Below are positions 1 through 39,629 of a DNA stretch of 39,629 nt, piece after piece. A program made the translations under genes and the position numbers. The notes under the pieces were generated by a model, which was not told the origin of the DNA, did no database searches, and was given only the letters and a program-made list of their open reading frames with translations. Location of the stretch: the IMG/VR virus record IMGVR_UViG_3300042881_004334, positions 1-39,629 of that record. One strand, 5' to 3'. The stretch comes from a virus. The first letter of the stretch is position 1; the number at the start of each line of letters is the position of its first letter.

Positions 1-129
1 TGGAGTAGTGGCATTAATAAAGTTCTCGTTGTAAATGTTTTTGAGCAACACAGCCGAACTTCCAATGAAAGTCAATTCAGTTGTAAAGGGCTGATCCATG
101 CCGTGTGATTCCAGCCTTTTGGCAAAGAA
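1..129. repeat. Terminal direct repeat (contig circularity), left copy
   Basis: Positions 1-129 repeat positions 39501-39629. The first 126 bases are identical, and the only mismatch is G at 127 against A at 39627, which is synonymous in the gene that crosses the junction. This is the usual signature of a circularly closed or terminally redundant phage assembly, so the unique genome length is about 39,500 bp. Whether the virion DNA has a true short terminal repeat, is circularly permuted (headful) or has cos ends cannot be told from this. Confidence 0.95.
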
Positions 130-192
130 ACTAACCGAATCCCATCCGATAGGTTCATCAACTTCTTGCCCGTCAATGTAGAATTTCCACAT
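1..192 (-). CDS. Large tail protein, N-terminal part (gene continues at 39599)
   Basis: This is the true 5' end of the large tail gene otherwise seen at 37335-39629. Reading the minus strand from ATG 190-192 gives an open frame beginning MWKFYIDGQEVDEPIGWDSV. It enters the terminal repeat in frame and reaches the Met at 97-99, the same codon as 39597-39599. The real protein is therefore about 785 residues, with 31 residues ahead of the first Met visible at the right end. A TAnnTTTG -7 element lies only 4 nt before the ATG, suggesting a nearly leaderless mRNA. Its place downstream of the tape measure gene, and its length, suggest a distal-tail or baseplate component; this is inferred from context, not from a recognised domain. 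Confidence 0.85.
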   Translation of the reverse strand, partial: MWKFYIDGQEVDEPIGWDSVSFFAKRLESHGMDQPFTTELTFIGSSAVLLKNIYNENFINATTP

Positions 193-196
193 GGCC

Positions 197-204
197 CAAA
201 ACTA
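197..204 (-). promoter_or_regulatory. Bacteroidota -7 element abutting a tail gene start
   Basis: The minus strand reads TAGTTTTG, matching the TAnnTTTG -7 consensus, followed by GGCC and the ATG at 190-192. Transcription would start at or beside the start codon. No clear -33 TTG is seen at the ideal distance; the upstream bases are the U-run of a terminator. It is one of several such near-leaderless arrangements here. Confidence 0.5.
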
Positions 205-207
205 CAC

Positions 208-233
208 AAAAAAACCCCGAAAAAATTCCGAGG
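208..233 (-). terminator. Intrinsic terminator
   Basis: On the minus strand CCTCGGA pairs with TTCGGGG (two G.U pairs) around a short U-rich loop and is followed by seven T. It lies between a promoter at 332-363 and the tail gene at 192, so transcripts from that promoter would largely end here, making a short RNA or an attenuated leader. Confidence 0.6.
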
Positions 234-326
234 TATTTACATGAGAACATATAGAACAAAACAAAACAGGGATGAAAGTTGCCCTTCATCCCCGCCAAAC
301 AATTAACAAAATGAGATACCAAAACC
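208..326 (-). ncRNA. Candidate short RNA or attenuated leader
   Basis: This is the predicted transcript from the minus promoter 332-363 to the terminator 208-233, about 118 nt. It contains a perfect 8-bp hairpin (GGGATGAA at 269-276 with TTCATCCC at 285-292) followed by U-rich sequence, so it could end early as well. No convincing reading frame was found. It may be an independent small RNA or a leader controlling the tail gene that starts at 192. It rests on promoter and terminator patterns only. Confidence 0.35.
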
Positions 327-331
327 TGGGC

Positions 332-363
332 CAAAGATAAGGGAAAATATTTTGGCAGGGCAA
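332..363 (-). promoter_or_regulatory. Bacteroidota-type promoter
   Basis: On the minus strand TTG (361-363) is followed after 21 nt by TATCTTTG (332-339). It lies just after the terminator of the 392-1009 gene and before the structured leader of the large tail gene. Confidence 0.6.
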
Positions 364-371
364 ACGGGAAT

Positions 372-393
372 AAAAAAAAGGGCCGAAGCCCTT
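372..393 (-). terminator. Intrinsic terminator after the 392-1009 gene
   Basis: The minus strand reads AGGGC, TTCG loop, GCCCT, then eight T. The stop codon of the upstream gene overlaps the stem. This is a textbook UUCG-loop terminator closing the tape-measure transcription unit. Confidence 0.85.
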
Positions 394-1009
394 AGTTTGA
401 TTTTGTGAGTTCTCGAATGTGTCTTTTGATGACATCAATCTCAGAAATAACTTTTATCAATTCCTTGCCCTTTTCGTTTCCGTTCAAAACGCCATTTGGG
501 TTCATGCGCCTTACCTTATTTAGAAATATAGGATTTTTTATTCTTTGTTCTAAGTCATCAACCCTACCTATCATTTCGTAATAGTTTGGCCAATAATATT
601 TTTGTCCTGCGAAATACCCCTCTGCATAAGCAAATTCCTTTGCAGATTCTATTTTTTCAGCATGATCTTTTGCTATTTTTTCCTGTTCTTCAAACCTATT
701 TTCTGGTTCAATTATATTTACTGTTCCAACAAAGGAAAAAAAAGATTTCATTGATTCAACAGCTCCTTTCCATTCGCTATAATTAAAGGCGTTTTGAATT
801 GTTTTCCCATTATAGTTATACTCAAATTGCATAACTCTGAAATCTTCATCAGGATTAAATAAGCCTTTTGTAGCTTCGTAATCAAAGGAACAAACTACAT
901 TAAAACTTTGTTTGCCAAAATGATAACCCCGACAAGTCAGGGTTATCACAAAATTGGTACACCCTTTTTCTTTTAAGAAAAATAAGTGTCGAATAACATC
1001 CTTTAACAT
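392..1009 (-). CDS. Hypothetical protein, 205 aa
   Basis: I do not recognise this protein. It begins MLKDVIRHLFFLKEKGCTNF, has a mixed alpha/beta N-terminal half with several aromatic residues, and a charged, probably helical C-terminal half with a coiled-coil-like stretch (about residues 108-125). No signal peptide or membrane segment is seen. The start overlaps the last codons of the 69-aa gene upstream (1003-1212), implying translational coupling, and an intrinsic terminator follows immediately. Codon use and composition match the phage. Position after the tape measure gene is compatible with a tail or early accessory role, but nothing in the sequence decides it. Confidence 0.75.
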   Translation of the reverse strand: MLKDVIRHLFFLKEKGCTNFVITLTCRGYHFGKQSFNVVCSFDYEATKGLFNPDEDFRVMQFEYNYNGKTIQNAFNYSEWKGAVESMKSFFSFVGTVNIIEPENRFEEQEKIAKDHAEKIESAKEFAYAEGYFAGQKYYWPNYYEMIGRVDDLEQRIKNPIFLNKVRRMNPNGVLNGNEKGKELIKVISEIDVIKRHIRELTKSN

Positions 1010-1212
1010 TCCATGAAAGTTATTTTGCCGTCAGCCTTTGTCATGGTGTAATACTCCATTTGGGCCTTTACAGTTGATACAATCTTTCCTGCAAGGTTGC
1101 TGCTTTCCTTGGCTTCCTTCGTGCCAATTTCCCCGTCTTTCAGTTGGTTATAGGTTTCCAAAAGAGAATCCCTTAACTGAACCATGTTTTTGATTTCTGT
1201 CTTTTTTGCCAT
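1003..1212 (-). CDS. Small conserved-looking phage protein, 69 aa
   Basis: The reading frame is open upstream to 1281, but the likely start is ATG 1210-1212 (MAKKTEIKNMVQL), because a sigma-ABfr promoter lies at 1237-1266, inside the longer frame. The protein is charged and helical and ends TKADGKITFMEC. The pattern 'LRDSLLETYNQLKDGEIGTK, then SNLAGKIVSTVKAQMEY' resembles small phage proteins of unknown function that I recall from other phages; this is recollection only. It has its own promoter and overlaps the next gene by 7 nt. Confidence 0.75.
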   Translation of the reverse strand: MAKKTEIKNMVQLRDSLLETYNQLKDGEIGTKEAKESSNLAGKIVSTVKAQMEYYTMTKADGKITFMEC

Positions 1213-1236
1213 TTTGTTGAATGTTTTAATTTGCAA

Positions 1237-1266
1237 CAAAAGTAAACAAAGAAGCCAGAAAGTCAA
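1237..1266 (-). promoter_or_regulatory. Bacteroidota-type promoter for the 69-aa gene
   Basis: On the minus strand TTG (1264-1266), 19 nt, then TACTTTTG (1237-1244), followed by TTGCAA. It starts a transcript about 20 nt upstream of ATG 1212. The extended TTTGTTGCA sequence recurs at other promoters in this genome. Confidence 0.75.
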
Positions 1267-1285
1267 ACTTTTTTGCAACAAATAT

Positions 1286-3976
1286 TTATCTCAACATCGG
1301 GCTTTTGAATTTTGAATTCAATCTTTTGGTTTTAGCGGCCCGTTGTTCTTGGTAGACAAAGAATCCCTCGCGGTCTAATTGGACATTGGTAAAGGGTAAT
1401 CCCCTCAAAGTTCCTTCAATGGACTCCAATCGTGCGACAATCTGCCCGGGTAAATAGTCTGCACTTGAATTGACCTCATACTTCCCGGAAAGGATTTTCT
1501 CAGTCAGTGGCGCAGGGATTACATGGGATTTTTCAGATAGATTGACCAAACTTGCCGTGGATGGTGTTTTATACACCTTCCCGGATTGGGTTACCACAAG
1601 TTCGGATCCTTCTTCACCGACAATGGCTTTACCTTGGTAGGCTTTTCCTTTTGTTCCTTCCCGGAATTCAGGGACTGGTTGGGCGAGGATGAACCCTATC
1701 TGAGCTGCTGCGGCTGCGTAACTAGCAATTGCTAATGGAGCCGTAATAACACCTGCAATTTGTTGTGCAATGATAGGAGCGACACGGAATGTTACTTCTG
1801 CAACTGCTGCGGCTTGTTGTGCTTTAAATTGTTTTATTCTAATTTCCTTTTCTTCCTGCTTACGTTTCTCATTCAGTTCATTTACCTTTTGAGAATTATC
1901 CCCTGCCAGACGGAGTTCAGCATCGTACCTTTTAGATAAGGCAGTAAGTTCGTTTTGCGTCCTTTGTGCTTGAAGGTTCATAAACCCATCCAATAATTGA
2001 GAGGCAACCTGAGCCGATGCCTGAACTATTTCAGCATCTTTCTTTTTGCGATCTTCAACGTCCTTTTTTCTAAGTTCTGCTAGTTCACGATATAGCTTTG
2101 CGTTATCTGCAAGAATCTTATCATTTGCATTCAATGCCGATTCAACCCCATTATTAGCCGCCTCGTCATTTGCTGCCATTATTTGATCATTCGCATTGAT
2201 TTGATTTAGAATCAGTTTTTCACTTCTTATAAAGGCTTCTTTTTCAGGGTCCACCCCGGTTATTTTTTCGTCACCGATAATAGTTTCCTGAAGAACCTTA
2301 TTTCTTTCAATGGCTTTTAGTTTAGCATCATAAATGGCCTTTTGCGTTTGATCTTCTCCGTCTACCCTTGCCTCTCGTTCCTTAATACCTTCATCAATAT
2401 ACGCCTGTGTGATTTTTTGGTTTTGCGTCTTAACAATTGCCGGAATTATTTTTGCCTGATCCTTCGCCTGTTTTACATTTTTGTCTGCATACTCTTTTGA
2501 AACCTTTAGTAGCTTTAAATTGGTGGCAAACTCCAATTCCATCATAGCTATCTTTTGACCGTCTACTGAAACGGTTTGTTTGATCTTTTCGGCTGCGATC
2601 TGCTTGTCTAATTCGAGGAGTTCAACCTTCCTTTGGTATTCTTTTTCTAACGCTTGCATCCGTTTCTTTTCCGCATCTGCAAGGGCTTTTAATTCTTTTT
2701 CGGTCAGTTCTTTTTTTACCTTGTTAGTAACTTTAAACCCATTCACCTCCTTTTCAAGAGCATCTAAAACAATATTGGCATAATTTAAATTATCCTGAGC
2801 CTGTTTTAAAGCTACTTTGTTCCAAGATCCTGCCGTAATTATCTTTTGATTAACAACCTCGGCCTCCATTTTCTTTTGATATTCAAGAGTTTCTGCATAC
2901 TTCTGCAAAACCACCTGATCCATTGTGGCATTCTTGTTAATGTTTTTACGAACAGCATTCAATCGCTCCTGCAATTCGTTTTTTAGGTTTGTTGTGATAT
3001 TGGCTTCTACTCTTGCCAAATCTTCGGCCTTTTTTTCAGTTTTGGAAAGAGTTGCCTTCCTGATGGTTTCAAGAGAAACTGTGGCCAGATTAAGTGTTTC
3101 GGCAAGATACTTACTGATTGCAGGTGATTCTAAAAAACGACTCCATGCAGTTGTAAAACGTCCAAGGGTAGCCGTCAGGCTATTCATCTTTTTGTTGGCC
3201 GCATCGCCAAACGCATTCTCTAATTCAACTGCAAACTTTGGCAAGAAATCAGTTGAAAGAACCTGCCCCTGCTCCAGCATTTTATTAAGTTCCTGAGTTG
3301 TCACTCCCATTGCCTTCGCAGCAAGGTTAAACGCACCTGGAATCCTTTCTCCAATTTGACCCCTGAGTTCTTCAGCCTGAACTGTTCCCTTTGAAACAAT
3401 CTGAGAAAACGCCAATAAAATACCATTAGTATCCTCATTCGATTTCCCAAGTGCCGTGGATGCTTTTACAGCGGCTTCAAATATTTTATTTGATTCTGCC
3501 AGTTTTATACCAGCCAGATTAGACGATACAGTAAAAGAGGAATATGTCCCTGCCAGAGATTGCAAGTCTTTACCATATCTTTCTGCCAAGTTGGTTAAAT
3601 ACTGAAAGGCTTTTCCGTTAGCCATTTGACCCTCAGTTGCGTAGTCAATGGTTGTTCTAAGTCCTTCAAAGGCTGCGGTGGTGGTGTATATTTGTTTCGC
3701 CATCGCAATTATTGTACTGACCGCAAAAGCACCGGCAATCGTTTTGCCAAGGTTCCCGACGGTAGAATTCATATTCCCGAACTTGCCGGAAACCTGATCC
3801 ACGGCTTTGCCTCCTTCCGATCCGGTCTTTTTAAGTTGGTCGTTGTACTTTCGTAGTTCAGCCAGGGCTTCCTTTTCCTTGGCGGTCAAGGTGTTCATGC
3901 CCTGAACAACCTGTTTTACATCGTCGTCCTGAACAACGTATTCAACGACAATCTGATTCTTTGATAAAGTGCTCAC
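1286..3976 (-). CDS. Tail tape measure protein
   Basis: An 896-residue protein that would set tail length and occupy the tail lumen. Residues about 80-280 match the tape-measure N-terminal domain (TIGR02675-like), including 'AEELRGQIGERIPGAFNLAA' and 'GVTTQELNKMLEQGQVLSTD'. A long coiled-coil region rich in Lys, Glu and Gln follows (about 310-700), then an Ala-rich hydrophobic stretch (about 725-775, 'PIIAQQIAGVITAPLAIAS') and a short C-terminal domain. Its start overlaps the stop of the frameshifted chaperone reading frame, the standard order in long-tailed phages. For a siphovirus this length would suggest a tail of roughly 130 nm, using the usual 0.15 nm per residue rule. Confidence 0.93.
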   Translation of the reverse strand: MSTLSKNQIVVEYVVQDDDVKQVVQGMNTLTAKEKEALAELRKYNDQLKKTGSEGGKAVDQVSGKFGNMNSTVGNLGKTIAGAFAVSTIIAMAKQIYTTTAAFEGLRTTIDYATEGQMANGKAFQYLTNLAERYGKDLQSLAGTYSSFTVSSNLAGIKLAESNKIFEAAVKASTALGKSNEDTNGILLAFSQIVSKGTVQAEELRGQIGERIPGAFNLAAKAMGVTTQELNKMLEQGQVLSTDFLPKFAVELENAFGDAANKKMNSLTATLGRFTTAWSRFLESPAISKYLAETLNLATVSLETIRKATLSKTEKKAEDLARVEANITTNLKNELQERLNAVRKNINKNATMDQVVLQKYAETLEYQKKMEAEVVNQKIITAGSWNKVALKQAQDNLNYANIVLDALEKEVNGFKVTNKVKKELTEKELKALADAEKKRMQALEKEYQRKVELLELDKQIAAEKIKQTVSVDGQKIAMMELEFATNLKLLKVSKEYADKNVKQAKDQAKIIPAIVKTQNQKITQAYIDEGIKEREARVDGEDQTQKAIYDAKLKAIERNKVLQETIIGDEKITGVDPEKEAFIRSEKLILNQINANDQIMAANDEAANNGVESALNANDKILADNAKLYRELAELRKKDVEDRKKKDAEIVQASAQVASQLLDGFMNLQAQRTQNELTALSKRYDAELRLAGDNSQKVNELNEKRKQEEKEIRIKQFKAQQAAAVAEVTFRVAPIIAQQIAGVITAPLAIASYAAAAAQIGFILAQPVPEFREGTKGKAYQGKAIVGEEGSELVVTQSGKVYKTPSTASLVNLSEKSHVIPAPLTEKILSGKYEVNSSADYLPGQIVARLESIEGTLRGLPFTNVQLDREGFFVYQEQRAAKTKRLNSKFKSPMLR

Positions 3977-4305
3977 TTTTTACCATTGCGCTTTGCCTTT
4001 TCAAGTGCCTGGAAGTATTCTTCCTTCAGGAAATAGAACTCCCATGCAGACCTGTCGCCAAGTTTTTCAAGGTCGATTCCATTTGCCTTTGCAAAGCTAA
4101 TATTTTCCGCAAGTCTTTGGCGGAATCGGGTAATTCCTTCTCCGTAGTATCCAACATCTCCATCAATGCCACGTTCAGAGTGGTTTCCATGCTTAGGCTT
4201 TTCAAAAAATCTTGAGAAATCTTTTGCAATTCGGCTCCACCCGGAATCAATTTGGCCTCTGGCGTTTGCAAAAAAAAAGCAGGGACATCCCCGTTTTTCA
4301 GCCAA
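3973..4305 (-). CDS. Tail chaperone extension in the -1 frame (GT-like 'T' part)
   Basis: This frame overlaps the end of the 253-aa gene in the -1 frame and finishes on the tape measure start codon. Only its C-terminal part looks like real protein (from about 'RQRLAENISFAKANGIDLEK' to KAKRNGKK); the first half is basic and odd, and it has no Met after the first. The likely reading is a -1 programmed frameshift from the upstream gene, as in the G/GT tail assembly chaperones that precede the tape measure gene in most siphophages. A U9 run at 4270-4278 is a slippery site in the right frame, but the coding signal suggests a shift nearer 4130-4060. Confidence 0.6.
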   Translation of the reverse strand: MAEKRGCPCFFFANARGQIDSGWSRIAKDFSRFFEKPKHGNHSERGIDGDVGYYGEGITRFRQRLAENISFAKANGIDLEKLGDRSAWEFYFLKEEYFQALEKAKRNGKK

Positions 4306-4787
4306 TGTTCGATTTTCTTGGTTGCGTAGGGGTAGTCGTAGGTAAATGGGTTTTCGACCTCATCAAAGTAAACAACGGATGAAAACTTCAATTCCATCGA
4401 AGGATGAAAAGCAAGGTTCATGCGCTCCAGAACCAGAACCGAAATCCGGCTTATTTCTTCTTTACGCTTACCTTCGTCTTTGTATTTGGTTGAAAAAAGG
4501 ATCTGGTTAATTTCAGAAAAGGCTTTTTGAACCAAAGCCGGTGTTAGCCTCCATTCGGCTTCGTGGTACACCTCTTTTGCGGCCACCATGCGTTCGATTG
4601 GAATTTGGATGTCGTGATTCCAGCAAAAATAATTTACGCCTCCGCTTGTGAAGGCAAATTCCACCTTGTGCCAGTGCTTTTTGTCAAGTACCCCCTGGTA
4701 ATTAGGTGTCGGTGCTGATGAATTTATCGAAGACACAACTGGCTGCGTAGGTCCAGCCGAAGGCATAAGCCACTTGAATAATTTCAT
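4026..4787 (-). CDS. Tail assembly chaperone candidate (G-like), 253 aa
   Basis: It starts MKLFKWLMPSAGPTQPVVSS and contains a mixed alpha/beta segment (about 30-165) and a helical C-terminal third ending HGSSIS. I do not recognise the sequence, but its position immediately before the tape measure gene, and the overlapping -1 frame that reaches the tape measure start, fit the G part of a G/GT pair, which chaperones the tape measure protein and is absent from mature virions. Its first 86 nt overlap the end of the 92-aa membrane gene. The long overlap makes the exact start less certain, but no better ATG lies nearby. Confidence 0.7.
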   Translation of the reverse strand: MKLFKWLMPSAGPTQPVVSSINSSAPTPNYQGVLDKKHWHKVEFAFTSGGVNYFCWNHDIQIPIERMVAAKEVYHEAEWRLTPALVQKAFSEINQILFSTKYKDEGKRKEEISRISVLVLERMNLAFHPSMELKFSSVVYFDEVENPFTYDYPYATKKIEHWLKNGDVPAFFLQTPEAKLIPGGAELQKISQDFLKSLSMETTLNVALMEMLDTTEKELPDSAKDLRKILALQRQMESTLKNLATGLHGSSIS

Positions 4788-4980
4788 TGGGCAAAAATAG
4801 GGTTAAAATGTAAAACCAGGGCGCAAAGCAATAAGGGCAAAAACCCAGAGGCTTTGAAAGGTTTTCGGGTAGTTTAGAAAGCAAAAAACCGTACCATTTC
4901 AGGTACGGCACGTTGTCGATGCAATACGCAAAGAACCAAGCAAACAAAGCACAGGAAACACCATCAAGAATGATGTGCAT
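4702..4980 (-). CDS. Small membrane protein with a CPYC motif, 92 aa
   Basis: It begins MHIILDGVSCALFAWFFAYC and has about three hydrophobic segments (roughly 2-20, 49-62 and 65-83) with FCPYCF in the middle. Together these suggest an inner-membrane protein with a redox-like or metal-binding Cys pair facing one side. The start is coupled to the preceding 23-aa gene by TAATG, and the 3' end overlaps the next gene by 86 nt. Function unknown; a host-takeover, exclusion or lysis-timing role is possible but not shown. Confidence 0.65.
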   Translation of the reverse strand: MHIILDGVSCALFAWFFAYCIDNVPYLKWYGFLLSKLPENLSKPLGFCPYCFAPWFYILTLFLPNEIIQVAYAFGWTYAASCVFDKFISTDT

Positions 4981-5051
4981 TACTTCCTTGGCCGTCTTGG
5001 CTTCTTGGTTCCGGGCTTACCGCAGCTTGAGCAGTATTTTTTAGTTTTCAT
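4980..5051 (-). CDS. Tiny Cys-pair, Lys/Arg-rich peptide, 23 aa
   Basis: The frame reads MKTKKYCSSCGKPGTKKPRR and ends PRK. It has one CxxC and a strongly basic tail. It is supported by its tight fit: it lies between the lipoprotein gene and the 92-aa membrane gene, with its TAA overlapping the next ATG (TAATG). It may be a small nucleic-acid-binding or zinc-knuckle-like peptide, or simply a translational coupler. It is too short for homology-based judgement. Confidence 0.45.
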   Translation of the reverse strand: MKTKKYCSSCGKPGTKKPRRPRK

Positions 5052-5064
5052 AAATCAAAGGTAG

Positions 5065-5280
5065 TTAATCCTCCATCTTAAAAACAACCTGATTGATCTT
5101 GTACTTTCCACATTCGTCCTGAATATAGATGGTAGGCTTCCCTTGTCCGGCATAAAGGGCATATTCACAGGCAAAGGAGTTTTTCTTTGTGATGCCGGTT
5201 ACACGGTATTCGACAAAGTCAGTTTTCTGGCAGGAAGCAATAGAAGCCAAAAGAATTAAGGTGGTGAGTAGTTTTTTCAT
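5065..5280 (-). CDS. Small lipoprotein, 71 aa
   Basis: The N-terminus MKKLLTTLILLASIASCQKT is a clear signal peptide with lipobox (IASC, lipidated Cys 17). The mature part is about 54 residues with two further Cys and beta-rich character. The product should sit in the host outer or inner membrane. Small phage lipoproteins of this kind can block superinfecting phage at the receptor, as known for other phages (for example T5 Llp), but there is no sequence evidence for that role here. It is expressed within the minus-strand unit between a virion-like gene and the chaperone genes. Confidence 0.75.
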   Translation of the reverse strand: MKKLLTTLILLASIASCQKTDFVEYRVTGITKKNSFACEYALYAGQGKPTIYIQDECGKYKINQVVFKMED

Positions 5281-5293
5281 TGTTCTGTTTTAT

Positions 5294-5692
5294 TTAAGAC
5301 CCATACCCCGCAGGAACTACATCCGTAAAGGCGTTGATAAAAGGTGTTTCTGTCTGCGTAAAATTGCCAACGCTGAACTGAATCGAATCGGTAACAGTGC
5401 CGTCTTTTGCGGTGAATTGCAGGAATTGATTTGAGTCCGGATTTTGGAAATGGATGGTATAAGGACCACCAAATGTATTTAGAAACCCTTCTGGAAATGA
5501 AATTGAAGTCAAGTCAATGTTCACCCAGTTACCGTCTTCAACACTTAATTCCTCTCTTACAACATATCCAGCACCACCGACAATAAAAACATCAACAACC
5601 GGCTCCGCATAATCAGGCGGCAAATAAACAATCAGGTCGTCTGCGCAATTCGGCAAAGAAGCCTGGACAATGTATGGTGGTAAACAGCTCAT
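5294..5692 (-). CDS. Probable virion-associated protein, 132 aa
   Basis: The start is taken as ATG 5690-5692 (MSCLPPYIVQASLPNCADDL) because a promoter sits at 5707-5738, inside the longer open frame. The protein is beta-rich with many Pro, Gly and Asp, contains no membrane segment, and looks like a small decoration or tail domain. The MSCL start echoes that of the 343-aa virion protein at 28294-29325. It follows the terminase large gene and precedes the small lipoprotein. No family recognised. Confidence 0.65.
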   Translation of the reverse strand: MSCLPPYIVQASLPNCADDLIVYLPPDYAEPVVDVFIVGGAGYVVREELSVEDGNWVNIDLTSISFPEGFLNTFGGPYTIHFQNPDSNQFLQFTAKDGTVTDSIQFSVGNFTQTETPFINAFTDVVPAGYGS

Positions 5693-5706
5693 GGTTCTGA
5701 TTTTTG

Positions 5707-5738
5707 CAAATGTATAATCTTTTGCAACAATATTACAA
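5707..5738 (-). promoter_or_regulatory. Bacteroidota-type promoter
   Basis: On the minus strand TTG (5736-5738), 21 nt, then TACATTTG (5707-5714), 14 nt before ATG 5692. It overlaps the end of the terminase large gene. Confidence 0.6.
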
Positions 5739-7028
5739 ATCAATCATGGAAGAAATTTCGTTGAAGTTGGCCCAAAGGAAATAACGCCATTCGTCAAAGC
5801 TGTGCCCAAGGTTCGGGTTTTTGTTCTTCCAAGGATCCAGACTGCCATTTCGATCCACAACTGCCAGCTTTGAATCTTCAATAAGCAAGTCGTTTTCTTC
5901 GGCAATTTGGACCAAACAATTTTGAAGCACCAGATTTGTAACAGCCCTTGATGCAATATGCGAAGGGTTGGCCGGAGGAACCTGAATGGCAAAGTCATTG
6001 ACCCGAAGTCGTTTCTTGATGAATTGGTATGCAGTTATGTTGTCCTGGCTAAATGCGCTCCGGTTCCCTCCTGAAGCATCCCCATTGATTATGAACTCAA
6101 AGCCTTTGAAGTCTTCCAAGATCGTATCGCATAACGCACCCAGGTCACCAATTCGATAAGTCCTGATCCGGTTTATTGTGGCGTAATATTTGGCCCCCGG
6201 TCCATTTTTCAAAAACTGCTGTACCCCGCAGGTATTGGTTACGTTAAAGTCAAAGGACAGGTAAAGAGGTAGTTCTTTGACCGCTTTAATCTTTGCCTGT
6301 TTTACGTGAATCTCAGGATTGAAACCATACGCAAACCTATAATCCATATCCTCAAGTCCCCAGTCCCCCTCAGCCCAAACCTTGTATCTGCGTTCTCCTT
6401 CTTTGCCCTTTGATTTGATTCTTAGGAGCCTATTATGGAACTCCTCCCGATCAATGGCATAGTTCTGATAAAAGGTGGACTTGTAAAAAACATGGTTTGC
6501 AAGGTCTTTCTTCCTTTGATATTCCGAAAACAGCCAGTGGTTCTGGCTTTCCGGGTTCCATGATAAAATCATTGAAACCGGCGTTCCAATTTCGCCCCGG
6601 ATAGTTGTTGAAATGAAATCATAATCAGCTTCCTCAAACTGATTGGCTTCTTCCATCCATGCAATATTCGCACCTTCAACTGCCTTTGCCTTTTCGGGCT
6701 TATCCATACCAAGACCCCGGAACCAGTTTTTTGTGTGCTTGTTTTGGATAAAGAAGTGGTCTTTCTTGATTATGAAGTCATTCGGGAAATACTTGTAAAT
6801 CAGATCGGTCAGGAGCTTAAATGTGCTTCCTTCAATGTCGCCATAAACCTTTCGGGAGTGAATTACATTGAATTGATACGGCTTAAAGCTATGGTAAATT
6901 AGCTTTCGGGCAATGTTGTGAGATTTTGCTGATGCCCTGGTTCCAAAATGCCCCTCAACTGTGTAAAGTGGTTCGATGAAAGGCCAATACCACTTCAGCC
7001 AAAAGTTCCGTTGAAAGTTGAAGTTCAT
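5733..7028 (-). CDS. terL: Terminase large subunit
   Basis: A 431-aa packaging motor of the PBSX/Terminase_3-like type. The ATPase shows a Walker A-like element near residues 28-37 (GTRASAKS), a Walker B-like stretch near 118-128 (ANIAWMEEANQF) and a following 'SWNPES' coupling motif. The C-terminal RNase H-like nuclease has LSFDFNV (first acidic residue) and IINGDASGG (second). Length is normal for the family. It pumps DNA into procapsids through the portal and makes the packaging cut. It follows the small subunit gene but has its own promoter (7075-7105). It is unusually far from portal and head genes in this genome. Confidence 0.95.
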   Translation of the reverse strand: MNFNFQRNFWLKWYWPFIEPLYTVEGHFGTRASAKSHNIARKLIYHSFKPYQFNVIHSRKVYGDIEGSTFKLLTDLIYKYFPNDFIIKKDHFFIQNKHTKNWFRGLGMDKPEKAKAVEGANIAWMEEANQFEEADYDFISTTIRGEIGTPVSMILSWNPESQNHWLFSEYQRKKDLANHVFYKSTFYQNYAIDREEFHNRLLRIKSKGKEGERRYKVWAEGDWGLEDMDYRFAYGFNPEIHVKQAKIKAVKELPLYLSFDFNVTNTCGVQQFLKNGPGAKYYATINRIRTYRIGDLGALCDTILEDFKGFEFIINGDASGGNRSAFSQDNITAYQFIKKRLRVNDFAIQVPPANPSHIASRAVTNLVLQNCLVQIAEENDLLIEDSKLAVVDRNGSLDPWKNKNPNLGHSFDEWRYFLWANFNEISSMIDL

Positions 7029-7074
7029 TCACTTTTTATCTGTTATGCTAATTTGGCCCGGATAAAAGTTAGCA

Positions 7075-7105
7075 CAAATGTATTATTCCCCTGGTGGAGG
7101 TTCAA
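7075..7105 (-). promoter_or_regulatory. Bacteroidota-type promoter for the terminase large gene
   Basis: On the minus strand TTG (7103-7105), 20 nt, then TACATTTG (7075-7082). It overlaps the last codons of the small subunit gene and lies about 46 nt before ATG 7028. Confidence 0.65.
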
Positions 7106-7499
7106 TTCCGGAAATGGTGACGGTAAGTTGTTGGGGCGTGGTTTCGATTTCGTGGCGATCCTTCCATTCGTCTTTAAAGCGGTTTTTCATGTTGAAAATC
7201 CAAACCGTTGAATTTAAAGAGGTTTTGGTCTGCTGAATATTGCCGTCTTCGTCCCGGACCATTGTTTCCTTGTTGATGATATTTTCAATCCCCAATCTTT
7301 CCCAAAAAAGCCTTGCTCTTTCAATGCCTATTTTTTTGGAGTCAAGAAATTGAGGGTTTGCTTCCTGCCAATCGTAAATGGTCTGCTTCGAAACGCCAAC
7401 TAATCCGGCAAAAGATTCAAACGAGAATCCTTGCGCCATGTGTTCGATAAGCAGTTGGCAATGACTTTCTTCATACTTTGTGGGCCGTCCTGCTGGCAT
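7083..7499 (-). CDS. terS: Terminase small subunit
   Basis: A 138-aa protein starting MPAGRPTKYEESHCQLLIEH with an N-terminal helix-turn-helix (about 20-60, 'SFESFAGLVGVSKQTIYDWQ'), a helical oligomerisation middle and a short acidic or Pro-rich end (ISGIEPPPGE) likely to contact the large subunit. This is the classic architecture of DNA-packaging small subunits that recognise the phage DNA. It lies directly upstream of the large subunit and has its own promoter at 7551-7577. Confidence 0.9.
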   Translation of the reverse strand: MPAGRPTKYEESHCQLLIEHMAQGFSFESFAGLVGVSKQTIYDWQEANPQFLDSKKIGIERARLFWERLGIENIINKETMVRDEDGNIQQTKTSLNSTVWIFNMKNRFKDEWKDRHEIETTPQQLTVTISGIEPPPGE

Positions 7500-7550
7500 A
7501 GTTCTCTGGGTTAAGTGCCTGAATAGATTTCATATTCGTTTTTTCAAATT

Positions 7551-7577
7551 CAAAGGTAGGAAGAAAATTGCTTGCAA
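7551..7577 (-). promoter_or_regulatory. Promoter for the terminase small subunit, nested in a terminator U-run
   Basis: On the minus strand TACCTTTG (7551-7558) is preceded by TTG (7575-7577) at 16 nt, slightly shorter than usual. The TTG is the end of the preceding terminator's T-run. The 50-nt leader holds a possible 20-codon frame (MKSIQALNPENY), which I do not call as a gene. Confidence 0.5.
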
Positions 7578-7606
7578 AAAAAAAAGCCCCTTATTCGGAG
7601 GCTTTC
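7576..7606 (-). terminator. Intrinsic terminator
   Basis: On the minus strand AAAGCCTC pairs with GGGGCTTT (one G.U) around a loop that contains the stop codon of the 53-aa gene, followed by a run of T up to 7576. It closes the short unit 8066-7591. Confidence 0.8.
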
Positions 7607-7752
7607 AATTCTTTCAAATAATTCCGAATCATAATTGTAACCCGGTTCTTGTGTCCGATTGGGATTCGAAAAGCAACGGTTTCGGTTTTGGGACCGGTTT
7701 TTCTTCCGGCCCCTGGCTTGCGCTTCCCGTTTGTTGGGATTCCTTTAGGCAT
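7591..7752 (-). CDS. Small basic, ribbon-helix-helix-like DNA-binding protein, 53 aa
   Basis: The frame reads MPKGIPTNGKRKPGAGRKTG and continues with a beta-strand-like 'TETVAFRIP' and two helices ending LKELKASE. The order (basic arm, short strand, two helices) resembles Arc/MetJ-type ribbon-helix-helix proteins, which act as dimeric repressors; this is a pattern-level inference. It lies downstream of the 94-aa gene (7782-8066), separated by a UUCG hairpin, and its stop codon lies in the loop of its own terminator. It could regulate the divergent lysis and minus-strand promoters nearby. Confidence 0.65.
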   Translation of the reverse strand: MPKGIPTNGKRKPGAGRKTGPKTETVAFRIPIGHKNRVTIMIRNYLKELKASE

Positions 7753-7760
7753 AAAGTTAA

Positions 7761-7774
7761 GGGGCCGAAGCCCC
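7761..7774 (-). terminator. UUCG hairpin between two small genes
   Basis: On the minus strand GGGGC, TTCG, GCCCC forms a very stable hairpin, followed by TTAACTTT rather than a clean U-run. It may be a weak terminator or an mRNA stability or processing element between the 94-aa and 53-aa genes. Confidence 0.5.
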
Positions 7775-7781
7775 GGTTTTA

Positions 7782-8066
7782 TTATAGACTTGTATAAAGT
7801 CCTGTTGTTTTTTCAAATATTGATTTCAACATATCAGAATAGGCTCCTTCCACTTCTTTGATTGTTTTTACATCAAGTCCTCTGAATTTGCAGAACTTCA
7901 CATCGTAAGTATCCATTGAGTTAAGAGTTACATACATGATATTTGCAATTTTAGAACCTTTGAATTTTGCTACTAAAGTGTTTCCGTCTGAATAACAAGT
8001 AGCTCCGGTCATTACGATGAATTTGTTACCACCTAGTTGCTGAAGAATTTGAGATGCGATTGTCAT
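7782..8066 (-). CDS. Conserved-looking phage protein, 94 aa
   Basis: The start is ATG 8064-8066 (MTIASQILQQLGGNKFIVMT), 27 nt after the promoter 8093-8122; the longer frame upstream is only the shadow of the endolysin gene. The features 'LGGNKFIVMTGA', 'NIMYVTLNSMDTYDVKF' and an ending 'EKTTGLYTSL' match a small-protein pattern I recall from many phages and mobile elements, of unknown function. It is divergent from the lysis genes, followed by a UUCG hairpin and then the 53-aa putative DNA-binding protein. Confidence 0.8.
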   Translation of the reverse strand: MTIASQILQQLGGNKFIVMTGATCYSDGNTLVAKFKGSKIANIMYVTLNSMDTYDVKFCKFRGLDVKTIKEVEGAYSDMLKSIFEKTTGLYTSL

Positions 8067-8092
8067 TTTGTTTTTTGTTTTGTTTGATGCAA

Positions 8093-8122
8093 CAAAGGTA
8101 ACACCACTTTTTATTTCTGCAA
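8093..8122 (-). promoter_or_regulatory. Bacteroidota-type promoter
   Basis: On the minus strand TTG (8120-8122), 19 nt, then TACCTTTG (8093-8100) and TTGCA. It drives the 94-aa gene and lies in the divergent region with the plus-strand endolysin gene, for which I see no comparably good promoter. Confidence 0.75.
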
Positions 8123-8181
8123 ACTTTTTTAAGAAAAAAGGCAAAAATTTTTGAAATATTTTTTTTGGCTTTCTTTGGGGC

Positions 8182-8541
8182 ATGGAATTAAAGCATTTCA
8201 AACTGTCAGAATTTGACAGCCCTGATTTACCAGGATCAGGAAAAAACATGAATCCGGACTTTCTGAAAAGACTTGATGAGGCCCGTGAAATTGCAGGAGT
8301 GCCGTTTAATATCAACTCAGGCTTTCGTACTTCTGCCCATAATGCCAAAGTAAAAGGGAAACCTAATTCGTCCCATTTGCGGGGATATGCGGCTGATATA
8401 GCAACAAAAACGCCCTCCATTAAGTTTAAGGTTCTGGATAGTCTTTTAAAAGTAGGTTTTGACAGGATTGGTGTTTATTCAACCTTCATCCATGTTGATT
8501 GTGATCCACAGTTTAATGAACAACGCTGTGTAATATGGTAA
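8182..8541 (+). CDS. Endolysin, peptidase M15 family
   Basis: A 119-aa zinc peptidase of the M15A / D-Ala-D-Ala carboxypeptidase-like type that would cut peptidoglycan cross-links at lysis. Visible motifs are SGFRTSAHN (residues about 46-54), SSHLRGYAADI with the zinc His and Asp (about 63-73), and FIHVDCDP with the catalytic/zinc His near 102-109. There is no signal peptide, so it needs a holin. Length is typical for the single-domain form. It is first in a four-gene lysis cassette and overlaps the next gene by 7 nt. Confidence 0.93.
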   Translation: MELKHFKLSEFDSPDLPGSGKNMNPDFLKRLDEAREIAGVPFNINSGFRTSAHNAKVKGKPNSSHLRGYAADIATKTPSIKFKVLDSLLKVGFDRIGVYSTFIHVDCDPQFNEQRCVIW

Positions 8542-8870
8542 CGATTAAAGAATTTATTCAGGTTGCATTGCACCACATTTCTAATGCCCCTGGCTACTAC
8601 TACAACCATTTCTTTTGTCCTGTAAAACGGGAATCCATTATGCTCGGCTTTAGCGGTCTGGCAATATCATTCAGTTACGGGCTGCACAAGCTATCTGAAT
8701 ACATTGCCGAAATCAACCTTATATGGTCCTTTGTGGCCAAATTGCTTTCAGGACTGATCCTGGTAATGAACTTCATTATGGTCTTTATGGCACTTGCCAA
8801 AAGAGTCCGGGACTGGAAAAAGAATGAGGAACAAGAAGGTAAGGATGAATTCAAAAAACGTAACCGATGA
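8535..8870 (+). CDS. Holin-like membrane protein, 111 aa
   Basis: It starts MVTIKEFIQVALHHISNAPG and has two hydrophobic segments, about residues 36-55 (LGFSGLAISFSYGL) and 65-88 (SFVAKLLSGLILVMNFIMVF), and a very basic/acidic charged C-terminus (KKNEEQEGKDEFKKRNR). A small two-segment membrane protein directly after the endolysin is the expected holin. It overlaps both neighbours by a few bases (ATGA with the next). No family recognised. Confidence 0.7.
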   Translation: MVTIKEFIQVALHHISNAPGYYYNHFFCPVKRESIMLGFSGLAISFSYGLHKLSEYIAEINLIWSFVAKLLSGLILVMNFIMVFMALAKRVRDWKKNEEQEGKDEFKKRNR

Positions 8871-9151
8871 AAAAACTGTTTTGCCTTTTGCTTTTTGCCC
8901 TGGCAGGTTGCGCTAAGGAGTCCGATGTTGAACGAGTAAATTTAAAGATTGCAGAACTTCAAAAACAGGACAGCATTTTCAAGACTCAGCTTGCAATCGA
9001 ACGCCAGGAACGTCACGAAATGGATTCAGCCATGGGGTATTACATTGCCTTTCATGATAGTATACTTGAAAAGTCCTTGTCTAAAATTGAAAAGTCAAAA
9101 CGTCGGGGTGCATTTTGGGGATCCTTTGGAAGGGCTTTGATTGGGAAATGA
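8867..9151 (+). CDS. Lipoprotein with coiled coil, spanin-like, 94 aa
   Basis: The signal MKKLFCLLLFALAGCAKESD has a clean lipobox (ALAGC). The mature part is a charged helix (about 22-80) and ends with a basic 'SKRRGAFWGSFGRALIGK' segment that could be amphipathic or membrane-associated. In a lysis cassette of a Gram-negative phage this suggests an outer-membrane spanin or a unimolecular-spanin-like protein. Assignment is by context and topology, not by sequence family. The gene overlaps its neighbours by ATGA. Confidence 0.6.
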   Translation: MKKLFCLLLFALAGCAKESDVERVNLKIAELQKQDSIFKTQLAIERQERHEMDSAMGYYIAFHDSILEKSLSKIEKSKRRGAFWGSFGRALIGK

Positions 9152-9375
9152 CAGATCAAAGGGGAAGTTTTCAGAAACGAATGCAGGTACTTGCCTACAT
9201 CGCTTCTACGCTTACCCTTTGGGGCGTAATCCCTGCCCTTGGGTTTGTCAATAAGCAATTAGACCTGCATATATCCAATGAAGTAATGGTCTTAGTTGTT
9301 GGTGGACTTCTTACAACCTGGCAGGATTTGACCAAAAAGATTTTCCGAATCCTTGTTAATGGGAAGGAAGGGTAA
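9148..9375 (+). CDS. Second holin-like membrane protein, 75 aa
   Basis: The start is taken as ATG 9148-9150 (MTDQRGSFQKRMQVLAYIAS), which overlaps the previous stop (ATGA). The protein has two hydrophobic segments (about 12-33 and 44-58) and ends KIFRILVNGKEG. It may be an antiholin or a partner holin, or the inner-membrane spanin partner. It is the last gene of the lysis cassette, and its end meets the terminator shared with the opposing tmRNA gene. Confidence 0.65.
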   Translation: MTDQRGSFQKRMQVLAYIASTLTLWGVIPALGFVNKQLDLHISNEVMVLVVGGLLTTWQDLTKKIFRILVNGKEG

Positions 9376-9408
9376 TAAAAAAAGCCCCTGATAAATTACC
9401 AGAGGCTT
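9376..9408 (-). terminator. Terminator of the tmRNA gene (facing the lysis cassette)
   Basis: On the minus strand AAGCCTCTG pairs with CAGGGGCTT (9 bp, one U.G) around GTAATTTAT, followed by a T-run (9377-9383 region). It sits directly at the end of the plus-strand lysis cassette and may work weakly in both directions; the U-run favours the minus strand. Confidence 0.85.
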
Positions 9409-9412
9409 CCGA

Positions 9413-9463
9413 CTATGCGGCCAGCTTCCTGCCAGCGGCGAAGTCTACATTGATTTGTGTGCC
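9413..9463 (-). other. tmRNA proteolysis-tag reading frame
   Basis: The minus-strand frame GGC ... GCA TAG encodes GTQINVDFAAGRKLAA. The end LAA-stop matches the degron recognised by ClpXP and ClpAP. I chose GGC as the resume codon because ATAACC precedes it, comparable with the U(-5)A(-4) found before resume codons, and because Bacteroidota tags that I recall begin with Gly. The frame is open further upstream, so the tag could be longer. At 16 residues it is longer than the usual 8-12. Confidence 0.65.
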
Positions 9464-9522
9464 GGTTATGGCTTGTGAAGTCTCCCTCGGTCTCTTTCTC
9501 GCTGTCAAAGCCGGTCGGCCCC

Positions 9523-9635
9523 TGTTGAGAAACCCGTATTTCTACGGGTCGGCCCATGAGAGCTACTCATGGGGCTGTTCAAGGTTTTGCCGTTCCTATC
9601 GGAGTTCAAAACGGCCACACGGCGAAGTGTGTTAG
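9523..9635 (-). other. Hairpin-rich spacer joining the two tmRNA halves
   Basis: This 113-nt segment joins the acceptor 3' end to the 5' half and would be excised in a two-piece tmRNA. It contains CACAC/GTGTG (9631-9616), GCCGTT/AACGGC (9615-9589), a perfect CCCATGAG/CTCATGGG hairpin (9573-9553) and ACCCGTA-GAAA-TACGGGT with a GNRA loop (9549-9532). That is more structure than a simple processing spacer needs. Confidence 0.6.
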
Positions 9636-9700
9636 TGGAGCCGGAGGGATTCGAACCCTCGTGCAGACAAGTGACTACTTTGGTACAAGCGTCTTCGCTG

Positions 9701-9730
9701 CAAAAATAAAAAAAACCGCTCAAAATTCAA
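9701..9730 (-). promoter_or_regulatory. Promoter of the tmRNA gene, nested in the upstream terminator
   Basis: On the minus strand TTG (9728-9730), exactly 19 nt, then TATTTTTG (9701-9708). The TTG lies in the loop of the preceding intrinsic terminator, and the spacer is its U-run. The expected start, about 7 nt after the -7 box, is just upstream of the acceptor half of the tmRNA. Confidence 0.75.
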
Positions 9731-9740
9731 GCGGCCTTTC
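9712..9740 (-). terminator. Terminator of the minus-strand early operon
   Basis: On the minus strand AAAGGCCGCT pairs with AGCGGTTTTT around TGAATTTTG (core CCGCT/AGCGG) and eight T follow. It closes the long early operon whose last gene stops at 9760. Confidence 0.85.
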
Positions 9741-9759
9741 CAGTCATTTAACCAAATTC

Positions 9760-10152
9760 TCACTTTTCAAGGTCTTCTTCCACCATCTTACAATTTCCCA
9801 TCATCCGCCAAAGCAAGGTAAATACTTCTTCGGCCTTTGCCTGAACTTCTTCCAAGGTTGATCCATATAAATGCTCCACATCTGAGAATCCAGAATCAGC
9901 CTTTGGGAAAGATGGCACCGTGCATGAAAATCTGCCAATGTCATCAATAGGGCGTTTGAAGTTTTGTTCAATCTTGCAGATTTTGACATGATGGACTTTG
10001 CCATAAACATTTTTTAGCCATTGCTTATTTTCAGCCAATCCCTTTTCAATGTCCACAATCAAATGTCCATAAACGGCCCATCTGCCACTTTTGTCCGGTG
10101 TCATCTGTCCTTTCGACACGTAGTGGAATCTCCAGATTATTTGTGGTTTCAT
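9760..10152 (-). CDS. Hypothetical protein, 130 aa
   Basis: I do not recognise it. It begins MKPQIIWRFHYVSKGQMTPD, looks like a compact alpha/beta soluble protein with an N-terminal beta strand pair and a C-terminal helix ('TLEEVQAKAEEVFTLLWRMM'), and has no signal or membrane segment. It is the last gene of the early minus-strand operon, overlapping the stop of its upstream neighbour by 4 nt, and an intrinsic terminator follows. Confidence 0.7.
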   Translation of the reverse strand: MKPQIIWRFHYVSKGQMTPDKSGRWAVYGHLIVDIEKGLAENKQWLKNVYGKVHHVKICKIEQNFKRPIDDIGRFSCTVPSFPKADSGFSDVEHLYGSTLEEVQAKAEEVFTLLWRMMGNCKMVEEDLEK

Positions 10153-10487
10153 TTCTTCTCAACTTTTACAATTTCATCTTCCACAATACTCCACCCCGCA
10201 TTTACAAAATACTTGTCATTAAACTTGTATGCCCGAAGCTCCCCTTCGTTTTTTGTCTCAATCGTGTACTGATTATCCGGATAGAACCGGGCCAAAAGCT
10301 TATAGTCCATTTCTGTTCGTGCAGTTCCGGCCTTGAATAGCCTTTTGTAGATCATCGTCTTCTCCTCATCCAGAAACGAATCGTATCGGTCAATCACTTT
10401 TCGGACAAATCCGATGCAAACACCCGTTGACCCGCCGAAGCAGGAATCCAAAAGGCGCAGGGTTTCGAAAAAGTCAATTTGGATCAT
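10149..10487 (-). CDS. Hypothetical protein, 112 aa
   Basis: The frame is open to 10577, but ATG 10485-10487 (MIQIDFFETLRLLDSCFGGS) is preferred because it forms an ATGA overlap with the preceding gene's stop. The protein is soluble and mixed alpha/beta with no recognised family; it ends 'AGWSIVEDEIVKVEKK'. It lies in a run of small genes with 4-nt overlaps, typical of a phage early operon. Confidence 0.65.
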   Translation of the reverse strand: MIQIDFFETLRLLDSCFGGSTGVCIGFVRKVIDRYDSFLDEEKTMIYKRLFKAGTARTEMDYKLLARFYPDNQYTIETKNEGELRAYKFNDKYFVNAGWSIVEDEIVKVEKK

Positions 10488-10684
10488 TTTTTGTATTCTT
10501 GAAACTCCTTCCAATATTTCCGGGACATCACAACCCATTCCTGGTCCAACTTCATCTCCACCACTCCAGATGCCCAATGCTTCCGGGCCGGTATGCCGTT
10601 GCAGTGGCCGTAGGTGTAGCGGTTGTGGTGATAGATGACATAAGCCACAAACAGAAGGAAGCCGGTTATGAGGATTTCAAGCAT
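10484..10684 (-). CDS. Small membrane-anchored protein, 66 aa
   Basis: The N-terminus MLEILITGFLLFVAYVIYHH is one transmembrane segment; the remainder is a hydrophilic tail ending KYWKEFQEYKK. There is no lipobox. It starts 10 nt after the stop of the metalloprotease lipoprotein gene and overlaps the next gene by ATGA. Function unknown; a membrane role beside the exported protease is possible. Confidence 0.65.
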   Translation of the reverse strand: MLEILITGFLLFVAYVIYHHNRYTYGHCNGIPARKHWASGVVEMKLDQEWVVMSRKYWKEFQEYKK

Positions 10685-10694
10685 TGTATTTCAA

Positions 10695-11957
10695 CTAATC
10701 CAAAACCCGAACCTCCCTTACCCGGACGTGAGAATCCAAGGCAAAGAAATCAATCTTAATGGTATTCACCCCAGCCCGATTAACCGGAATGTTCATCTCC
10801 AAAGCACCAGGGACCGCAACACCAAGCTGCGTGCCGTTGACAGAAACGATTGCCTGTCTGATCGGGCTGCCCCATTTTGAGCCAGACAAGTACCCCGTCC
10901 ATATCCGGATACAATCCACGCTGGCATTGTTATAGGTCAAGGTCAGGCTTGTTTGTGGGGCATTTACAACCCATCTGGAAGCGTTGGTGTTGTCAATACC
11001 ATCCAATGCCTTATCAAAGCCCGGATGGCTTCCTGTAACGCTTGTGTGAGCTACCAAGGTGCTGCAAGTAGTAACGGGTGGTAATGGTGGTTGTGTCGGG
11101 GTGTAAGTCTGAAGGCTTGAATAAAAAACAGCCCGATGTAGCTTAGCCAATACCGATGGATGCAGGGTGTAGGTTGCCTGTCCCCAAATATGAGCATAAC
11201 TATTCCAGCCTCCCGATTGGCGTATGGTGGTCCGGTTGCACCTGATCGGAACGGGGGAACAAGTTACTTCCCCAGCTGCTGCGGAATCCAGTCTTCCAAG
11301 TGGCCTGCCGTCCTTGGTGTACCACTCGCAACAGTTATGGGAATGTGAGATTCCCAAGTTATGCAGGATTTCGTGACCAATGGCGTACTCGTCATTCCCC
11401 GGCTTATCAAATCCTCCTGCAATCGCTTTGCCGAAGCCAGAAATGGCGTATGGTGCAGTTGTCAGGCTTCCTCTGGATATGAAGGCCGAACCACCTAATC
11501 CAGAACGTCCTGAGATGCGAAGCATAAAATTATTTCCTACCCTTGGAACCGTTGATGAAAACTGAAACAGCATATTATTTCCGTTTGTCTGACGGCTTAC
11601 AATGTCGTGGCGGGTTAGGATCTTGATTTGGCTGATTGTGAACCTTAGTCCCGTCTGGCGTTCCATGTTCCATGCAATCCGGGCGAATCTGGCTCTGACC
11701 GTGTCTTCGGTAAAAGGCTTCCAATGTGCGTTGTAAATTGAATCCACTTCGATGTAAAACGGAACAATGCGATAGCTTCGGTAAGTTGGTTCCCAGAAAT
11801 CCGGTTCACTTGCAGCCCTGAGCATTGACGGCTCTGCTGGCGCAGGAACTTCGTCGGAGGTCACAACCAATTCGTCGGTTTGTGGGCCTGTTAGGTTGTG
11901 GGTGCAGCTTCCTAATCCCATCAGGAAAACTGCTAAAATGAAAAGTGTGTTTTTCAT
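10695..11957 (-). CDS. Lipoprotein zinc metalloprotease (metzincin) with C-terminal beta-sandwich
   Basis: A 420-aa exported protein. The signal peptide MKNTLFILAVFLMGLGSCTH has a lipobox (GLGSC, lipidated Cys 18). The catalytic domain (about 55-300) carries HEILHNLGISHSH near residues 192-204, the HExxHxxGxxH zinc signature of metzincins (reprolysin/ADAM-like), with several Cys after it that may form disulfides. A Pro/Thr linker (TPTQPPLPP) leads to a C-terminal domain of about 130 residues, which resembles an F5/8 type C (discoidin-like) binding domain. The expected place is the host outer membrane surface or periplasm. A protease lipoprotein is unusual cargo in a 39-kb phage; it may cleave surface proteins to exclude other phages, aid release, or benefit the host. 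The Met-turn is not obvious. Confidence 0.8.
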   Translation of the reverse strand: MKNTLFILAVFLMGLGSCTHNLTGPQTDELVVTSDEVPAPAEPSMLRAASEPDFWEPTYRSYRIVPFYIEVDSIYNAHWKPFTEDTVRARFARIAWNMERQTGLRFTISQIKILTRHDIVSRQTNGNNMLFQFSSTVPRVGNNFMLRISGRSGLGGSAFISRGSLTTAPYAISGFGKAIAGGFDKPGNDEYAIGHEILHNLGISHSHNCCEWYTKDGRPLGRLDSAAAGEVTCSPVPIRCNRTTIRQSGGWNSYAHIWGQATYTLHPSVLAKLHRAVFYSSLQTYTPTQPPLPPVTTCSTLVAHTSVTGSHPGFDKALDGIDNTNASRWVVNAPQTSLTLTYNNASVDCIRIWTGYLSGSKWGSPIRQAIVSVNGTQLGVAVPGALEMNIPVNRAGVNTIKIDFFALDSHVRVREVRVLD

Positions 11958-11966
11958 GGGGTAAAA

Positions 11967-12300
11967 TTAAAGCTTTTTGTTTTGTTGCTTTTCAATCTTC
12001 TGCTCCAATTCATTGATATTCTCCGCATCATGCTCCCAATCCCCTTCTTTGGCCATCTTCAGCATTTCATTTGCATCTTCAATCATTCCGGCCTTAAAGG
12101 CTATCCAGCCCGCTGACCTAAATAAAATCAGGGTGTGGCGTTGCGTTGTGGCAGATTGTAGCGGCTTCCTTTTCGGATTGAAAGGCAATTTTTCGGGCAA
12201 CCTTTGCTTTTTCCAAATCATTTTTCCCCTCATACACAAGTGCTTTGTATGAACAAGAAATGGCTACATCGTGCAGCTTTTGAGCAGATTTAAATTTCAT
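11967..12300 (-). CDS. TPR-like helical protein interrupted by a frameshift
   Basis: Translation from ATG 12298-12300 gives MKFKSAQKLHDVAISCSYKA..., which stops at TAG 12118. The next frame continues the same pattern as 'LFRSAGWIAFKAGMIEDANE' down to the stop at 11967. Dropping one T from TTTT near 12123-12126 gives a continuous protein of about 110 aa through 'HPDLFRSAGW'. The helical pairs resemble TPR repeats. The break may be a sequencing or assembly error, a real mutation, or recoding; the run is only four T, so it is not an obvious homopolymer error. The start overlaps the upstream stop (ATGA). Confidence 0.55.
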
Positions 12301-12312
12301 GGCTCTGGATTG
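12294..12312. repeat. 19-bp direct repeat at a gene junction, copy 1
   Basis: Positions 12294-12312 are identical to 12608-12626 and each spans the end of one small gene (encoding NPEP-stop) and the ATG of the next. The two copies are 314 bp apart. This may mark duplication of a gene-end cassette or a recombination junction. Confidence 0.8.
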
Positions 12313-12614
12313 AGTTTTAATAGACTCAAAATTTCTAATCCTCTTTTGTGGCATATTTCAATTTGCTCCCACCCATGCCCATCATAATTTTTTTCATGGA
12401 GTAATATGTCTGCCGCTTCGATTAGCTTGGCCAACACAGAAGCTGTGTTCCATGCTTTTCCTTCTTCAGTAGGCAGGGGTGGTTCTTGCCCACTTTGAAG
12501 CCCAATGATTTTCCCGGCAGCAAAAATCGACTTCAGCTCGGCTGGTGTGCCTTTTTTAAGGATTTCTTTTTCAACCTCTAAGGCTGCTTCAAGGTCTTGT
12601 TTTGTGTATTTCAT
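12297..12614 (-). CDS. Hypothetical protein, 105 aa
   Basis: The start is taken as ATG 12612-12614 (MKYTKQDLEAALEVEKEILK), which overlaps the previous stop (ATGA); the longer frame upstream is shared repeat sequence. The protein is largely helical with a central Pro-rich turn (EPPLPTEEGKAWNTAS) and ends LKLNPEP, the same C-terminal four residues as its upstream neighbour. No family recognised. It belongs to a run of small early genes. Confidence 0.65.
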   Translation of the reverse strand: MKYTKQDLEAALEVEKEILKKGTPAELKSIFAAGKIIGLQSGQEPPLPTEEGKAWNTASVLAKLIEAADILLHEKNYDGHGWEQIEICHKRGLEILSLLKLNPEP

Positions 12615-12626
12615 GGCTCTGGATTG
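12608..12626. repeat. 19-bp direct repeat at a gene junction, copy 2
   Basis: Second copy of the 19-bp sequence at 12294-12312, again across a stop/start overlap. Confidence 0.8.
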
Positions 12627-13060
12627 GTTTTTGTAGAATATTTGCTCCAGTCCCATCCACTACCATCTTCATAAGCATCTGGCTTCAGCAACTTAGCAAG
12701 TCTTTTTTCGGCTTTTTCGTGTACCTTGGTATCTCGACAGCAAGAACAACCTTCAGAGATAATGTAGTCCGCAAATGCTTGTCGGATTTGCTCCACCTCC
12801 GACATCTTTTTATCCCCCGCCAAAAAATCGGCTGCGGAGATGCGGGGGCGGTCGTTGATTTCGCCCGCATCAGAGGTGTACATACACCAATCTTGAGCCT
12901 CTATATCAAAGGCTATATTGGGGTATTTTTCAAAGTCTCGGCCTACTGAAAAGGGGGAATAAACATTCTCATCCATCCCCACTAATTTCCCAGCCACCAT
13001 TTTCGCCTCTTCGGGCGTTTTTGGGACGATTACAAAGTCCCGGATGTTTTGTGTGTTCAT
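12611..13060 (-). CDS. Hypothetical protein, 149 aa
   Basis: It begins MNTQNIRDFVIVPKTPEEAK and is an alpha/beta soluble protein with a Cys cluster ('ISEGCSCCRDTK') in the middle and the C-terminal motif TKTNPEP. The N-terminal 'VIVPKTPEEAKMVAGKL' looks like a small alpha/beta domain. Function unknown. The stop overlaps the start of the next gene, and the surrounding genes are small, early-type open frames. Confidence 0.65.
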   Translation of the reverse strand: MNTQNIRDFVIVPKTPEEAKMVAGKLVGMDENVYSPFSVGRDFEKYPNIAFDIEAQDWCMYTSDAGEINDRPRISAADFLAGDKKMSEVEQIRQAFADYIISEGCSCCRDTKVHEKAEKRLAKLLKPDAYEDGSGWDWSKYSTKTNPEP

Positions 13061-13070
13061 GGTTTCAGCC

Positions 13071-13286
13071 CTAAGATAGTATCGTAAAAGTACAGAAGGA
13101 CTTTCGAACAGTTACCTCTTCCCCCTTTTCTACTTCATTATAAGCAAGCATAGCCTTTGCCTTACCTTTTATAATGATGCCCGATGCCCAGGTTTTATCT
13201 TGGTGAGTAAGTTTCATTCTAAACTTGCCTTTTCTTTGACTTGAAACGTCGTAGGTTTTGCCAATTTCTAAAATTTGATCTGACAT
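13071..13286 (-). CDS. Small beta-rich protein, 71 aa
   Basis: It begins MSDQILEIGKTYDVSSQRKG and looks like a compact beta-barrel protein (SH3- or OB-like alternation in 'FRMKLTHQDKTWASGIIIKG') ending in 'RKSFCTFTILS'. No known family. It is 10 nt upstream of the next gene and 9 nt after the previous stop. A nucleic-acid-binding role is possible but unproven. Confidence 0.65.
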   Translation of the reverse strand: MSDQILEIGKTYDVSSQRKGKFRMKLTHQDKTWASGIIIKGKAKAMLAYNEVEKGEEVTVRKSFCTFTILS

Positions 13287-13295
13287 TGTTTTGTT

Positions 13296-13451
13296 TTAAT
13301 TAGATTTTCTCCCTTTCAATTCCCTCTTCCTTTTGTTGATATAGTAGGTATTGACGGTCTCGCCAATGTCATCCTTTGCGATGCGTTTTACCTTGTATTC
13401 AACGGTTCCCGGACCAAGGATTATTGAATCAATGATGCCCTGGTTGTCCAA
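13296..13451 (-). CDS. Small protein with TTG start, 51 aa
   Basis: The frame begins at TTG 13449-13451, one base after the upstream gene's stop (TAA C TTG), and reads MDNQGIIDSIILGPGTVEYK with a basic C-terminal end (NKRKRELKGRKSN). There is no ATG in the frame. Coding character and the tight fit between 13453 and 13286 support it; otherwise 160 bp would be empty in a dense operon. Function unknown; perhaps a DNA-binding or structural peptide. Confidence 0.5.
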   Translation of the reverse strand: MDNQGIIDSIILGPGTVEYKVKRIAKDDIGETVNTYYINKRKRELKGRKSN

Positions 13452-13452
13452 G

Positions 13453-13782
13453 TTATTGATGTATTGCTTTTTTGAATGTAAGGTGGACCAGAAGGCAGTT
13501 GGGGTCTAATCTAAATGGACTTCCGGAAATGTAGGCATGGTAGTCATACCCGACCCTTTCAATCCGGTCAATCTTGTTCCGATTCAGATACTCCGAATCG
13601 GTAGTTTTGGAAATCATGGGATTTGCCCTAATCAATTCGGCAATAATCCGGCCTTCAAATTCGTCGGAATAATTAACAATCTGATGTATGCCTAAGATTT
13701 TATTGATTGTTGTGTTAATGAACACCACCTCTGAAGCATCAATCTGGTGGAAGGTCGTGGCGGAGGTTTGCAGGAAAATCAT
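13453..13782 (-). CDS. Hypothetical protein, 109 aa
   Basis: The start is ATG 13780-13782 (MIFLQTSATTFHQIDASEVV), overlapping the upstream stop as ATGA. The protein is mixed alpha/beta and contains 'DSEYLNRNKIDRIERVGYDY' before a hydrophobic end (VHLTFKKAIHQ). A -7 element TACTTTTG with the TTGCAA extension (13809-13816, minus) lies just upstream, within the previous gene, and may give it extra expression. No family recognised. Confidence 0.65.
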   Translation of the reverse strand: MIFLQTSATTFHQIDASEVVFINTTINKILGIHQIVNYSDEFEGRIIAELIRANPMISKTTDSEYLNRNKIDRIERVGYDYHAYISGSPFRLDPNCLLVHLTFKKAIHQ

Positions 13783-14630
13783 GATTTTATTTCGCTTTGT
13801 TCTTGCAACAAAAGTACAGCTATTTTCTGAATAATTTCGTTTTTGTTGCAAATTTTCAAAGAATCTTGAATGACTTTCAGTTTTGCCTTTTCTGCGAGCT
13901 TCTCAAAAGGCTTCGTTCCCTTGAATTTTTTGAAATCCAGTTTTCCGGTTTCAGTAAATTCCTGAATCATTTCTTTGACCAGGTTCCTTTCTTTAAAATC
14001 CGGGTATCCGGTGTAAATCCTGGCAGGATCCATGTCTTTGCAGAACTCAGCAAGAACTTCATTAAACACCTTGGTTTTGAATTCCGGCAAAGGATCAATA
14101 AACTTCCATTCAATCAAGCGGTCGTAATACCGATGCAGCCCGAACATTGACTTTTCAGGCTCAAACAACCATTCCCTGTAAAACGCCACGGCTTCTTCAT
14201 GCTTTTTGTTGGCGTAATACTCAACAACCTCTTTTGGCGGTGGTGGTGGACAGGCTTTGCTTAGATGCCCAAAGTCCATGCGGAATTTTTTATACCATCC
14301 GAAAATATTGGCTGCGCTGATTGTTGTGAGCTGGTCATCAAGTTTGATTTCTCCAAATGAGGCCATTTCCAAGGCTTTCAGGATGTCGTCGATAATCGCA
14401 TGGGGATAAACCTCCATGATTTTCTTTATTGCTGCTTCTGCGGTCTTCAGACATTCGCCCTGGTCCTTAAAGGTTAGCTTCATAACTGCATGGGCCGCAA
14501 TAATTCCTGCTGAAATTTGAGCCTCAACCATTTCTGAATCTTTTGCAAACTCATAACTGAGCCGACCAGGTTTTTCTTTTAAAAATGTAAGGGTTCCTCC
14601 AGAACCTAATAGCTTACGAGTTGCTTCCAT
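13779..14630 (-). CDS. Hypothetical replication-associated protein, 283 aa
   Basis: It is a soluble, mostly helical protein starting MEATRKLLGSGGTLTFLKEK, with a Pro run 'CPPPPPKEVVEYYANKKHEE' near the centre and a Lys-rich helical C-terminus. It overlaps the 3' end of the replication initiator gene by 17 nt. That position, directly after an initiator gene with an origin inside it, is where helicase loaders or primosome accessory proteins are commonly found (as with lambda O and P), but I see no AAA+ motifs. Call made from context only. Confidence 0.6.
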   Translation of the reverse strand: MEATRKLLGSGGTLTFLKEKPGRLSYEFAKDSEMVEAQISAGIIAAHAVMKLTFKDQGECLKTAEAAIKKIMEVYPHAIIDDILKALEMASFGEIKLDDQLTTISAANIFGWYKKFRMDFGHLSKACPPPPPKEVVEYYANKKHEEAVAFYREWLFEPEKSMFGLHRYYDRLIEWKFIDPLPEFKTKVFNEVLAEFCKDMDPARIYTGYPDFKERNLVKEMIQEFTETGKLDFKKFKGTKPFEKLAEKAKLKVIQDSLKICNKNEIIQKIAVLLLQEQSEIKS

Positions 14631-15381
14631 TGTTTGCGTGTTTCTTTTTTATCAATTCCAATACCCCTTTAAGGTTTCTTTCCTGCTCTGACATTTCAGT
14701 TCCGTCAGGATGGTATTCTTTTTTTGGTTCTGGCTTACCATTTGGTTTTTCCGGGAAAATACCCTTCCACCGATTTGCGATTGAATTGTCAATAATCTTT
14801 TCGGCTCTGTGGAAATCCCCGCCAGAATAGTCGATCAACTTTTTTACAAATTCATCCAGGGTTGCCTGGGTTTTGTAGGTTTCCCGATGTTCGGCTTTTT
14901 TGTAGTCAATCCATTTTTTTACCAAGGGTTCAAAAAGTCCGTAGGTGTCGGTTTTGATTTTTACCCTTTCCCCTGCACCCCTATCCCTAATTACAATTCC
15001 AGTTTCATTTACACTTTCATTTACACTTTCATTTACACCTTCAGAACGTAATACGTTCGTATTACTTTCGTTTCTATGTTTTTCCCATCTCTTATTCACT
15101 GATTCTTTGGCTTTTAAGCCTTTTTCTTTACGGATTAACATCTCTTTTTCAAGTCGTAAAGAATAACTCCCGGATTCGTCGTGCTGAAATTTTGAATACA
15201 CTGATGCCCCGTTCGTAATTGAATCGCATTGCGCTCGTAATACGTTCGTATCAATTCTCCCCCCATGTTGATGTTGAGCGCACAAAAGCCGAATGTATAG
15301 GCCAACCTGCTCATTTGACATAAACATGGTCCCTGTCAAAAAATCGGAACTGTAAAACAGGAAAGCTGGATCTTTAGCCAT
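14614..15381 (-). CDS. Replication initiation protein (DUF1376 / lambda O-like)
   Basis: A 255-aa protein starting MAKDPAFLFYSSDFLTGTMF, with an N-terminal winged-helix-like domain of the DUF1376 type ('MSNEQVGLYIRLLCAQHQHG'), a low-complexity linker with VNESVNESVNE, and a C-terminal helical domain (about 145-255) with 'KRWKGIFPEK'-like basic residues. The N-terminal domain is typical of phage O-like initiators that bind their own origin. The middle of the gene carries tandem 12-bp repeats and a palindrome (15003-15065), the classic place for iterons. The 3' end overlaps the helicase-loader-like gene. Confidence 0.8.
   Translation of the reverse strand: MAKDPAFLFYSSDFLTGTMFMSNEQVGLYIRLLCAQHQHGGRIDTNVLRAQCDSITNGASVYSKFQHDESGSYSLRLEKEMLIRKEKGLKAKESVNKRWEKHRNESNTNVLRSEGVNESVNESVNETGIVIRDRGAGERVKIKTDTYGLFEPLVKKWIDYKKAEHRETYKTQATLDEFVKKLIDYSGGDFHRAEKIIDNSIANRWKGIFPEKPNGKPEPKKEYHPDGTEMSEQERNLKGVLELIKKKHANNGSNS
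15003..15065. other. Candidate replication origin: tandem iterons and palindrome inside the initiator gene
   Basis: Three perfect tandem copies of tttcatttacac (15003-15038) are followed by an 18-bp imperfect palindrome GTAATACG-TT-CGTATTAC (15048-15065). The palindrome's 16-bp left part, CGTAATACGTTCGTAT, recurs at 15236-15251. AT-rich repeats inside an O-like gene match the arrangement of lambdoid origins. The repeats encode the VNESVNES linker and TNVLR, so part of the repetition could be protein-driven, but the identical codon choice favours a DNA-level function. Confidence 0.6.
15236..15251. repeat. Second copy of the origin-associated 16-mer
   Basis: CGTAATACGTTCGTAT, identical to 15047-15062. 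A partial third occurrence (GTTCGTAAT) lies near 15211. All are in the replication initiator gene. Confidence 0.7.
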
Positions 15382-15385
15382 AAAT

Positions 15386-15583
15386 TTAAAACACTAAATG
15401 TTCAAACCCCGGCTCTTCATTATACCATGAAACATAAAGTTTGCATAGCTTATAAAAATTTTCACTTTCTAAATCAACTATTGAAACAGAATCGCCATTT
15501 GTTGTTTTTAGCAAAACTGAATCGCTAAAAATTGTAACTACTAATTTCCAATCATCTGCTCGATCTTCTAATAAAAGATTCAT
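15386..15583 (-). CDS. Hypothetical protein, 65 aa
   Basis: The start is ATG 15581-15583 (MNLLLEDRADDWKLVVTIFS), coupled to the small frame upstream (ATGA). It is a small acidic beta/alpha protein ending YNEEPGFEHLVF. No family recognised. It stops just before the replication initiator gene, so it heads the replication part of the operon. Confidence 0.6.
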   Translation of the reverse strand: MNLLLEDRADDWKLVVTIFSDSVLLKTTNGDSVSIVDLESENFYKLCKLYVSWYNEEPGFEHLVF

Positions 15584-15675
15584 AAAAACAAAAACCCCAT
15601 CCGGCTTTCCTGTTTGGAACCAGCGAGGTAACACGCTGAACAGTACCGACCGAATGGGGCTTTAAAAATCTTCAT
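15580..15675 (-). CDS. Possible small CxxC peptide, 31 aa
   Basis: The frame reads MKIFKAPFGRYCSACYLAGS and ends RMGFLFL; it starts immediately after the 13-codon frame 15678-15719 (MSKDPDWNPGKIR) and its stop overlaps the next ATG. The whole stretch lies inside a large inverted repeat: CCCCATCCGG 15595-15604 with CCGAATGGGG 15650-15659, and inner stems CTGTT/AACAG and CAGCG/CGCTG. It may therefore be a structured leader with coupled peptides rather than a real gene. Confidence 0.35.
   Translation of the reverse strand: MKIFKAPFGRYCSACYLAGSKQESRMGFLFL
15592..15660 (-). other. Nested three-stem inverted repeat with U-rich tail
   Basis: As minus-strand RNA, CCCCATTCGG pairs with CCGGATGGGG (10 bp, one U.G), enclosing CTGTT/AACAG and CAGCG/CGCTG, and TTTTTGTTTTT follows. 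It looks like an attenuator or transcription terminator placed just before the 65-aa gene. Its overlap with a possible coding frame leaves the role open. Confidence 0.5.
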
Positions 15676-15677
15676 TT

Positions 15678-15719
15678 TTACCTTATTTTACCGGGGTTCC
15701 AATCCGGGTCTTTCGACAT
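15678..15719 (-). CDS. Possible 13-codon leader peptide
   Basis: The frame MSKDPDWNPGKIR starts at ATG 15717-15719, close to a TATATTTG -7-like box, and stops 2 nt before the next ATG. It is too short to judge; it is listed because it is coupled to the structured region downstream, as leader peptides of attenuators are. Confidence 0.25.
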   Translation of the reverse strand: MSKDPDWNPGKIR

Positions 15720-15737
15720 TGCAAATATACAGTTTTT

Positions 15738-16262
15738 TTAAATCACTCCGTAGTGAATCAGAAAAACACCCGCCAAAAAAAGCAATCCACAGGCCAACAA
15801 AAGACCAGTTTTCAAGGCAGAATTGGCCCCTTTTAGCTTCCCGATTTGTTCATTTAAGTAGTCAATCCGATCAGTCATTTGGTTTTCTTTGTCCAGGGCT
15901 TCGGTACGAATCCGGCCAATCTTGATGTCCTGTTCGGTCTTGATTTCCCGCAAAATTTTGATGTCCTGCGCCAAAGAATCATTTTGCTGTGTTGCCAAAG
16001 TCAGACGTTTCATCACATCGTTTCTTTCTCTTTCAAAGTAATCTTTGCCCTTTCGCAAGCTTTCAGTTTTGCGCTCCAGATCTTCAACTTTCTGAAGTTC
16101 CTGGATCAATCCGACCGGAAGATTGACTTCAACAAAGTTTGATGAATCTTTGTGGGCTTTAATTTCGGCTTTCCAGGTATCAGAATTAACCTGACCAATG
16201 ATGTGAATACTTCCCCGACCTACTCCGAGGCGAAGACCAATTTCGATTTTCGGTGTTTTCAT
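15738..16262 (-). CDS. Coiled-coil protein with C-terminal membrane anchor, 174 aa
   Basis: It starts MKTPKIEIGLRLGVGRGSIH; residues about 1-50 are a small beta domain, about 55-145 a long charged coiled coil, and about 150-170 a hydrophobic tail anchor (TGLLLACGLLFLAGVFLIHY). There is no signal peptide. The topology, a cytoplasmic coiled coil tethered to the inner membrane, suggests a membrane-associated scaffold, perhaps for replication or host membrane interference. It has its own promoter at 16280-16311 and leads the early operon. No family recognised. Confidence 0.7.
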   Translation of the reverse strand: MKTPKIEIGLRLGVGRGSIHIIGQVNSDTWKAEIKAHKDSSNFVEVNLPVGLIQELQKVEDLERKTESLRKGKDYFERERNDVMKRLTLATQQNDSLAQDIKILREIKTEQDIKIGRIRTEALDKENQMTDRIDYLNEQIGKLKGANSALKTGLLLACGLLFLAGVFLIHYGVI

Positions 16263-16267
16263 TTTGT

Positions 16268-16732
16268 TTATTTTTGCAACAAAGGTAAAACAGGATTTCT
16301 TTTCTGTGCAACAAAATTTTGAACTTCATAAATAAATTCATCCAAAGACCAAGTTACCAAAGTTTTCCATCCACGTTTTTCAAGTTCCCGAAGCCACCAT
16401 TTTTGTTCTTCGGTTAATGTATTGCGGCCTACTTTTAGTTCAATGGCAAAGCCAACATAACCGCCATAAGGCTCCTGAATTAGGCAGTCTGGAACGCCAC
16501 GCTTTACGCCCTTTCTTTTTAGGTGTATTCCCTCCAGGCTTATCTTTTGCCCCGATTTCAGTTCGTAGGATTTTGTCTTACGCTCATTTGCCGGATGAAA
16601 CCAAAGCAGACCAAGCGTATCTAAAAACCTGGCTGCTGAAATCTGAAAGTCATCTTCGCTGCCACGGTATGGGGCAAACTGTTTTTTAGTCGGTAAATCC
16701 AAAAAAGAAAAATTTATTCGATTTTGTTGCAA
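16268..16732 (-). CDS. VRR-NUC domain nuclease
   Basis: A protein of up to 154 aa of the PD-(D/E)XK superfamily, VRR-NUC branch. It shows the core 'KRGVPDCLI' (catalytic Asp), 'GFAIELKVGRNTLTEEQKWW' (ExK) and 'WKTLVTWSLDEF'. Such phage nucleases act on branched or structured DNA in recombination or packaging. There is no ATG in the frame; the start may be TTG 16730-16732 or TTG 16700-16702. The 5' end overlaps the divergent plus-strand promoter at 16727-16755. A partner of the RecT/exonuclease block is likely. Confidence 0.85.
   Translation of the reverse strand: MQQNRINFSFLDLPTKKQFAPYRGSEDDFQISAARFLDTLGLLWFHPANERKTKSYELKSGQKISLEGIHLKRKGVKRGVPDCLIQEPYGGYVGFAIELKVGRNTLTEEQKWWLRELEKRGWKTLVTWSLDEFIYEVQNFVAQKRNPVLPLLQK
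16280..16311 (-). promoter_or_regulatory. Bacteroidota-type promoter for the coiled-coil gene
   Basis: On the minus strand TTG (16309-16311), 21 nt, then TACCTTTG (16280-16287) with TTGCAA after it, 17 nt before ATG 16262. It lies within the end of the nuclease gene. Confidence 0.6.
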
Positions 16733-16755
16733 GTTAGTTTCTTTGTCTATCTTTG
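16727..16755 (+). promoter_or_regulatory. Bacteroidota-type promoter for the 71-aa gene
   Basis: TTG (16727-16729), 18 nt, then TATCTTTG (16748-16755), 18 nt before ATG 16774. It overlaps the start region of the divergent VRR-NUC gene. Confidence 0.7.
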
Positions 16756-16773
16756 CAACAAATTAAAGAACAA

Positions 16774-16989
16774 ATGTCAGAACTGAACAGCAATATTATC
16801 GCCTTGACCGCAGCAGAATTTTGCCGCAAGACAGGGCTTTCACGATACATGATTACTCGAAACAAGAACAAATTCCAATGGGCTGATCCTGACCCATTGT
16901 TTAAGGAACGAATCCTGACTACTGAGGCGAATTTTGGAATTGCGGAAGAAATCCGGAAGCAAAACGCTGAACGGGTTAAGAAAGATTGA
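16774..16989 (+). CDS. Small helix-turn-helix-like protein, 71 aa
   Basis: The start is ATG 16774 (MSELNSNIIALTAAEFCRKT), 18 nt after the -7 box; an earlier in-frame start would lie inside the promoter. 'ALTAAEFCRKTGLSRYMITR' resembles a helix-turn-helix or excisionase-like DNA-binding motif. It is expressed alone, with its own promoter and terminator, ahead of the recombination genes, so it could be a regulator of the early or recombination genes. No family assigned with confidence. Confidence 0.65.
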   Translation: MSELNSNIIALTAAEFCRKTGLSRYMITRNKNKFQWADPDPLFKERILTTEANFGIAEEIRKQNAERVKKD

Positions 16990-17016
16990 TAGGTAAAAAG
17001 TGATAATTGATTGTAA

Positions 17017-17046
17017 AGAGCCTGGTATTTTATCAGGCTTTTTTTA
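17017..17046 (+). terminator. Intrinsic terminator
   Basis: AGCCTG (17019-17024) pairs with CAGGCT (17034-17039) around GTATTTTAT and six T follow. It closes the 71-aa gene and is followed at once by the next promoter's TTG. Confidence 0.85.
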
Positions 17047-17053
17047 TTTTTTG

Positions 17054-17084
17054 TTGCAGGATTCGAAAGGTTGTTGTATTTTTG
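17054..17084 (+). promoter_or_regulatory. Bacteroidota-type promoter for recT
   Basis: TTG (17054-17056), 20 nt, then TATTTTTG (17077-17084) with TTGCAA after it, 25 nt before ATG 17110. It sits directly after the terminator U-run. Confidence 0.75.
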
Positions 17085-17109
17085 TTGCAAGTTTTAAACA
17101 CAACAATTT

Positions 17110-17991
17110 ATGTCAAATCAACAAGTGCAACCGGCGAATACGTCGCCAATTCAGTTTCTCCAGCAGGACAATGTCAAACGAAAGTTTGAAGAACTTTTGG
17201 GCAAAAGAGCATCTTCTTTCCTGACTTCGGTGCTTCAGATCGTAAGCAACAACTCTTACTTGAAAAATGCCAGTCCCCAATCCATTTACAATGCAGCCTG
17301 TGTTGCGGCAACTTTAGACCTGCCAATTAACAACAACCTTGGCTTTGCATACATCGTGCCTTATGGCAAAGATGCACAGTTTCAGATGGGTTACAGAGGT
17401 TTTATTCAGCTTGCTCAAAGATCGGGGCAGTTTAAGACGATTTCAGCTACTCCGATTTATCAGGGTCAGATTGTTGCTGAGAATCCTTTGACTGGATATG
17501 AGTTTGATTTTACCGTATCAAAAACCGGAAGCCCGATTGGGTATGCGGCCTACTTTAAATTGTTAAACGGGTTTGAAAAAACCCTATACATGACCACCGA
17601 AGAACTTAAACAGCACGGTTTACGGTTTTCTCAGACCTTTAAAAGAGGTCAGGGACTTTGGAAGGATGACTTTGAATCAATGGCGTTGAAAACCGTTATT
17701 AAGTTGTTGCTGTCAAAGTTTGCGCCATTATCCGTTGAAATGCAGCAGGCTGTAATTACTGATCAGGGAGTTATTGACAACCCTGATACATTGGAAGTGG
17801 CTTATTCGGACAACACAGAACCCGAAATTAACCACGAACTTGAAAGGGCCGAAAAAATGGTTGTTGCTACAACTTCGATTGAAAAACTCGAAGCACTTCT
17901 TCTGGAATTGCCGGAAGATATTAAGGTTGAATTGCAGCCTGTAATTGAGAATCACCGGGTTTTTATTGTCAAAGCAAATGAGCAAGCCTAA
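17110..17991 (+). CDS. recT: RecT-family single-strand annealing protein
   Basis: A 293-aa protein of the RecT/Redbeta superfamily that would coat single-stranded DNA and anneal it to a complementary strand, working with the partner exonuclease. It shows the family core 'LKNASPQSIYNAACVAATLD', 'LGFAYIVPYGKDAQFQMGYR' (about 76-100) and 'FKRGQGLWKDDFESMALKTV', with an acidic C-terminus (NTEPEINHELERAEKM). The stop overlaps the nuclease start by 14 nt, so translation is coupled. It is under its own promoter. Confidence 0.93.
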   Translation: MSNQQVQPANTSPIQFLQQDNVKRKFEELLGKRASSFLTSVLQIVSNNSYLKNASPQSIYNAACVAATLDLPINNNLGFAYIVPYGKDAQFQMGYRGFIQLAQRSGQFKTISATPIYQGQIVAENPLTGYEFDFTVSKTGSPIGYAAYFKLLNGFEKTLYMTTEELKQHGLRFSQTFKRGQGLWKDDFESMALKTVIKLLLSKFAPLSVEMQQAVITDQGVIDNPDTLEVAYSDNTEPEINHELERAEKMVVATTSIEKLEALLLELPEDIKVELQPVIENHRVFIVKANEQA

Positions 17992-18754
17992 ATTCCGCTG
18001 TTCCGGATTGTCGCACTTGATGACAGAGCCAAAGTCAGCAGCCGACAAAGCGGCTGGCAACCTTTCCGAAGGGGCAAAAGTCCACGCCTTGAACACTTGG
18101 ATTTCGCACACATACAAACGCAGGGAAGAGGTCTATTCGAAGTACCTGGAGAAAGGCAATGAAACAGAAGAAGATTCTATTACGCTGGTTTCTTTGGCTT
18201 ATGGAGTGTTTTTGAAAAAGAACGAAACCTTTGTTGAAAATGATTGGATTTGTGGTACTCCGGATTTGTTCACAGGTCCGGAACTAATGAAGGCAGAAAC
18301 AATCAGGGACACAAAGTCAAGCTACGACATCTATACTTTTCTTCGGACAAAGCAGAAAGGACTTCCGGATTCGAACTACTGGCAGATTCAATGTTATTTG
18401 TGGCTTACTGGCGCAAAGGTCGGGTTTGTTGATTACTGCCTGAATAACGCTACTCCGGACTTGATTTTGGATGAACTTCGCAAAGTTAGATGGGCAATGC
18501 GAACCACGGATTCAGATGAAAGCCCGGAATTTGTAAAGCGTGCCCAAATGATTGAACGCTTAATGATTTACGATTTACCTGGATTTCGGAAGCGTTACCC
18601 AAACTTTGATTTGTACACCGAAGTTGAAAAATGGGAATACGATGTTCCGCAGGAACAAAGGATCCATACCTTTGAAATTGAAGCCAAACAATCCGAACAG
18701 GAATTGATTAAACGAAAAGTCGAAAAGGCATGGGAGTATATGGAATCCCTGTAA
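17978..18754 (+). CDS. Phage recombination exonuclease (lambda exo / YqaJ-like)
   Basis: A 258-aa PD-(D/E)XK nuclease, the usual partner of RecT. The start is ATG 17978 (MSKPKFRCSGLSHLMTEPKS), overlapping the end of recT. The nuclease core shows 'ICGTPDLFTG' (Asp), 'TIRDTKSSYDIYTF' (acidic-x-K) and 'NYWQIQCYLWLTGAK' (Gln and Tyr of the family). It would resect double-stranded ends to give single strands for RecT. A bidirectional terminator lies after the stop and separates it from the converging capsid gene. Confidence 0.9.
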   Translation: MSKPKFRCSGLSHLMTEPKSAADKAAGNLSEGAKVHALNTWISHTYKRREEVYSKYLEKGNETEEDSITLVSLAYGVFLKKNETFVENDWICGTPDLFTGPELMKAETIRDTKSSYDIYTFLRTKQKGLPDSNYWQIQCYLWLTGAKVGFVDYCLNNATPDLILDELRKVRWAMRTTDSDESPEFVKRAQMIERLMIYDLPGFRKRYPNFDLYTEVEKWEYDVPQEQRIHTFEIEAKQSEQELIKRKVEKAWEYMESL

Positions 18755-18758
18755 AACA

Positions 18759-18787
18759 AAAAATCCCGGCACAACACCGGGATTTTT
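18759..18787. terminator. Bidirectional terminator between the nuclease and capsid genes
   Basis: AAAAATCCCGG (18759-18769) pairs with CCGGGATTTTT (18777-18787) around CACAACA, an 11-bp perfect stem that gives a U-run on both strands. It ends the plus-strand recombination operon and the minus-strand capsid operon. Confidence 0.9.
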
Positions 18788-18798
18788 CTTTTGGCGGC

Positions 18799-18840
18799 TT
18801 ATGTGAAATAATCGTCCGAATAGTCGTCCGAATAATCCCC
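18799..18840 (-). other. Short coding-like Asp/Tyr/Ser repeat downstream of the capsid gene
   Basis: Minus-strand sequence after the capsid stop encodes GDYSDDYSDDYFT-stop in the -1 frame relative to the capsid gene. The large tail gene (37335-39629) ends GDYSDDYSDDFSN-stop with similar DNA. No ATG precedes it in that frame. It may be a -1 frameshift extension of the capsid protein, a remnant, or a DNA-level element. Confidence 0.4.
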
Positions 18841-18845
18841 TTCTC

Positions 18846-19967
18846 CTAAGCCGCCTTTGTAAAACTTGCTTCGAACACACCGTTGATTCCTTCCAACGCA
18901 TCCCCGGAAGGGAACATATTGGTTGGTGCGGCATAAACATCGAAGTAGGCTTCCATCCAGATGTTGTAGTTTTCGTTACACTCATCCGGAAGAATGCGCA
19001 TATCGGCCCGGGCATATTCAGCACCTGGGATCGGCATTGTAAAACGCTCCATTGTTCCAATCTTTCCAAATTGGCCTTCATACTGAAGAAATGGAGTGTA
19101 GATCAGGGAGCCTGGGATGAAGATGGCAGCATCAGTTTCTGCACCAAATTCAGAAGCCACGTTCTGATCATATTCAAAATCTGCGATTCCGGTATTGGCC
19201 CGAACGGTTGAAAAATCAACGCCATTGGCTCCTTGTCCGAAAAAGCGAGAATCATTCATCCAGACTTGCTGAAGCGGTCCAGCACCACCGATGATAATTG
19301 GCGCACCTTCAAAAGTGGTAACCATGATGTCTTGCTTCATCCGGAAAAGTTCACCGGCGTTCAATGAACCATCTGCGTTCTGAATCTGGTAGGTTTTGGA
19401 AGCTACTCCACCAAGCCAAGTTCCATAAGCAGCAGCGATTGAAGTCAGGATGTCCTGGTTGATTGATTGCACCAAGGCATTTGACATCAAGCGGATGTCA
19501 GAGAACATTTCCCGGATAACTGACAAAGCAACTTGGGCATCACCTATTTGAGAGGCACGTTCTATGATCATTCCAGGGTTATTTGCCCCGGTTAAACGTA
19601 CAAGTTCAGAATACGCATCGCAGTAAGCACGAACCTGGGCTTCAGTCATTGACTGAGAGATTCCCCGGTATTGCGTTACCTGAAATGATTCTTCGATATA
19701 TTCCGAAGTCGGCCCAAAATCGCAGTTCTTTACGTCCACAGTATCAGAAGCTAACCTTCTGCGCTTGTAAACGACACGAACTTCTTTTGAGTGACCAGTT
19801 CCAGAATCATTTGCTCCACGAATCACACGGCCCCTTGCAAGGTTTTGTGGAAGTGTAAGAGCCTTCAAAGCACCACCGACAATCCCAACGGACTGAGGGT
19901 TGTTAATGGCATTATCTGACAGCGATGTAAGAATCGCCGGACAGATATTAGCGGTATTTACTGACAT
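18846..19967 (-). CDS. Major capsid protein
   Basis: A 373-aa protein starting MSVNTANICPAILTSLSDNA. The length, the absence of a signal, the position directly after a scaffolding-like gene and the character fit an HK97-fold capsid protein: an N-terminal helical arm, a long central helix ('RASQIGDAQVALSVIREMFS'), then the beta-rich P and A domains ('PIIIGGAGPLQQVWMNDSRF'). It forms the shell of the head. Its stop is followed by a GDYSDDYSDDY-coding stretch in the -1 frame and then the bidirectional terminator. No sequence-level family call was possible; the function rests on gene order and length. Confidence 0.82.
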   Translation of the reverse strand: MSVNTANICPAILTSLSDNAINNPQSVGIVGGALKALTLPQNLARGRVIRGANDSGTGHSKEVRVVYKRRRLASDTVDVKNCDFGPTSEYIEESFQVTQYRGISQSMTEAQVRAYCDAYSELVRLTGANNPGMIIERASQIGDAQVALSVIREMFSDIRLMSNALVQSINQDILTSIAAAYGTWLGGVASKTYQIQNADGSLNAGELFRMKQDIMVTTFEGAPIIIGGAGPLQQVWMNDSRFFGQGANGVDFSTVRANTGIADFEYDQNVASEFGAETDAAIFIPGSLIYTPFLQYEGQFGKIGTMERFTMPIPGAEYARADMRILPDECNENYNIWMEAYFDVYAAPTNMFPSGDALEGINGVFEASFTKAA

Positions 19968-19969
19968 TT

Positions 19970-20875
19970 TTATTGAGAAGATTTCTCAAACACACCGAAC
20001 GCTTTGTCGATGTCTTTGAGTACGCTGGCCGCATTGCTGGGCAGCTTAGGAGTGCCTGCACCACCTGAAGGAGGTACGAATCCTGGAGGGTTACCGGAGC
20101 CACCTGTGCCACCAGGAGCCGCTTCACCGATCAGTTTATGTTTTTGCAAAGTTAAAAGATGTAAATTTGAATATCCAAATTCTTTTCCTTCGACAACAAG
20201 GGGCAAAGATTCGTCATTTACATTGACCAATTTAAAGTCGTTTTTATCAACATCAAAAACCAGCTTTCCACCAAGAGCAGCAGCTTCAGTTTCGATTGCA
20301 GTCTGATAAATTGAAGCACGTCCGATTTCAGGGATTGCCTGGTTCCAGTTGAAGTTGGTTTTCCCAGTCAAAACAAGTTTTTGAATTCTGGCATTGTATT
20401 GCGCAGTTGTTTCACCAATCTGCTTTTCGTGCGTTTCCTTCAGTTCTTTTAGTAGCCTGTCTTTTTCGGCCATCTGACGGACATACTCTTCATTCCCTGG
20501 CTTTGACTTCTTTGCCGCTTCTACCTGATCGTGCATGAGTTCCATTGCACGCTTGTACATTTCGCCCGAAGACTTGATGTTTTTAAGTTCGGCAATTCCT
20601 TCCTGAGAAACCCCGAAGGCTTTGGCCTTTTCGATTATGGCTTCATCGGTTCCTTCTGCGAATTTCCGAATATGATAGTTCTTGGTGTCGATGTCGTTTT
20701 GCCCAAATGTTTTAGCTTCTGAAATTGACATCAAACCCTTGATTTTATTTGAAACTCCATCAGGCAATTCAAAGGCATCCAGCCCGGATCCTGATAAAGC
20801 AAGTGCCAGTTCCTGGTCATTTTCTACCCCTACCTTTTTGGCAAGTTCAAGAAGTAGGTCTTTAATCTTAGGCAT
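19970..20875 (-). CDS. Capsid scaffolding protein
   Basis: A 301-aa protein starting MPKIKDLLLELAKKVGVEND, helical and charged, with a coiled-coil centre (about 105-150, 'EYVRQMAEKDRLLKELKETH') and a Gly/Pro-rich linker (GGTGGSGNPPGFVPPSGGAG) before a short C-terminal helix that probably binds the capsid protein. This is the usual design of phage scaffolds, and it lies 2 nt upstream of the capsid gene. No protease gene is recognisable, so it may leave intact or be degraded by a host protease. Confidence 0.8.
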   Translation of the reverse strand: MPKIKDLLLELAKKVGVENDQELALALSGSGLDAFELPDGVSNKIKGLMSISEAKTFGQNDIDTKNYHIRKFAEGTDEAIIEKAKAFGVSQEGIAELKNIKSSGEMYKRAMELMHDQVEAAKKSKPGNEEYVRQMAEKDRLLKELKETHEKQIGETTAQYNARIQKLVLTGKTNFNWNQAIPEIGRASIYQTAIETEAAALGGKLVFDVDKNDFKLVNVNDESLPLVVEGKEFGYSNLHLLTLQKHKLIGEAAPGGTGGSGNPPGFVPPSGGAGTPKLPSNAASVLKDIDKAFGVFEKSSQ

Positions 20876-21269
20876 TTTCTAATGGGTTTGTGGGTTCAGT
20901 ATCAGTTTTGGCAGAAGGCTTTTTCTTTGGGGTTTGCGCTTCAGCTTGTGCCGCTTGCAGTTTTGCCATTACTTCCGGATTTGCCAAAAGTGCCTGAAGC
21001 AGATTAGGATCAGAAAGACTGTTGGTATCAATCTTGATTTGATGGACGATCTTTTGTTCGTGCCGTTGTCCGGGCAGTTCAATATTCTGCCAAACCTGGG
21101 ACCGCTTGTTGAAGTCCTTAGAAAGTGCCTTGAAAGCAACCGAAGCCAGGACTTTAATCTCCCGGGTGTCTGTTCTTTCGCCTGTTTCAAAGTTCTTTTC
21201 CCGTTTGATCAAAGTTACCTTTTCCCGGGGCTTTGTTCTGGCCAGTTGGCCGAGTTCGTAAAGAGTCAT
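20868..21269 (-). CDS. Hypothetical head-associated protein, 133 aa
   Basis: The start is ATG 21267-21269 (MTLYELGQLARTKPREKVTL), 7 nt after the stop of the GT25 gene. The C-terminal part is Ala/Gln/Lys-rich and disordered ('AQAEAQTPKKKPSAKTDTEP'). It overlaps the scaffold start. It lies in the capsid block and may be a minor head or scaffolding-associated protein. No family recognised. Confidence 0.6.
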   Translation of the reverse strand: MTLYELGQLARTKPREKVTLIKREKNFETGERTDTREIKVLASVAFKALSKDFNKRSQVWQNIELPGQRHEQKIVHQIKIDTNSLSDPNLLQALLANPEVMAKLQAAQAEAQTPKKKPSAKTDTEPTNPLENA

Positions 21270-21276
21270 ATAAAAA

Positions 21277-21945
21277 TTATTGAGTGTGCCGAATAAATGA
21301 AGGATTTGACATGGAAACCTTTTCCTGTCGTATAATCGAAGGGTTGGTAAACCCATAAGATTTAAGTTTGTATTGAATACCTGTCAACTGCCAATCAATT
21401 CCGCCCTGCTGGATTTCCGTTCCTTCCAAAAACAGTTGTGCAGCATTTTGGTTGATTGCGTAGGCATGGGTAAGCCACATTCCAGAACCCTGGTATAGGT
21501 TCTTCCACGGTCTTTCTTCTGCCAGTTTTAGCGTTGAAACAATGGACTTTTGATTTGTGCAAAAACCAAAATTCACATAGTCCCATGCTGGCATTTGGTC
21601 CCAATTCAAGAAAACTTCTTTGGCTAATGGTTCAATGCGAAAGTCATCTTCGAGGATCAGGCAGGTTTCAAGTTCGGACTGCATGAACTTTTGGTAAACG
21701 GTTCGATGTGAGGCATAGCATCCAATTTCACCCTGAGAAACCGGACTTAACCTGTTTTTGAGTTTGATTGAATTGTCAACCTGATGGCTGATTTCTGATC
21801 CAGTTGAACCAAACACAATTTCCGGAGGGTTGCCGTTTTTATCAACTAACCCGCCCAAAGATTCCATATGCCTGACATATTTACGCTGTCTGGCAACGGC
21901 TCTTTTTAGGGTTATGATGTAGATTTTATTAAACGGTGCAACCAT
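21277..21945 (-). CDS. Glycosyltransferase family 25 (LPS-type)
   Basis: A 222-aa protein from ATG 21943-21945 (MVAPFNKIYIITLKRAVARQ). It shows the GT25 pattern: N-terminal 'KIYIITLKRAVARQRKYVRH', 'SQGEIGCYASHRTVYQKFMQ', the acidic 'LILEDDF' (metal or nucleotide-sugar site) and a 'QGSGMWLTHAYAINQNAAQ' segment. It would transfer a sugar to a lipooligosaccharide, DNA base or virion protein. It lies alone inside the capsid block with its own promoter just 4 nt before the ATG, so it looks like an inserted moron gene expressed from a nearly leaderless mRNA. Confidence 0.85.
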   Translation of the reverse strand: MVAPFNKIYIITLKRAVARQRKYVRHMESLGGLVDKNGNPPEIVFGSTGSEISHQVDNSIKLKNRLSPVSQGEIGCYASHRTVYQKFMQSELETCLILEDDFRIEPLAKEVFLNWDQMPAWDYVNFGFCTNQKSIVSTLKLAEERPWKNLYQGSGMWLTHAYAINQNAAQLFLEGTEIQQGGIDWQLTGIQYKLKSYGFTNPSIIRQEKVSMSNPSFIRHTQ

Positions 21946-21949
21946 TTTG

Positions 21950-21978
21950 CAAAGGTATGCAACTATTTGAATATGCAA
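21950..21978 (-). promoter_or_regulatory. Promoter of the GT25 gene, near-leaderless
   Basis: On the minus strand TTG (21976-21978), 18 nt, then TACCTTTG (21950-21957), only 4 nt before ATG 21945. The expected transcription start is at or next to the start codon. Confidence 0.7.
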
Positions 21979-21982
21979 ATAC

Positions 21983-22444
21983 TTAGCAAGTCGGGCAGTT
22001 TATATCTTCGAGAACAGTGAAATCCACGGTGAAAAAGTATAGTTCAAAGTTGAAGTTTGGCGTTCCCCAATAAGTCGAGGCTATTGCCTTTGAATCCATG
22101 TTTGAGTCGGTATAGGTCATTCCTGGTATCTGATTAACCACCGATGTTACAAAGGCTTCAGCATAGTGCTTTTTTGACATTCCTACCAATTTGTAGGATA
22201 CATTCCTGGAAACCGGTCCTTTATTCCCGCCCCTGATTTGATCAGTTGGCGTTGCTGATTCTTGAATATAAAAGAAAGTCAAGTCGTGCTGATCAGAAAC
22301 ACCACAGGCTCTATTTTCGGGAATGGAATAGTAATTGGCACCTTGGTCCACTTCAATAGCTTCATGGGCTAAACCATAGTTCAGAATTGAACCTGGGAAC
22401 TTCTGCTCTAAAAGGCTGCACAGTTTTTCAAAGTCTTTTTTCAT
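21983..22444 (-). CDS. Tail-completion or neck protein candidate, 153 aa
   Basis: A soluble alpha/beta protein starting MKKDFEKLCSLLEQKFPGSI and ending in 'VDFTVLEDINCPTC'. Size, lack of membrane segments and position just downstream of a gp10-like gene in the virion block are compatible with a tail terminator or neck protein. The start overlaps the previous stop by 4 nt. The family is not recognised. Confidence 0.6.
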   Translation of the reverse strand: MKKDFEKLCSLLEQKFPGSILNYGLAHEAIEVDQGANYYSIPENRACGVSDQHDLTFFYIQESATPTDQIRGGNKGPVSRNVSYKLVGMSKKHYAEAFVTSVVNQIPGMTYTDSNMDSKAIASTYWGTPNFNFELYFFTVDFTVLEDINCPTC

Positions 22445-22983
22445 CTGCTGAGTAGTTTTTGAGATTCTTTGTTAATGGTGTTTAAGGTCAGTTTGTTTTC
22501 GGTGTCGCTTGGATCAAAAACAGTTCCATAACGCTCCTCATTGTATTGGGCTATTTTAAACTGATTTCCGGCAAAACCATACCCATAAGAATTTGGCCCT
22601 GATGGAGCAGCCCGAAAGGCTAAGAACATATCCCCGGTCAAGGTTAGGTCCACAAATGCAACCTGACGGCCAAGGCTTCTACGGAGGTCTTTGTAGCCAT
22701 AGAATTCATTGGTATCGCCAAAAGCCCGAAGCCGTCTTCCAATTTGCTTTTTTGTGGCCACTTCATTGAACCTTGCCGCTAATGGACCACCCGTAATGGT
22801 CTTGTCCGAATATTCGCCAATCTGGGATCCATCCGACTTTTTGCCATCATTCTGAACCCTTCTTTTGATTTCAGGGACCAAAGTAACCACAGCAGCCCGA
22901 AGCACCTTATTGGGGTCCACAGCATCTTTCCAGTTGCGTTCCTGAACCTTTATGAAGTCAGATATTGAATTATATTTTGGCAT
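22441..22983 (-). CDS. Neck/virion morphogenesis protein (HK97 gp10-like)
   Basis: A 180-aa protein starting MPKYNSISDFIKVQERNWKD, basic, with the pattern 'RGLGRQ', 'LTLTGDMFLAFRAAPSG' and 'KIAQYNEERYGTVFDPSDTE' near the C-terminus, comparable with the 'LxxSGxL ... Q..GT.....iPaR.F' style of head-closure or tail-completion (gp10-like) proteins. It lies in the head/neck block and is coupled to the next gene. Confidence in the exact subfamily is moderate. Confidence 0.65.
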   Translation of the reverse strand: MPKYNSISDFIKVQERNWKDAVDPNKVLRAAVVTLVPEIKRRVQNDGKKSDGSQIGEYSDKTITGGPLAARFNEVATKKQIGRRLRAFGDTNEFYGYKDLRRSLGRQVAFVDLTLTGDMFLAFRAAPSGPNSYGYGFAGNQFKIAQYNEERYGTVFDPSDTENKLTLNTINKESQKLLSR

Positions 22984-22998
22984 TTCTTTGAACTTTTG

Positions 22999-23029
22999 TT
23001 GCAGGATTCAGAACTTTGTTTTACCTTTG
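22999..23029 (+). promoter_or_regulatory. Bacteroidota-type promoter of the plus-strand modification island
   Basis: TTG (22999-23001), 20 nt, then TACCTTTG (23022-23029), 18 nt before ATG 23048. It is divergent from the minus-strand gene ending its 5' side at 22983, and it is the only clear promoter ahead of the 23048-24401 genes. Confidence 0.75.
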
Positions 23030-23047
23030 CAGAAACAAAAACAGAAC

Positions 23048-23356
23048 ATGAACACAAAACTAATCATTCCGGCAATTTATGTGCTGATTGAATCCGAGGC
23101 TCACGTAACCTTGGAAATCAAAGATAACGCTGCGGAGGCTATGGTCCTGCTTCTTAATCAATTTGGTGGCGTTCTTGAAGTCAAAGATGGTGGACTTCTT
23201 TATACAGAAACCGTTGGCACATTTGTTCATCTGAAGGCATTTGTTCCGATGACTGAAATAAAAAGGCATAATCAGACAGAATCCTTTGGTTCTTCGATTT
23301 CCTTCAATGGGATTGGCACAAAGGCAGAATGGAGGGATGGGATTCTTCACGTTTAG
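23048..23356 (+). CDS. Hypothetical protein, 102 aa
   Basis: The start is ATG 23048 (MNTKLIIPAIYVLIESEAHV), 18 nt after the -7 box. It is a beta-rich soluble protein with 'VTLEIKDNAAEAMVLLLNQF' and 'GGVLEVKDGGLLYTETVGTF' and ends ISFNGIGTKAEWRDGILHV. No family recognised. It is the first gene of the island and may be unrelated to the sugar-modification genes. Confidence 0.65.
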   Translation: MNTKLIIPAIYVLIESEAHVTLEIKDNAAEAMVLLLNQFGGVLEVKDGGLLYTETVGTFVHLKAFVPMTEIKRHNQTESFGSSISFNGIGTKAEWRDGILHV

Positions 23357-23360
23357 TCAA

Positions 23361-23471
23361 ATGAAAAGAGAACTAATTGATTCTTTGAAAAGATGGGCCG
23401 TTTTGGCGGCTCTTCTTGCCTTTTCAATTTATGTCTGGATTCAGATTGTAGCAACCTTAATTCTGAAATAA
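23361..23471 (+). CDS. Small membrane peptide, 36 aa
   Basis: The frame MKRELIDSLKRWAVLAALLA continues as one transmembrane helix (about 11-33) and ends 'ATLILK'. It starts 4 nt after the previous stop and precedes the 82-aa gene by 1 nt. It may be a small membrane adaptor. It is supported mainly by tight packing. Confidence 0.55.
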   Translation: MKRELIDSLKRWAVLAALLAFSIYVWIQIVATLILK

Positions 23472-23472
23472 A

Positions 23473-23721
23473 ATGTTTGACAACGACACCCCACCAACCT
23501 ACCCTGTTACAGTCCAGGACTACATTGATAACAATTATCAAAAGCCCTGGTCCGATGTTTTAAGCTGGTTTTTGACAAGTTATCTGGATGAGGAATGCCC
23601 CGGTAAATTGACTTTTTTAAATTTTCTTGAATGTGAAGAGGTTCCTGAAAGCCTTTATTCAATGGTTGTTTCTGACCTTTTCCCTAAAGAATTAACTGAA
23701 GAATTTATTGGATTGGTATGA
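23473..23721 (+). CDS. Acidic hypothetical protein, 82 aa
   Basis: It begins MFDNDTPPTYPVTVQDYIDN and is rich in acidic and aromatic residues (WSDVLSWFLTSYLDEE, FLECEEVPESLYSM). The stop overlaps the next gene by 4 nt. Acidic small phage proteins of this size are often inhibitors or DNA mimics, but no specific evidence exists here. Confidence 0.6.
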   Translation: MFDNDTPPTYPVTVQDYIDNNYQKPWSDVLSWFLTSYLDEECPGKLTFLNFLECEEVPESLYSMVVSDLFPKELTEEFIGLV

Positions 23722-24401
23722 TTACGGTTTGTTTGACTTCGTGCGGTCGGTTTGACCTTCTGACAAGAACAATTGAAAGCCTGATAAAGCATTGGGATGG
23801 GCCAAAACCAGTAGCATTGTATATTTATGAAGACTCTGGTGTTTCAATAGGCCAGGAAATGACTTATTTGATAAAAGATTATTGCAGAAACCTTTGCCCC
23901 GTAACAGTTTATGCGGACAGTAAAAATGTTGGTCAAATAACGGCTGTTGATCGCCTTTATTCACTGGTAGAAACGCCATACATTTTTCATTGCGAGGACG
24001 ATTGGGAGTTTTACCAAACAAGCTTCATTCAATCCAGCCTGGACATTCTTCAGCACGAACCAAAGGTTATGCAGGTCTGGTTAAGGGATCCAAAGGACCG
24101 CAATGGACATCCTGCATCTGGACCGATTCACACGCATTTGCGGACGCATTACCAGCACCTTTCAAAACTTCATGCCAGAGGTCAATGGAGGGGATTTTCT
24201 TTCAATCCTGGCCTTCGTAGGCTATCGGATTACCAAAGACTATTCCCAAATGGCTATGCGGAGAAATGCACATGGGACAGAGCAAAACCTTGGATGGCAG
24301 AAAGCCAGATCGGTCAGGTTTATTGGCGAAATGGGTTTGTGGCTGCTACCTTGTTGAGAGGGTATGTGAAGCATTTGGGTCAAAACAGACACATTTATTG
24401 A
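23718..24401 (+). CDS. Glycosyltransferase, GT2-like (GT-A fold)
   Basis: A 227-aa protein starting MITVCLTSCGRFDLLTRTIE with a GT-A-like beginning, 'YIYEDSGVSIGQ', 'NVGQITAVDRLYSLVETPYI' and 'FHCEDDWEF', the acidic metal/sugar-nucleotide motif. Its likely reaction is transfer of an activated sugar to surface polysaccharide, DNA or a virion protein. It stands before the HNH-endonuclease unit and several other glycosylation/methylation genes. No membrane segment. Confidence 0.82.
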   Translation: MITVCLTSCGRFDLLTRTIESLIKHWDGPKPVALYIYEDSGVSIGQEMTYLIKDYCRNLCPVTVYADSKNVGQITAVDRLYSLVETPYIFHCEDDWEFYQTSFIQSSLDILQHEPKVMQVWLRDPKDRNGHPASGPIHTHLRTHYQHLSKLHARGQWRGFSFNPGLRRLSDYQRLFPNGYAEKCTWDRAKPWMAESQIGQVYWRNGFVAATLLRGYVKHLGQNRHIY

Positions 24402-24410
24402 TTATTTTGC

Positions 24411-24523
24411 TATCTTTGCATTGCTCGTCCGATATGAAAACATTAAAAACTTTTGCCCCTTCTGTATTGCCTATTCCCGTTCGGGAGTCGGACGAGCCTT
24501 TACAGTCGGGGCAATCTTTTTTT
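24411..24523 (+). promoter_or_regulatory. Promoter plus leader with crossing inverted repeats (candidate attenuator) before the HNH gene
   Basis: A -7 box TATCTTTG (24411-24418) is followed by GCTCGTCCGA (24423-24432), which is perfectly complementary to TCGGACGAGC (24488-24497). TTGCCCC-TT-CTGTA (24453-24466) is complementary to TACAG-TC-GGGGCAA (24501-24514), followed by TCTTTTTTT and ATG 24524. The second pair makes a terminator-like hairpin with a U-run. The first pair crosses it, so the two are mutually exclusive or form a pseudoknot. A small hairpin CCCG/CGGG lies between. A frame MKTLKTFAPSVLPIPVRESD spans the leader in phase with the HNH gene, so the leader might also be translated. 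Confidence 0.55.
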
Positions 24524-25009
24524 ATGGAAAATGAAATTTGGAAAGACATTCCCGGATACGAAGGAGTTTACCAAGCAAGTTCTTTAGGAAGGATAAAATC
24601 AACTTACCGGCAAAAAAGAATCCTAAAGCCCCAAAAAGGGACGAAGTATCACCATGTTAGGCTTAGTAAGGCCAAGGAAATTACTATTCATTTGGTTCAT
24701 CGATTAATAGCAAAAACTTTTTTAGAAAACCCTGAAAACAAAAGGACCGTAAATCATATTGACGGAAATCCATATAATAATATTGTCCAAAATCTTGAAT
24801 GGGCTACCCATACAGAAAATATAAACCATAAGATTAAAATATTAAAAAAGGGAATAGGCAGGAAAGGAAAGGTGCAAAAATTAAACAAAGAAATTGTTTT
24901 GCAAATACGGCAATCAGAATTGTCCTGTTTAAAACTAAGCAAACAATACAATGTTTATGCTTCTACTATTTGGAACATAAAAACAAAAAGAACTTGGAAA
25001 AATATCTAA
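24524..25009 (+). CDS. HNH homing endonuclease with NUMOD4 domain
   Basis: A 161-aa free-standing endonuclease. N-terminal NUMOD4 motif: MENEIWKDIPGYEGVYQASS with 'LGRIKS'; then a HNH-type core with 'HLVHRLIAKTFLENPENKRT', 'VNHIDGNPYNN' and 'NLEWATHTENI'; and a C-terminal helix-turn-helix/NUMOD1-like region ('SCLKLSKQYNVYASTIWNIK'). Such enzymes spread by making breaks in target DNA. Start at ATG 24524 directly after the leader U-run; an in-phase start at 24434 would add about 30 residues. Its insertion between the glycosyltransferase and other genes looks like a mobile addition. Confidence 0.9.
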   Translation: MENEIWKDIPGYEGVYQASSLGRIKSTYRQKRILKPQKGTKYHHVRLSKAKEITIHLVHRLIAKTFLENPENKRTVNHIDGNPYNNIVQNLEWATHTENINHKIKILKKGIGRKGKVQKLNKEIVLQIRQSELSCLKLSKQYNVYASTIWNIKTKRTWKNI

Positions 25010-25102
25010 AAACAACAACTTTTCCAGCTATTACAGCAGACTTTTTACCGGGAATTTTCCCGAACACAAAGATTTTTTTGAACAACGAAAATTAAAAGAG
25101 AA

Positions 25103-25453
25103 ATGAAAGCAGAAGAATTACGCATTCGTAATTGGGTAAAGCACCCAGATTATCAACATCCAATACAGGTGAATGCCTATGGGATTTTGGTTTGTTCGGA
25201 AAAGGAACATTTTGAGCCTTTGCCATTAACCGAAGAATGGTTACTGAGGGCGGGGTTTGTGCAGGAGAAAAATACTTTTTATTCAGACCACTTTGACTAC
25301 CAACTGCAATCAAATAAAGACGGATTTGTCTTTTACCATGAACAGCTTTCTGCCTTTTATGGAACAGAAATAAAGTTTGTCCACCAAGTCCAGAACCTTT
25401 TTTTCGCTTTGACAGGAACCGAACTCGCATTTAAAACCGAAGAAACAAAATGA
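25103..25453 (+). CDS. Conserved Bacteroidota phage protein, 116 aa
   Basis: It begins MKAEELRIRNWVKHPDYQHP and shows 'PLPLTEEWLLRAGFVQEKNT' and 'IKFVHQVQNLFFALTGTEL', a pattern that I recall from many Bacteroidota phages and prophages, of unknown function. It is well conserved across the family in my recollection but has no assigned role. Weak hairpin CGGGAATTTTCCCG lies 40 nt upstream. The end overlaps the next gene by 4 nt. Confidence 0.75.
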   Translation: MKAEELRIRNWVKHPDYQHPIQVNAYGILVCSEKEHFEPLPLTEEWLLRAGFVQEKNTFYSDHFDYQLQSNKDGFVFYHEQLSAFYGTEIKFVHQVQNLFFALTGTELAFKTEETK

Positions 25454-25728
25454 TTATCCCACTCTTACCCTGGCGTGAAAAGTTCACCCCAAACCAATAT
25501 GCACAGGCAATCGAGGACTGCATAACCTCAATAGATCAAATAAAGAAAGGCCGGATTATCAAGGCTGATTTGATTTCACAGCAATCTAAGGCTTTTGGAG
25601 TGAGTGAAATTCAGATTCGCACTATAATGGGCAAAAGCCGTTCTTTGCTCGAGGATGTGAATAAAGACCTTGTTGTCCCAACTTATTTTGGAGAAAGAGA
25701 ATCAGATATTGAAGATGAAGATAATTGA
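25450..25728 (+). CDS. Hypothetical protein, 92 aa
   Basis: It begins MIIPLLPWREKFTPNQYAQA and is mostly helical with an acidic end (ERESDIEDEDN). The middle, 'DLISQQSKAFGVSEIQIRTI', could be a helix-turn-helix, and the next gene starts inside it (overlap of 14 nt). No family recognised. A regulatory or adaptor role is possible. Confidence 0.6.
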   Translation: MIIPLLPWREKFTPNQYAQAIEDCITSIDQIKKGRIIKADLISQQSKAFGVSEIQIRTIMGKSRSLLEDVNKDLVVPTYFGERESDIEDEDN

Positions 25729-26221
25729 ATTTAAAGACCAGATTTATCCAGCATTTCAGGCCGAAGGCTTTGCGGCTCAGTTTGCTTTTCCCTTTGCTCA
25801 AAAGGTATGCCTTGGCAAAGGAGTTGATATTGGATGCAACAGGCCAGAATGGGCTTTCCCTGGTGCAATACCGGTGGACATTACAATAAACGATGAATAC
25901 CATGCCTTCCATCTTCCAAAGGAATTGGACTACATTTTTTCCTCACATTGCCTCGAACACTTGCCAAATTGGGTTGAAGCTTTAGATTACTGGATTTCTG
26001 AATTGAAGCCGGGAGGAGTTCTTTTCCTCTATCTTCCAAACATGGATGAACAGCACTACTGGAGGCCGTGGAACAACCGTAAACACATTCATTATTTAAC
26101 GCCAAAGATTGTTTACAATTATCTGAACAGCCGGGAAGACTTTGAGCATTTCTTTGTTTCGGATGGCGATCTAAATGATTCTTTCTCTGTAATATACTGC
26201 AAGTATGAAGGTAACGATTAA
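25715..26221 (+). CDS. Class I SAM-dependent methyltransferase
   Basis: A 168-aa protein from ATG 25715 (MKIIEFKDQIYPAFQAEGFA). The SAM-binding start 'GVDIGCNRPEW' (motif I), 'IPVDITINDEY' and the post-motif 'IFSSHCLEHLPNWVEALDYW' followed by 'LKPGGVLFLYLPNMDEQHYW' are typical of class I methyltransferases (Methyltransf_11-like). Target unknown; in this context a sugar or lipid of surface polysaccharide is plausible. It overlaps the previous gene by 14 nt. Confidence 0.85.
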   Translation: MKIIEFKDQIYPAFQAEGFAAQFAFPFAQKVCLGKGVDIGCNRPEWAFPGAIPVDITINDEYHAFHLPKELDYIFSSHCLEHLPNWVEALDYWISELKPGGVLFLYLPNMDEQHYWRPWNNRKHIHYLTPKIVYNYLNSREDFEHFFVSDGDLNDSFSVIYCKYEGND

Positions 26222-26897
26222 CAATGAAAATTTTGTGGTTGATGGCCATGAATGGTTTTGGCCTACTTTGCCCCATTGGGAAACGAAGACCTTTGATGTT
26301 TTAAACCGCTTTGCAGACAAGGAAAAAGACTTCATTGATATTGGAGCATGGAACGGAGTTGTTTCTCTCCCTGCATCAAAGTTGTTTCGTCAGGTTTTGG
26401 CGATTGAACCAGATTACATGGCCTTTAATATTCTCAAAAGAAACATCCAAATAAATAGCATTGAAAATGCTATGCTTTGGCAGATGGTAGTTTCTGACTT
26501 TGAAGGCAGAACGGAGTTTTACGGGAATACGGGGGACTCAATGAGTAGTGCCTTAAAAAGGGATGAACACTTGGAGCCAACAGAAGTACGGTGCATTACT
26601 CTGGAAAGGATTCTAAAAGAATATTTTGCAGGGCAAATCGGCCTAATCAAAATGGACATTGAAGGTGGTGAATCTTTGGTTTTGCCGCATTCAATCGAAA
26701 TCCTGCGAAAACTGAAACCACCAATGTACGTCAGTTTTCATCCTGCCTGGATTCCTGAATTCGACAACTTTTTGGAATCAATAGAGCCTCTATTTGACTT
26801 CTATACTTGCGAAGACCTTAATGGTCAAAAGTTCAGCTTTGCGGGTTTTTGCGCTCAGGTCAATGCCGGGAACCATAGCTTTTTATTTTACCCATGA
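26205..26897 (+). CDS. FkbM-family methyltransferase
   Basis: A 230-aa protein starting MKVTINNENFVVDGHEWFWP. The FkbM pattern is visible: 'KDFIDIGAWNGVVSLPASKL' (motif I), 'VLAIEPDYMAFNILKRNIQI', 'SDFEGRTEFYGNTGDSMSSA' and 'IGLIKMDIEGGESLVLPHSI'. FkbM enzymes O-methylate sugars and polyketides. It overlaps the previous gene by 17 nt and the next by 4 nt, so it is part of a coupled operon with the glycosyltransferases. Confidence 0.88.
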   Translation: MKVTINNENFVVDGHEWFWPTLPHWETKTFDVLNRFADKEKDFIDIGAWNGVVSLPASKLFRQVLAIEPDYMAFNILKRNIQINSIENAMLWQMVVSDFEGRTEFYGNTGDSMSSALKRDEHLEPTEVRCITLERILKEYFAGQIGLIKMDIEGGESLVLPHSIEILRKLKPPMYVSFHPAWIPEFDNFLESIEPLFDFYTCEDLNGQKFSFAGFCAQVNAGNHSFLFYP

Positions 26898-27553
26898 AAA
26901 CGGGCATAGTTATTCCTGTATTCAATCGGCCTCAGTACGTGAAGCAATGTTTTGAATCCTTGGCATTGGCTAAGTATCCGCATGAGATTGAATTCTACGT
27001 CGTAAATGATGGAAGTTCTGATCCGACTATTCCAATCATTCTGAACGAGTTTAGGGCACAGGGTTTCCCGGTTTTTATACACAACCACCCCCGAAACTTT
27101 GGCGTTTCCAAAGCAATCCTGACTGGCTTAAACGAGGCAATAAAAAATGGATGCACTTTTTTAATGATCCTGGACAGCGACGCTATTGTAAAGCCAAACT
27201 TCTTTGAGGTTCTTTTCGACCTTAAACTTCGGTTTTTGGGAAATATTGTTTCCGGGTTTAATACTCAGACAGTTGATTCAAAGACCTTGCAAATAAGGCA
27301 TAAGACCATTGATTCTTTTGGCGATTACGTTACTAAAAAGACTATTGGAGGAATCAATATGTTTTTCAATTTGCCGCAGTTTCAGACCATTGTTTTTCCT
27401 GCGCTAAAAAGCTCCGGACATTGGGATTGGAATGTTTGTTCCCGAAGCAAATCCCCTTTTATTGTTTCAAAGCCTTCAGTCGTTCAGCATATTGGAATCG
27501 AAGAAGGCAAACACTTAAAAAATCCAGATATAGCTTTTGACTTCGATGAATAA
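26894..27553 (+). CDS. Glycosyltransferase family 2
   Basis: A 219-aa GT-A enzyme starting MKTGIVIPVFNRPQYVKQCF. It shows the GT2 signatures: 'VIPVFNR', 'EFYVVNDGSSDPTIPIILN', 'NHPRNFGVSKAILTGLNEAI' and 'CTFLMILDSDAIVKPNFFEV' (the DSD acidic motif). Its product is a sugar transfer to an unknown acceptor. The 3' end overlaps the next gene. No membrane segment, so it acts in the cytoplasm. Confidence 0.9.
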   Translation: MKTGIVIPVFNRPQYVKQCFESLALAKYPHEIEFYVVNDGSSDPTIPIILNEFRAQGFPVFIHNHPRNFGVSKAILTGLNEAIKNGCTFLMILDSDAIVKPNFFEVLFDLKLRFLGNIVSGFNTQTVDSKTLQIRHKTIDSFGDYVTKKTIGGINMFFNLPQFQTIVFPALKSSGHWDWNVCSRSKSPFIVSKPSVVQHIGIEEGKHLKNPDIAFDFDE

Positions 27554-28241
27554 CATTGTATTACAGCCTCACGGGATTGGGGACCATATCTTTTGCCAAC
27601 AACTGATTAAAGAGATTGCCAATGGTCCTATAGTGTGGCCGGTGCTTGATAAGTTCTTGCCAGGGCTGAAAGCAGCTTACCCGGATATAACATGGATTCC
27701 TACTGGCATTATTCCCGGAACCTGGGAAAATATTAAAAGGGACCAAGCAATCCAGAACAATCGAATAATCCCTATCCGGTTTGCTGATCAGATTCAAAGA
27801 GTGCCCTATCAATTCTGCATGAGGTCCAAGTACGATATGTACCAACTTGATTGGAAGACATGGAACCATTCAACTTATTGCAGAAACATGGAAAAAGAAC
27901 TGCATCTTTTTGATTTGGTTGTTTCAAATCCAGATGAACCGTTTTGCCTTGTCAATCGAAACTTTACCAGCGTAGGCAATAAAGCCGTTCAAATAAAACC
28001 TGATTCTGGGTTGCAGATTGTCGAAATGCAAGAGTATTCAGGATTCAGTTTGTTTGATTGGTCCTTGGTTATTGAAAAAGCCACAGAGATTCACACCGTC
28101 AGCACTTCAATCATTTACCTTTTGGAATTGCTTGAATTAAAGTGCAAAGACCCGCATATTTACATCCGCAGACCTGATGAGTCAAACCACAAAAATTATG
28201 ACTACATACTGCGAAAACACAATTACCAGCTTATGAATTAG
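27546..28241 (+). CDS. Glycosyltransferase, GT-B-like (heptosyltransferase-like)
   Basis: A 231-aa protein, start taken as ATG 27546 (MNNIVLQPHGIGDHIFCQQL), which gives a typical nucleotide-sugar-type N-terminus. 'GIGDHIFCQQLIKEIANGPI' and 'VEMQEYSGFSLFDWSLVIEK ... EIHTVSTSIIYLLELLELKC' resemble GT9 (ADP-heptose:LPS heptosyltransferase-like) enzymes in miniature. Family is moderately certain. It closes the plus-strand island and is followed by an intrinsic terminator. Confidence 0.7.
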   Translation: MNNIVLQPHGIGDHIFCQQLIKEIANGPIVWPVLDKFLPGLKAAYPDITWIPTGIIPGTWENIKRDQAIQNNRIIPIRFADQIQRVPYQFCMRSKYDMYQLDWKTWNHSTYCRNMEKELHLFDLVVSNPDEPFCLVNRNFTSVGNKAVQIKPDSGLQIVEMQEYSGFSLFDWSLVIEKATEIHTVSTSIIYLLELLELKCKDPHIYIRRPDESNHKNYDYILRKHNYQLMN

Positions 28242-28267
28242 TGTTAATAGGGTTTTACGAAAAGAAA

Positions 28268-28296
28268 GGGCCGGAAATATTTTTCGGCTTTTTTTA
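28268..28296 (+). terminator. Intrinsic terminator of the modification island
   Basis: GCCGGAAA pairs with TTTTCGGC (28270-28288), preceded by GGG and followed by seven T. It closes the plus-strand island; the next (minus) gene stops at 28294 inside its U-run, so both units end here. Confidence 0.8.
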
Positions 28297-29325
28297 TGGC
28301 ATCTTCTGCACCTGCTGAATCAAAGCGGAATCCTCACAATTAAAACAAAGCGTTTCCCGATCAAGGTTCAACTGCCTTGCCCATCCTTTTAGGGCAGCCT
28401 GATATTCCTGCAGAAACGTAGCTTGGTTTCTTTCGGTTATTTCACGGTTACCCTGGGTGAAATAGTTGAACCGTTGCGATGCCAATTTGGTTCGCAGGAT
28501 TTCAGCGCATAGCAATCTGGCCCAGGCATCTACTAAGTAATTCCTTTCCGAACAAATAAACGAATCCAGACTGCACATTAGTTCTGCATCCCAATAAATC
28601 CCTGATTGGTTGTCGTTGTTCCAATTTACGCCTAAGCCATAATCAAGAGGAGCCGAAATAGGAAAGTTTGACCATCCTTGGGTAAACCACCATGAAAACC
28701 GTGTTGCGCATTCCTGGTTAAACCATCCCCATCCATAATCAATAAAAGCACCGTTCAGCGTTGGAAGGTTTGTACAGTCAACCAACTGGGCAATGTTGAT
28801 TTTGTCGAAATCTGAATACAGGATTTGGTTTATTGGTATGGTGTTCATGCCAGGAACCACGGTCGCTTCCTTTTCGTACAGCAACTTGCAATCCTGAGCC
28901 TGAAAGTATTTGATTGTGATTTCCACATCAACTTCCCCGGAATTATAGACATAAGCATTTTTAACCCGAAGCCCGATGTACTTACCTCCAGCAATCGAAG
29001 CAAAGATCCCCTTGTATTTCGCTTCTGGTCCAACGGGGTCGATCTGCTGCCATTGCTGATTGAAGACCTTTGAGGTCTGAAAAATAACCTGGTCCAGTCT
29101 GGCGTTTGCCATATCCGCTAAAACAGTCTGAATGTCGGTCTTGAGCTTCTGGTAAGCCTGGCGTTGAACGGATGCCCAAACGCCCAGGTAGGTTACCTGA
29201 TCCTGACTGGCAATCTTTTCCAGTAGTTCAGAGGACATACCCGGATAGTCATTGATCCACAAACCTGAAATAGGTTCTTCAGTTGTGCAGGAGCGGAGTC
29301 CGATAAAGTCAGTTAAACAGGACAT
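28294..29325 (-). CDS. Virion protein, 343 aa, probable head or tail structural protein
   Basis: It begins MSCLTDFIGLRSCTTEEPIS and is soluble, with an N-terminal helical part (about 30-90, 'LLEKIASQDQVTYLGVWASV') and a beta-rich middle ('KYIGLRVKNAYVYNSGEVDV', 'YFQAQDCKLLYEKEATVVPG'), ending in helical 'FLQEYQAALKGWARQLNLDR'. No family recognised, but size, composition and place between virion blocks suggest a structural protein, perhaps a head or tail adaptor. The MSCL start recalls the 132-aa virion-like protein at 5294-5692. Confidence 0.65.
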   Translation of the reverse strand: MSCLTDFIGLRSCTTEEPISGLWINDYPGMSSELLEKIASQDQVTYLGVWASVQRQAYQKLKTDIQTVLADMANARLDQVIFQTSKVFNQQWQQIDPVGPEAKYKGIFASIAGGKYIGLRVKNAYVYNSGEVDVEITIKYFQAQDCKLLYEKEATVVPGMNTIPINQILYSDFDKINIAQLVDCTNLPTLNGAFIDYGWGWFNQECATRFSWWFTQGWSNFPISAPLDYGLGVNWNNDNQSGIYWDAELMCSLDSFICSERNYLVDAWARLLCAEILRTKLASQRFNYFTQGNREITERNQATFLQEYQAALKGWARQLNLDRETLCFNCEDSALIQQVQKMP

Positions 29326-29360
29326 GGCAGAAAGTTTTTGCGAAAATAGGAGAAATATTT

Positions 29361-29391
29361 TTGGTGGTGAATGAAACCTTTTATACTTTTG
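29361..29391 (+). promoter_or_regulatory. Bacteroidota-type promoter
   Basis: TTG (29361-29363), 20 nt, then TACTTTTG (29384-29391) with TTGCG after it, 31 nt before ATG 29423. It drives the 62-aa gene and then the UUCG terminator. Confidence 0.75.
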
Positions 29392-29422
29392 TTGCGTTAG
29401 AGATCAAAAACAAAACAAAGTC

Positions 29423-29611
29423 ATGAACATCTACGAAGTAATATACAGCGACGGCAAAACAGTTCTTGAAACATTTGCAGCTGATAACCTAACAGAAGCA
29501 AAGGCAAAAGCCAAAGAGAACCGGAGAAACTACAAAACAGCCCACTACCTGGTTCGCAGATGCTACCAAAGAGGCATCCGGGCAAATTCAGGAGAATCTT
29601 TCTGGCACTAA
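29423..29611 (+). CDS. Small hypothetical protein, 62 aa
   Basis: It begins MNIYEVIYSDGKTVLETFAA and looks like a small alpha/beta protein with 'DNLTEAKAKAKENRRNYKTA' and a basic C-terminus (VRRCYQRGIRANSGESFWH). It has its own promoter and terminator and lies alone on the plus strand among virion genes, so it is an independent (moron-like) unit. No family recognised. Confidence 0.65.
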   Translation: MNIYEVIYSDGKTVLETFAADNLTEAKAKAKENRRNYKTAHYLVRRCYQRGIRANSGESFWH

Positions 29612-29615
29612 AACC

Positions 29616-29635
29616 AGCCCTTCGGGGCTTTTTTT
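29616..29635 (+). terminator. UUCG terminator abutting the next ATG
   Basis: AGCCC, TTCG, GGGCT then T-run (29616-29635). The following gene's ATG is at 29636, so its mRNA must come from read-through, from antitermination or from a start in the U-run. Confidence 0.9.
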
Positions 29636-29842
29636 ATGAAAAAAACTAAAAGTTGCGCCGGTTGTAGGGCTTTAATTCACTATCAAACTGGCGGGTTTAG
29701 GTGCTATTTATCAAAGCAAATTGTAGAAACCGAAACCGAAGTTTTAGATCGAAGATTAGATGCCTATGTCAGACACGCTCCGGTTGAAGATTGTAAGGTA
29801 AAAACCGTAAAAGAAATGGTAAAAAAATCCTTGCTTGGTTAA
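29636..29842 (+). CDS. Small Cys-rich protein, 68 aa
   Basis: It begins MKKTKSCAGCRALIHYQTGG and contains CxxC (CAGC) with further Cys in 'GGFRCYLSKQIVETE' and 'APVEDCKVKTVKEM', suggesting a zinc-binding fold. No family recognised. The start codon directly follows the terminator U-run of the preceding gene, and no separate promoter is seen. Confidence 0.55.
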   Translation: MKKTKSCAGCRALIHYQTGGFRCYLSKQIVETETEVLDRRLDAYVRHAPVEDCKVKTVKEMVKKSLLG

Positions 29843-29848
29843 GTGCGC

Positions 29849-30079
29849 CTAAGCCCTCTTAAACTTTTTCGCCTTACTCTTTACTGATTTCTTGCCAACA
29901 CATCCCCATGCTTGCCTTGAAAGGTCGTTGGCGCATGGTGGATTCTTGCACTTCTTTATTCCTGATGACCTTGCACAGTAATTATCTCCCTTTTTGGTTC
30001 CCGGAGAAATAGAATAGCCTTTCGCCCCAAAACTTCTGGTTTTACCGTTTACCGTTGCTTTGAATTTCTTTTCTGCCAT
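29849..30079 (-). CDS. Small basic Cys-containing protein, 76 aa
   Basis: It begins MAEKKFKATVNGKTRSFGAK and is Lys-rich with several Cys ('NYCARSSGIKKCKNPPCAND', 'QAWGCVGKK'). The pattern resembles small phage proteins of unknown function that I have seen near head genes; a structural-DNA or metal-binding role is possible. It sits after the head-morphogenesis gene on the minus strand. Confidence 0.6.
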   Translation of the reverse strand: MAEKKFKATVNGKTRSFGAKGYSISPGTKKGDNYCARSSGIKKCKNPPCANDLSRQAWGCVGKKSVKSKAKKFKRA

Positions 30080-30095
30080 AGTGCGAAGATATGGT

Positions 30096-30968
30096 TTACT
30101 TCAATCCTGCCAATCCCCTTTTTTGAGCCAAAAGGTATTGGGTCTTTGTAATCGGATAAATGTCGTGGCGGCAACCAAATCCACCTAAAAAGGAAAAAAT
30201 AGTAACTTCATTGGTCCCAGGCATTCTGCCATCCCAGCCTTTGAGTTTTGCCCAAGATTGAACCTCTGACTTTTTGAAGTAACGTCCTGCTCTTGCTTTG
30301 CAGAATTGCCGGGAATCTTCGATTAGCGTTCCTGCGTAGAAATAATATTGCAGATTCAAGTCTGTGGCTATGGTCTGATTGTATTCCCTGGAGAAGCCCA
30401 TTATTGAATCCGATGTGGTTTGTTTTATGTAACGCTCCAAATAAGCTTTCTGCTGTGGCGTTCCTTCAATGAAGTTTTTTAGAACCTTCTGCAATTCAGT
30501 ACGATTTGTTTGTCCGGCTGCATTTGCATTTAGCACCTCCGTTATCGCATTCTTAAAATTCTCCTTAATCTCCCCGCCAATCAATCGATCCCTGACCACT
30601 GAAATATTGGCCTTCAAAATTTCTTGGTACAATTCTTCCTTAGCATTATAGCCATCAATCAAAGTGCTGAAATAACTGTCCGAAAGATTCTTGATTTCCC
30701 GGAACCCTTTGACCAAATCCTGAACCTGTTTAATGTACTCCGGATTTGTTGAAATCGTTGCTGCGATCTGATTTTTGAGAGAAATAATCGCCCGGATGTT
30801 TGCGGCCCTGTTTTTTGGGTCCAGCGGAATGTCGTTGGTCAGTTCAATAACCTGATTCGACAAGTCTTTGAAGACAACCGGTAAACTGTCATCCATCTGC
30901 TTTTCAAGCGATGCCTGAAGCCTCTGAATCTCCCGGATTATTTCAAGCTGCCTGTCGGTTACTGCCAT
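30096..30968 (-). CDS. Minor head / head morphogenesis protein (SPP1 gp7 / Mu F-like)
   Basis: A 290-aa protein starting MAVTDRQLEIIREIQRLQAS, helical for about 190 residues, with the C-terminal signature 'LIEDSRQFCKARAGRYFKKS' and 'GGFGCRHDIYPITKTQ' typical of phage head morphogenesis (Phage_Mu_F) domains. It would be a minor capsid protein or part of the injection apparatus, next to the portal in many phages. Here a methyltransferase gene separates it from the portal. A -7 box at 30973-30980 precedes the ATG by 4 nt, so it may be expressed from a near-leaderless mRNA. Confidence 0.85.
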   Translation of the reverse strand: MAVTDRQLEIIREIQRLQASLEKQMDDSLPVVFKDLSNQVIELTNDIPLDPKNRAANIRAIISLKNQIAATISTNPEYIKQVQDLVKGFREIKNLSDSYFSTLIDGYNAKEELYQEILKANISVVRDRLIGGEIKENFKNAITEVLNANAAGQTNRTELQKVLKNFIEGTPQQKAYLERYIKQTTSDSIMGFSREYNQTIATDLNLQYYFYAGTLIEDSRQFCKARAGRYFKKSEVQSWAKLKGWDGRMPGTNEVTIFSFLGGFGCRHDIYPITKTQYLLAQKRGLAGLK

Positions 30969-30972
30969 GCAC

Positions 30973-30980
30973 CAAAAGTA
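30973..30980 (-). promoter_or_regulatory. -7 element 4 nt before the head morphogenesis gene
   Basis: The minus strand reads TACTTTTG, then 4 nt, then ATG 30966-30968. No matching TTG is seen at 17-23 nt. It is one of the near-leaderless cases. Confidence 0.45.
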
Positions 30981-31010
30981 AAATAATTTTTCTGGTTTGA
31001 GATTTGTTTG

Positions 31011-31018
31011 TAGTTTTG
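31011..31018 (+). promoter_or_regulatory. -7 element before the DNA methyltransferase gene
   Basis: TAGTTTTG with TTGCAAT following, 7 nt before ATG 31026. The upstream TTG spacing (11 nt) is poor. Confidence 0.45.
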
Positions 31019-31025
31019 TTGCAAT

Positions 31026-31808
31026 ATGACGGCAAACATTTACTTAGGGGATTGCCACGACGTTTTGAAAAAAATTGAAACAGGCAGCATTGATTTAATG
31101 TTGACAGATCCGCCTTATGCGGTGACTCAAAATCAATGGGATGTAGAAATACCGTTGGCCAAACTATGGGAGGAGTGGGAGCGGGTCGTGAAGCCAAATG
31201 GAGCATTTATTTTTACTTCTCAATTCCCCTTTACTATTGATCTAATACTTTCTAAAAAGGACTTGTTTCGTTATGATTTAATTTGGTACAAGCCTCTTGG
31301 ATCAGGTTATCTCAATGCCAACAAAATGCCCATGAGAAACCATGAACACATTCTGGTTTTTTACAGAAAGTTACCTACCTATAATCCACAAAAAGGAATT
31401 GGCGAAAGAAAAAGGTTTAATAGAAAACACGACAGAAACGGACCCAATTATGGCAGATTTGCGACAGAGGAAACAAGTAATTTTTATGACGACAAAGGGA
31501 TGAGAAATCCACAAAGTGTAATTGAATTTAGCAATGGGGACAGAACTTCTGAAAGCGACCATCCAACTCAAAAACCGATAGCACTTTTTCAATATTTAAT
31601 CAAAACCTACTCCAACCCCGGAGATACTGTTTTTGATGGATATTTAGGAAGCGGGACCTGTGCCCATGCAGCAATATCAGAGGGGAGAAGTTTTGTCGGC
31701 TCCGAGAAAGACCCCGACTACTTTGCCGCTGCCAAAAAGCGGATTGAAAACCACGTTAAGCAACTTCCATTATTTGGCCCTGTGCCGACAATCAATTTCT
31801 TTGATTAA
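31026..31808 (+). CDS. DNA methyltransferase (N6-adenine or N4-cytosine)
   Basis: A 260-aa enzyme starting MTANIYLGDCHDVLKKIETG. It shows the order of a beta-class DNA methyltransferase: catalytic DPPY ('LMLTDPPYAVTQNQWD', about 30-37) near the start, then 'TQKPIALFQYLIKTYSNPGD' and the SAM motif 'FDGYLGSGTCAHAA' near the end. A target domain lies between. It would modify phage DNA to escape host restriction; no matching endonuclease is present, so it is an orphan. It is inserted on the plus strand between two minus-strand virion genes. Confidence 0.92.
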   Translation: MTANIYLGDCHDVLKKIETGSIDLMLTDPPYAVTQNQWDVEIPLAKLWEEWERVVKPNGAFIFTSQFPFTIDLILSKKDLFRYDLIWYKPLGSGYLNANKMPMRNHEHILVFYRKLPTYNPQKGIGERKRFNRKHDRNGPNYGRFATEETSNFYDDKGMRNPQSVIEFSNGDRTSESDHPTQKPIALFQYLIKTYSNPGDTVFDGYLGSGTCAHAAISEGRSFVGSEKDPDYFAAAKKRIENHVKQLPLFGPVPTINFFD

Positions 31809-33607
31809 ACCACCTCAACTAACGGCACAATCCCGGCTTTCACATCCTTCTGCTTTGCAATAGCCTTTTCGTTCAGGTCTTTTCGCTGTTCGGACCTTGG
31901 TTTTAAAATCCAATCCGGGTTTTCCTCCATGAGTTCGTTTACGAATAGTTCAAGGTAGGTCGACAAAATGAAATCCAAGGCAGAACAACCACCTGAATCC
32001 CTTGTTAAGACCTTTTCATCCACGGTTTTATTTGGCAATGGGTCAAGTGCTGTCAGGGCTTTCATTAGCTTTAACTGCATTGAGTCGGTGCCATAGATTT
32101 TCTCAGTGTAGTCGTACTCCAAACCTTTGATAATAACCGGATTGAAACCGTCTTTTAAGGCTTTGCCTAATTGGTCTGCAATCATTTCAGCAGATAGGAT
32201 GTCGAAGTCAGTTGGAACTGTAATGACTGGTTTTGCGGCCAAGAATTTCTCATCTGTAAATCCGGTGTTTTCGCCAATGATTCCAAGGGCAATAAGCCTT
32301 TGACCGTACATTATCATTGATGAACGGATATACACCGAAGCCAGATGCACTGCAACCTGGTAAAAGAAAGTATTGATTTCTTTGCGGTCGTATTGCTTTG
32401 CGAGTCCTGACTGGGCAGCAGGAACAACCGAAAGAAGTTCCAAACCAATAGCCTGAAAACCCCTGAAGATGTTGTTTTCGATATCCTCTTTTTGCGCTTT
32501 GAGGGATTCAGTGTCCCGGGTAACATATCCAGCCGGAGGAGTTGGAACCGTTGCTACTGATGGATTCAGAGCGTTGGGAACCTGAGCATTGATGACAATT
32601 TCAGTAAAGGGGGAACCTTCGCTTTGGCCCGTTCCGTTACAATCCCCACACTTTGTTTGTTCGTTTTTATTATTGACACTAAATCCAGTGCCACGACAGG
32701 TTTTGCACTTTTGGCCTCCAATCCTCCATTTCTGAGGATTTCCGTGCATAGCCCAATTTATTATCAGGTCTGAGTGCCTGTAAAGCACCTCATCCCATGC
32801 TGGTAAACATGGGCTTAAAATGCTGTCGTAAACCCTTTGGCCTTCTTCGATTTCTTTAATGATGAACCCGACATCAACAACAGGCAATACAGGGCTTTCG
32901 AATTCGTAATTGTAATAAACAAAAACATCCTCGTCGTACTTGTAAGCCTTGGTTTGCCTAATCAGCGCAAAACCGTTTTTATCAACGGCTAAAAACTGAT
33001 CCCATTTAACCTGTTCTTTATCTTTCCATTTGCCAAAGCGGACAACAATCATGTCGTCCCTTTTATAGACTATGTCCTCTGAACAAAATATCTGAGGATA
33101 AGGGAATTTCGGGTCAAATACTGGATTTTCAGGGTTTTTCTTGATTTCTTCAAGGTTAGGCAAGAAAAGAACTACTGCATTTGGGTCTTTGAGATATTCC
33201 TTTAAGAAAGGGCCAAAAAGCCAAGCTGATAGCTTCCCAAACTTTGGCACATTGCCTTCGACATACTTCGAAAGGCTGTTTTCTTCCGTTACTCCGGTTT
33301 CTGCAACATTTTCGTTAAACCGGATTTTCCAATCGTCTGCCTGACTGATTTTCTGAAGGGTGGTGTAAACCCTTCCGGTACACATCATTGTGACCGATGT
33401 CCACCTTTTATCCCGATAGGCTTTTGCCCAAGATTCTTCGCCTGGGTGCTGATGCTCAAGTAAATGCTCAGGATAGTGTTCGGAGAAATGCGGGTAAAGG
33501 CTTTCAGCAATTTCCCTTATTTCTTCGCCAAATTCATCCTTCCCATCCCTGTAATCAGGGTGGTTTAAAGCCTCAATGGCTATCCTAAGCATTACTTCTG
33601 AGATCAT
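31805..33607 (-). CDS. Portal protein with DnaJ-like zinc motif
   Basis: A 600-aa protein starting MISEVMLRIAIEALNHPDYR. Size, order (next to head and tail genes) and the mixed helical/beta profile are those of a portal, the dodecameric ring through which DNA is packaged. In the middle, 'CKTCRGTG' and 'CGDCNGTG' (about residues 306-330) form two CxxCxGxG zinc knuckles like those of DnaJ, an unusual insertion for a portal. Just C-terminal are 'LNPSVATVPTPPAGYVT' and a long helical region. The portal call is by length, position and general pattern; no exact family was recognised. Confidence 0.7.
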   Translation of the reverse strand: MISEVMLRIAIEALNHPDYRDGKDEFGEEIREIAESLYPHFSEHYPEHLLEHQHPGEESWAKAYRDKRWTSVTMMCTGRVYTTLQKISQADDWKIRFNENVAETGVTEENSLSKYVEGNVPKFGKLSAWLFGPFLKEYLKDPNAVVLFLPNLEEIKKNPENPVFDPKFPYPQIFCSEDIVYKRDDMIVVRFGKWKDKEQVKWDQFLAVDKNGFALIRQTKAYKYDEDVFVYYNYEFESPVLPVVDVGFIIKEIEEGQRVYDSILSPCLPAWDEVLYRHSDLIINWAMHGNPQKWRIGGQKCKTCRGTGFSVNNKNEQTKCGDCNGTGQSEGSPFTEIVINAQVPNALNPSVATVPTPPAGYVTRDTESLKAQKEDIENNIFRGFQAIGLELLSVVPAAQSGLAKQYDRKEINTFFYQVAVHLASVYIRSSMIMYGQRLIALGIIGENTGFTDEKFLAAKPVITVPTDFDILSAEMIADQLGKALKDGFNPVIIKGLEYDYTEKIYGTDSMQLKLMKALTALDPLPNKTVDEKVLTRDSGGCSALDFILSTYLELFVNELMEENPDWILKPRSEQRKDLNEKAIAKQKDVKAGIVPLVEVV

Positions 33608-33612
33608 TTCAG

Positions 33613-34458
33613 TTAGGCGGTAACAGTTACAACAACATCAAGAGTGCCATACACGCATCCGGTTTCGCTGGTTACCACAACCGTCAGGGTATATACCCCG
33701 GTTTCGATTGGGTTCAATTCCAGCTCTGCGGTTGTTTCATCGATTGTAGCCCCCAAAGCATCCACAACGTCCTCTTCTGAACCTAAAGACCAAACGATAT
33801 CCGGCAAAGAGCCTGATGGTAGGGACTGATTCAAAGTGGCCGTGTAAGCTGTGGTGTCACCTGATGAAATAGTGGTTGAGATGGTGTCAATTCCGTCAAT
33901 TTCGTAGGACAAACCTTCGAGAAGAACATCTGTATTAAATACCACAGGAACCGGATTGTCGTCAGATACCCATTTCACGGTTACCTGACCCATGATAAAC
34001 TGAGTCAAGTCGTCCTGAATAACAGGATCCCCGATGACAGTTACTTGATTCCCGGCAGCATTCCAGACCTGAGCAGGAGTGAAGTACCAGAAATCGTAGT
34101 TCTGAGAGGTGCGCAGGATTTTATTGTAAAAATCAATATTGCCCTGACCCATAATCTGAAGGTCGTTGATATTGACAGTATGCGTTTTCGCACCAGGGCG
34201 ATTGATACGCATTCCTGATCCTGGCAGTTCAGCAGTTTCCGGTCTTGGCTTTTCCCCTGAAGTATTCAGAATCAGAAAGGCATTTCCGGCAAGTTGTTGC
34301 TCCCAAAGTGAATCCTGCAAAGCCGTAGCCGTTGAGGTATCAATCTGAGAACGTACGCTTTTCTTAGTAAGGGCAAAGGCAATAATCCTTCCCTTTTCGT
34401 TTACGTCGCACGGAGGGTTGCGATAGCAGCCATCAGATGGACAGTTGGTTTGAAACAT
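33613..34458 (-). CDS. Major tail protein candidate with Ig-like C-terminal domain
   Basis: A 281-aa protein starting MFQTNCPSDGCYRNPPCDVN. The N-terminal two thirds are mixed alpha/beta, as in tail tube proteins; the last ~80 residues ('DTISTTISSGDTTAYTATLN ... IETGVYTLTVVVTSETGCVY') look like a bacterial Ig/PKD-like beta-sandwich, often fused to phage tail tube and decoration proteins. It lies between the portal and the large tail proteins. Tail-tube identity is inferred; it might be another tail or decoration protein. Confidence 0.6.
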   Translation of the reverse strand: MFQTNCPSDGCYRNPPCDVNEKGRIIAFALTKKSVRSQIDTSTATALQDSLWEQQLAGNAFLILNTSGEKPRPETAELPGSGMRINRPGAKTHTVNINDLQIMGQGNIDFYNKILRTSQNYDFWYFTPAQVWNAAGNQVTVIGDPVIQDDLTQFIMGQVTVKWVSDDNPVPVVFNTDVLLEGLSYEIDGIDTISTTISSGDTTAYTATLNQSLPSGSLPDIVWSLGSEEDVVDALGATIDETTAELELNPIETGVYTLTVVVTSETGCVYGTLDVVVTVTA

Positions 34459-34462
34459 TGTA

Positions 34463-36595
34463 TTAACAGCCTATGCAGGCGTTATTATCGGGCTGGAAGC
34501 CCTGAAGGAGTGCCTGGAACTTGACCATTGATAAGTTCCGATAAGTTGACTCAGTGGTGTTGTCTTGGGTGGTGGCAACTTCCAATTCTCCACTGACGAA
34601 TATATTCTGACCGTTCCACACAAAAGCGGGATGTCTGGTGGCAGCAAACAAAGCATTCTGGGTGTTCAAGTCGATATAATCTGTTTGCAAAGAAACGGAT
34701 TTATCTGAATTAGACATTGGCCTTTGATACGTTCCGTCTGAATTCCTGTAAATCGATTCTTCGATCTGGATAGTTTCTCCGCCACCGTTTAAGTCAATAC
34801 GGGCAATTTGTTTCCAACCATATAGGTATTCGAAGCCTTCCCGGATTGTATAACCACTATCCCAAAATTCAACCAAGGTTGAAAAACAGTCATCTTCCCG
34901 ATACTGAAGCGCATTTGAAACCGCATAGATTTCGAAGTCCTCGGTGTAGGAATCCTGACCATACAGGCAAATCCGGTAGCACCCTTCTGAAATACCTGGA
35001 ATAAGTGCAGTGGCTTGGAATTGTGTTCCAACGGTTGTGTTTGCTTCAGTAACCCGGAACCACATATTGTTTTCAACAATATTTGGGAGGAAAGTGTAAG
35101 CCCCGATGCCAAGGAAGCATTCTGCTCCGGTATAGGTGCAAGTTATGGTGATGGTTTGGTCGTCGTTTACGGAAGCGGAAACAATTAAGTCTTCGGGCCA
35201 TGCAAAATCGTTAATGAGGTCGGCAAAATCAGCAGTTGAAGTACAGGCATAAATATCAGCCCTTGCAAGCAATCCCAATCCAGCACCAATTCCGCCATCC
35301 TCATTTACATAGTAAAAATACATTCCATCAAATTCCCCAGGTCCGGGGCTGAATGTGTTTTTGATGCTTAGAAATGGTTGAATATTATCGTTTGAATCAT
35401 AAAACCCTAATTGAGTTGAATCAGCCAAAGGAAGTTCAGCCGTTCCGATCTGCCCGACAAAATTGCCATCTGAATCCAGCAATCCTACAAGGCAGGATTC
35501 CAGCCCCGAAAGATTCCCTGAAATCAATGGCACATTAAATTGGTATGTATCTCCCGGCTTAATTGGTCCCTGATATGTTTCTCCAGGTGTTGGGCAGGCT
35601 TCGAAGTCCACAAATTCAATATCGTACCAGATTGAATTGTACATCAAACCGGTGTTGGGTTCGTATGGAAGCAGTCCAGCAAAATCCTGAATAAAAATCG
35701 AAGCATCTGGTTCTGTAAGACACACAAACCTTTGCCATAGCCATACCCCTCCCGTTTCAATGCCTGAGATACGAAGTCCGATGTTTGATGTGGACCATGT
35801 AAATTCCACCTTATTTGTCGAATCGGTTTCAGCAGTAAAAGACCACCCCGAAGGTCTGACAAACAAAGCGGCATAAGTAATTATGTCGGCCCGGGTAATG
35901 CCTGATTGAAACCCTTTCTTGACAATCTTACCTAAAACTGTTAGAAAGAAGCTTTCTTCTGAATCCAATTCCCTAAGCGAAAACCTATAAACAGGTTCAG
36001 CAGGTAGTGTTTGTTCGGGCGTTCTGACGGCTGTGGTAAATCGTTCTGAATAAGTCACATCCTGACATCTGGCCAATCCAGAAACGGCAATATTCCCCTG
36101 AATGTCATAAGTATCTGGAAAGATTGCAGCCCCGGATTGCTCTTTTATCAGGATGGATTGACCAGCTTTGATTTCTTCGGGAAACAAGGCTTCTGAATAG
36201 TCCCCGGTGAATGAAACCAAAGGATTCACTGTGAACGTCGTTCCGGTTATGGTCAAACCATTAAGCCCAACCGAAACCTCTATAAACTGCGTTGAATAAG
36301 TCGCAAATAGTTGTGGGTTCTGGATGGTCAGGGTAATAGTTTGAACACCAGACAGCGCAGGGAAAGGCTTTGGTTTTACAAGTTCAAAGCCACCAAAATA
36401 AGGTGTTGCGTTGTATTCATCAATCTTAACCTGAATCGCAGCAAGTAGCTTTCCAAGGCTTTGCCCGATATTTTGCCCGTTGGTAAATTCGCCATGTAGG
36501 TCAATCAATAACTGACTGATGTAGCCAGCCAGATTGCCAAATCCAGCGTTTGCCGTTGCGGGTTCAAATCGGTAAAATGGATGTGGTTTGCCCAT
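34463..36595 (-). CDS. Large tail protein, 710 aa
   Basis: It begins MGKPHPFYRFEPATANAGFG; the first 60 residues are helical and the rest beta-rich with many Gly, Asn, Ser and Thr and repeated aromatic residues, the composition of tail fibre or baseplate proteins. No coiled coil, membrane segment or enzymatic motif recognised. It begins at the TAATG overlap with the upstream 243-aa gene and ends 4 nt before the 281-aa tail gene. Receptor binding is one possible role. Confidence 0.65.
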   Translation of the reverse strand: MGKPHPFYRFEPATANAGFGNLAGYISQLLIDLHGEFTNGQNIGQSLGKLLAAIQVKIDEYNATPYFGGFELVKPKPFPALSGVQTITLTIQNPQLFATYSTQFIEVSVGLNGLTITGTTFTVNPLVSFTGDYSEALFPEEIKAGQSILIKEQSGAAIFPDTYDIQGNIAVSGLARCQDVTYSERFTTAVRTPEQTLPAEPVYRFSLRELDSEESFFLTVLGKIVKKGFQSGITRADIITYAALFVRPSGWSFTAETDSTNKVEFTWSTSNIGLRISGIETGGVWLWQRFVCLTEPDASIFIQDFAGLLPYEPNTGLMYNSIWYDIEFVDFEACPTPGETYQGPIKPGDTYQFNVPLISGNLSGLESCLVGLLDSDGNFVGQIGTAELPLADSTQLGFYDSNDNIQPFLSIKNTFSPGPGEFDGMYFYYVNEDGGIGAGLGLLARADIYACTSTADFADLINDFAWPEDLIVSASVNDDQTITITCTYTGAECFLGIGAYTFLPNIVENNMWFRVTEANTTVGTQFQATALIPGISEGCYRICLYGQDSYTEDFEIYAVSNALQYREDDCFSTLVEFWDSGYTIREGFEYLYGWKQIARIDLNGGGETIQIEESIYRNSDGTYQRPMSNSDKSVSLQTDYIDLNTQNALFAATRHPAFVWNGQNIFVSGELEVATTQDNTTESTYRNLSMVKFQALLQGFQPDNNACIGC

Positions 36596-37326
36596 TATGC
36601 AATACTAATATCAGCAATTACAGAAAAGTCATAAGAGCCATTTGAGCCAGCATCCAAAAAAAGAGTCAAGTTGTTGGCATCCTGTTTTTCAACGTATAAT
36701 TCTGTAATACTGGTAATAAAGTCGGCAACACGAAACGAAACAGAAAAGGCGACATAAGTAGACCCAACTGAAACAGTTGTAGGAACTGGTATTGTTAGTG
36801 TTCCCGATCCAAGAGCTGAATAAGTCAGGTTCCCATAGATAGAAATTCTTGCTATTTGACCGATAATGGTAAAATAATACGCATTGATTGTCGCCGCTGT
36901 AATGGCTGTTCCGTCCGGTGCAAATAGAGCCAGCAAAGCAGAATCCCCAGAAAGGTCCTGCCCTGTATTATTGGCATAAAACACATAATTCGCCCAACTC
37001 CCGGAATGAAATATCCGGTTGATTATGGTTCCCGCAGTAGCATAGGCAGTTCCTCCAACCGTTGCTGTCCCATTTCTGACAAATACGGTGAACCCTTTGC
37101 CTTCAGCCGGTGTTGGGTCTGTATAGGTTGCTGATGCGACATTGACATACGTCTGCCCGTTTTCGGCTGTGGTATTGCCCGAAACAACAACCGGAAGGAA
37201 GTTTACCGAATCAATGAAATCTTTGTTAAAAGTATTTTCCAAAGGGCCGGTAATCGCCTTTACACCATTCGCTGTGAACAGTGAATCATTAGCGGTAACC
37301 ATTTGCGCCCGTGTTTTCTGTGCCAT
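36595..37326 (-). CDS. Virion/tail protein, 243 aa
   Basis: It begins MAQKTRAQMVTANDSLFTAN and is almost entirely beta-rich, with many Thr, Gly, Ser, Ala and few charges ('GTATVGGTAYATAGTIINRI', 'GTLTIPVPTTVSVGSTYVAF'). This is the composition of a tail spike or decoration domain. It is followed by the 710-aa gene with a TAATG overlap and preceded by the large tail protein gene across a short gap. No family recognised. Confidence 0.6.
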   Translation of the reverse strand: MAQKTRAQMVTANDSLFTANGVKAITGPLENTFNKDFIDSVNFLPVVVSGNTTAENGQTYVNVASATYTDPTPAEGKGFTVFVRNGTATVGGTAYATAGTIINRIFHSGSWANYVFYANNTGQDLSGDSALLALFAPDGTAITAATINAYYFTIIGQIARISIYGNLTYSALGSGTLTIPVPTTVSVGSTYVAFSVSFRVADFITSITELYVEKQDANNLTLFLDAGSNGSYDFSVIADISIA

Positions 37327-37334
37327 TTTATTTC

Positions 37335-39629
37335 TTAATTTGAAAAGTCGTCTGAATAATCATCTGAGTAATCCCCCAAAGGAGGGATTTGATATGCCAA
37401 AAGTAAGGTTATTTCGGATATTCCTGAACTTGGATCCACAGGCTTATTGTTTGCCGTCCTGATGAAGCCATAAAAGGTTTCCTTTCCTGAGTTCACTTGA
37501 ACATATCCGGTTCCTGGTGTAACCATTGACAGGAAGTCGCACAAGGATTGAGGGACGGAGAAATCAAGCCCGATTGGCTTTAAAACGTAGGGCTGCGCAA
37601 AGGTATTTAAAATCGAAGGGCTTATATCTTCCGATTCAGCCAGGACCAACCCTCCATTCGGTTCTAAACATTCATTTGGGGCAGACTCCCCCGCTATTCT
37701 GGAACTGTAATCAGTGTAATATTCACCAACTTGAAAGAACAGTTTTGCCCGATTTGTCGGAAGGCCAAAAGTGTGCATTCCAAGCCAAGACCAAAACCTT
37801 GCTGCATTTCTGGCTGGGCTTATTATTACGTTGTAAATCCTTTCGATTGGGCTGTTGGATTCGGCAATAAAGTTTGATCCCCAAGAAACAGTTCCAGCAG
37901 GAAAAGTTACATCTCCGGTTTCGTCCTCAAAGTTGTATCCAGTAAACTCAATGTCTTCGATTAAAACTGTGTTGTAGTTCAACCAGATTATGAACGTGTC
38001 ATAATCGTTGGGTCTGTCTGAAGAACCTGAATCTTCCCGAAGGTTTGGAAGTCTTCGCAAAAACTCAATGGCATAGCCTGATGCTACTAAATTGCTGGTT
38101 AAGTTAAGTTCTGAAGTTGAATCCTCCTTCCTGGCTTTGTTGTCAATAAAATAGCTTCTTTCAGTATGAATTTCATAAATACCGGCAACGGCAATGTTTT
38201 TCCATTTGTCGCTATATCCAAGGGTTACGCTATTGACAATCTCATCTGAAAGGGCGAATTGCTTAATCTGTGAAACCTTGTTAAAAACGGCAATAGGAGT
38301 ATCCAACGAATAAAAATACCTTCTTGGTTCAACCCTGATTTTCCAGCTTCCATAAGTGTCCTGCTCAAATTGCCATCCAAGGCAGAAAATGCGGTCCAGA
38401 CCCTCAAAAATCTGTTTCCAGGAGGTTTTTAACTGATAAAGGTTTGGTTCATCTTCATCGCTTGGGCAACCATTTGTGGCTGCAAAAACTGTGGATGCGT
38501 TACGAATGTATAAGCCATTTGTCAACAAGAAATTCCACATACAACCTGTAAAGGGCGTAAAGAAATCCGAAACTAAACCAAAGGCATCCCCAGTCATTTG
38601 CTCAATTACCCTTTGCAAAAAGTTGAATGGGTAAAGACCTTGGCAGGTTGTTGCGAATGCAGCCGAATTATTTTCCGTGATAATTAAACAGCATTCTTCC
38701 ACCTGTAATCCCAAATTATGATTATCGTCCGGGTCTGGCGTTGTTCCTGGCTTTACATTGCCATCTCCGCCCCATTGCATGAAAATATAAACCTTGTCTT
38801 CCGGGTCCAAAGTCAGTGTCTGAATTACATCAAAAGCCCAATCAACCGGAACCTGCGGCCCTCCGGAAACCCGGTTGGAAACCGGACTTGTGTAAAGGTA
38901 GTACCTCTGGGTTTCGACAAAAGCGCCATTCAAAACCTGAATTGAAAAGGCAATGTTTGCTGTATCTCCAGGGTAGCCAGTGCCCCAAACAAAGTCGCCA
39001 CTTGCTTTTATTGAAAGGTCAATTATCCTTACAAATTCTGAGTCATTAACAAAGCAAGGGCTGAATGTTGTGTACTTAGTTTGAGTCGGATTGAATGTCT
39101 TGCCAAATGCTCCTTTAAAGTCTGAGTTGCGAAAATAGGCAGGAAGTAAAGCCGCAAAATTATCCAGAATCCATCCGGCATTGGTATAGAACAGGGTTGT
39201 GGTTTGAACGCTGTAATTCCCGGCTCTACCCTGCAAAAACAATTCCTGGGTATGCAGTCTTACGGTTTCAAGCTGAAGTTCTGATATTGGGTTTTGATCC
39301 AGGTCAATTTGTTTGAGCAAATCCAGTTCAACATTTTGCCTGGCCAGGAATTTTTCTCTGAAGTCTTCTTCTAAAACACCAACGGTAATCTGCCATCCAG
39401 TTTGGCTTTTGGTCTTTTCTTCAGACCATACCGAAAAGTCTATAAAGCCATTGAAAACGTATTGACTACCATTTACATTGGTCTGAGATTCAATAGTAAA
39501 TGGAGTAGTGGCATTAATAAAGTTCTCGTTGTAAATGTTTTTGAGCAACACAGCCGAACTTCCAATGAAAGTCAATTCAGTTGTAAAGGGCTGATCCATG
39601 CCGTGTGATTCCAGCCTTTTGGCAAAAAA
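37335..39629 (-). CDS. Large tail protein, main part (785 aa in the circular genome)
   Basis: The frame is open to the right edge and continues, through the terminal repeat, to ATG 190-192 at the left end; the Met at 39597-39599 is internal. The protein is beta-rich with scattered Cys and aromatic residues and no membrane segments. Its C-terminus is GDYSDDYSDDFSN, a repeated Asp/Tyr/Ser motif that also occurs in the -1 frame after the capsid gene. Following the tape-measure unit and preceding two other tail proteins, it is likely a distal-tail, baseplate hub or tail-fibre-adaptor component. Domain identity is not recognised. Confidence 0.75.
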   Translation of the reverse strand, partial: FFAKRLESHGMDQPFTTELTFIGSSAVLLKNIYNENFINATTPFTIESQTNVNGSQYVFNGFIDFSVWSEEKTKSQTGWQITVGVLEEDFREKFLARQNVELDLLKQIDLDQNPISELQLETVRLHTQELFLQGRAGNYSVQTTTLFYTNAGWILDNFAALLPAYFRNSDFKGAFGKTFNPTQTKYTTFSPCFVNDSEFVRIIDLSIKASGDFVWGTGYPGDTANIAFSIQVLNGAFVETQRYYLYTSPVSNRVSGGPQVPVDWAFDVIQTLTLDPEDKVYIFMQWGGDGNVKPGTTPDPDDNHNLGLQVEECCLIITENNSAAFATTCQGLYPFNFLQRVIEQMTGDAFGLVSDFFTPFTGCMWNFLLTNGLYIRNASTVFAATNGCPSDEDEPNLYQLKTSWKQIFEGLDRIFCLGWQFEQDTYGSWKIRVEPRRYFYSLDTPIAVFNKVSQIKQFALSDEIVNSVTLGYSDKWKNIAVAGIYEIHTERSYFIDNKARKEDSTSELNLTSNLVASGYAIEFLRRLPNLREDSGSSDRPNDYDTFIIWLNYNTVLIEDIEFTGYNFEDETGDVTFPAGTVSWGSNFIAESNSPIERIYNVIISPARNAARFWSWLGMHTFGLPTNRAKLFFQVGEYYTDYSSRIAGESAPNECLEPNGGLVLAESEDISPSILNTFAQPYVLKPIGLDFSVPQSLCDFLSMVTPGTGYVQVNSGKETFYGFIRTANNKPVDPSSGISEITLLLAYQIPPLGDYSDDYSDDFSN
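39501..39629. repeat. Terminal direct repeat (contig circularity), right copy
   Basis: Copy of positions 1-129 with one mismatch (39627). Confidence 0.95.

Follow-up and report, generated by a model that had tools for sequence, protein, structure and literature searches.

A putative exported zinc protease with an M12B-type fold and asparagine at the Met-turn position in an uncultivated phage

The window analysed here is the whole 39,629-bp uncultivated IMG/VR virus record IMGVR_UViG_3300042881_004334. It contains a gene for a lipobox-bearing metalloprotease (Table 1), whose coordinates, strand, length and motifs were all given correctly by the original prediction, as judged from the ORF list and translation. 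The protease ORF is a real gene, present in five IMG/VR records with the window counted among them. It is located between replication and lysis genes: nuclease-like and primosomal-like genes, accompanied by small genes, precede it in the same presumed operon, whereas the endolysin-like gene and the terminase genes lie past a terminator-like hairpin. The phage early operon proposed for it is therefore observed as far as the replication-operon position goes, while early expression would follow from gene content. The small gene next to the protease, for a putative membrane protein, has 97% DNA identity in contigs L004 and L005, which is above the protease's own identity.

Table 1. Location of the protease gene, its parts and other annotated features of the window
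Feature	Position	Strand	Basis or remark
Exported M12B-fold zinc protease gene, putative (P0001)	10695-11957	-	420 aa; ORF and translation
Lipoprotein signal peptide MKNTLFILAVFLMGLGS followed by C, residues 1-18 (LGS, then C)	11904-11957	-	sequence
N-terminal spacer, variable, residues 19-57	11787-11903	-	alignment; without C-X-K-(D/E)2 surface-export signal
Catalytic domain, residues 58-288, adamalysin/ADAM fold	11094-11786	-	AlphaFold model, VIA-align, profile matches
Zinc motif H195-E196-x-x-H199-x-x-G202-x-x-H205 (HEILHNLGISH)	11343-11375	-	alignment A7
Met-turn equivalent G249-G-W-N252-S-Y-A255-H256	11190-11213 (Asn252 codon 11202-11204)	-	alignment
Pro/Thr linker TPTQPPLPPVTT, residues 286-297	11067-11102	-	sequence; apparent C-terminal domain exchange joint
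C-terminal domain, residues 298-420, beta-rich	10698-11066	-	model strands; perhaps F5/8C/galactose-binding-like
Co-directional upstream genes, same presumed operon	11967-16732	-	ORFs, PHROGs; small genes included
VRR-NUC/Holliday-resolvase-like gene	16268-16732	-	PHROGs
DnaD/primosomal-like gene	14614-15381	-	PHROGs
66-aa putative membrane protein, directly downstream of protease	10484-10684	-	ORF; adjoins protease in L004 and L005
Intrinsic-terminator-like hairpin, presumed operon end	9709-9741	-	within 73-bp segment 97-99% identical in L004 and L005
Candidate permuted (two-piece) tmRNA, tag GTQINVDFAAGRKLAA	9322-9728	-	ARAGORN
Endolysin-like gene, lysis cassette	8182-8541	+	past hairpin, as are terminase genes
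GT25 glycosyltransferase gene	21277-21978		window
GT2-like gene	23718-24401		window
FkbM methyltransferase gene	26205-26897		window
GtrB-like O-antigen-conversion gene	26894-27553		window

All isolated phages are only distantly related to this one; among the best 20 records listed, terminase identity is at most ~31%. Its host is probably a member of the Bacteroidota, judging from the nearest cellular relatives of the protease and from RecT, one of whose closest cellular matches is in Arachidicoccus (59%). The best RecT match among cellular sequences (63%) lies on L030, a Doudnabacteria MAG contig of 5.4 kb that is probably a misbinned phage contig. The GT25, GT2-like, FkbM and GtrB-like genes fit a phage that alters the cell surface, but may instead serve to modify the particle. 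The candidate tmRNA scores 40.1 bits (E 1e-6) against the Rfam model tmRNA_permuted (RF04321) and 34.8 bits against tmRNA (RF00023), neither reaching the gathering score of 47; it also occurs in the near-identical contig L003 and is absent from L004, L131 and the other relatives scanned.

Across the six reading frames of the window, the motif HExxHxxGxxH appears a single time, and 200 residue shuffles never produced it. In an alignment of 14 phage-contig sequences (A7), H195, E196, H199 and H205 are invariant and G202 is nearly so, and the window protein has the three His and the Glu of the zinc site in the strict definition of metzincins. The residue after the third His is Ser206, where the M12B signature, HExxHxxGxxHD, has Asp (PMC11266112) and bacterial relatives have Thr or Ser. 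Against Reprolysin_5 (PF13688) the window protein scores 22.2 bits (E 1.9e-4), below the curated cut-off of 27, whereas its phage relatives L138 (33.0 bits) and L134 (43.9 bits) exceed it; homology of the window protein is thus clear, although it falls outside formal membership.

The AlphaFold model built from the A7 alignment has a mean pLDDT of 66.5, with most stretches of the catalytic core at 70-92 and the surroundings of the Met-turn at 55-60. A model made with three near-identical sequences only (pLDDT 36.5) was left uninterpreted. In VIA-align, residues 58-288 superimpose on the catalytic domains of adamalysin, snake-venom P-I and ADAM proteases with Z scores of 16-17.7 (rmsd 2.7-3.8 over 180-204 residues), and the A7 profile retrieves adamalysins from the PDB sequences at E 4e-16. 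Thus, an M12B-type enzyme fold is well supported. The adamalysins are found by the family profile alone, as phmmer gave no match among PDB sequences. A viral structure library yielded weak or partial matches only, the best being a Tupanvirus ulilysin (TM-score 0.36 by query length). The window protein shares the fold and zinc ligands with M12B enzymes but lacks their Met-turn Met, the Asp after the third His and the disintegrin domain, and is 9-17% identical to them.

More similar are the reprolysin-like secreted metalloproteases of Bacteroidota (PF13688/PF13582/PF13583), found in Chitinophagaceae and others. They are ~25-31% identical to the window protein over the catalytic domain and have in common with it HExxHxxGxxH, a following conserved Cys-Trp and Asp, and a signal peptide. 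However, these proteins mostly span ~560-1,100 aa or more and have GT(I/V)MSYC, with MSYC kept in all 46 homologues read (45 by pattern plus L100), whereas the phage form is a 420-aa lipoprotein with NSYA. L100 had been taken for a homologue without Met, which proved to be a pattern artefact, its actual motif being GTIMSYCH.

The Met-turn methionine, located below the zinc, is held to be invariant in metzincins and belongs to their strict definition. Beyond residue 205, the catalytic domain of the window protein contains no Met, and the GGWNSYAH found there aligns in register with GGIMSYCH of the relative L133 (35% identical overall). Asn252 thus occupies the position of the Met-turn Met, and the protein is not a canonical metzincin. 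The claim that it is a metzincin, for which structure prediction had been proposed as a check, survives for the zinc ligands (the third His, H205, is kept in the sequence), the general base and the M12B fold, but fails at the Met-turn, where the residue is Asn and the model is in its low-pLDDT part.

The replacement is not confined to the window. In two proteins of phage contigs, L138 and L140, which share ~42% identity with the window protein, the motif reads GGINSYAH and GINSYGH, and the five Asn proteins form one clade in the tree (100/99), with L133 (Met) as sister and L107 (Met) next. L131 has lost the Met separately (SVLSYG) and groups with the Met-containing L134 and L025 (98/97). Gene decay as the cause of Met loss is ruled out by the codon evidence given below and by conservation of Asn in L138 and L140. 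A joint loss of the two Cys of DSC...MSYC as a disulphide pair was considered but is not claimed: these positions are A226 and A255 in the window protein, and L131 has Thr and Gly there, but in L138 and L140 the first Cys is retained and the second lost.

Comparison of the window with L004 (~90% DNA identity) gives 50 synonymous changes against a single amino-acid change in codons 51-285; in the C-terminal domain the corresponding figures are 28 and 12. When the window is compared with L004 or L005, Nei-Gojobori dN/dS is lowest in the catalytic part (0.04-0.06), rises to ~0.1 in the C-terminus and reaches 0.26-0.29 over the first 50 residues. Because this method overstates catalytic replacements (Nd 11.5 versus one real change, probably through two-step serine paths), the plain codon counts were given priority. 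The catalytic part is under strong purifying selection and is the most constrained of the three; this fits an enzyme, but constraint would be expected of a binder too.

A pseudo-protease or zinc-dependent binder, which would keep the fold and zinc site but bind an envelope protein and block it in the manner of the phage T5 lipoprotein Llp, is an unlikely alternative. The fixation of Met-to-Asn in one clade and the Met-to-Leu change in L131 would fit such a protein, as would the fate of mutants of Erwinia protease C (PrtC): in work cited in PMC1266349, the His, Ser and Asn forms could not be isolated, M226N being insufficiently stable, while Leu, Ala and Ile were tolerated with impaired kinetics. 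The same paper describes the Met-to-Leu and Met-to-Ser enzymes of MMP-2 as only slightly perturbed, which argues against the binder, as does the invariance of the three zinc His and the general-base Glu, since ADAM pseudopeptidases typically lose these and retain Met (PMC11266112). Natural metzincin-clan proteins without the Met-turn Met exist in group G1 of Trypanosoma cruzi GP63 (PMC11957388); these are eukaryotic M8 proteins with Leu, paralleled by L131, whereas the window protein is a phage protein of M12B fold with Asn. No natural Asn variant was found in the limited set of papers searched. Engineered Asn was not tolerated in one model enzyme (PMC1266349), yet Asn persists here over ~58% sequence divergence, and the Asn-turn clade and its Met-bearing sister L133 provide natural pairs for testing the near-invariance of the Met-turn Met.

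The window protein has the signal peptide and lipobox of a bacterial lipoprotein and would be lipidated. The lipobox is kept in L004 and L005, and relatives have LAGC (L133) or MSGC (L121 and L134). Surface export of Bacteroidota lipoproteins is signalled by C-X-K-(D/E)2 or a similar motif, directly after the lipobox Cys (PMC5080379). No signal of this type is present in the window protein (C-T-H-N-L-T-G-P-Q-T-D-E) or in L004 and L005 (C-T-R-K-L-I-T), so a periplasm-facing lipoprotein is as likely as a surface-exposed one. This consensus may not be that of the host; Chitinophagaceae SusD proteins mostly have C-x-K-x-(L/F)-(D/E/L). Thus, of the predicted outer-membrane lipoprotein, the exported-lipoprotein signal is present while surface exposure is doubtful. 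T5 Llp, an early phage lipoprotein, inactivates its receptor FhuA from the periplasmic face of the outer membrane (PMC9586334), so the missing surface signal is compatible with receptor inactivation. Llp would share with the window protein, as proposed below, early production, an outer-membrane location and receptor inactivation, but it is small and binds FhuA, whereas the window protein is a 420-aa putative protease, and the two sequences are unrelated as far as known.

The predicted F5/8C-like end proved suggestive only: the C-terminal domain is modelled as beta-rich, but PF00754 has no match in residues 296-420 of the window protein, reaches E 0.099 in L138 and gives a significant match with the remoter L110 protein alone. 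L133 combines a window-like N-terminal part with a C-terminal domain that L131 and L009 share at 82% identity, which indicates that C-terminal domains are exchanged near the linker.

Related proteases recur in phage genomes. In L133 the relative occupies the slot seen in the window, with replication genes on one side and lysis genes on the other, and in the broadly syntenic 42-kb genome G006 (L131) the 538-aa signal-peptide version with Met-to-Leu lies downstream of VRR-NUC and DnaB-like genes. Another broadly syntenic genome (G011, 42.5 kb) has a canonical 398-aa lipoprotein version within its structural operon, adjoining a homologue of window gene 34463-36595. The 72-kb contig L005 (G001) is otherwise unlike the window but has in common with it the protease gene, 90% identical in DNA, and three neighbouring genes. 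The GC content of the protease gene (49.8%, versus 42.2% across the window) suggests recent transfer. Slot recurrence, the sharing with G001 and the high GC suggest a recurrent, mobile phage accessory gene derived from the host. The Asn-turn relatives in L138 (9875-11098) and L140 (701-1966) have their genes upstream of others that probably encode capsid and terminase proteins, and are possibly virion proteins.

The gene has no relative among 50,697 phage records (queried with the window protein, L107, L133 and one bacterial homologue), in keeping with the stated rarity of exported metalloproteases in phages, at least cultured ones. No relative was found among PLSDB plasmids, no close relative in genome_contigs, and no match to the window protein in PHROGs, NCBIfam or PADLOC.

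The placement of these copies bears on whether the protease is instead packaged in or on the particle, clearing surface proteins at adsorption or entry. The G011 copy within a structural operon, the L138 and L140 copies near probable capsid and terminase genes, and the occurrence of one C-terminal domain in otherwise different proteins would all suit this role, and the lack of a convincing export signal in L138 and L140 keeps it possible for those two. The lipoboxes of the window, L133 and G011 versions would, however, direct the protein to a membrane, and the window copy lies among replication rather than structural genes, which makes a virion-associated protease quite unlikely.

A moron, that is, a fitness gene aiding the infected or lysogenic host in, for example, nutrition or against competitors or grazers, is very unlikely. 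In favour of it, the nearest cellular relatives are secreted Bacteroidota proteins and the GC difference suggests recent acquisition; but no integrase was found among the genes scanned, the T9SS tails present in some bacterial relatives are absent, and the way the gene has been kept repeatedly in a single slot of phage genomes suggests that phages need it. An attack on eukaryotic or competing neighbours, also envisaged in the original prediction, gained no supporting evidence.

The phage may well trim the surface of the infected cell with a protease of unusual active site. In the reading that we tentatively prefer, the protein is a phage-adapted, host-derived M12B endopeptidase, exported early, that cuts one or more envelope proteins of the infected cell and so blocks superinfection or aids progeny release. 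The protease would be expressed alongside the replication genes and exported by the host Sec/lipoprotein route, after which the lipid and flexible linker would tether it to the outer membrane; the C-terminal domain might or might not bind the target. Presumably active despite Asn252, it would then cleave at least one host envelope protein, the likeliest being the phage receptor or some other protein of the outer membrane, so that superinfection would be blocked and released progeny kept off debris.

This envelope-protease reading is supported by the fold and motif, purifying selection, the same-slot M12B-like proteins of L133 and G006, the G011 lipoprotein, the move of the gene into L005/G001, the possible surface-modifying genes and the T5 Llp precedent. 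It is weakened by loss of the Met-turn Met, in view of the instability of PrtC M226N, the missing surface-export signal, and the position of L138 and L140 beside virion genes without a clear export signal. It also counts against it that lipoprotein exclusion factors described so far, to our knowledge, bind and do not cut. Destruction of a receptor is still the best guess, given that the protein is designed like an early lipoprotein, that its gene occupies the lysis/replication slot and that the same phage carries glycosyltransferase and O-antigen-conversion-like genes. The literature searched contained no example of superinfection exclusion by receptor proteolysis; if the reading is true, receptors would be shaved off infected cells by proteolysis as a means of exclusion. 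The wider proposal that Bacteroidota phages have repeatedly turned host M12B proteases into exported anti-receptor enzymes, one clade being active with an undescribed Asn-turn, is possible but doubtful.

Larger metzincins occur on other contigs. The 106-kb viral contig L109 encodes two adjacent signal-peptide metzincins (309-7520, 2,403 aa; 7536-11552, 1,338 aa), with repeat-like regions after the catalytic domain. L111 and L112 (18.8 and 270 kb), listed as viral contigs and of putative phage origin, encode a metzincin of 601 aa whose C-terminal tail is T9SS-like.
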